NCBI GenBank assembly: GCA_913775025.1
Contig: CAJYJW010000237.1
Coordinates: 1 to 47,276 of the forward strand
Reading direction: 5' to 3'
Source: an uncultured Sphingomonas sp.
GTDB taxonomy: Bacteria > Pseudomonadota > Alphaproteobacteria > Sphingomonadales > Sphingomonadaceae
DNA length: 47,276 bases
Below the pieces are notes generated by a model, which worked only from the letters and a program-made list of their open reading frames with translations, was not told where the DNA came from and ran no database searches. Below, piece after piece: positions 1 to 47,276 of the stretch. Position 1 is the first letter of the stretch. Every line of letters starts with the position of its first letter. Position numbers and translations under genes: made by a program.

Positions 1-161
1 TGATGGCTGACGCCCAGCACCCGCGTATCGGGATCGAGCAATCCGCCGCGCGCAAGGTTCACCAGCGCCGGCACCAGCAGGCGACGGGTGAGGTCACCCA
101 GCGCGCCGAAGATCACCACGGTCGCGGGCGGCGCGGGATCGGCTGCGGCCGCCTCGCTCAT
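1..161 (-). CDS. zwf: Glucose-6-phosphate 1-dehydrogenase, N-terminal part only
   Basis: Only about the first 53 codons lie in the window; the rest runs off the left edge. The visible N-terminus contains [19 protein letters not shown], the Rossmann nucleotide-binding start typical of glucose-6-phosphate dehydrogenase, which oxidises glucose 6-phosphate to 6-phosphogluconolactone with NADP+ or NAD+ in the cytoplasm. The start is the ATG read on the minus strand at 161-159. It overlaps the stop of the upstream gnd gene by four bases (ATGA), so the two are probably translationally coupled. It is the fourth gene of a tkt, tal-pgi, gnd, zwf operon that feeds the pentose-phosphate and Entner-Doudoroff routes. 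The identification is firm even from the short stretch; completeness cannot be judged. Confidence 0.9.
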
Positions 162-1135
162 TGCGGCGTCTCGACATGGCCGCCGAAGCCGTAGCGCATG
201 GCGGAGAGCAGCTTGTCGCCGAACGTCGTATCCACCCGGCTGCGGTAGCGCGCGAACAGCGCGGCGGAGAGGACGTTCACCGGCACCGCCTCCTCCATCG
301 CGGCATCGATCGTCCAGCGCCCCTCGCCGCTGTCGGCGACGTGGCCCGAATAATGTTCAAGCATGTTATCCTTGGCGAGGCCGATCGCACACAGATCGAG
401 CAGCCAGGACGAGATGACGCTGCCGCGCCGCCATACCTCCGCCACGTCGGGCAGCGAAATGTCGAACCTTTCCCCCTCGGCCAGCTTGTCGGAGGATTTG
501 CCCTTGAGCACGTCGAAGCCCTCGGCATAGGCCTGCATCAGGCCATATTCGATGCCGTTGTGCACCATCTTGACGAAATGGCCCGCCCCCGCCGGCCCGG
601 CGTGCATATATCCCTTCTCGGCGCGCGGATCGAGCTCGCCGCGATCGGGCGTGCGGGGGACCGTGCCATATCCGGGGGCCAGCGCATCGAAGATCGGGTC
701 GAGCTGGCGGACGACGCCCTCGTCGCCGCCGATCATCATGCAAAAGCCGCGTTCCAGCCCCCACACCCCGCCCGAGGTGCCGACATCGACATAATGCACG
801 CCCCGTTCGGCGGCTGCCTTGGCGCGGCGTATGTCGTCCTTGTAGAAACTGTTGCCGCCATCGATGATGATGTCCCCCTCGGACAGCGCGGCCGTCAGCG
901 CCGTCACGGTATCCTCGGTCGGTGCGCCGGCGGGCAGCATCACCCAAAGGATGCGCGGGGCGGCGAGCTTGGCGATCGCATCCTCGAGCGAGGTCGCGAT
1001 GTCCGCGCCGTCGTCGCCCAGCGCCTTCACCGCATCGGCGCTGCGATCATAGCCGACGACTTCATGGCCGTGCTCGATCAGCCGGCGCGAAATGCCGGCA
1101 CCCATCCGGCCGAGGCCGATCATCGCGAGACGCAT
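158..1135 (-). CDS. gnd: 6-phosphogluconate dehydrogenase, decarboxylating (short form)
   Basis: This 325-residue cytoplasmic enzyme converts 6-phosphogluconate to ribulose 5-phosphate and CO2. The N-terminus [19 protein letters not shown] is the GxGxxG dinucleotide-binding fold, followed by GNSFYKDD and the substrate-binding stretch [14 protein letters not shown]. The catalytic region with [10 protein letters not shown] is intact. The length matches the short GndA-like class (about 300-330 residues) rather than the 470-residue E. coli form. The start at 1135 was chosen because the GxGxxG motif begins right after it; a longer reading to 1204 adds an arginine-rich extension unlike the family. 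It lies 13 bases downstream of tal-pgi and overlaps zwf by four bases. Confidence 0.93.
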
Positions 1136-1148
1136 CGAACAGGACTCC

Positions 1149-3968
1149 TCAATTCGCCGTGGCGAGGATCGCGGCGCGCAGCGCATCCATGCCGCCGCCG
1201 CCATGCTTCAGATGAACGCGCAACACCCGCCGGCCACGGTCCGCCAAAACGTCGGTGTCGCCGATCGCCTGCGCGATCTGCACCGTGCCGAAGCTGGCGC
1301 GATGTCCGGGCACGGCAAGGTCCGGCTCGGGATCGCGGGTGATCGTGAGGAACACGCCGGTCGCCGGGCCACCCTTGTACGCCTGGCCGGTGGAATGGAG
1401 AAAGCGCGGGCCGAACCCCGCCACCGTCGCCACCTGATGCGCATCACGGATCGCCAGCCGCATATCGGTGATCGCCGCCTCGTTTGCGTCGTTCCGCTCG
1501 ATATAGGCGAGGAAGCCCGCATAATCGCCGGGACGCAGGCTGGCGAAATGCAATCGCAGCAGCGTGGCCGGGTCCGCCGGCGTCTCGGGCGATCCGGCAG
1601 CGGCGAAGAAGGCGAAATCCGCATTTTCCGCGATCGGCGTCGCCGCCGCCAGCGCCCCCGAAGCCTCATAGGCGTCGACCAGCTTGCGCGTCGCCACCTT
1701 GGCGGCCTCCACATCGGGCTGGTCGAACGGGTCGATGCCGATCACCGCGCCGGCGATGGCGGTCGCGACCTCCCAGCGGTAGAATTCCTGCCCGATCTGC
1801 TCACGCGATTTCAGCGTGATGCGGACGACCGGATGGCCGGCGGCGGCAAGCGCATCCAGCCCAGCAGGCTCCGCCTCGCCCTCCAAAGTGAAGGCGGCGA
1901 ACAGGCGGTCCGTACCATAAACCATCGCCTCGCCGACGGGTTCGGCATCGACGGGCACGATGCCCTTGCCCTGCTTACCGGTGCTTTCCGCCAGCAACTG
2001 CTCCAGCCACGGCCCAAGCGGCGCGAGGCTTGGCGAGGCGAGGACAGTCAGCTTGTCGCGTCCGGCCTTCGCCGCCTCGCCGATGATCGCGCCCAGCCGA
2101 AAGCCGGGATTGCGCGCGGGCGGCACGTCGCCGCCGCAGGAGAAGACCATCGGCGCGGTCGCCGCGTAAAAGGCATGCGTGTCGATGCCGATCGCGGCGG
2201 CGGGCACCATGCCGAACACCGACAGGACCGAGTAGCGCCCGCCGATCGCCGGATCGCCGGCGAAGATATGCGCATAGCCATCGGCCTTGGCCACCTGCTC
2301 CAGCTTCGAACCCGGATCGGTCACGGCGACGAAATGGTCACCCCGCTTGCCGGCGAGGTCGTAGAAATAGCTGCGCAGCAGTTCCGGCTCCATCGTCGAT
2401 CCGGACTTGGACGAGACGATGAACAAGGTGTTCGCCGGGTCGATCGCGGCGGCAACCGTCGCGATCTGGCCGGGGTCGGTCGTGTCCAACACGTGCAGCC
2501 GCGGCTGCCCCGCTGCCGAGCCGAGGATGAGCGACAGCACCTCCGGCCCCAGACTGGAGCCGCCCATGCCCAGCAGCACGGCATCCTTGTACGCGCGTGC
2601 CTCGCCGGCCAGCGCCTTCAGGGCATCCGGATCGACCTGCTCCCCGCGCGCCGCCGGGATCCAGCCGAGCCATTTCGCCTCGTCGCCGCCGGTCCACAGC
2701 GTTGCGTCGCCCTGCGCCAGCCGCCGGGTCCACGCCTCGGCCCGCGCCGCCTCCAGTCGGTCGTCCACCGCTTTCGCCAGCGCCTCGGGCAGATCCGCCG
2801 TCATGGCGTTCAGCCGGCCGCCCAGCAGCGCCGCGCGTTTGTCCGCCACCGCGCCCAGCAGCGCGTCGGCCGCATCGGCGAACAGCTTCACGCCGTCCAC
2901 GACCAGCTTTTCGGTGATGCCGGGTAGATCCAGCCCCAGACGTTCCGCCTCCGCCAGCACGTGGCGCGCGGCGTCAACGTCCTGCGTCAGCGTTTCGGCG
3001 ACGGTGCCATGGTCGCGGAACGCATCCATCGTCGCGGGCGGCATGGTGTTCACCGTATCCGGGCCGATCAGCGTATCGACGTAGAGCGTATCGGGATAGG
3101 CCTTGTCCTTCACGCCGGTGGAAGCCCACAGCAGCCGCTGCGGCCGCGCGCCCTTGGCGGCGAGCGCCTGCCAGCGATCGCCCGCGATCATTCCAACATA
3201 CCAGTCGTAGGCAAGCTTGGCATTGGCGATGGCGACCTTGCCGCGCAACGCCTTGAGCGCATCCGCCTCCGCATCGCCCGCCTCGACACGCGCATCGATC
3301 CGCTTGTCGATCTGCGCGTCGATACGGCTGACGAAGAAGCTGGCGACGCTGGCGATTCCATCGATCGCCTCGCCCTTTTCCACGCGCGCCTCGAGCCCGG
3401 CCATATAGGCTTCGGCCACCGCCTTGTAGCTGTCCAATGAGAACAGCAGCGTGACGTTGATGTTCAGGCCATCCTCGATCAGCTGGCGGATCGCGGGGAC
3501 GCCGGCCTTCGTGCCCGGCACCTTAACCATCAGGTTAGGCTCATCGACCGCAGCCCACAGCCGCCGCGCCTCCTCGATCGTTTCCTCGGTGCCATCGGCC
3601 AGATAGGGGGAGACTTCGAGGCTGACATAGCCGTCCTGCCCGCCCATCCCATCATAGACGGCACGCAGATCGGCGGCCGCCGCCTTGATGTCGGCGATGG
3701 CCTGTGCCTCATAAGTATCCTGCACCGACGCGTCGGCTTTCCCGAGAAATTCGGAAAAGCCCGCGTCATAGGCATCGCCATGCCCCATCGCCTTCTCGAA
3801 GATCGAGGGGTTTGAGGTGACGCCGGTCAGCCCGTCCTTATCGATGAGCTTGCGCAATCCGCCCTCGGCCAGAAAGCGGCGGTCGACGAAATCGAGCCAT
3901 GCGGCCGTTCCCGCCGCGTGCAGGCTACGGAGGCGATTGTCGGCGTTGGTAGGTGTCTTGTCGCTCAT
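1149..3968 (-). CDS. tal-pgi: Bifunctional transaldolase / glucose-6-phosphate isomerase fusion
   Basis: The protein has 939 residues and two complete enzymes. Residues 1 to about 370 are transaldolase, with [10 protein letters not shown] near residue 51 and the Schiff-base lysine in MVKVPGTK (K149). Residues from about 400 to the end are phosphoglucose isomerase, with [40 protein letters not shown] and a C-terminal [13 protein letters not shown] motif. Together they interconvert sedoheptulose 7-phosphate plus glyceraldehyde 3-phosphate with erythrose 4-phosphate plus fructose 6-phosphate, and then fructose 6-phosphate with glucose 6-phosphate. Fused Tal-Pgi proteins are known in several bacteria. 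The start ATG overlaps the tkt stop by four bases. A reading extending to 4115 is rejected because it lies inside tkt. Confidence 0.95.
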
Positions 3969-6040
3969 GCGTTCTTCCCGATCAGATCGCGGGCCAGCGC
4001 GCCGATCTTCTCGACGGTGAAGCCGTATTTCTCTTGCAGCTTGGCCAGGGGCGCGGAGGCGCCGAAGGTGGACATGGTGATCGTCGCCCCGCCCGAACCG
4101 ACGTAGCGATCCCACCCCATCGACCCCGCCTGCTCGACTGCGAGGCGGGCCGTGATGGACGGCGGCAGCACGCTTTCACGATAGGCCCGGTCCTGCTTCT
4201 CGAAGAGATACCAGCTGGGCAACGACACCACGCGCGATCGTATGCCGTCCGCCGCCAACGCCTCATGCGCCTGCACCACCAGCGGCAGTTCCGATCCGGT
4301 GCCGATCAGGATGACCTGCGGGTCCTCGCTGTCGGCCAGCACGTAGCCGCCCTTCGCAAGCCCCTCGGCCGAGGCATATCGCGTCCGGTCCAGCGTCGGG
4401 ATCGCCTGGCGGGAGAGAATCAGCGCGGTGGGCTCATGGGTGTGGGTCAGCGCGACCTTCCAGGCCTCGGCCACCTCGTTCGCGTCGCCCGGGCGGATCG
4501 TGTCGAGCCCCGGGATCGCGCGCAATGTCGCGAGATGCTCGATCGGCTGGTGCGTCGGCCCGTCCTCGCCCACGCCGATGCTGTCGTGGGTGAAGACAAA
4601 GACGACCGGCAATTCCATGATCGCCGCCAGCCGGATCGGCGCACGCATATAATCGGCGAAGACGAGGAAGGTGGCGGTGTAGGGCCGCAGGTAGGATAGC
4701 GCCATGCCGTTGGCGATCGAGCCCATCGCATGCTCGCGGATGCCGAAATGCATGTTCTGGCCACCGTAGTTGCCTGCCTCGAACGAAGGCTTGTCCTTCA
4801 CGTCCGTCTTGGTGGAGGGCGCCAGATCGGCCGCGCCGCCGATCAAGGCCGGGATACGTGCCGCGAGCGCGTTCAGCACCTTGCCCCCGCTCTCGCGCGA
4901 GGCGACGCCCTTTGCGTCCGCATCGAAGACTGGCAGGCTGTCCGACCAGTCGTCGGCGATCTTGCCGTCGAGCAACTGGTCGATCTGCTCGGCCTCGGTC
5001 GGATGATCGTTGCGATAGCGCGTGAACATCGCGTCCCACGCCTCGCGCGCTGGGCGCCCCCGCCCCGCTATCGTCTCGTTGACATGCTCGGCCACGCCCT
5101 CCGGTACGAGAAACTGGGCATCCTCGGGCCAGCCATAGGCGCGCTTGGTCTCTCGGATCGCCTCCTCGCCCAGCGGCTCGCCATGCGCCTTGGCGCTGCC
5201 GGCCTTCGGGCTGCCCCAGCCGATCACCGAATGCACCACGATCAGCGTCGGGCGATCGTCCGTCGCGCGAAACGCATCCAGCGCTTTCGAGAGCGCGGCC
5301 GTGTCATTGGCGTCATCCACATGCAGCACCTGCCAGCCATAAGCGGCGAACCGCATGCCGACATCTTCGTCGAAGGCCAGATCGGTCTTGCCCTCGATGG
5401 TGATGTGGTTGCTGTCGTAGATCCAGCAGAGGTTCGAGAGCTTCAGATGCCCGGCGACCGAAGCGGCCTCGGCCGAGACGCCTTCCATCATGTCGCCGTC
5501 ACCGCACAGGACGTAGACGTCATGATCGAACAGGTCGTAGCCTGGCCGATTGTAGCGCGCGGCCAGCGCCCGCTCCGCGATCGCCATGCCGACCGAATTG
5601 CCACAACCCTGCCCCAAGGGGCCTGTGGTCGTCTCCACCCCCGTCGTCATGCGATATTCCGGGTGTCCGGGCGTCTTGGAGCCAAGCTGGCGGAACTGCC
5701 GGATATCGTCGAGGCTGACCGCCGGCACGCCGGATGGCGTCCCGTCCGCCCCGATCTCTATCACGCCGGCCAAGTGCAGCAACGAATAGAGCAGCATCGA
5801 GGCATGGCCGACCGACAGGACGAAGCGGTCGCGGTTCGGCCAGTCGGGCTTGCCGGGATCGTAGCGCAGATAGTCCGTCCAGAGGGTGTAGGCGACGGGG
5901 GCGAGGGCCATCGGCGTGCCGGGATGACCGCTGTTCGCCTGCTGCACCGCATCCATCGACAGGGTGCGGATCGTATCGATCGCCAACCGGTCGATCGAGC
6001 CGTCTTCGTGGATAGCGGTGGCGTTCTGGGACTGTGACAT
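3965..6040 (-). CDS. tkt: Transketolase
   Basis: This is a 691-residue thiamine-diphosphate enzyme that moves two-carbon ketol units in the non-oxidative pentose-phosphate pathway. Visible signatures are the N-terminal SGHPGTPMALAPVAYTLW stretch, the ThDP-binding GDGDMMEGVSAEAASVAGH, the middle-domain HFGIREHAMGSIANGMAL and DSIGVGEDGPTHQPIEHL, and a C-terminal domain with GSELPLVVQAHEAL. All regions are present and uninterrupted. It is the first gene of the tkt, tal-pgi, gnd, zwf operon, so the promoter should lie in 6041-6290. A GGAG sequence about 11 bases upstream of the ATG at 6040 is a plausible ribosome binding site. Confidence 0.96.
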   Translation of the reverse strand: MSQSQNATAIHEDGSIDRLAIDTIRTLSMDAVQQANSGHPGTPMALAPVAYTLWTDYLRYDPGKPDWPNRDRFVLSVGHASMLLYSLLHLAGVIEIGADGTPSGVPAVSLDDIRQFRQLGSKTPGHPEYRMTTGVETTTGPLGQGCGNSVGMAIAERALAARYNRPGYDLFDHDVYVLCGDGDMMEGVSAEAASVAGHLKLSNLCWIYDSNHITIEGKTDLAFDEDVGMRFAAYGWQVLHVDDANDTAALSKALDAFRATDDRPTLIVVHSVIGWGSPKAGSAKAHGEPLGEEAIRETKRAYGWPEDAQFLVPEGVAEHVNETIAGRGRPAREAWDAMFTRYRNDHPTEAEQIDQLLDGKIADDWSDSLPVFDADAKGVASRESGGKVLNALAARIPALIGGAADLAPSTKTDVKDKPSFEAGNYGGQNMHFGIREHAMGSIANGMALSYLRPYTATFLVFADYMRAPIRLAAIMELPVVFVFTHDSIGVGEDGPTHQPIEHLATLRAIPGLDTIRPGDANEVAEAWKVALTHTHEPTALILSRQAIPTLDRTRYASAEGLAKGGYVLADSEDPQVILIGTGSELPLVVQAHEALAADGIRSRVVSLPSWYLFEKQDRAYRESVLPPSITARLAVEQAGSMGWDRYVGSGGATITMSTFGASAPLAKLQEKYGFTVEKIGALARDLIGKNA

Positions 6041-6290
6041 TGATCGACTGACTCCGGGGATTGCCCGGCAAACGCAGCAGGGGGCATAAAAGCGCAGCGG
6101 GCGGTAAATTTACGCCGGTCGCACATCGCCGTGCGACGAACGGTGTGCCCGCCGGTCACCGGCCCCTCGTTGCCAGCCCCGTCTCGATGTTCCGGTCGGG
6201 CGGCGGCCTTACGCCGCATTACTCAAATTGACGCCGGCTCGCGCGAACGGTCAGGACCGGCGCCTGACCGCAACCGGAAGGGCCTGTGTC
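6041..6290. promoter_or_regulatory. Intergenic region with tkt operon promoter; GTAAATTTAC palindrome
   Basis: This 250-base gap separates the divergent tkt operon (minus) and the membrane protein gene (plus). A perfect 10-bp palindrome GTAAATTTAC at 6104-6113 lies about 65 bases upstream of the tkt start, inside an otherwise GC-rich context. It is a candidate operator for the carbon-metabolism operon. I cannot name the regulator, and no confident -35/-10 pair was recognised. Confidence 0.35.
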
Positions 6291-6944
6291 GTGATCGTAG
6301 CCTTGCTCACTCTGTTGCACGTTCTGATCCTCGTCTATTGGCTGGGTGGCGATCTCGGCGCCTTCTACACATCCGGCTTCATGACCGACCCAAGGCGCAC
6401 CGTGCCCGAGCGGATGATGGCGTTGAAGATCCTCAACAATATCGACATGGCGCCCCGCACCACGCTGATCATGGCCTATCCGACCGGCATCACGCTCGCC
6501 TGGGCCAAGGGTTGGGTGGACATATCCGGCACTTGGCCGGCCATCGCGGCGGTGCTGTTCCTCGGCTGGCTGGCGATCGCCTGGGCGGTCCATCTCCAGC
6601 ATGGCGGGGGTGGCATGCTCAAGCGGATCGACCTCGGCATCCGCTATCTATGCGTCACGGCGTTCGCGCTTGGCGGCATCGCCGGCCTTACCGGCCTGCG
6701 TGAAATGCCGCTGTTCATCGCGCTGAAGCTGTGCCTGCTGGCCGGATGCGTCGCGCTCGGCCTGATCGTCCGCTGGCAGCTCGTGCCCCTGTTCGGCGCG
6801 ATCCGCGAGATGGCCGGCACCGGCCCCACACCGGAAACCGACGCCACGATCCGCCGCGTCAACAACGGCGCGCGCGTATCCGTGCTGACCCTTTGGGTGT
6901 TCGTCACGCTCGCCGCGTTCCTCGGCATCTGGCAGCCCGTATGA
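6291..6944 (+). CDS. Small integral membrane protein of unknown function
   Basis: The predicted 217-residue protein appears to have five to six hydrophobic segments: the first at the very N-terminus (LLTLLHVLILVYWLGGDLG), then AIAAVLFLGWLAIAWAV, YLCVTAFALGGIAGLTGL, FIALKLCLLAGCVALGLIV and LTLWVFVTLAAFLGIW. Between the first two is a conserved-looking soluble stretch with TSGFMTDP and NNIDMAPRTTLI. I do not recognise a named family. The GTG at 6291 was preferred because GGAAGG lies about 11 bases upstream and translation then starts directly at the first membrane segment. A TTG at 6228 would add 21 residues but has no ribosome binding site. It is transcribed alone, divergently from tkt. Confidence 0.6.
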   Translation: MIVALLTLLHVLILVYWLGGDLGAFYTSGFMTDPRRTVPERMMALKILNNIDMAPRTTLIMAYPTGITLAWAKGWVDISGTWPAIAAVLFLGWLAIAWAVHLQHGGGGMLKRIDLGIRYLCVTAFALGGIAGLTGLREMPLFIALKLCLLAGCVALGLIVRWQLVPLFGAIREMAGTGPTPETDATIRRVNNGARVSVLTLWVFVTLAAFLGIWQPV

Positions 6945-6988
6945 GGCACCGTCCCGGCTGACATCGCGCGCGCAAAGCGCTTGCCACA

Positions 6989-7010
6989 ATTGTATTGTGT
7001 TTATATCAAT
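6989..7010. promoter_or_regulatory. Class A operator: ATTGTATTG-N9-CAAT
   Basis: The sequence ATTGTATTG (6989-6997), spacer TGTTTATAT, then CAAT (7007-7010) sits 47 bases upstream of the ATG at 7057. The same left arm and the same nine-base spacing recur at 14769-14790 and 31149-31175, both also in promoter regions. Only the inner ATTG/CAAT part is symmetric here. It is probably a regulator binding site, and the region must also hold the promoter of the 75-residue gene. Confidence 0.5.
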
Positions 7011-7056
7011 TGGGGAAAGCGGCACCGCCGCGCACGTAGCCAGCCGCGGGGGCGAT

Positions 7057-7284
7057 ATGCACCATTCAGTCCAGGCCCGTTCCAAAGGATGCCGTCCGGT
7101 CGATCCGATACTTGTCGATCGCCTGCAGGCGATCGTCGATCGCCGCACCGACAGGGCGCTGACCGAACAGTTCGGTATCAGCTACAACACATGGCGCAAG
7201 CTGATCGCCGGGGAGCCGATCCGCGCCTCCGTGCTCACCCGGCTCGAGGCTCGGCTGGACCGTCTGGAGAACGCCCCGGCCTGA
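7057..7284 (+). CDS. Small helix-turn-helix protein, 75 residues
   Basis: The predicted protein contains ALTEQFGISYNTWRKLIAG (about residues 34-52), which reads as a helix-turn-helix with a recognition helix around SYNTWRKL, followed by a charged C-terminal helix (LTRLEARLDRLENA). It resembles small Xre-like DNA-binding proteins, but I cannot name a family. The ATG at 7057 follows a GGGGGCGAT purine-rich stretch; the earlier in-frame codon at 6997 would place the start inside the class A operator and is rejected. It ends 14 bases before the convergent alcohol dehydrogenase gene. Its promoter carries the operator shared with the catabolic operons, so it may belong to that regulon or act in it. 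Confidence 0.6.
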   Translation: MHHSVQARSKGCRPVDPILVDRLQAIVDRRTDRALTEQFGISYNTWRKLIAGEPIRASVLTRLEARLDRLENAPA

Positions 7285-7298
7285 TCGGGGCGAAGGCC

Positions 7299-8432
7299 TT
7301 AGGCCGGATCCGGCACGATCACCTGCCGGATCGCGCGCCCTTCGGCCAAACCGTCCAGCAGGCTGTTGATCTCGGACAAGGGGCTGACCGAGGTCAATAG
7401 CGTCTCGACAGGCAACCGCCCCGCCCGCCACATCGCGATATACCTGGGAATGTCCCGCGCGGGGATGGCCGACCCCATGTACGATCCGATCAGCGTCTTC
7501 CCATCCGCGACGAGGGAGACGGCCGGAATGCTGAATTTCTCCGCCGGATTGGGCAGCCCCACGGTTACGATCCGCCCGCCCCGCCTGGCCGCCGCATAGG
7601 CCGCCTCCAAAACCGCTGCCTTGCCGACCGTCTCGACCACCACGTCCGCGCCGCCCAGCGGGAACAGCGCGGGCAGGCGCTCCGCCTCCGTCACGTCCAG
7701 CGCCACCGCGCCAAGGCTTTCCGCCAACGCACGCTTCTCGGCGAAGGGATCCACCGCCACGATCAGCCCCGCGCCGCTGGCCCGCGCGGCGAGCAGCGCG
7801 GCGAGGCCGACGCCGCCCAGACCGTAGATCAGCACCGTCTCGCCCGGCCGCACCGCCGCCGAATTGACGACCGCCCCCGCCCCCGTCAGCACCGCGCAGC
7901 CGAACAAGGCCGCGACATGCGGCGGAATGTCCCGATCCACCTTCACGGCGGATCGGCGATCAACCACGACATGGGTGGCGAAGGCGGAAACGCCGAGATG
8001 ATGATGCACCTCGCCCCCGCAGGCATCATGCAGGCGGCGGCCGCCGTTCAGCAGGCGGCCCTCCCCGTTCGCGGCCGCCCCCGCCGCGCACATGAACGGC
8101 TCGCCGCCCTTGCAGCGCACGCATTCCCCGCAGGACGGCAGGAAGGCGAGGATCACGCGATCGCCGACCGCGAACTGCGTATCCTCCGCGCTGCCCAAAG
8201 CCTCGACGATACCGGTCGCCTCATGGCCGAGCGCCATGGGCATCGGGCGCGGCCTGTCGCCATTCACCACGGAGAGATCGGAATGGCACAGCCCCGCCGC
8301 ATCGATGCGAATCAGCAGCTCGCCCGCACGCGGCGGATCCAGCGTCAACGTCGCGAGGTCGAGCGGGCGAGTGGCAGCATAGGGACGCGGGTTGTCGCCC
8401 GTGCGCGCAAGGACGGCGGCGGTGATCTGCAT
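7299..8432 (-). CDS. Zinc-dependent alcohol dehydrogenase, class III-like MDR
   Basis: This is a 377-residue medium-chain dehydrogenase with all zinc ligands visible: C49 and H50 in GLCHSD, H70 in GHE, and four structural-zinc cysteines in CGECVRCKGGEPFMC (C101, C104, C107, C115). The nucleotide-binding fold is YGLGGVGLAALLAARA. It should oxidise an alcohol to an aldehyde (or the reverse) with NAD(H). It is the last gene of the eight-gene minus-strand operon, 37 bases after the lyase gene, so it may handle a hydroxymethyl or aldehyde intermediate of the pathway. The substrate cannot be read from sequence. Family assignment is secure. Confidence 0.88.
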   Translation of the reverse strand: MQITAAVLARTGDNPRPYAATRPLDLATLTLDPPRAGELLIRIDAAGLCHSDLSVVNGDRPRPMPMALGHEATGIVEALGSAEDTQFAVGDRVILAFLPSCGECVRCKGGEPFMCAAGAAANGEGRLLNGGRRLHDACGGEVHHHLGVSAFATHVVVDRRSAVKVDRDIPPHVAALFGCAVLTGAGAVVNSAAVRPGETVLIYGLGGVGLAALLAARASGAGLIVAVDPFAEKRALAESLGAVALDVTEAERLPALFPLGGADVVVETVGKAAVLEAAYAAARRGGRIVTVGLPNPAEKFSIPAVSLVADGKTLIGSYMGSAIPARDIPRYIAMWRAGRLPVETLLTSVSPLSEINSLLDGLAEGRAIRQVIVPDPA

Positions 8433-8469
8433 GGCTATCCGACTTTCCGAGGGAATAAGGGTGCTGACG

Positions 8470-9324
8470 TCAGAGCGCCCACTTCTTTTCGAAATCCCAC
8501 ACGTCCTGAAAGCCGATCAGGCCGCAGAACTGCTTGAAGTCGAACATCGGCATGTCCGCCGGCTCGCCGTCACCCTGATCGCGCAGCTTGATGAAGGCGG
8601 TTTCGATCGCCGATGCGGCAATCAGGCTGGAAAGCGATGGGTAGATGGCGAAGGCATAGCCGATATCGCCCAGCACATCGCCCTTCAGGATCGGGGTCGA
8701 TCCGCCGTTCGCCATGTTGGCCATCACCGGCTGCTCGAAGCTGGCGCATGCCAGCCGCATCTCCTCCTCGCTCTCCATCGCCTCGGGGAACAGCACGTCC
8801 GCGCCCGCCTTGGCATAAGCCTCCAGCCGGCGGAGCACGCTGTCCATGCCCTCGGACTGGCGCGCATCGGTGCGGGCGATGATGAGCATGTCGTCTCGCG
8901 TTTCGGCGGCGACCTTGATCTTCTGCACCATATCCTCGATCGGGATGACACGGCGGCCCGGCGTATGGCCGCACTTCTTGGGGAACTCCTGATCCTCGAT
9001 CTGGATCGCGGAGACGCCCGCCGCCTCATAGCCGCGCACCGTATGCTGCACGTTCAGCAGCCCGCCAAAGCCGGTGTCGGCATCCGCGATCAGCGCCGCC
9101 TTGCTCGTCCGCAGGATCGTCATGTGGCGATCCAGCATCTGGGTGTAGGTGACGAGGCCGGCATCCGGCATCCCGTAGGCGGAGGCGGTCAGCCAATAGC
9201 CCGTGCCATAGACGACATCGAAGCCCACGCGATCGGCGACGACGGCGGTGATCATGTCGTGGATGCCGGGCACCACGAAAAAGTCCTTGGTGGCGAGTTT
9301 GTCGCGCAGGCGGGTATCGGCCAT
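8470..9324 (-). CDS. Isocitrate lyase / PEP mutase superfamily C-C lyase (dimethylmalate lyase-like)
   Basis: The 284-residue protein has the (beta/alpha)8 superfamily signatures: VPGIHDMITA at 18-27, metal-site DADTGFGG at 81-88, and KKCGH at 116-120. The KKCGH loop, with its general-acid cysteine, marks true lyases such as methylisocitrate lyase (PrpB) and 2,3-dimethylmalate lyase, as opposed to PEP mutases. These enzymes split a 2-hydroxy-dicarboxylic acid into pyruvate, glyoxylate or similar plus a second acid. The gene starts one base after the stop of the LeuD-like gene, with AGGA seven bases before the ATG, so it is tightly linked to the hydro-lyase that would make its substrate. By analogy with the DmdAB-Dml pair of nicotinate fermentation, a substituted malate is the likely substrate. 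Alternatives are methylisocitrate lyase or oxaloacetate decarboxylase. Confidence 0.85.
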   Translation of the reverse strand: MADTRLRDKLATKDFFVVPGIHDMITAVVADRVGFDVVYGTGYWLTASAYGMPDAGLVTYTQMLDRHMTILRTSKAALIADADTGFGGLLNVQHTVRGYEAAGVSAIQIEDQEFPKKCGHTPGRRVIPIEDMVQKIKVAAETRDDMLIIARTDARQSEGMDSVLRRLEAYAKAGADVLFPEAMESEEEMRLACASFEQPVMANMANGGSTPILKGDVLGDIGYAFAIYPSLSSLIAASAIETAFIKLRDQGDGEPADMPMFDFKQFCGLIGFQDVWDFEKKWAL

Positions 9325-9325
9325 C

Positions 9326-9916
9326 TTATGTCCTTGCAGTCCAAAGCCAGGGGGTGGCGCGCTGCTGCGCGGCCTCGAAACGGGAAATGTCGTCGCCATG
9401 AAGGGCGAGGATGCGGAGCGTGTCGTTCCAGCCCTTCAGCAGCGCCTCGCGCCGATCCTCGGCGATGGCGAATGGGATCGCGACGTCGCCGGCGGTAACC
9501 GTACGGGCCTCAAGATCGACGGAGATCGTGCCCCCTGCTTCGGCGATGCCGCGCAGCATGGCGACATCCGTCGCGTCGAGCCGGATCGGCAGCATGCCGT
9601 TGCGGAAGCAGTTTCCGTAGAAAATTTCGCCGAAGCTTTCCGCCACAATCACGCGGATACCGAGGTCGCCGATCGCCCAGGGCGCCTGCTCCCGGCTCGA
9701 TCCGCACCCGAAATTGGGGCCGGCGATCAGGATCGGGCGATCATTGTCCGTACCGATCGGAAAGCTCGGATCAGCGCGACGATCGGCAAAGGCATAGGCC
9801 CCCAGCCCCTTCTTCTCGGTGATGAGAAGGAAACGCGCGGGGTAGATGATGTCGGTATCGACATCCGCCTCGGGCAGCGACACCGCCTGGCCTGCAACGA
9901 CCGTCAGCGGGGTCAT
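9326..9916 (-). CDS. Aconitase-family hydro-lyase small subunit (LeuD-like), copy 1
   Basis: The 196-residue swivelling-domain subunit has [17 protein letters not shown] and [15 protein letters not shown], both LeuD hallmarks, and starts at an ATG overlapping the LeuC-like stop by four bases. With the large subunit it forms a [4Fe-4S] hydro-lyase. There is no leuA or leuB nearby and the context is catabolic, so a role in leucine synthesis is unlikely; maleate, citraconate or dimethylmaleate hydratases are built from the same subunits. The active-site loop [18 protein letters not shown] differs from that of the second copy (DAIIPSREMKAVSKTGL), which argues for different substrates. Family secure, substrate inferred. 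Confidence 0.85.
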
Positions 9917-11286
9917 GCCGCCACCTGCCGCACATCGACGATGCGGCCGGCGATGGCGGCGGCAGCGACCATCGCCGGGCTCATCAGATGGGTGCGCGCG
10001 CCGACCCCCTGCCGCCCCTCGAAATTACGGTTGGAGGTGGACGCGCAGCGGGCGCCCGGCGGCAGCCGATCGTCGTTCATCGCGACGCAGAGCGAGCAGC
10101 CCGGTTCGCGCCATTCGAAGCCGGCGGCGGTAAACAGGTGGTCGAGCCCCTCGGCCTCCGCCGCCGCCTTCACCCGCATCGAACCCGGCACCACCAGCGC
10201 ACGCACGCCCTCCGCCACATGCCCGCCGCCGATCACGGCGGCGGCGGCGCGCAGATCCTCGATCCGCCCGTTGGTGCAGCTGCCGATGAACGCGTGGTCG
10301 ATCGGCAGGCCGAGCAGCGCATCGCCCGCCCGCAGGTCCATATAGCGCAACGGCTTGGCGAGCCGGTCGTCGGCCGGAATGACCGCACCCATCGGCAGCG
10401 ACTGGTCGGGGCTGGTGCCGAAGGTGGCGTGCGGCGCGATCCCATCGGCCGCGATCACGACCTCGTGATCGAACGCGGCATCGGGATCGCTGGCGAGCGT
10501 GCGCCAATAAGCGATCGCAGCCTCCCACTGCGCCCCACGCGGGGCACGGGGGCGGCCTTCTAGATAGGCGAAGGTCGTCTTGTCCGGTGCAACGATGCCG
10601 CTGCGCGCGCCCGCCTCGATCGTCATGTTGCAGAGCGTCATCCGCCCTTCCATCGAAAGCGCGCGCACTGCCTCACCGGCATATTCCACCGCGAAACCGG
10701 TACCGCCCGAAGCACCCGTTTCGCGGATGAAGGCGAGCGCCATGTCCTTCGCCGTTACCCCGGGCGCGAGTTTGCCATCGAAGGTGACGCGCATCGTACG
10801 CGCGGGCGCTTGCCACAGGGTCTGCGTCGCCATTACCGTGCCGCATTCGGATGCGCCGATACCGAAGGCGAGCGCGCCGAACGCGCCATGCGTGCTGGTA
10901 TGGCTGTCGCCGCACACCAGGGTCATGCCGGGCAGCGTGAAGCCCTGCTCCGGCCCGATGACGTGGACGATCCCCTGATCCCCGCCCGTGAGCGTCAGAT
11001 ATTCGATGCCAAACTCCGCGCAATTGCGCTCCAGCAACGCCACCTGCGCGGCGGCCTGGCGGTCGGCGATCGGCTGGTCGCGATCATGGGTCGGCACGCT
11101 ATGATCGGCTACCGCCAGTTGCGCGGCGCGGCGACGCACGGAGAGCCCGTCCTCACGGAGCGCCTCGAAACTTTGCGGCGTGGACACCTCGTGCAGCAGA
11201 TGCCGGTCTATGTAGAGCAGTGCCTTGCCGTCAGCCTCCGCCACGACATGCGCGTCCCACAGCTTTTCGTACAGCGTGCGCGCCAT
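9913..11286 (-). CDS. Aconitase-family hydro-lyase large subunit (LeuC-like), copy 1
   Basis: This 457-residue subunit carries the three iron-sulfur ligands C337 ([12 protein letters not shown]), C397 and C400 (PGCSLC), the [19 protein letters not shown] stretch at about 126-144, and the C-terminal [12 protein letters not shown] motif. It is close to the usual isopropylmalate isomerase length of about 466. The sequence [11 protein letters not shown] replaces the usual EVEHVLATQTL, a sign of divergence from isopropylmalate isomerase. The start at 11286 ([15 protein letters not shown]) fits the family; an upstream extension is rejected. It lies five bases after the deacetylase-like gene and overlaps its LeuD partner by four bases. 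Predicted role: hydration of a substituted maleate to a malate in the imide-type pathway. Confidence 0.87.
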
Positions 11287-11290
11287 ATTC

Positions 11291-12220
11291 TCAGTCCAGT
11301 TGCCCGTCGGCCGTCGCGGCGATCTGCGCGCCGGTGGCGAACCCATGCCCCGGCTGCCCGCCAAGCCATCGCAGCAGCCCCTCGAACTCGTTCACGCGAT
11401 AAGGCAGGCCGGTAATGTAGGGCGTAAGGTTCAGCGGCAGCATCCGCCCGCCGCCCGAGGCATCCGCCTCGGCTGACAGCCAGGTGAAGGCGTCGCGGAT
11501 CTGCTCGCAATAGCTGGCCATCGATTGCTGCTGCACGTTCAATATCTGGCGATCGGACAGCTCATGGTTGAGCGGCAGGTTGAGGAGCGGGCCGTGCGCC
11601 GTCGTCATGCGATAGGGCAGATCGTCATTCACCCAGTCGCAGGCATAGGCGAGGCCGGCCTCGGCGAGCAGCGCGGGCGTATCGAACGATTGCGACCGCG
11701 CGATCGACAGCCAGCCCTTCGGCCGCGTACCCGTCACCGTTTCCAGCGTATCTAGGCTTGCGGCAATCATCGCGCGTTCCTCCGCCACCGGCACGCCGGT
11801 CGCGATCGTCGCGTTCATGTCGGTCGCGTGCGCCACGATCTCATGCCCGGCGGCCACGATATCGCGTACCAGCGGCGCATAGCGTTCGGCGATGGCGCTG
11901 TTCATCGCGATACTGGCCTTCGCACCCACCCCGTCCAGCGCATCGAGCAGACGATAGATGCCGACGCGGTTGCCATAGTCGCGCGACGTATAATGGCGAT
12001 AGTCGGGATAGGCCGTCTGCATGTGGCCGGGGGCGAGGAAGGGCTTCGCGTTCGGCGTGATCGGAAACCATTCGAGGTCGATCACGATCCACGTCAGCAC
12101 GCGTTCGCCATGCGGCCAGACGAGCGGCTTGCGCGAGAACAGGTTGGACCAGCGGTACAGGCCGTGATCCATCCCCTCGGCGCGGTGGGCATATTCGAGA
12201 TATCCGGGATCGAGCGTCAT
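11291..12220 (-). CDS. Polysaccharide-deacetylase-fold hydrolase (PuuE / cyclic imide hydrolase-like), copy 1
   Basis: The 309-residue protein has a NodB-type fold but not the sugar-deacetylase signature. The usual TFDD is replaced by VIDLEWF (residues 47-52), and the second motif reads [12 protein letters not shown], with H131. There is no signal peptide, so it is cytoplasmic. This pattern matches the branch that includes PuuE allantoinase and cyclic imide hydrolases, which open cyclic amide or imide rings rather than deacetylate polymers. It is adjacent to and overlaps a paralogue (12217-13110), and the next upstream gene is an amidase. The start at 12220 overlaps the paralogue's stop by four bases. 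Ring-opening function is inferred from family and context. Confidence 0.75.
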
Positions 12221-13110
12221 GCCGCACCCCCCTTCGCCTGCGCGAGATAATGATCGGCGATATCGCCGGATCGGGTGATCCACGCGCGCCCGTCCGCCGC
12301 GATGTGGCGCAGCACTTCCTCGAACGGGCCGATGCGGTGCGGCTGGCCGATCAGATAGCTGTGCAGCGGGATGCACATCACCGTGCCGGAGGCGGCGCCC
12401 TCTTCGGCGAGCCGCTCATATTGCCGGATCAGCGTCTGCGCATATTCGCGCGGGCTCATGTTGTAGATGAAGAAGCCATAATGGTCGTTCACCTCAAGGC
12501 TGTACGGCATGGAGATGAGCTGCCCCTCGCGCGTCGCGACCGGCATCGGCTGATCGTCGTGGTAGAGATCGCACGTATAGGTCATGCCATATTCGGCGAT
12601 GAGGTCGAGCGTGCGTGGCGTGTGCGTCAGCGCGGGGGCGAGCCAGCCCTTGATCGTCTGCCCGGTCGCCTCGCGCACGGTGCGGATCGAATCCTCGATG
12701 ATGTGGCGCTCCTGCGCCTCGTCCATGCCGTAGCTGTAGCGCGTGTTATAGATGCCGTGGCTGAAGAATTCCCAACCAAGCGCATTGGCGTTGGCGACGA
12801 CCTCGGGGATATGCTGGCAGAGCGCCACGGAGAGCGACACCGATCCCTTGAAGCCGTGCTTTTCCATCATCTCGGCCATGCGCCAGTGGCCGACGCGATT
12901 GGCGTAATCGCGGTGCGAATAGCCGACGACATCCGGGTGCGGTTTCGGCCAGCTCGCCCGGTGCGGATTGCGCGGCGGATCGAGCTCATAATATTCCAGG
13001 TTGGGCGAGACCCAGACGGCGACCGTCTTGCCCTCGGGCCAGGCGATCTTCGGCCGGCCGCGATAGGGCAGGTAATCGTAGAGGCCGGGATCGGCTTCGC
13101 CCTCGCGCAT
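12217..13110 (-). CDS. Polysaccharide-deacetylase-fold hydrolase (PuuE / cyclic imide hydrolase-like), copy 2
   Basis: The 297-residue cytoplasmic protein is a diverged paralogue of the next gene. The TFDD motif is replaced by SPNLEYYE (around residues 35-42), and the second motif is WEFFSHGIYNTRY with H118, as in PuuE (SHGWRW-type). A conserved YSHRDYANRVGHWR segment has a counterpart in copy 1 ([14 protein letters not shown]). The ATG at 13110 was preferred over the GTG at 13113 because GGAGG lies seven bases upstream of the ATG; it overlaps the isochorismatase stop as TGATG. Two such enzymes in tandem suggest either two related ring substrates or a heteromer. Polymer deacetylation is unlikely, as there is no secretion signal. 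Confidence 0.75.
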   Translation of the reverse strand: MREGEADPGLYDYLPYRGRPKIAWPEGKTVAVWVSPNLEYYELDPPRNPHRASWPKPHPDVVGYSHRDYANRVGHWRMAEMMEKHGFKGSVSLSVALCQHIPEVVANANALGWEFFSHGIYNTRYSYGMDEAQERHIIEDSIRTVREATGQTIKGWLAPALTHTPRTLDLIAEYGMTYTCDLYHDDQPMPVATREGQLISMPYSLEVNDHYGFFIYNMSPREYAQTLIRQYERLAEEGAASGTVMCIPLHSYLIGQPHRIGPFEEVLRHIAADGRAWITRSGDIADHYLAQAKGGAA

Positions 13111-13790
13111 CACCGCGCCTCCAGCCAGTCGATTACCGTCTGCACCGGCTCCACGTCGGCATATTTGATCGCAAGATCGGTCAGGTTGGCGAAATGGAAG
13201 CTCTCATGCTTGTCAGCGCAGGTCTCGATCGGGACGATCGTGCGGTAGCCGCGCGACAGCGAATCCACCGCCGTCGCCCGAACGCAGCCGGAGGTGGAGC
13301 CGCCCGTCACCACCACCGTATCGACACCGTGATAGACGAGCAGCGACTGCAGCGGCGTCTCGAAGAAGGCGGACGGCATGCGCTTGGTGTAGATGGTGTC
13401 CTTCGGATCGATCTCGCAACGCTCGTCAAAGGCGTGGCGGCGGCTGCCATATTTGATGTTCTGCAGTGAATCGGGCGTGTCGGTGCGCGTGCCCCAAACA
13501 CCGCAATCGGACGCATCCTCGGCGTAGGCGACATGCGTCCAGACGACCGGCATCCCCTTCGCCCGCGCCAGATTCGAGATCGTGTTGGTATATTCGATCT
13601 GGCGCGGATCCGTTTCGTAGGCAGTCGCGAACTCGTCGATGCGGGTATAGGCGCATTGGAAGTCGACGTTCACGATCGCCAGCTTGCGGCCGAAACCGAA
13701 CTTCACCCGGTTGGGCTTGGCGATCGTCTCCTCGAATATCTGGCGCGCGGTCTTGTTGTCGCACACCATCTTCGTGCCGATGCTCGTCAT
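13110..13790 (-). CDS. Isochorismatase-family amidohydrolase (N-carbamoylsarcosine amidase / maleamate amidase-like)
   Basis: The 226-residue cysteine hydrolase has the full Asp-Lys-Cys triad: D43 in AIVNVDFQCAYT, K136 in IYTKRMPSAFF, and C169 in TGGSTSGCVRATAVDS. The TSGCVRATAVDS box is typical of N-carbamoylsarcosine amidase and related C-N hydrolases such as maleamate amidohydrolase and ureidoacrylate amidohydrolase; isochorismatase itself lacks the cysteine. It would hydrolyse a half-amide or carbamoyl group with release of ammonia, which is the step expected after opening of a cyclic imide by the two neighbouring PuuE-like enzymes. Its ATG overlaps the HMGL-like stop by four bases. The exact substrate is unknown. 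Confidence 0.83.
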   Translation of the reverse strand: MTSIGTKMVCDNKTARQIFEETIAKPNRVKFGFGRKLAIVNVDFQCAYTRIDEFATAYETDPRQIEYTNTISNLARAKGMPVVWTHVAYAEDASDCGVWGTRTDTPDSLQNIKYGSRRHAFDERCEIDPKDTIYTKRMPSAFFETPLQSLLVYHGVDTVVVTGGSTSGCVRATAVDSLSRGYRTIVPIETCADKHESFHFANLTDLAIKYADVEPVQTVIDWLEAR

Positions 13791-14752
13791 GCGAACGCTC
13801 CTTCCCTGGTGGTGGCCTTCGGGGTGGCCGGTACGAAACCCAGCGGCAGGCCCGCAAGCGGGGCGAAACCGTACAGCGGCTCGTCGCCCAACGCGGCGGC
13901 AACATGCTCGCGCACCGCGAACAGGCGATCGAGATCGATGCCGGTCCTCACCCCCATCGCCTCGAACATGAAGACGAGATCCTCTGTCACGATATTGCCG
14001 CTCGCCCCCGGCGCGAACGGGCAGCCACCCAGCCCGCCGAGCGAACTGTCGAACGTCGTCAGCCCCGCATCATAAGCGGCGAGCACGTTGGCGAGGCCGA
14101 GGCCGCGCGTATTGTGCAGGTGGATGCCGGTCAGAGCCTCTCGCCCCACCGCGCCCCACAAGGCCGCGATCATCGCCCTCACCGAGGCGGGATCGGCATA
14201 GCCAGTCGTATCGGCGAGACCCACCTCATCGCACCCCGCCGCCATCAGCGATTCCGCCAGGGCCACGACCTTGGCCTGCGGTACATCCCCCTCCAGCGTG
14301 CAGCCGAAGGCGGTCGACAGACTGCCTTCGAAATGCGGGCGCCGGCCTTCGGGCAGCGCGCGGATCATTTCCGCGATCCGCCGCGCATCGTCCAGCACCT
14401 GCGCGTGCGTCTTGCGCAGGTTGGCGAGGCTGTGGGCTTCGCTGCATGAAAGCGGCAGCGTGATCTTGTGCGCGCCTGCCGCCAGCGCATCCGCCGCACC
14501 GCGCGCATTGGGGACGAGGGCGGCGACCGTCAGCCCCGGCAAGGTCGTGGCGTAGCGCACGATTTCCGCCGTATCGGCCAGTTGCGGCAACAGCTTCGGC
14601 GGCACGAAGCTGCCAACTTCGATCTCGGTGATGCCCGCCGCCGCCATCTCGGCGATCCAGGCCTTTTTGGCATCGGTCGACATGATCGGCGCGATGCTCT
14701 GCAAGCCGTCGCGCGGGCCGACCTCACTGATCAAAACGTTCATGGCCGACAT
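13787..14752 (-). CDS. HMG-CoA lyase-like DRE-TIM metallolyase
   Basis: The 321-residue protein has the HMG-CoA lyase hallmarks: EVGPRDGLQ at 10-18 with the catalytic R14-D15, metal ligands in HLHNTRGLGLAN, and the mobile-loop cysteine in GGCPFAPGASGN. Members cleave 3-hydroxy-acyl-CoA tertiary alcohols such as HMG-CoA into acetyl-CoA plus a ketoacid. It is the first gene of the minus-strand operon, and its divergent neighbour is a class III CoA-transferase that could supply the CoA ester. Together they may form an alternative route to the free-acid lyase at 8470. The start at 14752 has AGGTAGG immediately upstream; the in-frame ATG at 14743 is an alternative. The class A operator lies 17 bases upstream. 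Confidence 0.85.
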   Translation of the reverse strand: MSAMNVLISEVGPRDGLQSIAPIMSTDAKKAWIAEMAAAGITEIEVGSFVPPKLLPQLADTAEIVRYATTLPGLTVAALVPNARGAADALAAGAHKITLPLSCSEAHSLANLRKTHAQVLDDARRIAEMIRALPEGRRPHFEGSLSTAFGCTLEGDVPQAKVVALAESLMAAGCDEVGLADTTGYADPASVRAMIAALWGAVGREALTGIHLHNTRGLGLANVLAAYDAGLTTFDSSLGGLGGCPFAPGASGNIVTEDLVFMFEAMGVRTGIDLDRLFAVREHVAAALGDEPLYGFAPLAGLPLGFVPATPKATTREGAFA

Positions 14753-14768
14753 TCCTACCTTGATCCGA

Positions 14769-14790
14769 ATTGTATTGTCTATATACCAAT
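14769..14790. promoter_or_regulatory. Class A operator in divergent promoter: ATTGTATTG-N9-CAAT
   Basis: ATTGTATTG (14769-14777), spacer TCTATATAC, then CAAT (14787-14790) lies in the 74-base gap between the two divergent catabolic operons. On the minus strand, TTGTTT and TACAAT about 18 bases apart could be a promoter for the HMGL operon that overlaps the site. One regulator here could control both directions. The same motif occurs at 6989 and 31149. Confidence 0.6.
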
Positions 14791-14826
14791 TAAAACAAAT
14801 GTGTCGAGGTCGCGGGGGAGCGGGTT

Positions 14827-16050
14827 TTGGGTAACGGATCGGGAAAGCTGCCTCTCGCGGGGATCAAGGTCGTCGAATTCAGCCATATGGTGATGGGGCC
14901 TTCGACCGGCGCGATCCTGGGGGATCTGGGGGCGGACGTGGTGAAGGTGGAGCCGATCGGCGGCGATCATACGCGCCGGCTGCTCGGGTCCGGATCGGGC
15001 TATTTCCCGATGTTCAACCGCAACAAGCGCAGCATCTGCATCGATCTGAAGGATGCGGGCGGGCTGGACGTGGCCAGGCGCCTCGTCAACGGCGCCGACG
15101 TGCTGATCGAGAATTTCAGGCCTGGCGCCCTGGAAAAGCTCGGCCTCGGGCCGGATGCGTTTCAGACGAGCAATCCTGGCCTGATCTATTGCTCCACCAA
15201 GGGCTTTCTCGCCGGTCCGTACGAGCATCGCTCCGCTTTGGACGAGGTGGCGCAGATGATGGGTGGCCTTGCCTATATGACCGGCCCGTCCGGCCGGCCC
15301 CTGCGTGCCGGCGCGTCGGTGATCGACATCACCGGCGGCATGTTCGGCGCGATCGGTATCCTGTCCGCCCTCCTTGCGCGTGGGCGGGATGGCGAGGGCG
15401 CGCTGGTCCGCTCCTCCCTGTTCGAAACGACCGCTTATATGGTCGGTCAGCACATGGCGCAGATGGGCGTCACCGGCCAAGCCGCACGCCCGATGCCGGA
15501 ACGTATCTCCGCCTGGGCGATCTACGATGTGTTCGAGACGGCCGATCCGTCGGAACTGCTGTTCGTCGGCGTCGTCAGCGACGGGCAGTGGCGCAACTTC
15601 GTGGAGGCCTTCGACCTGGGCGAGATCGGGCGCGATCCCCGCTTCACCACCAATAACGAGCGCGTGCTGGCACGCGACACGATCCTGCCGGTGGTACGCA
15701 AGATCATGGGCGAGCATAGCCGCGCCGCGTTGCTGGAGCGGCTGGAAAAGGCGGGCGTCGCGTTCGCACCGATAGCCCGGCCGGAGGATCTGTTCGACGA
15801 TCCGCACCTGAACGCCAACGGCGGGCTGGTCGATCTGACGCTGGACGACGGCCGGCCCATCCGCCTGCCCGCACTGCCTCTGGAGATCGACGGCGCGATT
15901 CCCGGCGTGCGGCACGATCTGCCCCGTGCCGGCGGCGATACGGAAGCGGTGCTGCGCGATTTCGGTTTCGCCGAGCCGGAGGTGTCGGCGCTGCTGGCGG
16001 GCGGGTCGATCGCATCGACCGCCACGGCCGGGGCACGGGCGGCGTCGTGA
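14827..16050 (+). CDS. Class III CoA-transferase (CaiB/BaiF family)
   Basis: The 407-residue protein has the family I-to-III boundary motifs LAGIKVVEFSHMVMGPSTGAI, NRNKRSICIDLK and ADVLIENFRPG, and the catalytic aspartate in RSALDEVAQMMGG (D139). Such enzymes move CoA between carboxylic acids, e.g. succinyl-CoA:citramalate or itaconate CoA-transferases. The predicted start is TTG at 14827, preceded at seven bases by GGGGAG. It opens the plus-strand operon, and its stop overlaps the next LeuC-like gene as GTGA. Context suggests activation of a hydroxy-dicarboxylate for the divergent HMGL-like lyase. The substrate acid and CoA donor cannot be read from sequence. Confidence 0.87.
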   Translation: MGNGSGKLPLAGIKVVEFSHMVMGPSTGAILGDLGADVVKVEPIGGDHTRRLLGSGSGYFPMFNRNKRSICIDLKDAGGLDVARRLVNGADVLIENFRPGALEKLGLGPDAFQTSNPGLIYCSTKGFLAGPYEHRSALDEVAQMMGGLAYMTGPSGRPLRAGASVIDITGGMFGAIGILSALLARGRDGEGALVRSSLFETTAYMVGQHMAQMGVTGQAARPMPERISAWAIYDVFETADPSELLFVGVVSDGQWRNFVEAFDLGEIGRDPRFTTNNERVLARDTILPVVRKIMGEHSRAALLERLEKAGVAFAPIARPEDLFDDPHLNANGGLVDLTLDDGRPIRLPALPLEIDGAIPGVRHDLPRAGGDTEAVLRDFGFAEPEVSALLAGGSIASTATAGARAAS

Positions 16051-17489
16051 CGCTCACCGCCGCCGCAGCTATCCGGCCGCCCCGCACGCTGGCGGACGCG
16101 ATCTGGAACACGCACGTCGTCGCCGCGATTGACGCGCAGACTGACCTCATCGCGCTCGACCGGCTTCTCCTGCATGAGCGGACCGGCGGCGTGGCGCTAA
16201 AAAGCCTCGACGATGCCGGCCGCACGGTGGCGGCGCCCGCGCAGGTATTCGCGACGATGGACCATATCGTCGATACGTTCACCGGGCGCAGCGACGATAC
16301 GCTGATGCCGACCGGCAAGGCCTTCCTGACGACGATGCGCGAGGGCGCGCGCAAGCATGGCATCACCCTGTTTGATCTGCACGACCCACGGCAGGGCATC
16401 GTCCATGTCATCTCGCCCGAGCAGGGCATCGTCCTCCCCGGTCTCACGCTCGCCTGCCCGGACAGCCACACCTGTACGCAGGGCGCGTTCGGCGCGATCG
16501 CCTGGGGCATCGGATCGACCGAGGCGGAGCATGCGCTGGCGACGATGACGCTCCGTGTCGAGCGGCCGCAGGACATGCGGATCACGATCGACGGCGAACT
16601 GGGGACGGGCGTCACACCCAAGGATCTGGCGCTGCACATCATCCGACGGCTGGGTTCGGGGGGCGCGAAGCGGCATATCGTCGAGTTCACCGGGTCGGCC
16701 GTCCGCGCGCTCGACATGGAAGGGCGCATGACGCTCTGCAACATGGCCACCGAACTCGCCGCCTTCGGCGCGATCATCGCACCGGACGAGACGACTTTCG
16801 CCTATCTGAAGGGTCGCCCGTTCGCGCCTGCCGGTGCGCAGTGGGAGGCCGCGGTGGCGCAATGGCGCACGCTGGCGACGGAAGACGGCGCACCCTTCGC
16901 CGCCGAGCATCACTTCGATGCCGCGCAGGTCGCCCCAATGATTACCTGGGGCACCAGCCCGCAGCACGGCATGCCGCTCGACATGGCCGTGCCCTTCTTC
17001 GAGGCGCTGGACGGGGCGACCGGCCGCGCGGACTATGATCGCGCGGTCGCCTATATGGACGTGACACCGGGCGCGCGGCTGGAGGGGGTGCCGATCGACG
17101 CCGCCTTCATCGGCTCCTGCACCAACAGCCGCGTCTCCGATCTCCGCCGCGCCGCCGCGATCCTGAAGGGGCGGAAGGTGGCGGCCGGCGTGCGGGCGAT
17201 CTGCGTGCCGGGATCGACACAGGTGAAGCGCGACGCGGAAGCCGAGGGGCTGGACGCGATCTTCCGTATGGCGGGGTTCGAATGGCGCGAGGCCGGCTGC
17301 TCGATGTGCTTCTACGCCGGGGGCGAAAGTTTCGGCGCGCAGCAGCGCGTCGTCAGTTCCACCAACCGCAATTTCGAGAGCCGGCAGGGGCCGGGCACGC
17401 GCACGCACATCGCCTCGCCCGAAACGGTCGCCGCCTCCGCCATCGCCGGCGCGATCGCCGACCCCCGCCGCTTGGAGGCACTGCCATGA
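16047..17489 (+). CDS. Aconitase-family hydro-lyase large subunit (LeuC-like), copy 2
   Basis: The 480-residue subunit has iron-sulfur ligands C358 (GSCTNSRVSDLR), C418 and C421 (AGCSMC), and a C-terminal SSTNRNFESRQGPGTRTH. It differs from copy 1 at core positions: PDSHTCTQGAFGAIAWGIGS replaces [19 protein letters not shown]. It has an N-terminal extension of about ten residues and insertions, so the two copies are not a recent duplication. The GTG start overlaps the CoA-transferase stop by four bases and its stop overlaps the LeuD-like gene by four. It probably hydrates or isomerises a different unsaturated dicarboxylic or tricarboxylic acid from copy 1. Confidence 0.86.
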   Translation: MTLTAAAAIRPPRTLADAIWNTHVVAAIDAQTDLIALDRLLLHERTGGVALKSLDDAGRTVAAPAQVFATMDHIVDTFTGRSDDTLMPTGKAFLTTMREGARKHGITLFDLHDPRQGIVHVISPEQGIVLPGLTLACPDSHTCTQGAFGAIAWGIGSTEAEHALATMTLRVERPQDMRITIDGELGTGVTPKDLALHIIRRLGSGGAKRHIVEFTGSAVRALDMEGRMTLCNMATELAAFGAIIAPDETTFAYLKGRPFAPAGAQWEAAVAQWRTLATEDGAPFAAEHHFDAAQVAPMITWGTSPQHGMPLDMAVPFFEALDGATGRADYDRAVAYMDVTPGARLEGVPIDAAFIGSCTNSRVSDLRRAAAILKGRKVAAGVRAICVPGSTQVKRDAEAEGLDAIFRMAGFEWREAGCSMCFYAGGESFGAQQRVVSSTNRNFESRQGPGTRTHIASPETVAASAIAGAIADPRRLEALP

Positions 17490-18100
17490 CGCCTCTCGTC
17501 CGGCTGCAATCGCGCGCGGCGCCTTTGATGCGCGACAATATCGATACCGACGCGATCATCCCCTCGCGCGAGATGAAGGCGGTGTCGAAGACGGGGCTGG
17601 CCGACGGCCTGTTCGCCGGCTGGCGTTACCGCACGGTCGGCGGGCGCGATCCCGACCCCGCCTTCGTGTTGAACGACCCGCGCTATGCGAACGCGCATAT
17701 CCTCGTCGCCGGCGCGAACTTCGGTTGCGGCTCCAGCCGTGAGCATGCGGTGTGGGCGTTGGCTGAATATGGCTTGCGCGTGATCATCGCCCCATCGTTC
17801 AGCCCGATCTTTCAGGGCAACTGCATCCGCAACGGCGTGGCGCCGGTGGTGCTGCCCGCCGATGCGGTGATCGCACTGGCCGTGCTGGTAGGCGCTGACG
17901 AGGCCGTGACGGTCGATCTGAAGACGATGACGGTTTCGGCTGCCGGCCAGGAGTGGTCGTTCGCGCTCGACGACGAAGCACGAATGATGCTGATGGAGGG
18001 CCTCGACGCGATCGAGCTGACGCGCAAGCGGCAGGCCGAGATCACAGCCTTTCGCGCCGCCGACGCCGCCGCCCGGCCATGGGTATATCTGCAGAAATAA
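17486..18100 (+). CDS. Aconitase-family hydro-lyase small subunit (LeuD-like), copy 2
   Basis: The 204-residue partner of the preceding large subunit has the LeuD motifs [17 protein letters not shown] and FSPIFQGNCIRNGV. The active-site loop DAIIPSREMKAVSKTGLADG differs from both copy 1 and standard LeuD. The start ATG at 17486 overlaps the LeuC-like stop by four bases, and TGGAGG lies eight bases upstream. A longer open frame beginning inside the LeuC-like gene is rejected. It ends this sub-operon; the 97-base gap after it holds a possible second promoter. Confidence 0.85.
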   Translation: MTPLVRLQSRAAPLMRDNIDTDAIIPSREMKAVSKTGLADGLFAGWRYRTVGGRDPDPAFVLNDPRYANAHILVAGANFGCGSSREHAVWALAEYGLRVIIAPSFSPIFQGNCIRNGVAPVVLPADAVIALAVLVGADEAVTVDLKTMTVSAAGQEWSFALDDEARMMLMEGLDAIELTRKRQAEITAFRAADAAARPWVYLQK

Positions 18101-18126
18101 ACCTGCCCGCGCACGCGAACGCTTGC

Positions 18127-18154
18127 TTTATGTACTATTATTATATCAAATCAG
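18127..18154. promoter_or_regulatory. AT-rich intergenic element, possible class B half-site
   Basis: The 97-base gap before the VOC gene is GC-rich except for an AT-rich block at 18127-18154. Its right part TTATATCAAATCAG matches ATATAGCAAATCAG at 34818-34831, upstream of the methyltransferase gene, in 12 of 14 positions. The left half is not symmetric. It may be a promoter or operator that lets the VOC, hydrolase and unknown-protein genes be transcribed separately. Confidence 0.35.
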
Positions 18155-18197
18155 CCGACGGCGCGGAAATGGCTGCAAAGCATAAAAGGGGATAAGC

Positions 18198-19094
18198 GTG
18201 ACGCTTCTGAAATGTGCGACGCATGTGGTCGCAGACGTCGATGCCGCCGTCGTGCGCTACAGTCGCGAACTGGATTACACGCTGGTCGAAAAAGGCCGCG
18301 TGCCGGATGACCTCGCCGCCGCGTGGAGCGCGCCGGCCAGCGCCGGGCGCGCTTATGCCGTCCTGCAACCCGCCTCCGGCACGCCGGTGTTCCTGCGCTT
18401 CATCGCCGGTGATCCCGTGCCCGATTACAAGCCGATCCGCACCAACGGCTGGGCCGCGATCGAAATCTGCGTACAGGATGTCGAGGTCGTCAACGAACGC
18501 ATGATCGCCTCGGCCGATTTCGAGGTCATCGGCAGGCCGAAGCCGCTCGACGGCTTTCCGACCGTCAAGCCGATGCAGGTACGCGGGCCGGATCAGGAAA
18601 CCGTCTACCTCACCGAGATCAGCACGAGCGATCCGGCGAGCGGCCTGCCGGTGCCCACCTCGCTGGTGGACCGGCCGTTCATCATGGTGCTCGCCTGCCC
18701 CGATCTGCCGGCCACGATGGCATGGATGCGTGACGTGCTGGGCCTCGATGTGACGGAGCCGGTGTCGATCCGCTATTCGATGATCCAGCTCGCCTTCGGG
18801 CTCGATACGGAGGAGAAGACGCCGCTCTGCCTCGCGCGGTGGAACGGCCAGACCTTCCTCGAACTCGATCAATATCCGGTCGACGTCACGCCGCGTACCG
18901 CCCACCCCGGCGCGCTGCCGCCCGGCGTTTCGATCGTCACGATGATGCATCCCGATATCGCCCGGCTGGATGGGCATTGGGCCTCGCCGCCGGTCGTGCG
19001 GGACGGGCCGTTGTACGGTGGCCGCCGCGCCGGCGTTCTGAAAACGCCCGAGGGCGCGCTGCTTGAGGTCGTCGAGGGCGGACCGATCGGCTGA
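18198..19094 (+). CDS. VOC-fold (glyoxalase/dioxygenase superfamily) two-domain protein
   Basis: The 298-residue protein reads as two beta-alpha-beta-beta-beta modules (about 1-125 and 145-295), the vicinal-oxygen-chelate fold. The first begins CATHVVADVDAAVVRYSRELDY, the second RPFIMVLACPDLPATMAWMRDVLGL. H9 and the glutamates in AAIEICV and VYLTEI could be metal ligands in the first module; the second module lacks an obvious N-terminal histidine, so any metal site may be incomplete. Members include extradiol dioxygenases, glyoxalases, epimerases and binding proteins, and the function cannot be chosen here. The GTG start has AAGGGG about seven bases upstream. It is followed after 29 bases by an alpha/beta-hydrolase-fold gene. 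Confidence 0.75.
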   Translation: MTLLKCATHVVADVDAAVVRYSRELDYTLVEKGRVPDDLAAAWSAPASAGRAYAVLQPASGTPVFLRFIAGDPVPDYKPIRTNGWAAIEICVQDVEVVNERMIASADFEVIGRPKPLDGFPTVKPMQVRGPDQETVYLTEISTSDPASGLPVPTSLVDRPFIMVLACPDLPATMAWMRDVLGLDVTEPVSIRYSMIQLAFGLDTEEKTPLCLARWNGQTFLELDQYPVDVTPRTAHPGALPPGVSIVTMMHPDIARLDGHWASPPVVRDGPLYGGRRAGVLKTPEGALLEVVEGGPIG

Positions 19095-19123
19095 ACCGCC
19101 GCCATCTTCGAAAAGGGATAGCC

Positions 19124-19963
19124 ATGACCACGATCAAGCGCGGCTTCGCGGATGCCGCCCACGGCCAGATGCACTATCGCCACGCGGGTGAGGGAAAAGG
19201 CACGCCGCTGCTGATGTTGCACGCCTCCCCCGGAAGCTCGCGCCAGCTCGTCAAGCTGATCGGCGAGTTCGCCCGGACACACCATGTGCTCTCGCCCGAT
19301 ACGCCGGGCAACGGCGACAGCCTGGCTTTGTCGGCCGAGGAGCCGACGATCGTCGATCTCGCGGGCGCGATGCAGCGCTTCCTCGATGCGGTCCGGGTGG
19401 ATCGGGTCGATCTGTACGGATCGCACACGGGGGCGGCGATCGCCGCCGAACTGGCGATCCTCGCGCCCGATCGGATCAATAGCGTGGTGCTGGACGGCGT
19501 CAGCATGATGAAGGGCGAGGAGCTGGCGGACGTGCTGGCGAACTACGCCTTCCCGTTCCCGGCGGATCGCGAGGGCGCCTATCTGGCGCGCGTGTTCCAA
19601 TTCTGCCGCGACCAGTATCTCTTCTTCCCCTGGTACAACCGCACCCGCGCCGGGCGACGCGACAATGCGCTGGGTGCCACGGCGGACATCCATGCCTGGG
19701 TGGTCGAGGTACTCAAGGCGAACGAAACCTATCACCTCAATTATCGCGCCGCCTTCAAATGGGATGCCGAGGCGCGCCTGCCGCTCGTCACCCGGCCAAG
19801 CTTGCTGACGGCGGCGGAGAACGATCCGTTGCTGGACAGCACGGAGGCGCTGGCGGCGATGCTGCCGGACAGCCGCTACGTCCGCCTGCCGCGCTTCGAC
19901 GCGCCGGATTTCGCAGGCGCGCGCGCCGCCGCGATGCGTGCCTTCTTCGCCGATCACGACTGA
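19124..19963 (+). CDS. Alpha/beta-hydrolase-fold protein with His at the nucleophile position
   Basis: The 279-residue protein has the fold's oxyanion region LMLHASPGSSRQ (30-41), the DTPGNGDS turn (59-66) and a nucleophile elbow reading LYGSHTGAAIAAEL. Aligned to the canonical GHSMGG pattern, the nucleophile position is H101 instead of serine. The usual C-terminal catalytic histidine is also not evident (RLPRFDAPDFAGAR). The tandem protein at 24547-26265 shares the same HT signature (ATHTSAKIA). This looks like a subfamily with altered chemistry, perhaps a C-C or C-N lyase or a non-hydrolytic role, rather than a normal esterase. It lies between the VOC gene and a gene of unknown function in the same operon. 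Confidence 0.78.
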   Translation: MTTIKRGFADAAHGQMHYRHAGEGKGTPLLMLHASPGSSRQLVKLIGEFARTHHVLSPDTPGNGDSLALSAEEPTIVDLAGAMQRFLDAVRVDRVDLYGSHTGAAIAAELAILAPDRINSVVLDGVSMMKGEELADVLANYAFPFPADREGAYLARVFQFCRDQYLFFPWYNRTRAGRRDNALGATADIHAWVVEVLKANETYHLNYRAAFKWDAEARLPLVTRPSLLTAAENDPLLDSTEALAAMLPDSRYVRLPRFDAPDFAGARAAAMRAFFADHD

Positions 19964-19986
19964 ACCCGAACAGGAGACCTTCCAAT

Positions 19987-20706
19987 ATGATGAAGCACAG
20001 GACGATCAGCGGGAAGATCCTCTACACATCGCGCAAGCCGGGCCGCGAAGGCCAGGAGCGCGGTCGCGAGCTGTTCACCTTCACCGTGCATGGCGACGGC
20101 AGCCGCACGATGCGTGCGATGTGCGAGATCGACGAGCCGGATCCCACGGTGCTGCGCGATATCGTCTACAGCCTCGATGCCAACGACATGCCGACGGATT
20201 GCTTCGTACGCCTGACGGTGGGCGACGAATTCATGGGCGCCGGCCTGTTCCGCATCGCGGACGGCTATGTCGAATGCGAAAGCTTTGGCCCCACGATCGG
20301 CCGCGTATCGCAGAAGGTGCCGTTCGGCGGCGTCTTCGATGGCTTCGGCACGCACCCGATCGCGGGCGATGCGTACATCACCAAGAAGATGGACAAGTCG
20401 AAGGGACCGCATGCGCGCAAGTTCCGCACCTTCCTCCCCTCCCCCGACCATCGCGGCGCGACGCCGCCGATCATTGCCGAGACGAGCCTGACGCTCGCCT
20501 ATGTGGGCGACGAGACGGTAACGGTGGCGGCGGGCACGTTCGAGGCCTCGCACTACAAGTTCACCGACCCCGAGGCATCGATGGCGGGCGGCCACCCGGA
20601 GTATAACGTCTGGGTCACGGCCGACGAGGACGCCATCTTCCTGAAGGGCGGCGTCGATGGTTACATGATGACCTGGTACGAGCTGGTCGAACTCAAGCGA
20701 GTGTAA
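19987..20706 (+). CDS. Conserved protein of unknown function, 239 residues
   Basis: I do not recognise this family. The protein is soluble, without signal peptide or membrane segments, and looks beta-rich, with stretches such as ISGKILYTSRKPG, FTFTVHGDGSRTMRAM, VRLTVGDEFMGAGLF, GYVECESFGPTIG and NVWVTADEDAIFLKG. It resembles the lipocalin-like or DUF3108-like beta-barrel style, but only in general composition. An AGGAG lies 11 bases upstream of the first ATG (19987); the second ATG at 19990 is also possible. It is the last gene of the plus-strand operon and is followed by a strong hairpin terminator. Confidence 0.65.
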   Translation: MMKHRTISGKILYTSRKPGREGQERGRELFTFTVHGDGSRTMRAMCEIDEPDPTVLRDIVYSLDANDMPTDCFVRLTVGDEFMGAGLFRIADGYVECESFGPTIGRVSQKVPFGGVFDGFGTHPIAGDAYITKKMDKSKGPHARKFRTFLPSPDHRGATPPIIAETSLTLAYVGDETVTVAAGTFEASHYKFTDPEASMAGGHPEYNVWVTADEDAIFLKGGVDGYMMTWYELVELKRV

Positions 20707-20717
20707 AAACCTTACGA

Positions 20718-20756
20718 AAAAGGGGGCGGCACGAGAAAGTCGCGCCGCCCCCTTTT
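20718..20756. terminator. Bidirectional rho-independent terminator
   Basis: A perfect 13-bp stem, AAAAGGGGGCGGC (20718-20730) with GCCGCCCCCTTTT (20744-20756) around a 13-base loop, lies in the 65-base gap between convergent genes. The A-tract and T-tract flanks let it stop transcription from both sides. Confidence 0.85.
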
Positions 20757-20771
20757 CTTGTTCGCGACGAA

Positions 20772-21587
20772 TTAGAACGGCGCGGTGCCGCTCCACGGGC
20801 GGGACCATTCCGCAGGCGTGCCGGCGGGGATCTTCGGCGCATAGGCCTGCCCGATCGGCAACGGCATCGGCTCGGTCCAAATCGTGCGGACGTAGTTGGC
20901 ACCCGCGCGCATGATCTGGAAGAAGCCCGCCTCCGATACGTGCGGCCCGTGGACGATTTCCGGCGGGCGATAGAAATAGGCACCGGGGCGGATCAGCCCC
21001 TCGGGCGTCCACATCTCCCCCTGCAACATGAACATCTCCTCGAAATGGTCATGGATCTCCGCCGGCATGGCCTTTTGCGCGGGCATGCCGTGCGGCAGGC
21101 CGATCAGCAGGAAGGTCCGCGAACTGTCGTTTGGGCCGAGCCGCAGCACCTTCCGCGCCAGCCGCAGGTGGGCGATATGCGCGACGCTGGGGGCCATGTC
21201 CCACGGGATCGTCGCCGGATCGAGCGCGAGAGCCTCGGTTGCGCCGGCCGCGCTGTTGGGGTCGGTGCGGCCGTAGCGGAACACGATCAGGGTCGCGCCG
21301 CCCTGCGTCGTGCGGGTGCCCGCGCTCACGCCGCGCGGCGTGAAGCCATAGCCGTGATAGCGCTGCTCGCGATCGCCGATAACGATGCTGCCGTCGAGCA
21401 CGAGATACTCCTCCGCCCGATCCTCCGGCCCCCGATCCGGGCTATCGAAGCCGGCCGGATAGCGGATGAGATACGTCTCCTCGCCATCGACGGGATCGAT
21501 GTTCAGGCGCTTGATCGCAGTGCCGTCTGGCTGGATCACCCAATCGACGTTCTGCGTCTGGACGAATTCGATATAGGGACGCGCCAT
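20772..21587 (-). CDS. Bicupin protein of unknown function
   Basis: The 271-residue protein reads as two cupin modules. The first (about 60-120) includes RAEEYLVLDGSIVIGDREQRYHG. The second (about 175-245) includes HDHFEEMFMLQGEMWTPEG and GAYFYRPPEIVHGPH, with the HxH...E...H metal-ligand pattern, so the second module probably binds a metal. It could be a dioxygenase, isomerase or sensor-like cupin; it does not look like gentisate dioxygenase. It is the last gene of the minus-strand operon, three bases after the FAD-oxidase gene, and probably acts on or after that enzyme's product. Confidence 0.72.
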   Translation of the reverse strand: MARPYIEFVQTQNVDWVIQPDGTAIKRLNIDPVDGEETYLIRYPAGFDSPDRGPEDRAEEYLVLDGSIVIGDREQRYHGYGFTPRGVSAGTRTTQGGATLIVFRYGRTDPNSAAGATEALALDPATIPWDMAPSVAHIAHLRLARKVLRLGPNDSSRTFLLIGLPHGMPAQKAMPAEIHDHFEEMFMLQGEMWTPEGLIRPGAYFYRPPEIVHGPHVSEAGFFQIMRAGANYVRTIWTEPMPLPIGQAYAPKIPAGTPAEWSRPWSGTAPF

Positions 21588-21590
21588 CGG

Positions 21591-23198
21591 TCAGCCCTCC
21601 AGCCCGAGCGCGCCGGGATTGACGCGATTGTCCGGGTCCACCAGCCGCTTGATCCCTTCCAGCAGCGCGCGGGATTCGGGCCGCATCACTTGCGCATAAG
21701 GGTAGGTGCGGCCAATCTGGTTCGATTGCGCGCCCATCCCGGCGAACAGCGCGATAAGCTCGCCCCGCACCTGCATCACCAGCGCGCGGGCCTCGTCGTT
21801 CGCCGCCGGCTCCGCCACCCGCGCGCGCATCCCCGCGCTTGTGGAGGCATGGTGCATCGGCAGCCAGCTGTCATGCCAGTTGAACACCGGCTCGTAGCTG
21901 AAGACGTGGTTGGAGATCACCGTCAGCAACCGTGAGACGACGACGCGTTTCGCATCCAGCGCCGGCTGGTGCCGCGCGATCAGCGCCTCCACCGCATCGA
22001 CCAGCGCCTTGGCATCGCCGTGCGCCACCTTGGCGTTGAGCGCGATCCAGCGATCGCCCGTCTGCCCCAGCACCGCATCGAGGGGCGAATAGGGATCCGC
22101 CCGCCCCGCCTTCGGGATCGAGTTAGGCAGTTCCCTGCCCCCCGCTTTCGCCACGATCGCGCGGGCAAGCGCCATGTCGCCCTCCACCGCCTCGCGCGTG
22201 CGGCCCGCCAGCACCATGTGGAGCGAATGGCACCCCGCCTCGATGAAATCGCGCCCGGCCATCGCCAGTTGCGCGCCTGCCTTCAGCCCGCGCAACAGCC
22301 CCTTCTCCTGCGAGACGACCTTCATCAGCGTCTTCGCGTCGCGGACAAGATCGGTCGGCCCGCCGAGCGCCTGCCGGGTCTTGTCCGGATCCATCATGTA
22401 GCAATCCTCGGCCAGCTCGGATCGGCCGATCTCGCACAGCGTCTCGACCGCGACATCGCGATCGTCGAAGCCGAAGGAGAGGTAATCGGTGAAGGCTGGC
22501 GCGCGGATCATGCGCAGCGTGACGATGCCCTTGATGCCGAGCGCGCCCGCATCGTGCGTGAACAAACCGGTGGTGTCCGGCCCGAAGGTGCGGGTGAATG
22601 ATCGGTCGGCCGCAGGGAACGCCGTCTGCCCGGTATGCAGGATCGCGCCGTCCGCCAGCACCACCTGCATCCCCAGCACGATCTCCGCCGAAGTACCGTA
22701 GCGCGCGGTGCCGAGGAAAAGCGCGCCGTTCGACAGGCCCCCGCCGACCGTCGCCCCCCTGCCCGAAAAGGTGCCGAAGAACGGCAGGCGCAGGCCGAGC
22801 GGCTTCAGCGCATCGTAGAGCTGCATCCACGTGACGCCCGCCTCGACCGTCACCAGCATATCCCGCTCGCTGATATCAAGGATGCGGTTCATCCGCCGCA
22901 TGTCGACCGCGATCGCGCCGGCTTGCTCCGCGACATAGCCGTGCACGTAGGTCAGCCCACCGCCGCGCGGCAGCAGCGCCAGCCCCGCCGCCGCGATGAT
23001 GCGCGTGGCGGCGCTCAACTGCTCGATCGAGGCGGGGCGGATGACGGCGGCGACCAGACCGCCCGCGCCGAACAGGTCGGCCGAATGGTTGCGCCGGCTC
23101 TCCTCGTCGTGGAGCAACCCTTCCGACCCGAGCAGGCCATGCAGGCGGGCGATCAGGGTTTCGGTGCCCGCCGTGGGTGCGACTGCTTCATCGATCAT
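21591..23198 (-). CDS. FAD-linked oxidase/dehydrogenase (VAO family, FAD_binding_4)
   Basis: The 535-residue flavoprotein has the PCMH-type FAD domain at about 55-260, with LLPRGGGLTYVHGY, DISERDMLVTVEAGVTW and GRGATVGGGLSNGALFLG, and a C-terminal cap ending in KRLVDPDNRVNPGALG, the FAD-oxidase C-terminal motif. This layout is that of the D-lactate/glycolate/2-hydroxyglutarate dehydrogenase and 4-cresol or vanillyl-alcohol oxidase group. It would oxidise a 2-hydroxy acid or an activated C-H or alcohol. No signal peptide is seen. The start ATG overlaps the MFS gene's stop by four bases, so the transporter's substrate may be acted on directly by this enzyme. The substrate is not predictable. 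Confidence 0.84.
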   Translation of the reverse strand: MIDEAVAPTAGTETLIARLHGLLGSEGLLHDEESRRNHSADLFGAGGLVAAVIRPASIEQLSAATRIIAAAGLALLPRGGGLTYVHGYVAEQAGAIAVDMRRMNRILDISERDMLVTVEAGVTWMQLYDALKPLGLRLPFFGTFSGRGATVGGGLSNGALFLGTARYGTSAEIVLGMQVVLADGAILHTGQTAFPAADRSFTRTFGPDTTGLFTHDAGALGIKGIVTLRMIRAPAFTDYLSFGFDDRDVAVETLCEIGRSELAEDCYMMDPDKTRQALGGPTDLVRDAKTLMKVVSQEKGLLRGLKAGAQLAMAGRDFIEAGCHSLHMVLAGRTREAVEGDMALARAIVAKAGGRELPNSIPKAGRADPYSPLDAVLGQTGDRWIALNAKVAHGDAKALVDAVEALIARHQPALDAKRVVVSRLLTVISNHVFSYEPVFNWHDSWLPMHHASTSAGMRARVAEPAANDEARALVMQVRGELIALFAGMGAQSNQIGRTYPYAQVMRPESRALLEGIKRLVDPDNRVNPGALGLEG

Positions 23199-24550
23199 CG
23201 GCTTTCCCTCTCGCCATTCGCCCGTGCCGCCTCGCGAAACGCCTTGCGGCCGGACGCCAGGACGGCGGCGGCGGCGAGGCCGAACGCGAAGAACACGAAG
23301 CCGAGCGCAAACTTGATGCCGCCCGGCTGGTTGAAGATCGTGTCGGACAGGAAGCCGACAATGAAATTGCCCGCCGTCAGCGCGATCAGGCCCGAACAAA
23401 TCGTGTGGAGCGCCATCACCTGCCCGCGCATCTCGTTCGGCGCGATCAGCGAGATGCCGGAATAGACCGCCGAGATGTTCCAGTTCACGAACAGCGCGTT
23501 CACCGCATAGCAGGCGAGCGCGATCGCGCCGGACGGGGCGAGGCAGCCGAGCGTGCCGAATACCACCATCGACAGGCCGCATACCGTCGCGGCGATCAGC
23601 GGCGCATCGATATGGCCGCGGCGCGTCAGCCAAGCGATCACCCAGCCGCTGTTGATCGCGGCGAAGGTGCTGATCGGCACGCCGACCGCGCCCAGCGCAT
23701 AGCCGGTTTGCGCCGGCGTCCAGCCATGCGCGCGGATGAAGAGGGCGGGGAACCAGCCGACGATCGCATAGACGCACACGAGGTTGAGCACCGTGCCGAC
23801 GATCAGCGCGCCGAATGCGTGCGGCCGGGAGTGGAACAGCGCGATGATCGGGCGCAGGCTGAACCCTCGCGCCGCCGAGACTACGCCGTGCCGGCGCGGC
23901 TCGCGTACAGACAGGAGGACGATACCGGCAAGCACGATCCCCGGCGCGCCGCACAGCACGAACACCGCCTGCCACGCGGCCATCCCGCGAAAGACGGGAA
24001 CGGTCGCGATCAGCCGATCCGCCCAGCTAAGGAACAGGCCGGACAGCGCGAAGGCCGCCCCAGTGCCAAGCGAGCTGCCCATCACGAAGACGCCGTAAGC
24101 CTTGGGCCGGGCGACGGGGTTGAAATAGTCCGCGATCAGCGAGGTGGCGACCGGCACCAGCGCCGCCTCGCCCACGCCGACCAGCATCCGTGCCAGGAAC
24201 AATTGCGGGAAGGTCGCCGCCAGCGCGCAGCCGATCGTCGCGAGGCTCCAGAGAGTCAGCCCGCCGATCAGCACCGTCACGCGACGGGACCGATCGCAAA
24301 CCATGCCGAGCGGCAGGCCGAGCACCGAATAGCAGATGCTGAACGCCATCCCCTGCAACAGGCCGAATTGCGTATCGTTGATCTTCAGCGCGGCCTGCAG
24401 CGGCGTGATGAGCAGGCTGATCGATACGCGATCGAGGATTGCCAGCGCATAGGCGAGCGTGAGGCAGGCGACGACATACCAGGCGTAGCGCCGTGCGGGC
24501 CAGGCGGGGGCCGCGCCCTCGGCCGGCATCTGGGTGGCCACGGCCCTCAC
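23195..24550 (-). CDS. MFS transporter, Spinster/ACS-like, 12 membrane segments
   Basis: The 451-residue inner-membrane transporter begins YAWYVVACLTLAYALAILDRVSISLLI, the N-terminal motif common to Spinster-like and anion:cation symporter MFS proteins, with a loop 2-3 motif LGMVCDRSRRVTVL and EAALVPVATSLIADYF. Twelve hydrophobic segments can be traced. It probably imports an organic acid or aromatic-type substrate with protons. The GTG at 24550 was chosen because it overlaps the preceding stop as GTGA, like most junctions in this cluster; the ATG at 24529 is an alternative that shortens it by seven residues. Confidence 0.86.
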   Translation of the reverse strand: MRAVATQMPAEGAAPAWPARRYAWYVVACLTLAYALAILDRVSISLLITPLQAALKINDTQFGLLQGMAFSICYSVLGLPLGMVCDRSRRVTVLIGGLTLWSLATIGCALAATFPQLFLARMLVGVGEAALVPVATSLIADYFNPVARPKAYGVFVMGSSLGTGAAFALSGLFLSWADRLIATVPVFRGMAAWQAVFVLCGAPGIVLAGIVLLSVREPRRHGVVSAARGFSLRPIIALFHSRPHAFGALIVGTVLNLVCVYAIVGWFPALFIRAHGWTPAQTGYALGAVGVPISTFAAINSGWVIAWLTRRGHIDAPLIAATVCGLSMVVFGTLGCLAPSGAIALACYAVNALFVNWNISAVYSGISLIAPNEMRGQVMALHTICSGLIALTAGNFIVGFLSDTIFNQPGGIKFALGFVFFAFGLAAAAVLASGRKAFREAARANGERESR

Positions 24551-26265
24551 AGCGCGTCGATCTCGTGGCGCGCGTCCGGCGTGAATTCTACATCGGCGGT
24601 ATCCAGGAAACGCACGACATGCGGAACCATCCCGTCGATGCCGGCGCTTCGTATCGCCATTCGGGCATCCGGCAGCCTGTCCGCGACAGCAGCGGCGGCA
24701 CGATCGCCCGGATCGTCGAGGGCATGGAGAATCAACGTGGGCTGACCGAAGACAGGGTAGCGCGTCTCCGCCCCCGCCCGCAGCGCGGCGCATGCCATGT
24801 CGCCGTAGGATCGGGGCTGCTTGAGGATGGCGACGAGCGCCGGATGCAATGCCGTGGCGGAGAGCGTCGGCAAGAGAGGGCGTTGCGCCGCGACCGATCC
24901 ATCGAACCACGGCCACTGCGCCTCCCCGTCGCGCAGCATGTGCCAGATGCCTTGCAGGTGCCCGCCCGCCCGATCGAAGCCGATCGGGGGGCAAAGCGTC
25001 TCGGCCAGATCGAGCCGCTCATCGTCGGCGATCGTGAAGCATCCGTCGAGAATGACGCGCCCGACCTTGCCGCCATGCCGGGCGGCGAAGGTGGCGGCCA
25101 GCGGCGTCGCATAGCCGAGGCCGAGCAGGTCGACCCGGTCGTGGCCCAGCGCATCGAGCATCGCGGCCAGCGCATCGGCCGCCGCCTCCAGCGACGGTTC
25201 GCCCAACGGGTCGGACTCACCATAGCCCGGCAGATCGGGAACGAGCGTGGCCCGATCATCGAGCGCCGCCTGCCACTGGCGTGCGTGCATGGTCGTCGGC
25301 GTATCAAGGATAAGGAGTGGGCAAGCCGTGCCCGGCCCGGCCCGGCGCACGAGCATTTGCCCGTGCGGCAGATCGACATAGGCGGCTGCGGCCTCCGCCG
25401 ACGCCAACGGCTCCGCCCGCACCTCCGCCGCCGCGAGCATGTCAGCCAGCCATGCGAACCATGCCTCGCCGTCGGCCGGCAACCGCATCACCGTCAGTGC
25501 GTCGTTTTCCGCTGTTGGAACGCGCTCCAGCGAGCCGAAGAGCACGTCGTCCGCGCGAGCCGCGACGACGACGGGGCAGCGCACGGCGTGCAACGCCGGC
25601 ATCGGATCGTATCGCATCGCCGCTGCATAAGCGGATGCGTAATGCGGCCCGGCGGACAGGAAATCGACGATATAGTCCGCGATCCAGTTATCGCTCTGCA
25701 TCGGCACGGGCATGCGGGCGGCCGGCGTCTGGCTGAACCAGGGAAACCAGCGCAGCATGTCGCGCATCCGCGTCCATTCGGCGGCCAGATAACCGCCGGC
25801 ATCATCCAGCCGGAACGGGCGCATGTAGGCGGCGATGAACGCCTCGTCGGGCGGCCCTGCGGGGATCGACAGCCCGTCGAGGATCAGCCGGGGCGGACGG
25901 CCGTGATGCGTGGCATAGTCCAGCGCGATCTTGGCGCTGGTGTGGGTGGCGTAAAGCGGCACGTCGGCAAGGCCCATCGCCGCTAGCGTCCGCCCCAGCA
26001 TGGCGGCGAAATCCGTAATCGTCGGCTCGGGCTGCCCCAGCGGATCGGAATTGCCGTAACCGGGCGTATCGAGCGCGTAGACGCGATAGCGTTTCGCCAG
26101 CCGCGCCATCGTGTCGAGATGCAGCCGCGAGGAGCGGGGCGAATCATGCAGCATCACCACCGCCGGTCCGTCACCGGCCACGCGATAGTGGACAAGCTGC
26201 CCATCGACCGTAGCGAACCCTTTACGCACGACAGGCCCGGGCGATGGTATCGTCTTCGATGTCAT
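24547..26265 (-). CDS. Tandem alpha/beta-hydrolase-fold protein, both nucleophile elbows altered
   Basis: The 572-residue protein contains two alpha/beta-hydrolase domains. Domain 1 (about 15-280) has VVMLHDSPRSSRLH, DTPGYGNSDPLG and an elbow LYATHTSAKIAL in which H108 takes the nucleophile place. Domain 2 (about 290-560) has LLILDTPTTMHARQ, DLPGYGESDPLG and an elbow LLGLGYATPLA with glycine (G384) at that place. Neither has a clear catalytic histidine near its C-terminus. Domain 1 shares the HT signature with the protein at 19124-19963. It is the first gene of its operon, and a 34-bp class B operator lies 53 bases upstream. Function unknown; simple esterase activity is doubtful. Confidence 0.75.
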   Translation of the reverse strand: MTSKTIPSPGPVVRKGFATVDGQLVHYRVAGDGPAVVMLHDSPRSSRLHLDTMARLAKRYRVYALDTPGYGNSDPLGQPEPTITDFAAMLGRTLAAMGLADVPLYATHTSAKIALDYATHHGRPPRLILDGLSIPAGPPDEAFIAAYMRPFRLDDAGGYLAAEWTRMRDMLRWFPWFSQTPAARMPVPMQSDNWIADYIVDFLSAGPHYASAYAAAMRYDPMPALHAVRCPVVVAARADDVLFGSLERVPTAENDALTVMRLPADGEAWFAWLADMLAAAEVRAEPLASAEAAAAYVDLPHGQMLVRRAGPGTACPLLILDTPTTMHARQWQAALDDRATLVPDLPGYGESDPLGEPSLEAAADALAAMLDALGHDRVDLLGLGYATPLAATFAARHGGKVGRVILDGCFTIADDERLDLAETLCPPIGFDRAGGHLQGIWHMLRDGEAQWPWFDGSVAAQRPLLPTLSATALHPALVAILKQPRSYGDMACAALRAGAETRYPVFGQPTLILHALDDPGDRAAAAVADRLPDARMAIRSAGIDGMVPHVVRFLDTADVEFTPDARHEIDAL

Positions 26266-26318
26266 AGAGCCGCGTTCCCGCCAGGCTTCGCATCGACCCG
26301 CACGAAGGGACTTGCGTC

Positions 26319-26352
26319 GCACCATTTGACATATTCTTATGACGAATGGTGC
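26319..26352. promoter_or_regulatory. Class B operator in divergent promoter, 34-bp inverted repeat
   Basis: The outer arms GCACCATT (26319-26326) and AATGGTGC (26345-26352) are perfect, and the core reads GACATA-TTCT-TATGAC. The core architecture, six bases, four-base centre, six bases, matches the sites at 34807 and 37851. It sits between the tandem hydrolase gene (minus) and the MFS gene (plus), 53 and 41 bases from their starts, well placed to control both. Confidence 0.7.
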
Positions 26353-26393
26353 GGTATCGTCGCCGGCTTGTCCAGACCCCGAGGATCAGTTTG

Positions 26394-27659
26394 ATGAAAA
26401 GCGAAACGTCAGGGGCCGCATCCCGCGAGACGGCGGGGGGATGGCTCGTCGTATTCGCCGCGATGATCGGCGTTGCGGTGGGGCTGAGCCCGATCCCTTT
26501 CTATACGATCGGCATGTTCGCCCCCGAACTATCGCGCGCGTTCGGATGGAGCTTCGCCTCGCTGATGGGCAGCATCGGCGTGCAGTCCGGCACGGTCATG
26601 CTGATCAGCCCGGCGGTCGGCTTCATGATAGATCGCTACGGCGCGCGGCGCGTCGCGCTCATCTCGCTCACCTTATTCGGCCTGTGTTTCATGAGCCTGG
26701 CGCTCAGCACCGGGTCGCTGCTGCTCTATTACGGCCAGTGGGTGGTCATGTCGGTGCTGGGCGCGGGCACGCTTTCGGCCACGTGGACGCGGGTGGTGAA
26801 CGGCTGGTTTGATCGCAATCGCGGCCTGGCGCTCGGCCTCGCCAGCACGGGCACCGGGCTTACCGGTTTTCTCATCAAGCCGCTGACCGCCTGGCTGATT
26901 CTCAACTACGGCTGGCGCACCGCCTTCGTCGTGATCGGGCTGCTGCCGATCGTCATCGGCGTGCCCGTCATCCTGCGTCTGTTTCACGAGAATCGCGCGG
27001 TCGTGGTCGATCCCGCCACCGATGCGGTCATGGTGGCGGAGGAATATGGCCTGACGCTGCGGGAGGCGTTGCGCGATCGCCGTTTCTGGATCCTGGCGGC
27101 GGCTTTCCTGCTGATCGCCTTCGCGCTGACCGCGCCGACGCCCAATATGGAAAACATCCTCAAGACCTTCCGCTTCGATCTCACCCAGATCGCCAGCATC
27201 ACGGCGAGCTTCGGCCTGGCGGTGATCGCTGGCCGCATCGTCGGCGGCTGGCTGCTGGACCGTATCTGGGCGCCGCTCTGCGCCTTCGGAATCCTGATGG
27301 TGCCGGCGGTGGGATCGTGGCTGCTTACGGGCAGCGCGATCAGCCCGGGGGTCGCGATGCTGGCGATCATCGGCATCGGCTTCGGCGCGGGGTTCGAATT
27401 CGATCTGCTGGCCTATCTGATCAACCGCTATTTCGGCCAGCGTCACTATGGCGCGATCTACGGCTGCTTCTACGCGGTGATCGCGCTTGGGGGCGGGGCG
27501 GGGCCGGTCGTATATGGTTTCAGCTTCGATCGATCGGGCAATTACCACGCGGCCTTGCTTGGCGGGGTGGCCTGCCTCGTGATCGGCAGCGTCCTGCTGC
27601 TGCTATTGGGATCTTACCCGGACTGGTCTGCAAAGCGCGACAAAACAGCCACAGTCTGA
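26394..27659 (+). CDS. MFS transporter, monocarboxylate/oxalate-antiporter-like
   Basis: The 421-residue inner-membrane protein with about twelve membrane segments starts GGWLVVFAAMIGVAVGLSPIPFYTIGMFAPELSRAFGWS, the pattern of OFA/MCT-type MFS carriers, with GFMIDRYGARRVALI in the 2-3 loop and NRGLALGLASTGTGLTGF. The ATG at 26394 is preceded by GAGGA at eight bases; the upstream in-frame codon at 26346 lies inside the operator and is rejected. It is divergent from the tandem hydrolase and upstream of the receptor gene. It probably carries an organic acid; two MFS carriers in one cluster suggest separate substrates or import and export. Confidence 0.86.
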   Translation: MKSETSGAASRETAGGWLVVFAAMIGVAVGLSPIPFYTIGMFAPELSRAFGWSFASLMGSIGVQSGTVMLISPAVGFMIDRYGARRVALISLTLFGLCFMSLALSTGSLLLYYGQWVVMSVLGAGTLSATWTRVVNGWFDRNRGLALGLASTGTGLTGFLIKPLTAWLILNYGWRTAFVVIGLLPIVIGVPVILRLFHENRAVVVDPATDAVMVAEEYGLTLREALRDRRFWILAAAFLLIAFALTAPTPNMENILKTFRFDLTQIASITASFGLAVIAGRIVGGWLLDRIWAPLCAFGILMVPAVGSWLLTGSAISPGVAMLAIIGIGFGAGFEFDLLAYLINRYFGQRHYGAIYGCFYAVIALGGGAGPVVYGFSFDRSGNYHAALLGGVACLVIGSVLLLLLGSYPDWSAKRDKTATV

Positions 27660-27698
27660 CAGCGTTCCACCGCGTTACTATTTGGTGACGAATCCCGC

Positions 27699-27748
27699 TT
27701 GACACGATCCCTGAAATGTTTTGTCTTATTGACATACCAATAAGACAA
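27699..27748. promoter_or_regulatory. Promoter and 28-bp palindromic operator before the TonB receptor gene
   Basis: The perfect inverted repeat TTGTCTTATTG (27721-27731) and CAATAAGACAA (27738-27748), spaced by ACATAC, lies 71 bases before the receptor start. TTGACA at 27699-27704 followed after 17 bases by TGTCTT is a possible -35/-10 pair whose -10 is covered by the palindrome, which would fit repression. Its arms differ from both class A and class B sites, so a third regulator or a variant binding mode is possible. Confidence 0.65.
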
Positions 27749-27819
27749 AGGCCGAGCACGCATTTGGCCTGTCGCCGCATCAGGAACAAATGCGTAACGC
27801 TGGGGGAAGGTCAAAAATC

Positions 27820-30201
27820 ATGAGAACGGAATTTACGGTGCGGACGTCGGCGATCGCCATCGCGATCGGATTGGCCACGCTGACGACGGCGGCCCATGCG
27901 CAGGCGACTGACCCCACGGTCCCCGGCCAGGGAACGGCCGCGCCCGGCCCGGTCGGCGCCGTTGCCACGCCTTCCGAGACGGAAACGCCCGCCGTGGCGG
28001 ATACCGCGGGACAAGGCGGCCTGACCGATATCGTCGTGACGGCGCAGCGCCGCCCGGAAAAGGTGCAGAGCATTCCGGTCGCCGTGTCCGCCTTCACCGA
28101 ACAGACGATCCGGGCGCTGAACCTGGAAGATGCGATCTCGGTATCCAAATATGTGCCGTCGATGATCTCGCAGCATAATGCGGGTCTGGCCACCGCCAAC
28201 AGTTACTTCCTGCGCGGTCTCGGCAACACGCAGTCCGCCGCGACCTTCGATCCGCCGGTCGGCACCTATGTCGACGACATCTATGTCGCCCGCCAGAACG
28301 CCAACAACTACGCCTTCTTCGATACCGAGCGGGTCGAGGTGCTGCGCGGGCCGCAGGGCACGCTGTTCGGCCGCAACACCACCGGCGGCGCGGTCAACAT
28401 CATCATGCGCAAGCCGAGCGAGGATTTCGGCGGCAAGTTCGAGCTGACCGGCGGCTCCTTCCGCCGCATCACCGCCAAGGCGAGCGTCGATCTGCCGATC
28501 TCCGAGAAGGTCCTGACCAAGCTCTCCGCCTTCTACGTGACTGACGACGGCTTCGTGAAGAACATCACCACCGGTGAACGGCTGAACGGCGACAAGAGCT
28601 ACGGCCTGCGCGGCGACATCCGCCTCAAGCCGACCGAAACGCTGACCGTCGACCTTTCCGGCGAATATACCAACAACCAGGGCACCTATTTCGGCGTCCG
28701 CGTCCTGCCGACGCCGAGCGCCCGGTTCCGCACCGCCACCACGCCGGTTTTCTACGAAGCGGCGATGAACATGCGGCAGGTCAAGTGCGGGAAGGATCCG
28801 GTCACCACCCTACTGACCACCCAGAACGGCCTCTGCCTCAACACCGACAATTACGCGACCTCGGCCCACGTCAGCTGGGCGACGGATGCGGGCACGCTCG
28901 AGGCGATCGTTGGCTACCGCAAGCAGAACCAGGGCTATATAAACAATTACAGTTCCAGCACGGTCAACAAATACGCCGGCTTCATCCTGGCCGACAAGAT
29001 CCGCAACAACCAGCATTCCGGCGAACTCAAATGGTCCAGCACCGCGTTCGACGACAAGCTGAAATATGTCGCGGGCATTTTCTATCTCAAGGAAAACAAC
29101 GAGCTTCAGACAGCGACCTTCTCGGGCGGCACGACCTCCTATGTCCTGTCGCGCACGACCTCGAACGGCGTGACTTACGGCGCCGATGATCATTTCAAGC
29201 AGTCGGTCGAGACGGCGGCCGCTTATGCGCAGGCGGATTGGGAATTCCTCGACGGCCTGACGCTCACGGCCGGCGCGCGCTATACCTATGAGAAGAAGAA
29301 GATCGCCTTCTTCCAGTCCGACCGCTTCTTCAGCCCGCTCTACACCAGCAACCCCACCGGGGCCGCCGGCTATTCGAGTGCGCAGGTGGAGGCCGCCGGC
29401 ATTCCGCTGCAGCAGACGCAGAAGCGCGTCACCCCGCGCGTGGCGCTCACCTACAACGTCGTGCCTGGTACGATCGTCTATGCGTCCGCCACCAACGGCT
29501 TCAAGTCCGGCGGGTGGAACGGCACCAACGCCGTTCCCTTCCAGGTGCTGCCGTTCCGCCCCGAGCGGACATGGTCCTACGAGACCGGCTTCAAGTCCGA
29601 CCTGTTCAACCGCAAGCTGCGGGTGAACGGCACCGCCTATCTGGCGGTGACGAAGGACCTGCAGGTCACCTCGGGCATCATCGTGCCGCCGTCGACGGTG
29701 ATCTCGCAGCTCGCCCGCAACGCGGGCAAACTGCGCACCTACGGCTTCGAGTTCGAGACGATCTTCGCGCCGACCCGCCGGTTCAACGTCTTCGCCAACG
29801 GATCGATCGGCAAGGGCAAATATCTGTCTACCGTGCTGACGCCGGGCGTGCCAACCGCCTCACAGATCACGACCGATACGATCCCGCTGCGCGTGCCGAC
29901 CTTCCAGCTGGCGACCGGCGCGACGTACAAGGTGCCGGTCGAGGCGATCAGCGGCGATCTCGGCTTCACTGCCGCCTATCGCCACAATTCCTCCTACGCC
30001 GTGGCGGCGCTCAACACCGCTTTCGCGCCGCGTGAGGATTTCGTCGATCTGAACCTCACCTACGATCATGAGGACGGGCATTGGGGCGCCGCCTTCGGCG
30101 TGACCAACCTCACCAAGCAGACCACCATCACGGCGAACTTCATCTCGCTGTTCCCGGGCGATCCGCGCCGCTTCACCGGGCGGATATGGTTCAACTTCTA
30201 A
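27820..30201 (+). CDS. TonB-dependent outer-membrane receptor
   Basis: The 793-residue protein has a signal peptide (TSAIAIAIGLATLTTAAHA then Q), a TonB-box-like segment TDIVVTAQRR, a plug domain with YVDDIYVAR, VEVLRGPQGTLFGRNTTGGAVNI, and a C-terminal barrel ending RRFTGRIWFNF with a terminal phenylalanine. It should take up a substrate too large or scarce for porins, powered by TonB. Such receptors are abundant in sphingomonads and often sit inside catabolic clusters. The ATG at 27820 was chosen because GGGGGAAGG precedes it by nine bases and the signal peptide then has normal length. It is followed by a strong terminator. Confidence 0.93.
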   Translation: MRTEFTVRTSAIAIAIGLATLTTAAHAQATDPTVPGQGTAAPGPVGAVATPSETETPAVADTAGQGGLTDIVVTAQRRPEKVQSIPVAVSAFTEQTIRALNLEDAISVSKYVPSMISQHNAGLATANSYFLRGLGNTQSAATFDPPVGTYVDDIYVARQNANNYAFFDTERVEVLRGPQGTLFGRNTTGGAVNIIMRKPSEDFGGKFELTGGSFRRITAKASVDLPISEKVLTKLSAFYVTDDGFVKNITTGERLNGDKSYGLRGDIRLKPTETLTVDLSGEYTNNQGTYFGVRVLPTPSARFRTATTPVFYEAAMNMRQVKCGKDPVTTLLTTQNGLCLNTDNYATSAHVSWATDAGTLEAIVGYRKQNQGYINNYSSSTVNKYAGFILADKIRNNQHSGELKWSSTAFDDKLKYVAGIFYLKENNELQTATFSGGTTSYVLSRTTSNGVTYGADDHFKQSVETAAAYAQADWEFLDGLTLTAGARYTYEKKKIAFFQSDRFFSPLYTSNPTGAAGYSSAQVEAAGIPLQQTQKRVTPRVALTYNVVPGTIVYASATNGFKSGGWNGTNAVPFQVLPFRPERTWSYETGFKSDLFNRKLRVNGTAYLAVTKDLQVTSGIIVPPSTVISQLARNAGKLRTYGFEFETIFAPTRRFNVFANGSIGKGKYLSTVLTPGVPTASQITTDTIPLRVPTFQLATGATYKVPVEAISGDLGFTAAYRHNSSYAVAALNTAFAPREDFVDLNLTYDHEDGHWGAAFGVTNLTKQTTITANFISLFPGDPRRFTGRIWFNF

Positions 30202-30212
30202 CTCCGCCTAAC

Positions 30213-30244
30213 GGGGAGGGGCCGAAATGCCCCTCCTTTTTTTT
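30213..30244 (+). terminator. Rho-independent terminator after the receptor gene
   Basis: The stem GGAGGGGC (30215-30222) pairs with GCCCCTCC (30229-30236) around a six-base loop and is followed by eight thymines (30237-30244), 12 bases after the receptor stop. Confidence 0.9.
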
Positions 30245-30347
30245 GCGACGGGCCTTTAGTCCACCGTTCTTGACGGGCAGGCGCAAAAGCTGAACTAGCC
30301 ATGCCCGGGCATCGCCTTTCCGATGTCGAAGCAGAGGTGGACGGATA

Positions 30348-31112
30348 GTGATAGATCGTAACGCTGCCGTCCCGATCTACCATCAAATCTACCTGCAACT
30401 CCGTGATGAAATACTCAGCGGTGAACGACCGTTCGGCAGCGCCCTGCCCACCGAACAGGAGCTGTCCGAAAAGTTCGATGTCTCGCGCATCACCGCGCGC
30501 CGTGTGCTGACCGAGCTCAGCCAGCAGAATTTCGTCGAGCGCAAGCGTCGGCTCGGCACCCGCGTGATCTTCGAATCCCCCGCCAAGCCGATTGAGGCGA
30601 ACATCGATCGCGCGGTCGATTCGCTCCTCGCCTTCGGCCGCCGCACCGCCGTCACCGTGCTGGAAGTGGCGACCGAAATGCCGACGCCAACTGTCGCGAG
30701 CGCGCTTAAGATAGGACCTGCCGAGGCGGTGCGTCGCGCCGTCCGGGTGCGCAGCATGGATCGCGTCCCGATCGGCTATATCGTCAGCTATGTGCCCGCC
30801 GCTTATGCCGATGCGATCACCGCCACGTCGCTGGCCAACACCCCCATCCTGAAAGTGCTGGAGGAAGCCGGTCACAAGGCCGAACAGGCCGAGCAGACGA
30901 TCAGCGCGATGGAGGCCGACCCTACCATATCGCAGGCGCTCGGTATCGAGCCGCGCGCCGCCTTGCTCAGGATCAGCCGCACCGTATCGGATGCGCGCCA
31001 CAAGCCGTTCCTGCTGACTTTCGCGCATTACCGCGCGGACAAGTTCACCATTCGCCTCGATCTGCAGCATCCCGGCATCGCCGCACCCCAGATCGTGCCG
31101 CAAACCACCTGA
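30348..31112 (+). CDS. GntR-family transcriptional regulator, HutC type (UTRA domain)
   Basis: The 254-residue protein has an N-terminal winged helix with PIYHQIYLQLRDEILSGE and LPTEQELSEKFDVSRITAR (about residues 9-65), and a C-terminal UTRA ligand domain (about 85-245) with an ending FLLTFAHYRADKFTIRLDL. HutC-type members sense small molecules, often pathway substrates, and usually repress neighbouring genes. The start is GTG at 30348, with AGGTGG upstream. It has its own position between the receptor terminator and a class A operator 37 bases downstream of its stop. HutC-type regulators often bind sites containing GTATATAC-like cores, and the adjacent site at 31149 has such a core, so it is the best candidate for class A control. 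Confidence 0.9.
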   Translation: MIDRNAAVPIYHQIYLQLRDEILSGERPFGSALPTEQELSEKFDVSRITARRVLTELSQQNFVERKRRLGTRVIFESPAKPIEANIDRAVDSLLAFGRRTAVTVLEVATEMPTPTVASALKIGPAEAVRRAVRVRSMDRVPIGYIVSYVPAAYADAITATSLANTPILKVLEEAGHKAEQAEQTISAMEADPTISQALGIEPRAALLRISRTVSDARHKPFLLTFAHYRADKFTIRLDLQHPGIAAPQIVPQTT

Positions 31113-31148
31113 TCGCCCGTCGCGCGCGGCGGAAAGGCTTTGCGCCTG

Positions 31149-31175
31149 ATTGTATTGGTATATACACAATACAAT
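31149..31175. promoter_or_regulatory. Class A operator, complete 27-bp inverted repeat
   Basis: Arms ATTGTATTG (31149-31157) and CAATACAAT (31167-31175) are perfect over nine bases, around the spacer GTATATACA. This is the most symmetric of the three class A sites. It lies between the GntR gene and the quinone-reductase-like gene, 56 bases before the latter's start. Confidence 0.7.
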
Positions 31176-31231
31176 TCAATCAGCGGTCGCAGGCCATCGT
31201 GTCCGCTCGGATCAGCGCAGGAGCGTGTTAC

Positions 31232-32251
31232 ATGAAGGCATATCAGATCGGCGAGCAGGACGGGCTTCAGGCGCTGGTGCCGACGACGCGGCCCGATCCC
31301 GTCGCGGCCCCCGGTCAGGTCGTGCTTGCCCCCCGGCTCGTCAGCCTGAACAATCGCGACATGCAGATCCTGCGCGGTGCCTATGGCGCGAAGAAGCCGG
31401 CGGAGCGCGTGCCTGTGTCCGAGGGCGTCGGCGAGGTCGTTTCGATCGGTGACGGGGTAACCGGCTTCACCGTAGGCGATCGCGCGATCGCGCCGCATTT
31501 CGTCAACTGGACGGGCGGCGATTTCGGCTACCATGCCTTCGGTCACGATCTCGGCGTAACGCATGACGGCTGGCTGGCCGAGCGTGTGGTCGTGCCGGCG
31601 GCGGCGCTGGTGCGCGTGCCCGACGGGCTGACCGACCGGCAGGCCGCAGCCCTCCCCTCCGCCGCGCTGACCGCGTGGAACGCCGTGGTCGAGGTCGGCA
31701 AGGTGAAGGCCGGCGATGTCGTGCTGACGCTCGGCACCGGCGGCGTCTCGATCTTCGCGTTGCAGATCGCCAAGGCGAACGGCGCGCGCGTCGTCACCAC
31801 CTCGTCCAGCGACGAGAAGCTGGCGCTGGCGCGCGATCTCGGCGCGGACATCACGATCAATTACCGCACCAATCCCGATTGGGCGGCGGAACTGATGAAG
31901 GCGACCGGCGGCGCGGGCGCGGACATCGTGGTGGAGACGGGGGGCCAGGCGACGCTTGGCCAATCGATCGCCGCCGCCGCGGTCAACGGCCGGATCGTCA
32001 TCATCGGCGTGACGGCGGGGCAGGCATCGGACGGCCTGCCCAACTACGGCACCATCATCGGCAAGAACCTCACCCTGCGCGGTATCGCGGAAGGCAGCCG
32101 CGCGATGCTCGTCCGCCTGGTGCGCGCGGTCGAGGCGAACGGGATCGAGCCGGTCGTGAACAAGGTCTTCCCGTTCGACCGGGCGGCGGATGCCTATGCC
32201 TATCTCGCCGCGGCCGAGCACGTCGGCAAGGTGATGATCGAACTGAAATGA
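31232..32251 (+). CDS. Quinone-reductase-like MDR oxidoreductase, copy 1
   Basis: The 339-residue medium-chain dehydrogenase lacks the zinc ligands, and so is of the quinone oxidoreductase type. It has VSEGVGEVVSIGDGV, the nucleotide fold LTLGTGGVSIFALQIAKA and a DEKLALARDLGADITINY segment. It probably reduces an activated double bond or carbonyl with NADPH. The ATG at 31232 is preceded by AGGAG at eight bases. Its stop overlaps the MmgE/PrpD gene as ATGA, so the two work together, and the class A operator precedes the pair. Confidence 0.85.
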   Translation: MKAYQIGEQDGLQALVPTTRPDPVAAPGQVVLAPRLVSLNNRDMQILRGAYGAKKPAERVPVSEGVGEVVSIGDGVTGFTVGDRAIAPHFVNWTGGDFGYHAFGHDLGVTHDGWLAERVVVPAAALVRVPDGLTDRQAAALPSAALTAWNAVVEVGKVKAGDVVLTLGTGGVSIFALQIAKANGARVVTTSSSDEKLALARDLGADITINYRTNPDWAAELMKATGGAGADIVVETGGQATLGQSIAAAAVNGRIVIIGVTAGQASDGLPNYGTIIGKNLTLRGIAEGSRAMLVRLVRAVEANGIEPVVNKVFPFDRAADAYAYLAAAEHVGKVMIELK

Positions 32252-33603
32252 TCCCTGCATCGCGCCGCTTCGTCGATCATGCGCTGGCGGTGGAGTGGGG
32301 CGATCTCGCCCCGCCCACGCGCGAGGCGGCGCGCACGTTTTTGCATGATACGCTCGGCGTCGGCGTCGCCGGGCGCAATGCTCCCTTCGCCGATGCCGCC
32401 TTCGCGGCGGCAGGCGCGTGGAGCGGGGCCGGCGGCGATGGCTTCGTGCTGGGCCGGCCAGGCGCGCGGCTGACCACGCCGCATGCGGCCTTCGCCAACG
32501 CCTATCAGATCCATTCGCAGGAATATGACTGCGTGCACGAACCCGCCGTCGCGCATCCGATGGCGAGCATCGGCGCGGTGCTGCTGGCCGAGGCGGGGCG
32601 TGCACCGCTTTCGGGTGAAGACATGCTCGCCGCGATCGTTGGCGGCGTGGATGTGATGGCGGCGCTGGGTGTCGCGGTACGCGGGCCGCTGAAGTTCTTC
32701 CGCCCCGCGACAGCCGGCATCTTCGGATCGATCGCGGCCCTCGCCCGCGCGCGCCGCCTGTCGCCGGAGGTTGCGACGCATGCGTTCGGCTATGGCCTCG
32801 CCTTCGCCAGCGGCACGATGCAGGCGCATGTCGAGGGCAAGCCGACGCTCGCCATCCAGGTCGCCGCCTCCGCGCGCTCCGCGATCGAGGCGGTCGATCT
32901 CGCGGTCGCTGGGCTGGAGGGGCCGGAAGGGTCGATCGACGGGCCGTTCGGTTATCTGTCGCTGTTCGAGGACGATGTGGACCTCGCCGCTGTTCTCGCA
33001 CAATTGCCCACCGTGCGTCGGATCGAGGAGCTGAGCTGGAAGCCCTTTCCCACCGGCCGCGCGGCGCATGGCGCGATCATCGCGTTGCGCGAGTTGATCG
33101 ACGCGTATGGCGTCGCGCCCGAAACGCTGGAGCGCTTCACCTATCGTGCGCCGCCGCTGATCCACCGTCTCGTCGGCCGCCGGCCGTTCGCGGGGATGAG
33201 CACCGCCTACGCGCGGCTCTGCTTCGCGTGGCTCGGCGCGGTGGTGCTGACGCGCGGCACGATCGACCTCGCCGACTTTGCGCCCGAGCGGTTGTCCGAT
33301 CCCGATCTGCTGGCGCTGGCCGAACGCATCCATGTCGAGATCGACGACAATCCCAACTTCGCCGCCTTCGTGCCGGCGACGGGCACCGCGACACTCGTTT
33401 CCGGCAAGACCGTGTCCCGCCGGGTGACGCGCCAGTTCGGCTCGCCCGAGTGGCCGCTCAGTCGCGAGGAGCATCTCGCCAAGGCGGCGCGCTGCCTCGA
33501 ATTCGGCGGCCTGCCCGACGCGCATGAAGGGCTGGCCGCGCTGATCGATCGCCTCGACACGGTAGGCGACGTCGCCGCCGCCCTGCTCGCCGTACTGGAA
33601 TAG
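32248..33603 (+). CDS. MmgE/PrpD-family dehydratase-like protein
   Basis: The 451-residue protein has the MmgE/PrpD pattern: an N-terminal helical domain with REAARTFLHDTLGVGVAGRN, the NAYQIHSQEYDCVHEPAVAHP segment and VAALRARRL-type helices, and a C-terminal lid domain. Family members include 2-methylcitrate dehydratase, cis-aconitate decarboxylase and itaconate-pathway enzymes, acting on tri- or dicarboxylates. It is a third hydro-lyase-type enzyme in the cluster besides the two LeuCD pairs. It overlaps the preceding oxidoreductase gene by four bases and converges on the SDR gene with a 16-base gap. Substrate unknown. Confidence 0.83.
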   Translation: MIPASRRFVDHALAVEWGDLAPPTREAARTFLHDTLGVGVAGRNAPFADAAFAAAGAWSGAGGDGFVLGRPGARLTTPHAAFANAYQIHSQEYDCVHEPAVAHPMASIGAVLLAEAGRAPLSGEDMLAAIVGGVDVMAALGVAVRGPLKFFRPATAGIFGSIAALARARRLSPEVATHAFGYGLAFASGTMQAHVEGKPTLAIQVAASARSAIEAVDLAVAGLEGPEGSIDGPFGYLSLFEDDVDLAAVLAQLPTVRRIEELSWKPFPTGRAAHGAIIALRELIDAYGVAPETLERFTYRAPPLIHRLVGRRPFAGMSTAYARLCFAWLGAVVLTRGTIDLADFAPERLSDPDLLALAERIHVEIDDNPNFAAFVPATGTATLVSGKTVSRRVTRQFGSPEWPLSREEHLAKAARCLEFGGLPDAHEGLAALIDRLDTVGDVAAALLAVLE

Positions 33604-33619
33604 GTCCGGGCGCCGCGCT

Positions 33620-34456
33620 TCAGTGCGGCTCCTCGCCCCCGGATACGTTGAGCGATTCCGCCGTGATGTAGGCGGCCTCGTCCGAACAGAGAAAGGCGAC
33701 CGCATTGGCGGTATCCTGCGGCAGGCCGGGGCGGCCCATCGGGATCCGGGCGGCCATGTCCTTCATATATTGTTCGACCGACTTGCCCTGTTTCTCGGCG
33801 AAATAGGCGTTCTGCCATGCGCCGAGCCCGGTGGTGACATGGTTGGGGCAGACGTTGTTGACGGTGATGCCATGCTCGCCCAATTCAGTCGCGGCGGAGC
33901 GGACGAGCCCGACCAGGCCGTGCTTCGATGAGGTATAGGCCTGCATGTTCGGAAAGCCGCTCTTGGCGGCCTGGCTCGCGACGTTGACGATGCGCCCGCC
34001 GCGTCCCTGCGCCACCATGCGCTGCGCTGCCGCCTGAAGCCCGAAGAACGCGCCCGTAAGGTTGACGCCGATCACGGCGTTCCACTCGTCCTCGCTCACC
34101 TCGAGCAGCGGCTTCACGATATAACCGATGCCGGCGTTGTTTACCCAGATATCCAGGCCGCCATGCGCCTCGACCGCATGATCGGCGAGCGCCTGCACCT
34201 CGTCGCGCTTGCGCACGTCGCACGGGAAGGTCGAGACCTTGACGCCCTTGGCGCTGATCGCGGCGGCAATACCATCCATCTCGGTCGTGAGGCCGATCAT
34301 CGCATCCGGCGTCGCGGCATCGCGCGAGGCGCCGACATCGGAGAGGACGATGTTCGCCCCCTCTTCCGCCAGCCGCAAGGCGATCGCCTCGCCAAGGCCG
34401 CCCTTGCGGCCCGATCCGGTGATGACCGCCGTCTTGCCCGTGAGCATGCCCGTCAC
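33620..34456 (-). CDS. Short-chain dehydrogenase/reductase
   Basis: The 278-residue SDR has the cofactor motif TGSGRKGGLGEAIA (13-26), the NNAGIGY motif and the active-site YTSSK with an upstream serine in NVASQAA. It is probably NAD(H)-dependent, given the aspartate-containing LSDVGAS after strand 2. It would interconvert a hydroxyl and a keto group. The GTG at 34456 overlaps the HapK-like stop as GTGA; the in-frame ATG at 34447 is an alternative. With the HapK-like gene it forms a small minus-strand operon controlled from the class B site at 34807. Confidence 0.87.
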   Translation of the reverse strand: MTGMLTGKTAVITGSGRKGGLGEAIALRLAEEGANIVLSDVGASRDAATPDAMIGLTTEMDGIAAAISAKGVKVSTFPCDVRKRDEVQALADHAVEAHGGLDIWVNNAGIGYIVKPLLEVSEDEWNAVIGVNLTGAFFGLQAAAQRMVAQGRGGRIVNVASQAAKSGFPNMQAYTSSKHGLVGLVRSAATELGEHGITVNNVCPNHVTTGLGAWQNAYFAEKQGKSVEQYMKDMAARIPMGRPGLPQDTANAVAFLCSDEAAYITAESLNVSGGEEPH

Positions 34457-34767
34457 GCCTTGGCCTCCACGGGCTGCGTCATGATGAAGGTCGGGGTCGC
34501 CCAGTCCTGAAATTCGGCGGCGATACGGCCCATCGCCTCAGTGCTTGCCTCGGCGCCAAACATGTCCATGTCGGCGACGTCGATCACCTCGACATATTGG
34601 TAGGGCGATTCGCCGCCACCCAAGAGACCGGTCGCGCGGTGCAACGTAAAGCCGTTCACCGATGTCAGCGCGTTGACCGTCGGAAGATCGGTAGAAAGCG
34701 CCCATGCCTCATAGTCGGCGGGGCTCTTGCCGGGTTTCAGGTTCAGCAGAACGATAATCCGGGTCAC
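34453..34767 (-). CDS. HapK/RedY-like small protein
   Basis: The 104-residue protein closely matches the REDY/HapK pattern: MTRIIVLLNLKPG at the start, ADYEAWALSTDLPTVNAL, a VNGFTLHRATGLL segment, YVEVIDVADMDMFG and a C-terminal helix with AAEFQDW. It forms a dimeric ferredoxin-like (alpha/beta) barrel in known structures. HapK and RedY come from prodigiosin biosynthesis, where they relate to the bipyrrole part of that tripyrrole, but relatives also occur next to dehydrogenases in other clusters. Its role here is unknown; it could be a small isomerase or carrier acting with the SDR. It is the first gene of its operon. Confidence 0.72.
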   Translation of the reverse strand: MTRIIVLLNLKPGKSPADYEAWALSTDLPTVNALTSVNGFTLHRATGLLGGGESPYQYVEVIDVADMDMFGAEASTEAMGRIAAEFQDWATPTFIMTQPVEAKA

Positions 34768-34806
34768 GCGCGTCTCCTCTTGGCAACCTCGCCTTACGGT
34801 GTCATA

Positions 34807-34826
34807 TTGTTATAGTCATATAGCAA
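34807..34826. promoter_or_regulatory. Class B operator in divergent promoter
   Basis: Arms TTGTTATA (34807-34814) and TATAGCAA (34819-34826) are symmetric apart from one position, around the four-base centre GTCA. The site lies between the HapK-like gene (minus) and the methyltransferase gene (plus), 39 and 22 bases from their starts. The half-site architecture matches 26319 and 37851. Confidence 0.6.
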
Positions 34827-34848
34827 ATCAGGGAAGCGATTTTCGAGC

Positions 34849-36063
34849 ATGGCAACCGCGACCGCCCTCCCCGCCAGCTACGATGGCCCGCCCGATTACC
34901 GCGTCATCGGTCGCCACGGCATGTTTCCGGACATGGGACATGACGAGATCGAGCGGGTCAATTTCCTCGCCCAGATGAACCGCCATCTCTCCGCCCGCGT
35001 TGTGCCGGGCGTAAAGACCGCGTTCGATGGCGAGGTCGCGCCCGCCGCCGAGAAGACGAACGGCCGCCCGCTCAGCGACAGGCACGAAGCCCGCAAGGCA
35101 TTGCTCGATCACCCCGCCTTCCGCTTCTGGTCGGCAATCCGGCGGATGACGATGGAGCAGCGCCAGCAGGCCGGCCGCTGGACGGCAATCCGCCAGCGCG
35201 AAACGCTGGCCGAGCGGGCCGAGGCGATGACGCAGGGCGATGATCGGCTGGAGCTTGACCCGACGCTGCCGATCCCGCGCTACGTCTCGGCGGTCGATCA
35301 TCATTGCATGCCGGGCAGCTACCATCAGGAGGCATTCCCCGGCGACGTGACGAACGGCGCGAATTACGATCACGGCAATTTCGTCACCACAGCGGGCCTG
35401 CTCGGCAAATATGCCGATGGCGGCGGCCATGCGGTGGTGAAGTGGGTGCGGCGCAACCTGCCGGACTTCGAGCCCAAGACGATATTGGAGATCGGCGGCA
35501 CCGTCGGCCATTCCAGCCTGCCGATCGCGCAGGCCTGGCCCGAGGCGGAGATGACGATCGTCGATCTCGGCGCGCCGGTGCTGCGCTACGGCCTTGCCCG
35601 CGCCAAATCGCTCGGCGTGGAGAATGTCCGCTTCGTGCAGGCATCGGGGGAGGATCTATCACGCTTCCCGGACCAGAGCTTCGACTGGATCCAGACGACG
35701 ATGTTCCTGCATGAACTGTCGACGCGTTCGCTCGCCAACATCCTGCGCGAAACGCGGCGGCTGCTGAAGCTGGGCGGCATCGTGCTCCACGTCGAGCAGC
35801 CGCAATATTCGCCCGAAATGCCCCTGTTCGAGCAGGTGATGCGGGACTGGGACGCTTATTACAATAACGAGCCCTTCTGGAGCCGGATGCATGAACTCGA
35901 CCTCGATCAGGCGATGATCGACGCCGGGTTCACGCGCGAACAGTTGATCCACGGCGGCGTGACGGCGGTGGTGGACAAGGATCTGTTTCCCGATGCCGCC
36001 GACGACGAGACCGAGGACTATGGGCGCAAGGCCGCGTGGCACGTGATCGGAGCGCGCGTCTGA
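34849..36063 (+). CDS. SAM-dependent methyltransferase-like protein
   Basis: The 404-residue protein has a class I methyltransferase domain at about 205-330: motif I ILEIGGTVGHSSLPIA (212-227), an acidic motif II MTIVDLGAP, VRFVQASGEDL and the post-motif FDWIQTTMFLHELS. The first 200 residues are an unfamiliar N-terminal domain, perhaps substrate binding or dimerisation. The motif I glycine pattern EIGGTVGHS is somewhat unusual. In a catabolic context it could be an O- or N-methyltransferase or a SAM-dependent demethylase-like enzyme. It is followed with a one-base overlap (TGATG) by a 119-residue protein and then a flavoprotein, a three-gene unit. Confidence 0.8.
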   Translation: MATATALPASYDGPPDYRVIGRHGMFPDMGHDEIERVNFLAQMNRHLSARVVPGVKTAFDGEVAPAAEKTNGRPLSDRHEARKALLDHPAFRFWSAIRRMTMEQRQQAGRWTAIRQRETLAERAEAMTQGDDRLELDPTLPIPRYVSAVDHHCMPGSYHQEAFPGDVTNGANYDHGNFVTTAGLLGKYADGGGHAVVKWVRRNLPDFEPKTILEIGGTVGHSSLPIAQAWPEAEMTIVDLGAPVLRYGLARAKSLGVENVRFVQASGEDLSRFPDQSFDWIQTTMFLHELSTRSLANILRETRRLLKLGGIVLHVEQPQYSPEMPLFEQVMRDWDAYYNNEPFWSRMHELDLDQAMIDAGFTREQLIHGGVTAVVDKDLFPDAADDETEDYGRKAAWHVIGARV

Positions 36064-36422
36064 TGAGCATCGCCGACGCCATCGCCGAGGCTGGCGCAAA
36101 GCCCGCCGGCAAGCGCCCCTATTTTCTTGATCGGGAAATCGAAACCGTCCTCGCCATCACCATGGCCGCCGTGCAGGAGCTTTCGGTCAGCCGCCAGCGC
36201 GTCGATACGCTGGAACGGTTGCTGGAGGCGAAAGGCGTGCTGACACGCGCCGAGATCGAGGCGTATGCGCCCGATCCCCAGGCCGCCATCGAACGTGCGC
36301 AATCGACGCAGGAATATATCGCGCGCGTGCTGCGCATCATTCAGCAGCAAAACGAGGCGAACGACGCCCCCGGCGATATCGCCTCCGAGGATGTCGCCAT
36401 CGAGATCGGAGCCGGCGATTGA
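36063..36422 (+). CDS. Small helical protein of unknown function
   Basis: The 119-residue protein is acidic and mostly helical, with ETVLAITMAAVQELSVSRQRVDTLERLLEAKG reading as a possible coiled coil and a polar C-terminal tail. It has no signal peptide, membrane segment or cysteine pair. Its ATG overlaps the methyltransferase stop as TGATG, and its stop overlaps the flavoprotein start as TTGA, so it is probably a subunit or accessory of one of those two enzymes. I do not recognise the family. Confidence 0.65.
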   Translation: MSIADAIAEAGAKPAGKRPYFLDREIETVLAITMAAVQELSVSRQRVDTLERLLEAKGVLTRAEIEAYAPDPQAAIERAQSTQEYIARVLRIIQQQNEANDAPGDIASEDVAIEIGAGD

Positions 36423-37798
36423 GCCGGTTCGAGTTCACCGTGCCCGTGCTGGTGATCGGCGCGGGCGCGTGCGGCGCGGTGGCGGCGCTCGCGGCGGCGG
36501 AGACAGGCGCGGCGGTCATGGTCGTCGAGCGGGACGATCGGCCCGGCGGCTCGACCGGCATGTCGCAAGGCCTCGTCTGCGCCGCCGGCACGCGCAGCCA
36601 GGCGGCGCACGGCATCGCGGACGATGCGGAAATCTTCTTTGCCGACATCATGGCCAAGGCGCGGGGCGAAACCGATCCGGTCATCGCGCGCACGCTGGCG
36701 GAAAACAGCGCCGCCGCGCTGGAATGGCTGATCGATCGTCATCGCCTGCCGTGGGAACTCGATACGCGCTTCCGCGCCTCCTACGGCAACAGTCGCCAGC
36801 GGCTGCACGGCTGGCCGGGGCATAGCGGGCTGGACATGGTGCAGTTCCTCCACGCCCGGATGAGCGACGCGGGCATCGACGTGCTGATGGAAACCAGGCT
36901 CGTCGATATTTTCGCCGACGCGGACGGCCGCATCGAAGGCGTCGCGCTGGAACGCGCGGACGGCGCGATCGAGCATGTCGGTTGCGAAACGTTGATCCTG
37001 GCGGCGGGCGGCTTCGGCGCGAACCGCGCGATGACCGACCGGCACATGCCCGAGACGCAAGCACTCCGCTACAACGGCCACGAAGGCAGCCACGGCGAGG
37101 CGATCTTTCTCAGCGAAAAGCTCGGCGCGGCGGTGGGGGACATGGGTTCCTATCAGGGCTATGCAATGCTCACCGATCCGCAAGGCATTTCGGTGCCGCC
37201 GCCGGTGCTGCTGGAAGGCGGCCTGATCGTGAACCGGCATGGCGACCGCTTCACCGACGAGACGACCGACATTGCCGGCATGGTCCATCCCCTCAGCCGC
37301 CAGCCGGACGGTCTCGGCTGGGTGATCTACGATGAACGCATCGAGGCGCGCTGCGCGGAGATACCGGAATTGGCCGCGCTGATGGCGCTCAACGCCCCCA
37401 AGGCGGGGGACACCGCGGACGGGTTGGCACGGGCGACGGGCGTCGATCCCGATTGCCTGGCCGGGGCGCTGTCCGCCGCGCAGGCCGCGAGCGAGCGGAA
37501 CGTGCTCGACACGATGGGACGCGACTGGATCGACGCGCCGCCGCCGCGTGCACCGTACCGCGCACTGCGCGTGACGGGCGCGCTTTATCATACGCAAGGC
37601 GGCCTGCAGGTGGATGGCGGCGCGCGCGTGCTGCGTACCGATGGCACGCCGTTCGCCAACCTGTTCGCGGGTGGTGGTTCGGCGCGCTCGGTGTCGGGGC
37701 CATCCTCCTGGGGTTATCTGCCCGCGATGGGTCTGACGACGGCGGTGACGCTCGGCTGGGTCGCCGGGCGTGCGGCGGGGGCGCTCGTCGCCGCCTGA
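36419..37798 (+). CDS. FAD-dependent oxidoreductase, fumarate-reductase flavoprotein type
   Basis: The 459-residue protein has an N-terminal FAD motif VLVIGAGACGAVAALAAAETG, a GGSTGMSQGLVCAAGT stretch, LILAAGGFGANRAM, and a C-terminal FAGGGSARSVSGPSSWGYLPAMG that closes the FAD site. This is the FAD_binding_2 family of fumarate reductases, tricarballylate dehydrogenase (TcuA), urocanate reductase and ketosteroid dehydrogenases. It would insert or reduce a C=C bond next to a carboxyl or carbonyl. No Tat or Sec signal is seen, so it is cytoplasmic. The TTG start overlaps the small protein's stop. Substrate unknown; an unsaturated di- or tricarboxylate would fit the neighbourhood. Confidence 0.8.
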   Translation: MSRFEFTVPVLVIGAGACGAVAALAAAETGAAVMVVERDDRPGGSTGMSQGLVCAAGTRSQAAHGIADDAEIFFADIMAKARGETDPVIARTLAENSAAALEWLIDRHRLPWELDTRFRASYGNSRQRLHGWPGHSGLDMVQFLHARMSDAGIDVLMETRLVDIFADADGRIEGVALERADGAIEHVGCETLILAAGGFGANRAMTDRHMPETQALRYNGHEGSHGEAIFLSEKLGAAVGDMGSYQGYAMLTDPQGISVPPPVLLEGGLIVNRHGDRFTDETTDIAGMVHPLSRQPDGLGWVIYDERIEARCAEIPELAALMALNAPKAGDTADGLARATGVDPDCLAGALSAAQAASERNVLDTMGRDWIDAPPPRAPYRALRVTGALYHTQGGLQVDGGARVLRTDGTPFANLFAGGGSARSVSGPSSWGYLPAMGLTTAVTLGWVAGRAAGALVAA

Positions 37799-37850
37799 CG
37801 GCTGGAAAAGCCGCTGAGCGGTGAATCGTATTCGGAACGCTTGCAACCCG

Positions 37851-37886
37851 GATCTAATATGTCATAGACATATGACATATTAGATC
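37851..37886. promoter_or_regulatory. Class B operator, 36-bp inverted repeat with perfect 16-bp arms
   Basis: Arms GATCTAATATGTCATA (37851-37866) and TATGACATATTAGATC (37871-37886) are perfectly complementary around the centre GACA. The core GTCATA-N4-TATGAC matches the 26319 site. It lies 18 bases before the start of the oxidoreductase-hydantoinase operon, placing it over the promoter or transcription start, typical of a repressor site. An RNA hairpin role in the leader is possible but less likely. Confidence 0.75.
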
Positions 37887-37904
37887 CGATGGAGTGACAG
37901 GCGG

Positions 37905-38924
37905 ATGACCGGAACGTACCGCGCAATCCAGTTGCAGCGCTTTGCCGATACGTTCCGGGCGGGCGCCGCGATCGTCGATCTCGAACGGCGGCAGCCCCGC
38001 CCCGGCGAGCTGCTCGTCCAAAACCTGTACGCCGGCGTCAACGGCATCTTCGATACGCAGATTGCGCGCAATGCGGTCGATTACGTCAAGATCGCGCTGC
38101 CGACGCTGACCGGCGTCGAGGCGCTCGGCACCGTCGAGGCGGTGGGCGACGGGGTGACGGATTTCGCGGCGGGCGATGCCGTCGTCACCACGCGTTTTCC
38201 CGGCGGCTATCGCCAGTGGAACATCGCGCCGGAAGGCCACTTCGCGCATGTACCGGACATCAGCCCGGAATGGCTGGCGCTCGCCTCCACTGGCGTCTCC
38301 GCCGCGATGGCGCTGGAGCATATCGGCGCGGTACGAGACGGCGAGACGGTTGCCATCTCGGCGGCGGCGGGCGGCCTCGGGCATCTGCTTGTGCAGTTGG
38401 CCCTGACGCGCGGCTGCCATGTCGTCGCGGTGTGCGGTGGGGCCAAGAAAGTGGATTTCGTGCGATCGCTCGGCGCGCATCGCGTGATCGATTACCGCTC
38501 GGAGTCTGTCGGCGACGTTCTCGCCGCCGACTATAAGGACAAGCTGGACGTCGCGATCGATACGGTCAGCGGCACGATCTTCGATGCCTTCCTCGACAAT
38601 ATCGCGCCGCACGGGCGTGTCGTCGTCGGCGGCGCGGCGGCCGATCTGGAAGGCCGGCCGGAGATCGTCACGCAGCCGCGCATCGCGCACAAGCTCTACT
38701 ATAAGGGCGCGTCCGTGCGCGGCTTCATGAACGGCCTGCTGGCCGAGCATTGGCCCCCGGCGCGTGAACGTGTGTTCGCCCTTTATGCGGCGGGCAAGCT
38801 CAAGATCACGTTCGACGAGCAGCGTTTCCTCGGCCTCGAAGGGGTCTTCGATGCGGTCGAGCGGCTGATTTCCGGACAATCCATGGGCAAGGTCATCGTC
38901 GACCTTCGCACCCAACAAGCCTGA
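37905..38924 (+). CDS. Zinc-independent MDR oxidoreductase (quinone/enone reductase-like), copy 2
   Basis: The 339-residue protein has the MDR pattern without zinc cysteines: LVQNLYAGVNGIFDTQIA, LTGVEALGTVEAVGDGV, the nucleotide fold ISAAAGGLGHLLVQLAL and a KVDFVRSLGAHRVIDYRSE segment. It resembles the ZADH2/prostaglandin-reductase-3 group of enone reductases, so reduction of a conjugated C=C is a reasonable guess. It is only distantly related to the copy at 31232. It is the first gene of the hydantoinase operon, with the class B operator immediately upstream and hyuA 12 bases downstream. Confidence 0.82.
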   Translation: MTGTYRAIQLQRFADTFRAGAAIVDLERRQPRPGELLVQNLYAGVNGIFDTQIARNAVDYVKIALPTLTGVEALGTVEAVGDGVTDFAAGDAVVTTRFPGGYRQWNIAPEGHFAHVPDISPEWLALASTGVSAAMALEHIGAVRDGETVAISAAAGGLGHLLVQLALTRGCHVVAVCGGAKKVDFVRSLGAHRVIDYRSESVGDVLAADYKDKLDVAIDTVSGTIFDAFLDNIAPHGRVVVGGAAADLEGRPEIVTQPRIAHKLYYKGASVRGFMNGLLAEHWPPARERVFALYAAGKLKITFDEQRFLGLEGVFDAVERLISGQSMGKVIVDLRTQQA

Positions 38925-38936
38925 CAGGGGTGATCG

Positions 38937-41000
38937 ATGGCATATCGTCTGGGCGTTGACGTAGGTGGGACGTTTACGGATTTGTTGTTGTTCGAGGAGA
39001 GCAGCGGATCGTTTTGGCGGCACAAGACGCCGTCGACGCCGCATGACAGTTCGGAAGGGATATTGAACGGTCTGACGGCGATCTGCGCGAAGGCGGAGAT
39101 CACGCCGGCGGACATCGAGATCTTCCTGCACGGGACGACAGTGGCGACGAACGCGGTGCTGGAGGGCAAGGGCGCGCGGGTCGGCCTGATCGTGACCGAG
39201 GGTTATCGGCAGATCATGCAGATCGCGCGCAGTTTCGTGCCGGGCGGTCTGGCCGGCTGGATCGTGTGGCCGAAGCCCCAGCCGCTGGCGGCGCTGGAGG
39301 ACACGTTCGAGATAAGGGGCCGGATGAACGCGCGTGGCGAGGAGCTGCGTCCGCTCAACGAGGCGAACATCCGCGCGCAACTGGAAGCGCTGAAGGCGCG
39401 GGGCGTCGAGGCGCTCACCGTCAGCCTGATGAACGCCTATCTGAACGGCGCGCACGAGGCGCGGGTCGGCGAGCTTGCGGCCGAGATCCTGCCCGGCATC
39501 CCCGTGTCGCTCAGCCACGTCGTGCTGCCGGAGATGCAGGAATATGAGCGGACCCTGACGACGGTCGCCAATGCCGCGGTGCGGCCCGTCGTCGGCCGCT
39601 ACGTGCGCAGCCTGCGCGAGAAGCTGCGCGGGGCGGGCATGGCGGGCAAGCTGTCGCTGCTGCGTTCGGACGGCGGGCTGATGACGTCGGAGAAGTCCGA
39701 GGAGCATCCGGTATCGCTGCTGATGTCCGGCCCGGCGGGCGGGGTGACGGGCGCGATCTGGGTCGGCAAGAACGCAGGCATCCGGAACATCCTGACGCTC
39801 GACGTCGGCGGCACCTCGACCGACGTCGCGCTGATCGAGAATCTGGACGCGCGCCGCGTGCGGACGACCGAGGTCGGCCATCTGGCGGTGCGCGCCTCGG
39901 CGCTCGATGTGAAGACGGTGGGGGCAGGCGGCGGCTCGATCGCTTATGTGCCAGAGTTGACGGGGGCGCTGCGCGTCGGCCCGCAGTCGGCGGGCGCCGT
40001 GCCGGGGCCGGTCGCCTACGGCAAGGGCGGCACGCTGCCGACGGTGACGGATGCGAACGTGGTGCTGGGCTATCTGCCGGAGGCTTTGCTCGGCGGCACG
40101 TTCAAGCTCGACCGGGCCGGCGCCACGCAGGCGGTGCAGACGATCGCGGATGCGCTGAAGATCGACCTCTACGCCGCGGCGCGCGGCATCATCGATATCG
40201 TCAACGAGAATATGTTCGGCGCGCTGCGGATGATCTCGGTGCAGCAGGGCTATGACGCGCGCGACTTCGCGCTGATGGGCTTCGGCGGCGCAGGCCCGCT
40301 CCACGTCAACGCGGTCGCGCGGCTGATGGGCAGCTGGCCGGCGGTGTCGCCCGTATCCCCAGGCGTGCTGTGCGCGCTTGGCGATGCGACGACGCGGATG
40401 CGGACCGAGACGGCGCGCTCCTTCTCCACCCTCGCCTCGCAGACCGACGGTGCCGCGGTCGGCGCCGTCCTGTCCGAGATGGAGGCGCAGATCCGGGCCG
40501 AGCTGGAGGCCGAAGGCGTCTCGCCGGACGATATCGTCATCGAGTTCGAGGTGGACGTGCGCTATTCGGGCCAGGCCTTCGAAGTGCCGATGACGGTGAC
40601 GCTGGCCGATCTGGCCGAGCGGGGCATCGCGGCACTCACCGGCCGCTTCGACGAGGAGCATCGCCGCCTGTTCACCTTCAACATGGACAGCGAGCATGAG
40701 ATCGTGAACCTGCGGGCAGTGGCGCTCGGCCAGGCGCTCGATCTGCCGGCAGCACAGCTGCCGGTCGGCGACGGCGACCCGATCGCGGCCAAGCTGCGCG
40801 ACCATGAGCTCTACATGGACGGGCGGATGCAGCCCGCCGTGATCTACGATCGCGCGAAGCTGAGGGCGAACGACCGCATCGCCGGCCCCGCCATCGTCAT
40901 CGAGATGGACTCGACCACGCTGATCGAGGCCGATTGCGTCGCCACCGTCGATGCGGTCGGCAACATTCTCATCACCCTCGCCCCCTCGGCCGACGCATAA
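38937..41000 (+). CDS. hyuA: Hydantoinase/oxoprolinase family protein, subunit A
   Basis: The 687-residue protein has the ATP-binding actin-like signatures GVDVGGTFTDLLL (6-18), HGTTVATNAVLEGKGARVGL, LRSDGGLMT, LMSGPAGGVTGA, LDVGGTSTDVAL and FALMGFGGAGPLH. With subunit B it forms ATP-dependent amidohydrolases such as N-methylhydantoinase, 5-oxoprolinase or caprolactamase, or the related acetone/acetophenone carboxylases. It lies 12 bases after the oxidoreductase and 10 bases before hyuB. The absence of a small third subunit argues against acetone carboxylase. A five-membered lactam or hydantoin-like ring is the natural candidate substrate. Confidence 0.9.
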   Translation: MAYRLGVDVGGTFTDLLLFEESSGSFWRHKTPSTPHDSSEGILNGLTAICAKAEITPADIEIFLHGTTVATNAVLEGKGARVGLIVTEGYRQIMQIARSFVPGGLAGWIVWPKPQPLAALEDTFEIRGRMNARGEELRPLNEANIRAQLEALKARGVEALTVSLMNAYLNGAHEARVGELAAEILPGIPVSLSHVVLPEMQEYERTLTTVANAAVRPVVGRYVRSLREKLRGAGMAGKLSLLRSDGGLMTSEKSEEHPVSLLMSGPAGGVTGAIWVGKNAGIRNILTLDVGGTSTDVALIENLDARRVRTTEVGHLAVRASALDVKTVGAGGGSIAYVPELTGALRVGPQSAGAVPGPVAYGKGGTLPTVTDANVVLGYLPEALLGGTFKLDRAGATQAVQTIADALKIDLYAAARGIIDIVNENMFGALRMISVQQGYDARDFALMGFGGAGPLHVNAVARLMGSWPAVSPVSPGVLCALGDATTRMRTETARSFSTLASQTDGAAVGAVLSEMEAQIRAELEAEGVSPDDIVIEFEVDVRYSGQAFEVPMTVTLADLAERGIAALTGRFDEEHRRLFTFNMDSEHEIVNLRAVALGQALDLPAAQLPVGDGDPIAAKLRDHELYMDGRMQPAVIYDRAKLRANDRIAGPAIVIEMDSTTLIEADCVATVDAVGNILITLAPSADA

Positions 41001-41010
41001 GGATCGCCAG

Positions 41011-42888
41011 ATGAGCGCACGGATCATCCAGTCCAACGAGACGCCGTTCGAGCGGATCGCCATCGACCCCATCACGCTCGACATCATCGAGAATGCGCTC
41101 AGGAACGCGCGCGTCGAGATGGACGCGACCCTGGTGCGGACCGCCATGTCCCCCGGCATCCGCGAGCAGGGAGACGCCTTTCCGCTGATCGCGGACCACA
41201 AGGGCCGCATGATCGTCGGCCAGTTCGGCTCCTACATCGGGCCGTTCCTCGATGGCTATGGCGGCACCGTGGAGGAGGGCGACCTCATCATGCTGTCCGA
41301 TCCCTATTCGGTCGGCGGCGCGGTCAGCCACTGCAACGACTGGCTGGTGCTGCTGCCGGTGTTCAAGGACGGGCGGCTGATCGCCTACACCTCGATGTTC
41401 GGCCACATGTCCGACATCGGCGGCATGGTGGCGGGCTCGATGCCGATCGATGCCTCCTCGATCTTCCAGGAAGGCGTGCGCATCCCGCCGGTGAAGATCT
41501 ACAAGCAGGGCCTCTACAATGAGGATGTCGTCCGCCTCATCATGCATCAGGTCCGCACGCCGGACTGGTGCAAGGCGGATCTGAACGCGCTCGTCGCCTC
41601 CTGTCGGGTGGCCGCGCGCCGCGTGGTGGAGATGGCGGACCGCTTCGGCGACGACATCTTCGTGTCGGCCTGCGAGGAGCTGCTGGCGCGCAATCACCGC
41701 GCGATGGGCCAGCTGATCGCCAACGCCATCAGCGAGGACAAGGTCAGCTTCGAGGACTACATCTGCGACGACGGCATGGGCTACGGCCCGTACAAGATCA
41801 AATGCACGATGTGGCGCGAGAACGGCCGGGTGGTGCTCGATTTCGACGGCACCGATCCGCAGTCGGTCGCCTCGATCAACTTCTTCCTCAACGAGAACAT
41901 GATGCGGATGTTCTTCGGCATCTACATGATCATGGTCTTCGACCCCCAGATCCTGTTCAACGACGGCTATTACGAGCTGATCGACGTGCGCATCCCCGAA
42001 GGGTCGCTGCTCAAGCCGCGCTTCCCCGCGGCATTGTCGGGCCGCACCCATGCGCTCGGCCGGATGTTCGATATCCTGGGCGGGCTGCTCGGCCAGAAGA
42101 CGCCGGAGTTCCTGACGGCGGCCGGCTTCTCCTCCTCGCCGCACCTGTTCTATTCGGGGTTCGACAAAGCGGGCGAATATTTCCAGCTGTTCCAGATCGG
42201 CTTCGGCGGCATCCCCGGCCGGCCGCTGGGCGACGGGCCGGACGGCCATTCGCTGTTCCCCAACTTTACCAACGTGCCCAACGAGTTCCTCGAGCGCTAC
42301 TTCCCGCTCGTCATCGAACGCTATGAGACGGTGGCGGATTCGGGCGGCGCGGGGCTCCATCGCGGCGGCAACGGCATCCTGATGTCCTACCGCTTCCTCG
42401 AAGACGGCAAGATCGCCATCCATGACGACCGCTGGTTCGTGCCGCCGTGGGGCGTGAACGGCGGCCAGCCGGGCGCCCGCGCGCGCAAGATCCTGGAAAA
42501 GCCGGACGGCACGCAGACCATCGTCGGCAACAAGATCGAGGACCTCGAGGTCGAGGCCGACGACGTGCTGCACTTCATCACCTGGGGCGGCGGCGGCTGG
42601 GGCGATCCGCTCGACCGCGATCCCGCGCTCATCGTGAAGGAGATCGGGCAGGGCCTGCTCACCCCGCAGGGCGCCGATGCCTATGGCGTCGTCCTGACCG
42701 ACGACGGCCAGGTCGATGCCGCCGCCACCACCAGGCGGCGAGAGGCCCTGAGCGCCGAACGCGGCGCGGTGCGGGTGTTCGACTTCGGCCCCGACATCGA
42801 AACCCTCCGCACCCGCTGCCAGCAGGACACAGGCCTCCCCGCACCCCGCCAGCGCCTCTGGGAAGACGTCGCCCTCGCCGCGGAGTGA
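41011..42888 (+). CDS. hyuB: Hydantoinase/oxoprolinase family protein, subunit B
   Basis: The 625-residue protein has the HyuB signatures DPITLDIIENALRNARVEMDATLVRTAMSP near the N-terminus, SDPYSVGGAVSHCNDW, FGHMSDIGGMVAGSMP, the RGGNGI turn and WGGGGWGDPLDRDP near the C-terminus. It is the catalytic partner of subunit A. The ATG at 41011 has AAGGA upstream at seven bases. It is longer than the smallest N-methylhydantoinase B subunits but within the family range. It is followed after 61 bases by the racemase-family gene. Confidence 0.9.
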   Translation: MSARIIQSNETPFERIAIDPITLDIIENALRNARVEMDATLVRTAMSPGIREQGDAFPLIADHKGRMIVGQFGSYIGPFLDGYGGTVEEGDLIMLSDPYSVGGAVSHCNDWLVLLPVFKDGRLIAYTSMFGHMSDIGGMVAGSMPIDASSIFQEGVRIPPVKIYKQGLYNEDVVRLIMHQVRTPDWCKADLNALVASCRVAARRVVEMADRFGDDIFVSACEELLARNHRAMGQLIANAISEDKVSFEDYICDDGMGYGPYKIKCTMWRENGRVVLDFDGTDPQSVASINFFLNENMMRMFFGIYMIMVFDPQILFNDGYYELIDVRIPEGSLLKPRFPAALSGRTHALGRMFDILGGLLGQKTPEFLTAAGFSSSPHLFYSGFDKAGEYFQLFQIGFGGIPGRPLGDGPDGHSLFPNFTNVPNEFLERYFPLVIERYETVADSGGAGLHRGGNGILMSYRFLEDGKIAIHDDRWFVPPWGVNGGQPGARARKILEKPDGTQTIVGNKIEDLEVEADDVLHFITWGGGGWGDPLDRDPALIVKEIGQGLLTPQGADAYGVVLTDDGQVDAAATTRRREALSAERGAVRVFDFGPDIETLRTRCQQDTGLPAPRQRLWEDVALAAE

Positions 42889-42949
42889 GCGTCCACCCCC
42901 GTGGCCGCTCGGTCGGTTGCGGGGGCACACCAACGGAGGGCCAGCCACC

Positions 42950-43744
42950 ATGCGTATCGCCTTGCTCGGCACCGTCCCCGGCATCGGCCGTGGCATCCGG
43001 CCCGAACTGCATGGCCACCTGCCGGGCGGTACGATCCTGTCCGCCTGGCCGTCCCGCGTCGGCGTCTTTCCATCTACCCCGGTCGAGCGGGACATGCAGG
43101 CGATCGGGCATCTGGAAGCCGGCCTGCGCGCGGCGGCGGATGGCGCCGACGCGGTGGTGATCGACAGCGTCGGTGACTACGGCCTGTCCGCGCTGAAAGC
43201 GGGCCTCGCCATCCCCGCGATCGGCGCGGGCGAAGCCGGAATGGCCGCCGCCGCCGCACTCGGCCGCTTCGCCATCGTGACCGTCTGGCCGGAATCGATG
43301 AACTTCGTGCCCAGGGATCTGCTCCGGGCCTATGGGCATGAGGCCGCCTGCATTGGCATCTACAACGTCGGTGCGCCGCAGGTGCTGGATCGGGTGGGCG
43401 GGCCGGACGGCTATCTAGCGCGGGTCGATCGCGCCGCGCCCGACATCGTATCCGCCGTGCTGGCCGCGATCGAGGCGGCGGCGCGTGACGGGGCGGACGC
43501 AATCCTGCTCGGCTGTACGTGCATGTCGCCGATGGCGGCGAAAGTGGCGGCTGGGACCCGGATGCCGGTCGTCAATCCCCTCGGCGAAGCGGTGAGGCAG
43601 GCTGCTTTGCGTGTCACAGACCGTCCGACGCCGGTGGAGCGATTACGCACCACGCGTGCGGCGATGCTGACCCGCATGATCGATGCCGTCACCGGTGAGG
43701 CGGATGAGCAATGCCCCGTTTGCATCGTCGAGGGCGACCTGTAA
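42950..43744 (+). CDS. Asp/Glu/hydantoin racemase-family protein lacking the first catalytic Cys
   Basis: The 264-residue protein matches hydantoin racemases (VVIDSVGDYGLSALKAGL, AIPAIGAGEAGMAAAAALG, ILLGCTCMSP). True two-base racemases use a pair of cysteines; here the first position is serine (S73 in IDSVGDYG) while the second is kept (C189). Loss of one cysteine is also seen in arylmalonate decarboxylase, which uses a single cysteine. So this may be a decarboxylase, isomerase or other one-base enzyme rather than a racemase. The ATG at 42950 is preceded by GGAGG at ten bases. It is the last gene of the hydantoinase operon. Confidence 0.8.
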   Translation: MRIALLGTVPGIGRGIRPELHGHLPGGTILSAWPSRVGVFPSTPVERDMQAIGHLEAGLRAAADGADAVVIDSVGDYGLSALKAGLAIPAIGAGEAGMAAAAALGRFAIVTVWPESMNFVPRDLLRAYGHEAACIGIYNVGAPQVLDRVGGPDGYLARVDRAAPDIVSAVLAAIEAAARDGADAILLGCTCMSPMAAKVAAGTRMPVVNPLGEAVRQAALRVTDRPTPVERLRTTRAAMLTRMIDAVTGEADEQCPVCIVEGDL

Positions 43745-43869
43745 TCCTGATAGGGTTCATGTGCCGACCGAGACGGGGCGGATCCGGCAGACGCTTAGGC
43801 CTGTAGCATACCTACCATTCCATTCTTCACGCGTATATGCATAACACGGTATATATCGGGAGATGTATC
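43745..43869. promoter_or_regulatory. Intergenic region with AT-rich promoter/operator of the MarR-GNAT gene
   Basis: The 125-base gap contains an AT-rich block at 43831-43858. It includes the direct repeat GTATAT (43833-43838 and 43849-43854) and the near-palindrome CGGTATATATCG (43847-43858). The block ends just before the GGGAGA ribosome binding site, so binding here would block expression; autoregulation by the MarR-type protein is plausible. No match to class A or B sites is convincing. Confidence 0.4.
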
Positions 43870-44853
43870 GTGGTTGATGTGTTGCGGGATATGGGCGCGG
43901 CGTTCCTCGGGAGCCGCCTCAAGCGGCTTGGCGAGAGGATGCAGACCGGGGCGGCCCGGGTCATCGCCGATGCTGGGCTCCCGGTGCAGCCGGCTCATAT
44001 GCCCCTGCTCGTGGCACTTGACGGACGATCGCTGACCATAGGCCAGATCGGGCAGGCAGTGGGCATCAGCCAGCCCGGGGTCACGCGCGGCATCGGGCAA
44101 CTCGTCGCTATGGGTCTGGTGCGGGCGGATGTCGGCAGCGATCAGCGGCACCGCGCTATCTCGCTCACCGATGCTGGGGCCGCCGTGATCGCACGCGCCA
44201 GGCTGCACGTGTGGCCGCAGGTCGCGGACGCTGTCGAAACCGTGCTGAAAAGCCAGGCGGAGGCGTTTCTGCGCACGCTCGCCGACGTGGAGACCGCGCT
44301 TACGGCGAACCCGCTCGATCAGTTGGCGGCGCGGGCCGCGCCGGGGCTTTCCATCCGTGACTATTCCGATGATCTCGCCGTCGATTTCCACGACATCAAC
44401 GCCGAGTGGATCAGCGATATGTTCCGATTGGAGGATACCGATCGCCAGACGCTGGAACACCCGCGCGCGAGCATCATCGACGCAGGGGGCGCCATCCTGT
44501 TCGTGGAGGCGAAGGGAATGGGCATCGTCGGCGCCTGCGCCCTGCAAAAGACGAGCGCGACCGGCTTCGAATTGACCAAGATGGGGGTTCGCAAGGCGGC
44601 GCGCGGGCTGAAGGCCGGTGAATTCCTGCTGCGCGCGGTGATCGACAGGGCCGCCGCCATGGGTGCTGATCCGCTCTATCTCTTGACGAGCAAACGCTGC
44701 GCCGCCGCGATCCACCTGTACGAGAAGCTCGGCTTCCAGCACGATGCCGCCATCATGGCGGACTATGGCGCGCGGTACGCCCGCTGCGATGTGGCCATGC
44801 GCTACCGGGGGCTGGACGGCGGCGCGGCATCGGGGGCGGCGAAGCCCGGCTGA
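43870..44853 (+). CDS. MarR-type regulator fused to a GNAT acetyltransferase domain
   Basis: The 327-residue protein has an N-terminal MarR winged helix (about 35-105) with SLTIGQIGQAVGISQPGVTRGIGQLVAMGLV and a wing containing GSDQRHRAISLTDAG. Its C-terminal GNAT domain (about 165-310) has GMGIVGACALQKTSATGFELTKMGVRKAARGLKAGE and YLLTSKRCAAAIHLYEKLGF. Such HTH-GNAT fusions are known; the acetyltransferase half may sense acyl-CoA or modify a partner. The GTG at 43870 follows GGGAGA at six bases; an upstream ATG at 43837 lies in the operator. Its 3' end overlaps the convergent EpsD-type gene by 52 bases. It is a candidate regulator of the cluster. Confidence 0.85.
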   Translation: MVDVLRDMGAAFLGSRLKRLGERMQTGAARVIADAGLPVQPAHMPLLVALDGRSLTIGQIGQAVGISQPGVTRGIGQLVAMGLVRADVGSDQRHRAISLTDAGAAVIARARLHVWPQVADAVETVLKSQAEAFLRTLADVETALTANPLDQLAARAAPGLSIRDYSDDLAVDFHDINAEWISDMFRLEDTDRQTLEHPRASIIDAGGAILFVEAKGMGIVGACALQKTSATGFELTKMGVRKAARGLKAGEFLLRAVIDRAAAMGADPLYLLTSKRCAAAIHLYEKLGFQHDAAIMADYGARYARCDVAMRYRGLDGGAASGAAKPG

Positions 44854-45638
44854 TATGCGATCTTCGCCTCACGGCGCAGGCTATCCAGTTGCTTGGCCAA
44901 TGCATCCCGCCCGGCATCCTGCCGGATCAGCTCCAGCGCCAGCCGGTTCGCCAGATCCGGCGCGATCGGTTCCGGCCGGCGCGAGACGATCACGCCCACC
45001 AGCGCCTCGCCATTCTGGACGACCACGAACGGCTCGCCCGGCGGCAGGCTTTGGAGGGTACGATATAATTCCGCCGGCAAGGTGGCGGTGTCGATCGTCG
45101 CGCGTTGCCGGTCGAACCCCACCTTGGCGGCCGTCAGCCGGCGGGCGATCTCCGCCATATCATGCGCATCTTTCAGGCCATCGGTGGGAAAGCCGCCGGC
45201 CGGGTAGCGGATCTGATCCGCGAGCAATATCTCGCGGCCGGCAAAGCGGCTGGGATTGTCGCGGATATATTGCTCCACATCGCGCGCATAGGGCGGCCGC
45301 AACCCCCGCACGACCTTGGCGGCGAGCATGTCCGTGAGAATGCGATCCTCAGCCGCGCGCACCGCCAGCAGATAGTCCTGACTGCGGTCGATCCCCTCTC
45401 GTTTCGCCTCCTGCACGACCAGTTGCCGCAGGACGAGTTGGTCCAGCGCGGCGTTACGTTGCATGGCCGTATCCTTGGCGCTCGCCCCGCCCGCGCCGGC
45501 CAGCACGGCGTTCAACTGGGGCCGGGTGATCTCGTCACCGTTCACGGTGGCGACCACCTGCCCTTCCGGCGTACGATCGCCGCAGGCCGCCAGCGATACG
45601 GCCAGCGTCAGCATCAGAGCGGCATGGCGCATCATCAT
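44802..45638 (-). CDS. EpsD-type peptidyl-prolyl isomerase lipoprotein
   Basis: The 278-residue protein has a lipoprotein signal (LMLTLAVSLAACGD, lipobox LAAC) and a SurA/parvulin-like N-terminal helical region VATVNGDEITRPQLNAVL, ALDQLVLRQLVVQEAKREGI, followed by a degenerate rotamase region. This is the EpsD family of exosortase-linked exopolysaccharide loci, thought to aid assembly of the export complex in the periplasm. The ATG at 45638 overlaps the EpsI stop by four bases. The last 52 bases overlap the convergent MarR-GNAT gene. Confidence 0.82.
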   Translation of the reverse strand: MMMRHAALMLTLAVSLAACGDRTPEGQVVATVNGDEITRPQLNAVLAGAGGASAKDTAMQRNAALDQLVLRQLVVQEAKREGIDRSQDYLLAVRAAEDRILTDMLAAKVVRGLRPPYARDVEQYIRDNPSRFAGREILLADQIRYPAGGFPTDGLKDAHDMAEIARRLTAAKVGFDRQRATIDTATLPAELYRTLQSLPPGEPFVVVQNGEALVGVIVSRRPEPIAPDLANRLALELIRQDAGRDALAKQLDSLRREAKIAYQPGFAAPDAAPPSSPR

Positions 45639-46342
45639 TCTCCCGTATCCGGCCCCAGCAGCACGCGCCGGCCGAGCGGCCCGACACGCCCCGTCAGCGC
45701 GCGTGCGAACGCTTCCAGGCGCACCAGCGAGGCGGCGGGATCATTCGACAGCATCGACATGCGCACCAGCACGCCATCGGGCAGGCGACGCGCGAGATTG
45801 TTGCGGACCACCGCGACATGTTCGGCCGCCCAGCTTTTCGGAAAGTCCCGGCCGATGCGCGTCCAGTAGAGCAGTTGCTCCGTCCGGATATCGCTCTCGG
45901 CGGTCCAGAAGGTGCCGGGCACGGATCGACCGGAGGCGACCGGCAGGCGCACGCCCTCCCGCCCCTGCAAGCGATAGCCTTGCGCGGGATAGCAGGCTTC
46001 CGGCCGATGGACCGCGAACAGCCCCGTCTGCCCGCCGCCATAAGCGACCAGCAGCATCACGGGGGGGCCATCACCGTCTGTGTAGACCCGCGTCAGCACC
46101 TGATCGTAGGTACGCACCTCGGTCTCGTCGGGCGGGGGCAGCACCAGGCCACTCGCGCCGACGAAGCGCCAGGCGCCGAGCGTATGAGGGATCGCCGCCT
46201 CCAGCCCCTCGGGCCGCAGCAGCGGCGGTCCGGCGCGCGGCGTAAGCGCGACGGCCAGCGCGGAGGTCGCGATCAGCGCACCGCCGAACAGGAACTGGCG
46301 ACGCGCCGGATCGATCGGCGCGGGGGCGGCGGGCGCGATCAT
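45635..46342 (-). CDS. epsI: EpsI family exosortase-associated protein
   Basis: The 235-residue protein has an N-terminal membrane anchor or Tat-like signal with RRQFLFGGALIATSALAVAL, then the EpsI domain with YGGGQTGLFAVHRPEACYPAQGYRLQGRE, the conserved HxPxxCYP motif. EpsI acts with the exosortase in exopolysaccharide export loci, either fused or, as here, as a separate gene. The ATG at 46342 overlaps the exosortase stop by four bases. The length is usual for the stand-alone form. Confidence 0.87.
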   Translation of the reverse strand: MIAPAAPAPIDPARRQFLFGGALIATSALAVALTPRAGPPLLRPEGLEAAIPHTLGAWRFVGASGLVLPPPDETEVRTYDQVLTRVYTDGDGPPVMLLVAYGGGQTGLFAVHRPEACYPAQGYRLQGREGVRLPVASGRSVPGTFWTAESDIRTEQLLYWTRIGRDFPKSWAAEHVAVVRNNLARRLPDGVLVRMSMLSNDPAASLVRLEAFARALTGRVGPLGRRVLLGPDTGE

Positions 46343-47235
46343 GCCGCCCCCCTGCGCCTGCGACGGACATGTCCGATGATCGCATCCGCCAGCAGCAGCA
46401 GCGCCACCGCCAGCATGAACAGCAGGATGCCGGCGATATCGTGGACATACACCTGCGCCACCCGCTCCCCGAAATACCAGGTGACGAGAATCAGCAGCAG
46501 CACGCGCACGAAATTGGCGAACACCGCGATCGGGGCCAACGTCAGCAACAGCGGCAGGGACGCCCGCCAGTCGCCGTCGTAGCGCATATACGCATAGAAT
46601 ATGCCGATCGCGCCCAACCCGATCAGCGAGTTCAGACCGGAGCAGGCGGTGGCCATCAGTAGCTCGTAGCGATCGACGTAGATCACCACCCCGCCATGCC
46701 CCACCGGATAGCCAAGCCACGACAGCAGCGACACCGCCGCGCTGGACAGGCCAAGCTTGAGCATATGGCTGAACGGTAGGATCAGCGTTTCGGGCTGCGG
46801 AAACATGAAAAGCAGATAGACGAGCGGAAACCACAGCAGCCGCAGCGCCCGCCAGCCAGCATGATAATAGAAGATCGCGGCGAAGGCGACATAGACGCCC
46901 ATGCACTCGATCCCCAGCATGCCGGTGATCCGCGCGAAAACGTAGCCGATCAGCGCGGGCACCAGGAGCAGCGCCGTCAGCCTGGGATCGCCCCGCTCCG
47001 CGACGGCGGCGACGGCATGCCGCTGGCGAGCGAGCAGCCAGATGCCGGTGGCAAGTACGATCGGCCCATGCCCGCCCGTCTCGATCGACCAATATTCGCG
47101 CGCCAGCGTAGCGAGCGTGGGCAGCGCCAGGATGGCGGCTCCCAGCCACAGGAACCACCCGCGCGCCACTATGCGCCGCATTTCCACGGATATGGGTGAA
47201 GCGGTTGACGCGCGTACGGCAACGGGAGCGGTCAT
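46339..47235 (-). CDS. Exosortase, multi-pass membrane transpeptidase-like protein
   Basis: The 298-residue inner-membrane protein has about eight hydrophobic segments and the exosortase triad C198 (ATACSGLNSL), R244 (NFVRVLLL) and H265 (VHDIAG). Exosortases process PEP-CTERM-type proteins; this type, next to EpsI and EpsD, belongs to exopolysaccharide loci of proteobacteria and may be the sphingomonad XrtV class, though I cannot confirm the class. The start at 47235 (MTAPVAVRAS) is the last ATG before adapter sequence; an apparent N-terminal extension beginning MCSSDL is an adapter artefact. Genuine upstream sequence is only 13 bases, so the promoter is missing. Confidence 0.87.
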   Translation of the reverse strand: MTAPVAVRASTASPISVEMRRIVARGWFLWLGAAILALPTLATLAREYWSIETGGHGPIVLATGIWLLARQRHAVAAVAERGDPRLTALLLVPALIGYVFARITGMLGIECMGVYVAFAAIFYYHAGWRALRLLWFPLVYLLFMFPQPETLILPFSHMLKLGLSSAAVSLLSWLGYPVGHGGVVIYVDRYELLMATACSGLNSLIGLGAIGIFYAYMRYDGDWRASLPLLLTLAPIAVFANFVRVLLLILVTWYFGERVAQVYVHDIAGILLFMLAVALLLLADAIIGHVRRRRRGAA

Positions 47236-47248
47236 GATCGCGCCGCCG

Positions 47249-47276
47249 AGATCGGAAGAGCACACGTCTGAACTCC
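47249..47276. other. Illumina sequencing adapter remnant at the contig end
   Basis: The last 28 bases begin AGATCGGAAGAGCACACGTC, the start of the standard Illumina TruSeq read-1 adapter, and continue as that adapter to the end. They are not genomic. Reading frames that start here give the known artefact peptides MCSSDL and MLFRS. Confidence 0.97.

Follow-up and report, generated by a model that had tools for sequence, protein, structure and literature searches.

What does a protein of the alpha/beta-hydrolase fold do with a histidine at the position of its catalytic nucleophile? This question is raised by an open reading frame in a contig of an uncultured Sphingomonas sp. (CAJYJW010000237.1; the whole stretch of 47,276 nucleotides is called the window here). 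Translated on the forward strand from the ATG at 19124 to the stop at 19963, the frame gives 279 residues, and its elbow reads L97-Y98-G99-S100-H101-T102-G103-A104-A105-I106-A107.

19124..19963, + strand: HT-elbow alpha/beta-hydrolase-fold protein (P0001), 279 residues, from the open reading frame, Pfam, conservation, and model
19421..19429, + strand: codons of S100-H101-T102 in the nucleophile elbow, numbered from the ATG at 19124

Fold and placement of the elbow histidine

The window protein belongs to the fold by its match to Pfam Abhydrolase_1 (PF00561; 64.5 bits against a cut-off of 25.8), and among the NCBIfam profiles no model came near its own cut-off for it. Its AlphaFold model, made from a 21-row alignment, has a mean pLDDT of 88.3 and a pTM of 0.89, with block means of 96 for residues 91–100 and 95 for residues 101–110, the oxyanion loop being the least certain part (block mean of 70 for residues 31–40). 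Among the best 50 of 1000 structure matches, the model aligned along its length with alpha/beta-hydrolase structures at Z scores of up to 28.3, this value coming from the enol-lactonase 2xua (rmsd of 2.4 with 246 residues aligned). Full-length structural matches were also given by 3om8 and by many esterases and dehalogenases (best 50 of 1796 and best 50 of 1000). Judged by molecule names and a few alignments, there was no HT-elbow structure from the PDB among the best 60 of 111, 50 of 1796, 50 of 1000, 60 of 347, and 60 of 256 matches.

In the model, H101 is predicted to lie between strand 95–100 and helix 102–113. In a HMMER alignment with a haloalkane dehalogenase, the histidine of the family profile falls on the Asp nucleophile, T102 pairs with the Trp that follows it, and S35 pairs with the HGNP-loop Asn; in haloalkane dehalogenase, this Trp and this Asn bind the halide. 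An earlier note on this DNA had assigned the histidine to the nucleophile position and had proposed structure prediction as a check, and the assignment is supported by the strand and helix that flank H101 in the model and by the family-wide conservation of this residue. The predicted placement of H101 in the nucleophile elbow, for which sequence alignment and the secondary structure of the model provide the basis, holds. As regards origin, the one PHROG match of the protein is to a general esterase/lipase family (49.4 bits), and a phage source was rejected, with tblastn giving no hit among 50,697 phage records.

Conservation of the His-Thr pair

Homologues with 52–81% identity are found at 20 loci of other genomes, and in the alignment of the 21 close rows (A1), H101 and T102 are invariant (21/21), as are, among others, H33, S35, P36, S38, S39, Y98, C161-R162-D163-Q164, D234, and D259. 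Kept in a diverse set of 29 rows reaching down to 31% identity (A3) are H17, H33, S35, P36, S39, D59, G64, S66, Y98, H101, T102, G125, P169, and Y207, while D234 and D259 are not universal there. Across the best loci of three genome searches, HT occurs in at least one domain in 65 of the 75 distinct frames with an aligned elbow, these frames being the top-scoring loci of HT-based profile searches and so biased towards HT, not an unbiased census. In the ten frames lacking HT, Ala stands for the His in three and for the Thr in one; the other six have an Asp elbow and the lowest scores (92–96 bits). Four members of the HT branch (L072, L077, L078, and L101) carry Ala for the elbow His or Thr, natural variants that are possible pointers to which residue matters.

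Column by column, position 101 is H in all 45 HT rows (29 from A3 plus 16 picked by motif, which makes the 45/45 partly circular), as against D in eight and S in seven of 15 Ser/Asp rows (ten own-genome rows, L084, and L094–L097), and position 102 is T in 45/45 and 0/15 of these, respectively. Eight of the 45 are HHT rows, with GHHTG-like elbows, and 37 are HT rows. Chance is excluded because the pair is invariant in close homologues, and a random mutation or sequencing error is ruled out by the 21/21 invariance and the 65 of 75 frames. The earlier note had taken HT to be a conserved subfamily feature and had asked for an alignment of homologues; the close rows, the 75 frames, the single branch described below, and domain 1 of a tandem protein in the window all agree with it. 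When 28 own-genome Abhydrolase_1 matches, some of them pieces of one gene, were scanned crudely for the motif, HT turned up only in that tandem protein, the scan having taken the wrong frame for the window gene (L119) and seen no elbow in some other matches.

Phylogeny and distribution

In a tree of 58 rows, the 45 HT rows stand apart from 13 own-genome Ser/Asp proteins with support of 100/99, and the sources of the eight HHT rows include Streptomyces, Rhodococcus, and Novosphingobium. With elbow columns 98–105 removed and the nearest non-HT rows added, a quick tree (midpoint root, no bootstrap, ten of the 13 Ser/Asp rows, with L121, L123, and L133 left out) gave a 49-row branch with an SH-aLRT of 97 that held all 45 HT rows and four rows in which H or T is lost, five Asp-elbow rows falling outside. 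HT does not fill exactly one side of a branch in this tree and takes four changes, three of them forced by starred branches. Since the elbow-free tree groups the HT rows, the pair looks like a single old gain with few later losses. By its HT elbow, its lack of a beta-8 histidine, and its position on a supported branch, the window protein is assigned from these alignments to what we name here the HT-elbow branch.

Counted as genomes with a match, not as genomes with an HT protein, the A1 search (E ≤ 1e-25) hit 68 of 396 genomes of the order, and the A3 search hit 32 of 385 genomes of the class and 11 of 398 genomes of the phylum, at least five of those 11 via an Asp-elbow protein (L094–L098). 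Close orthologues (E ≤ 1e-100) are patchy, being present in 3 of 59 relatives with the own genome counted, and the named carriers include Sphingomonas, Novosphingobium, Sphingobium, Altererythrobacter, Variovorax, Comamonas, Azospirillum, and Antarctobacter. Among them are two sphingomonads with the gene island described below, Novosphingobium resinovorum (L002) and Sphingobium boeckii (L011).

Missing catalytic histidine and pocket residues

The column after strand beta-8, which usually holds the catalytic histidine, has His in 13 of the 15 Ser/Asp rows and in none of the 45 HT rows, 37 of which are gapped there. Some histidine lies elsewhere in the C-terminal region in 17 of the 45, with at most five in any one column, and H278, the second-to-last residue, is common to four of the 21 close rows (window, L001, L010, and L019). 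What had been read from the single sequence, namely that no C-terminal catalytic histidine is visible, therefore extends to the compared rows. As a general stand-in for the lost histidine, D259 was considered and rejected, this residue being invariant in A1 and not kept outside the close clade. The HT branch is a deep branch in which the covalent Ser/Asp and the C-terminal catalytic His are both absent and His-Thr occupies the elbow.

Among the 37 rows of the HT subgroup, Y207 is present in 37, Y98 in 35, and S35 in 34, with Asp at position 234 in 28 and at position 124 in 25. S35 becomes N, A, or G in three of the 37 and A in one of the eight HHT rows, most of which have Thr at position 35, and H101-T102 is kept in all four substituted rows; Y98, moreover, is replaced by V or A in the eight HHT rows. 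The pocket is not uniform, because S35 and Y98 are substituted in rows that keep H101-T102.

Comparison with known alpha/beta hydrolases

Serine and cysteine hydrolases of this fold have Ser or Cys at the elbow, where the window protein and all 21 close rows have H101, and a beta-8 catalytic His, found in 0/45 HT rows. The Asp-nucleophile enzymes (haloalkane dehalogenases and soluble epoxide hydrolases) share the fold and align strongly over the N-terminal half, elbow on elbow, and Asp-elbow proteins rank directly behind the HT branch among the best loci of the searches. These enzymes, however, have an Asp nucleophile and a C-terminal His, and the HT protein has neither, only His-Thr. The C–C hydrolases and enol-lactonases of the BphD/PcaD type, which carry a Ser-His-Asp triad, are among the top sequence and fold matches (best 60 of 111 and best 50 of 1796) at about 20% identity, yet the scores lie far under the NCBIfam cut-offs (TIGR02427, 58.9 against 255.85; NF051488, 67.8 against 390; TIGR03343, 33.5 against 462.15). 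NDRG proteins lack the elbow serine, and we know of no conserved His-Thr in nucleophile-less members of the fold of the NDRG or CGI-58 type; the Pfam Ndr match of the window protein (21 bits) is below the cut-off of 23.3.

The cofactor-free dioxygenases HOD, QDO, and AqdC have the same fold, act on N-heterocycles, and are described as catalysing without an elbow nucleophile (PMC10548524). They do rely on a beta-8 His with an Asp, and this His lacks a counterpart in the HT protein, there being no His in that column. CGI-58 is without an elbow Ser (PMC11878206, section 2.7). An elbow histidine is not among the active-site variants described in that section, which comprise Ser, Asp, Cys, Ser-less D/E-H dyads, and CGI-58. 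A search of titles and abstract openings for a histidine elbow in this fold, with subscription papers outside its scope, gave mostly off-topic results and no such paper.

The tandem HT protein

24547..26265, − strand: tandem HT protein, domain 1 with an HT elbow (H108-T109 counted from the start at 26265) and domain 2 with a Gly elbow, from Pfam, orthologue alignment, and model

The frame of this gene spans 24547–26325, with 26265 as the likely start. Its domain 1 elbow reads LYATHTSA, and HT is present in 13/13 orthologues, so that the recurrence of the elbow in this protein, already pointed out from the sequence, proves general among them; the elbow of domain 2 carries Gly in 13/13. The tandem model has a mean pLDDT of 85.6 and a pTM of 0.86. 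Domain 2 keeps an invariant R445, D446, W451, P452, and W453, a set similar to the R-D...F-P-W stretch in the HT cap. The reversed order, with HT in domain 2, is seen in L104 and L106 (Azospirillum lipoferum and Rhizorhabdus wittichii). The pairing of an HT domain with one that lacks a nucleophile, whichever comes first, suggests a pseudo-dimer. Possibly, the domain 2 cap serves the domain 1 pocket.

Gene neighbourhood

The genes flanking the HT gene are listed below, together with the source of each name.

7299..8432, − strand: zinc-type alcohol dehydrogenase (Pfam, NCBIfam)
8470..9399, − strand: PEP-mutase/isocitrate-lyase-family lyase (best NCBIfam model prpB, below cut-off)
9913..11364, − strand: second LeuC-type large subunit (over the ordinary leuC cut-off)
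11291..12376, − strand: second PuuE-type polysaccharide-deacetylase-fold protein (Pfam; PuuE match below cut-off)
12217..13113, − strand: PuuE/HpPgdA-type polysaccharide-deacetylase-fold protein, cyclic-imidase-like (Pfam, PDB; below PuuE cut-off)
13110..13790, − strand: isochorismatase-fold amidase candidate (Pfam; N-carbamoylsarcosine amidohydrolases in the PDB)
13787..14752, − strand: HMG-CoA-lyase-like protein (NF004283, over cut-off)
14779..15915, − strand: CaiB/BaiF-type CoA-transferase candidate (name from the gene in the same place on pJE1; no Pfam or NCBIfam match here)
16047..17489, + strand: LeuC-type hydratase large subunit (NCBIfam, neighbourhood comparison)
17483..18100, + strand: LeuD-type hydratase small subunit (Pfam, NCBIfam, neighbourhood comparison)
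18198..19094, + strand: VOC-like protein, directly upstream of the HT gene (named by inspection; no Pfam or NCBIfam match)
20032..20706, + strand: DUF3108-like protein, directly downstream of the HT gene (pJE1 gene in the same order named DUF3108; no Pfam match here)
20772..21587, − strand: cupin protein, ChrR cupin-like (Pfam)
21591..23225, − strand: FAD_binding_4 oxidase (Pfam; the family recurs beside distant HT genes)

This island (7299–27659) looks like a catabolic one for a cyclic-imide or alkylmaleate route, and it also holds an MFS gene and the tandem HT gene. Both PuuE-type proteins hit PuuE allantoinase with scores short of the equivalog cut-off, and one of them matches HpPgdA (3qbu), to which the cyclic imidase HxnM is structurally related; HxnM is related to PuuE as well (PMC9304392). 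For the isochorismatase-fold protein, the nearest PDB entries are isochorismatase-family proteins without a specific name, followed by N-carbamoylsarcosine amidohydrolase, and for the lyase at 8470..9399 the best PDB match is 4iqd (annotated as phosphorylmutase), followed by methylisocitrate-lyase-type and 2,3-dimethylmalate-lyase entries. The second LeuC may have a role in leucine synthesis, since it scores over the ordinary leuC cut-off. No paper on the gene island was found by title or abstract opening, the results being mostly off-topic and subscription papers lying outside the scope.

In stretches of about 17 kb around 20 close HT genes, the VOC-like gene is found at 18 loci, the DUF3108-like gene at 19, the full tandem HT gene at 12, the FAD oxidase (at least 60% identity) at 12, the cupin at 11, and the isochorismatase-fold and PuuE-type genes together at 11. 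The LeuC/LeuD pair lies beside the HT gene at six of the 20 and the HMG-CoA-lyase-like gene at five, counts that are low partly from the short stretches. Named copies of the island are on the plasmids pJE1 and pTomTYG65b. Near the island on sphingomonad plasmids, there is also a HapK-like gene (L085, 32099–32419; PF11639, a family with a prodigiosin-type name), and L088 has a hypothetical gene in the same place.

For more distant HT genes, we compared 40 stretches of 3.7–20 kb (genome G727 giving two, and L175 being a fairly close relative at 59%) with 20 control stretches, all of 20 kb and from long contigs. Homologues of the HMG-CoA-lyase-like protein were present in ten of the 40, LeuD2 in nine, CaiB in nine, LeuC2 in eight, isochorismatase in six, and the two polysaccharide deacetylases in four (PDA1) and three (PDA2), each with 0/20 in the controls. 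FAD oxidases (12; FADox 3, AziFAD 9), AMP-binding enzymes (7), amidohydrolases (6), acyl-CoA dehydrogenases (6), and VOC proteins (6) were also absent from the controls, and TonB was found in 13 of the 40 against two of the 20. HT genes are therefore statistically linked to imidase-, amidase-, hydratase-, and lyase-like genes. Of the 40 stretches, 15 contain a homologue of at least one hydratase, lyase, CoA-transferase, imidase, or amidase and 12 contain an FAD oxidase, with one or the other in 24. None of the proposed partners occurs in the other 16, the isocitrate-lyase-type lyase and the cupin are found in 0/40, and the zinc dehydrogenase and LeuC1 in 1/40, so that a single branch-wide pathway is not established. 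A Comamonas plasmid carries an isochorismatase gene and two genes for polysaccharide deacetylases after its HT gene, and the genes near a tandem HT gene on Azospirillum AZO_p2 include one for an FAD oxidase, an aconitase/isopropylmalate-dehydratase pair, and one of the isocitrate-lyase/PEP-mutase type. A second recurring neighbourhood (L147, L148, L157, and L173) has homologues of an amidohydrolase, an AMP-binding enzyme, and an FAD_binding_4-type oxidase, and perhaps belongs to a different substrate.

Putative mechanism

We tentatively favor, at a little short of an even chance, the view that the HT-elbow branch is a real enzyme family that would form no acyl-enzyme and would use H101 as a general acid/base in ring C–N or C–C cleavage or in tautomerization. 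H101 would deprotonate water or the substrate, T102 and an oxyanion-loop hydroxyl (S35, or Thr in most HHT rows) would hold a carbonyl or enolate, and the compound cleaved or tautomerized would be a nitrogen-containing ring. General acid/base catalysis by H101 is the simplest reading. The usual covalent catalysis is unlikely, because a catalytic-type His and an invariant acid at position 124 or 234 are both missing, and the strict conservation of the pocket makes a dead scaffold hard to accept. HOD, which has this fold and can do without its elbow residue, works by base catalysis, so the fold can operate with a base alone (PMC10548524). Against acid/base catalysis by H101 are the lack of a visible invariant acid partner, unlike in HOD, and the four branch members with His or Thr changed to Ala. 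Probably, the HT-branch proteins use chemistry so far undescribed for this fold.

An acyl-enzyme would still be formed if the dyad were swapped, with H101 as the base and the nucleophile in the oxyanion loop (S35, or S38/S39). A hydroxyl residue is indeed found at position 38 in 45/45 rows and at position 35 in 41/45, the latter position aligning with the HGNP-loop Asn of haloalkane dehalogenase, but four of the rows with HT have N, A, or G at residue 35, and position 38 is Ser/Thr in 7 of the 15 ordinary rows and just before helix 40–50, which suggests a structural role; we consider this arrangement rather unlikely. A pseudoenzyme, that is, a binding, chaperone, or regulatory protein of the pathway, would account for the absent Ser-His-Asp triad and for the Gly elbow of tandem domain 2 (13/13), and it has a precedent of the same fold in the serine-less CGI-58 (PMC11878206, section 2.7). 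The retention of H101-T102 and pocket residues across the diverse set goes beyond the needs of a scaffold, however, and tandem domain 2, having lost HT, is variable around the elbow, so this reading too seems unlikely. Quite unlikely is a cofactor-free dioxygenase-like enzyme with its general base shifted from the beta-8 loop to the elbow. In favor of it, HOD has the same fold and acts on N-heteroaromatics by means of a His-Asp base, its elbow Ser being dispensable (PMC10548524), and the island has amidase- and imidase-like genes, but the HOD histidine has no counterpart in any of the 45 rows. Foldseek gave mostly hydrolases in its best 50 of 1796 matches, and the absence of HOD among these excludes nothing.

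That H101 itself becomes acylated or alkylated as a covalent nucleophile is suggested by its position, but it is very unlikely, as neither a second catalytic-type His nor an invariant acid at 124 or 234 is there to activate it, and no such case is among those in section 2.7 of PMC11878206. A metal site made up of H17, H33, and H101 together with D59 would draw on the conservation of H17 and D59 (45/45) and of H33 (43/45) in the HT and HHT rows; yet H33 and D59 are also kept in 14 and 13 of the 15 ordinary Ser/Asp rows and so are probably structural, which leaves this site highly improbable. The conserved H17 and D59 do leave room for alternative arrangements around H101. An ordinary serine hydrolase with S100 as the nucleophile, which had been named at the outset as the case that could overturn the histidine reading, can be given hardly any credence. 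S100 adjoins H101, but there is no catalytic-type C-terminal His, and the candidate fails on conservation, with Ser at position 100 in 7/45 rows (T18, F9, S7, M1, I1, and Y1 in the HT rows, and H7 and V1 in the HHT rows).

Proposed pathway and implications

With H101 acting as a general acid/base, the HT step would be followed by the PuuE-type imidases and the isochorismatase-type amidase, which would release nitrogen, and by the LeuCD-type hydratases, the CoA-transferase, and the HMG-CoA-lyase-like or isocitrate-lyase-family enzyme, which would cut a branched dicarboxylate into pyruvate and an acyl unit. We infer from the gene content a route from cyclic imide to alkylmaleate and on to pyruvate plus an acyl unit, which the LeuCD-type hydratases and the HMG-CoA-lyase-like protein would complete, as well as the step at which the HT enzyme would act. 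A wider proposal, possible though somewhat unlikely, is that the branch represents a new catalytic class of alpha/beta hydrolases, with the elbow His-Thr replacing the whole triad, and that it serves a so far undescribed sphingomonad route in which alkyl-maleimide-like nitrogen rings (derived, e.g., from pigments of the pyrrole or tetrapyrrole kind) are opened and converted via alkylmaleate into pyruvate and acyl-CoA. No paper linking tetrapyrrole or maleimide substrates to these genes was found by title or abstract opening, subscription papers being outside the scope. The HapK-like gene on pJE1 is a weak hint for the tetrapyrrole/maleimide idea.

In the plasmid annotations examined, these proteins are called 'alpha/beta hydrolase' or 'hypothetical protein', the former name being unsupported by the active site. 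The island provides a concrete set of partner enzymes for finding the HT substrate. The alpha/beta-hydrolase fold is the textbook case of one machine, Ser/Asp/Cys-His-acid, serving many reactions, and a wide branch that has neither nucleophile nor catalytic His but a strict His-Thr in the same position would, if true, add one more way of using the fold.
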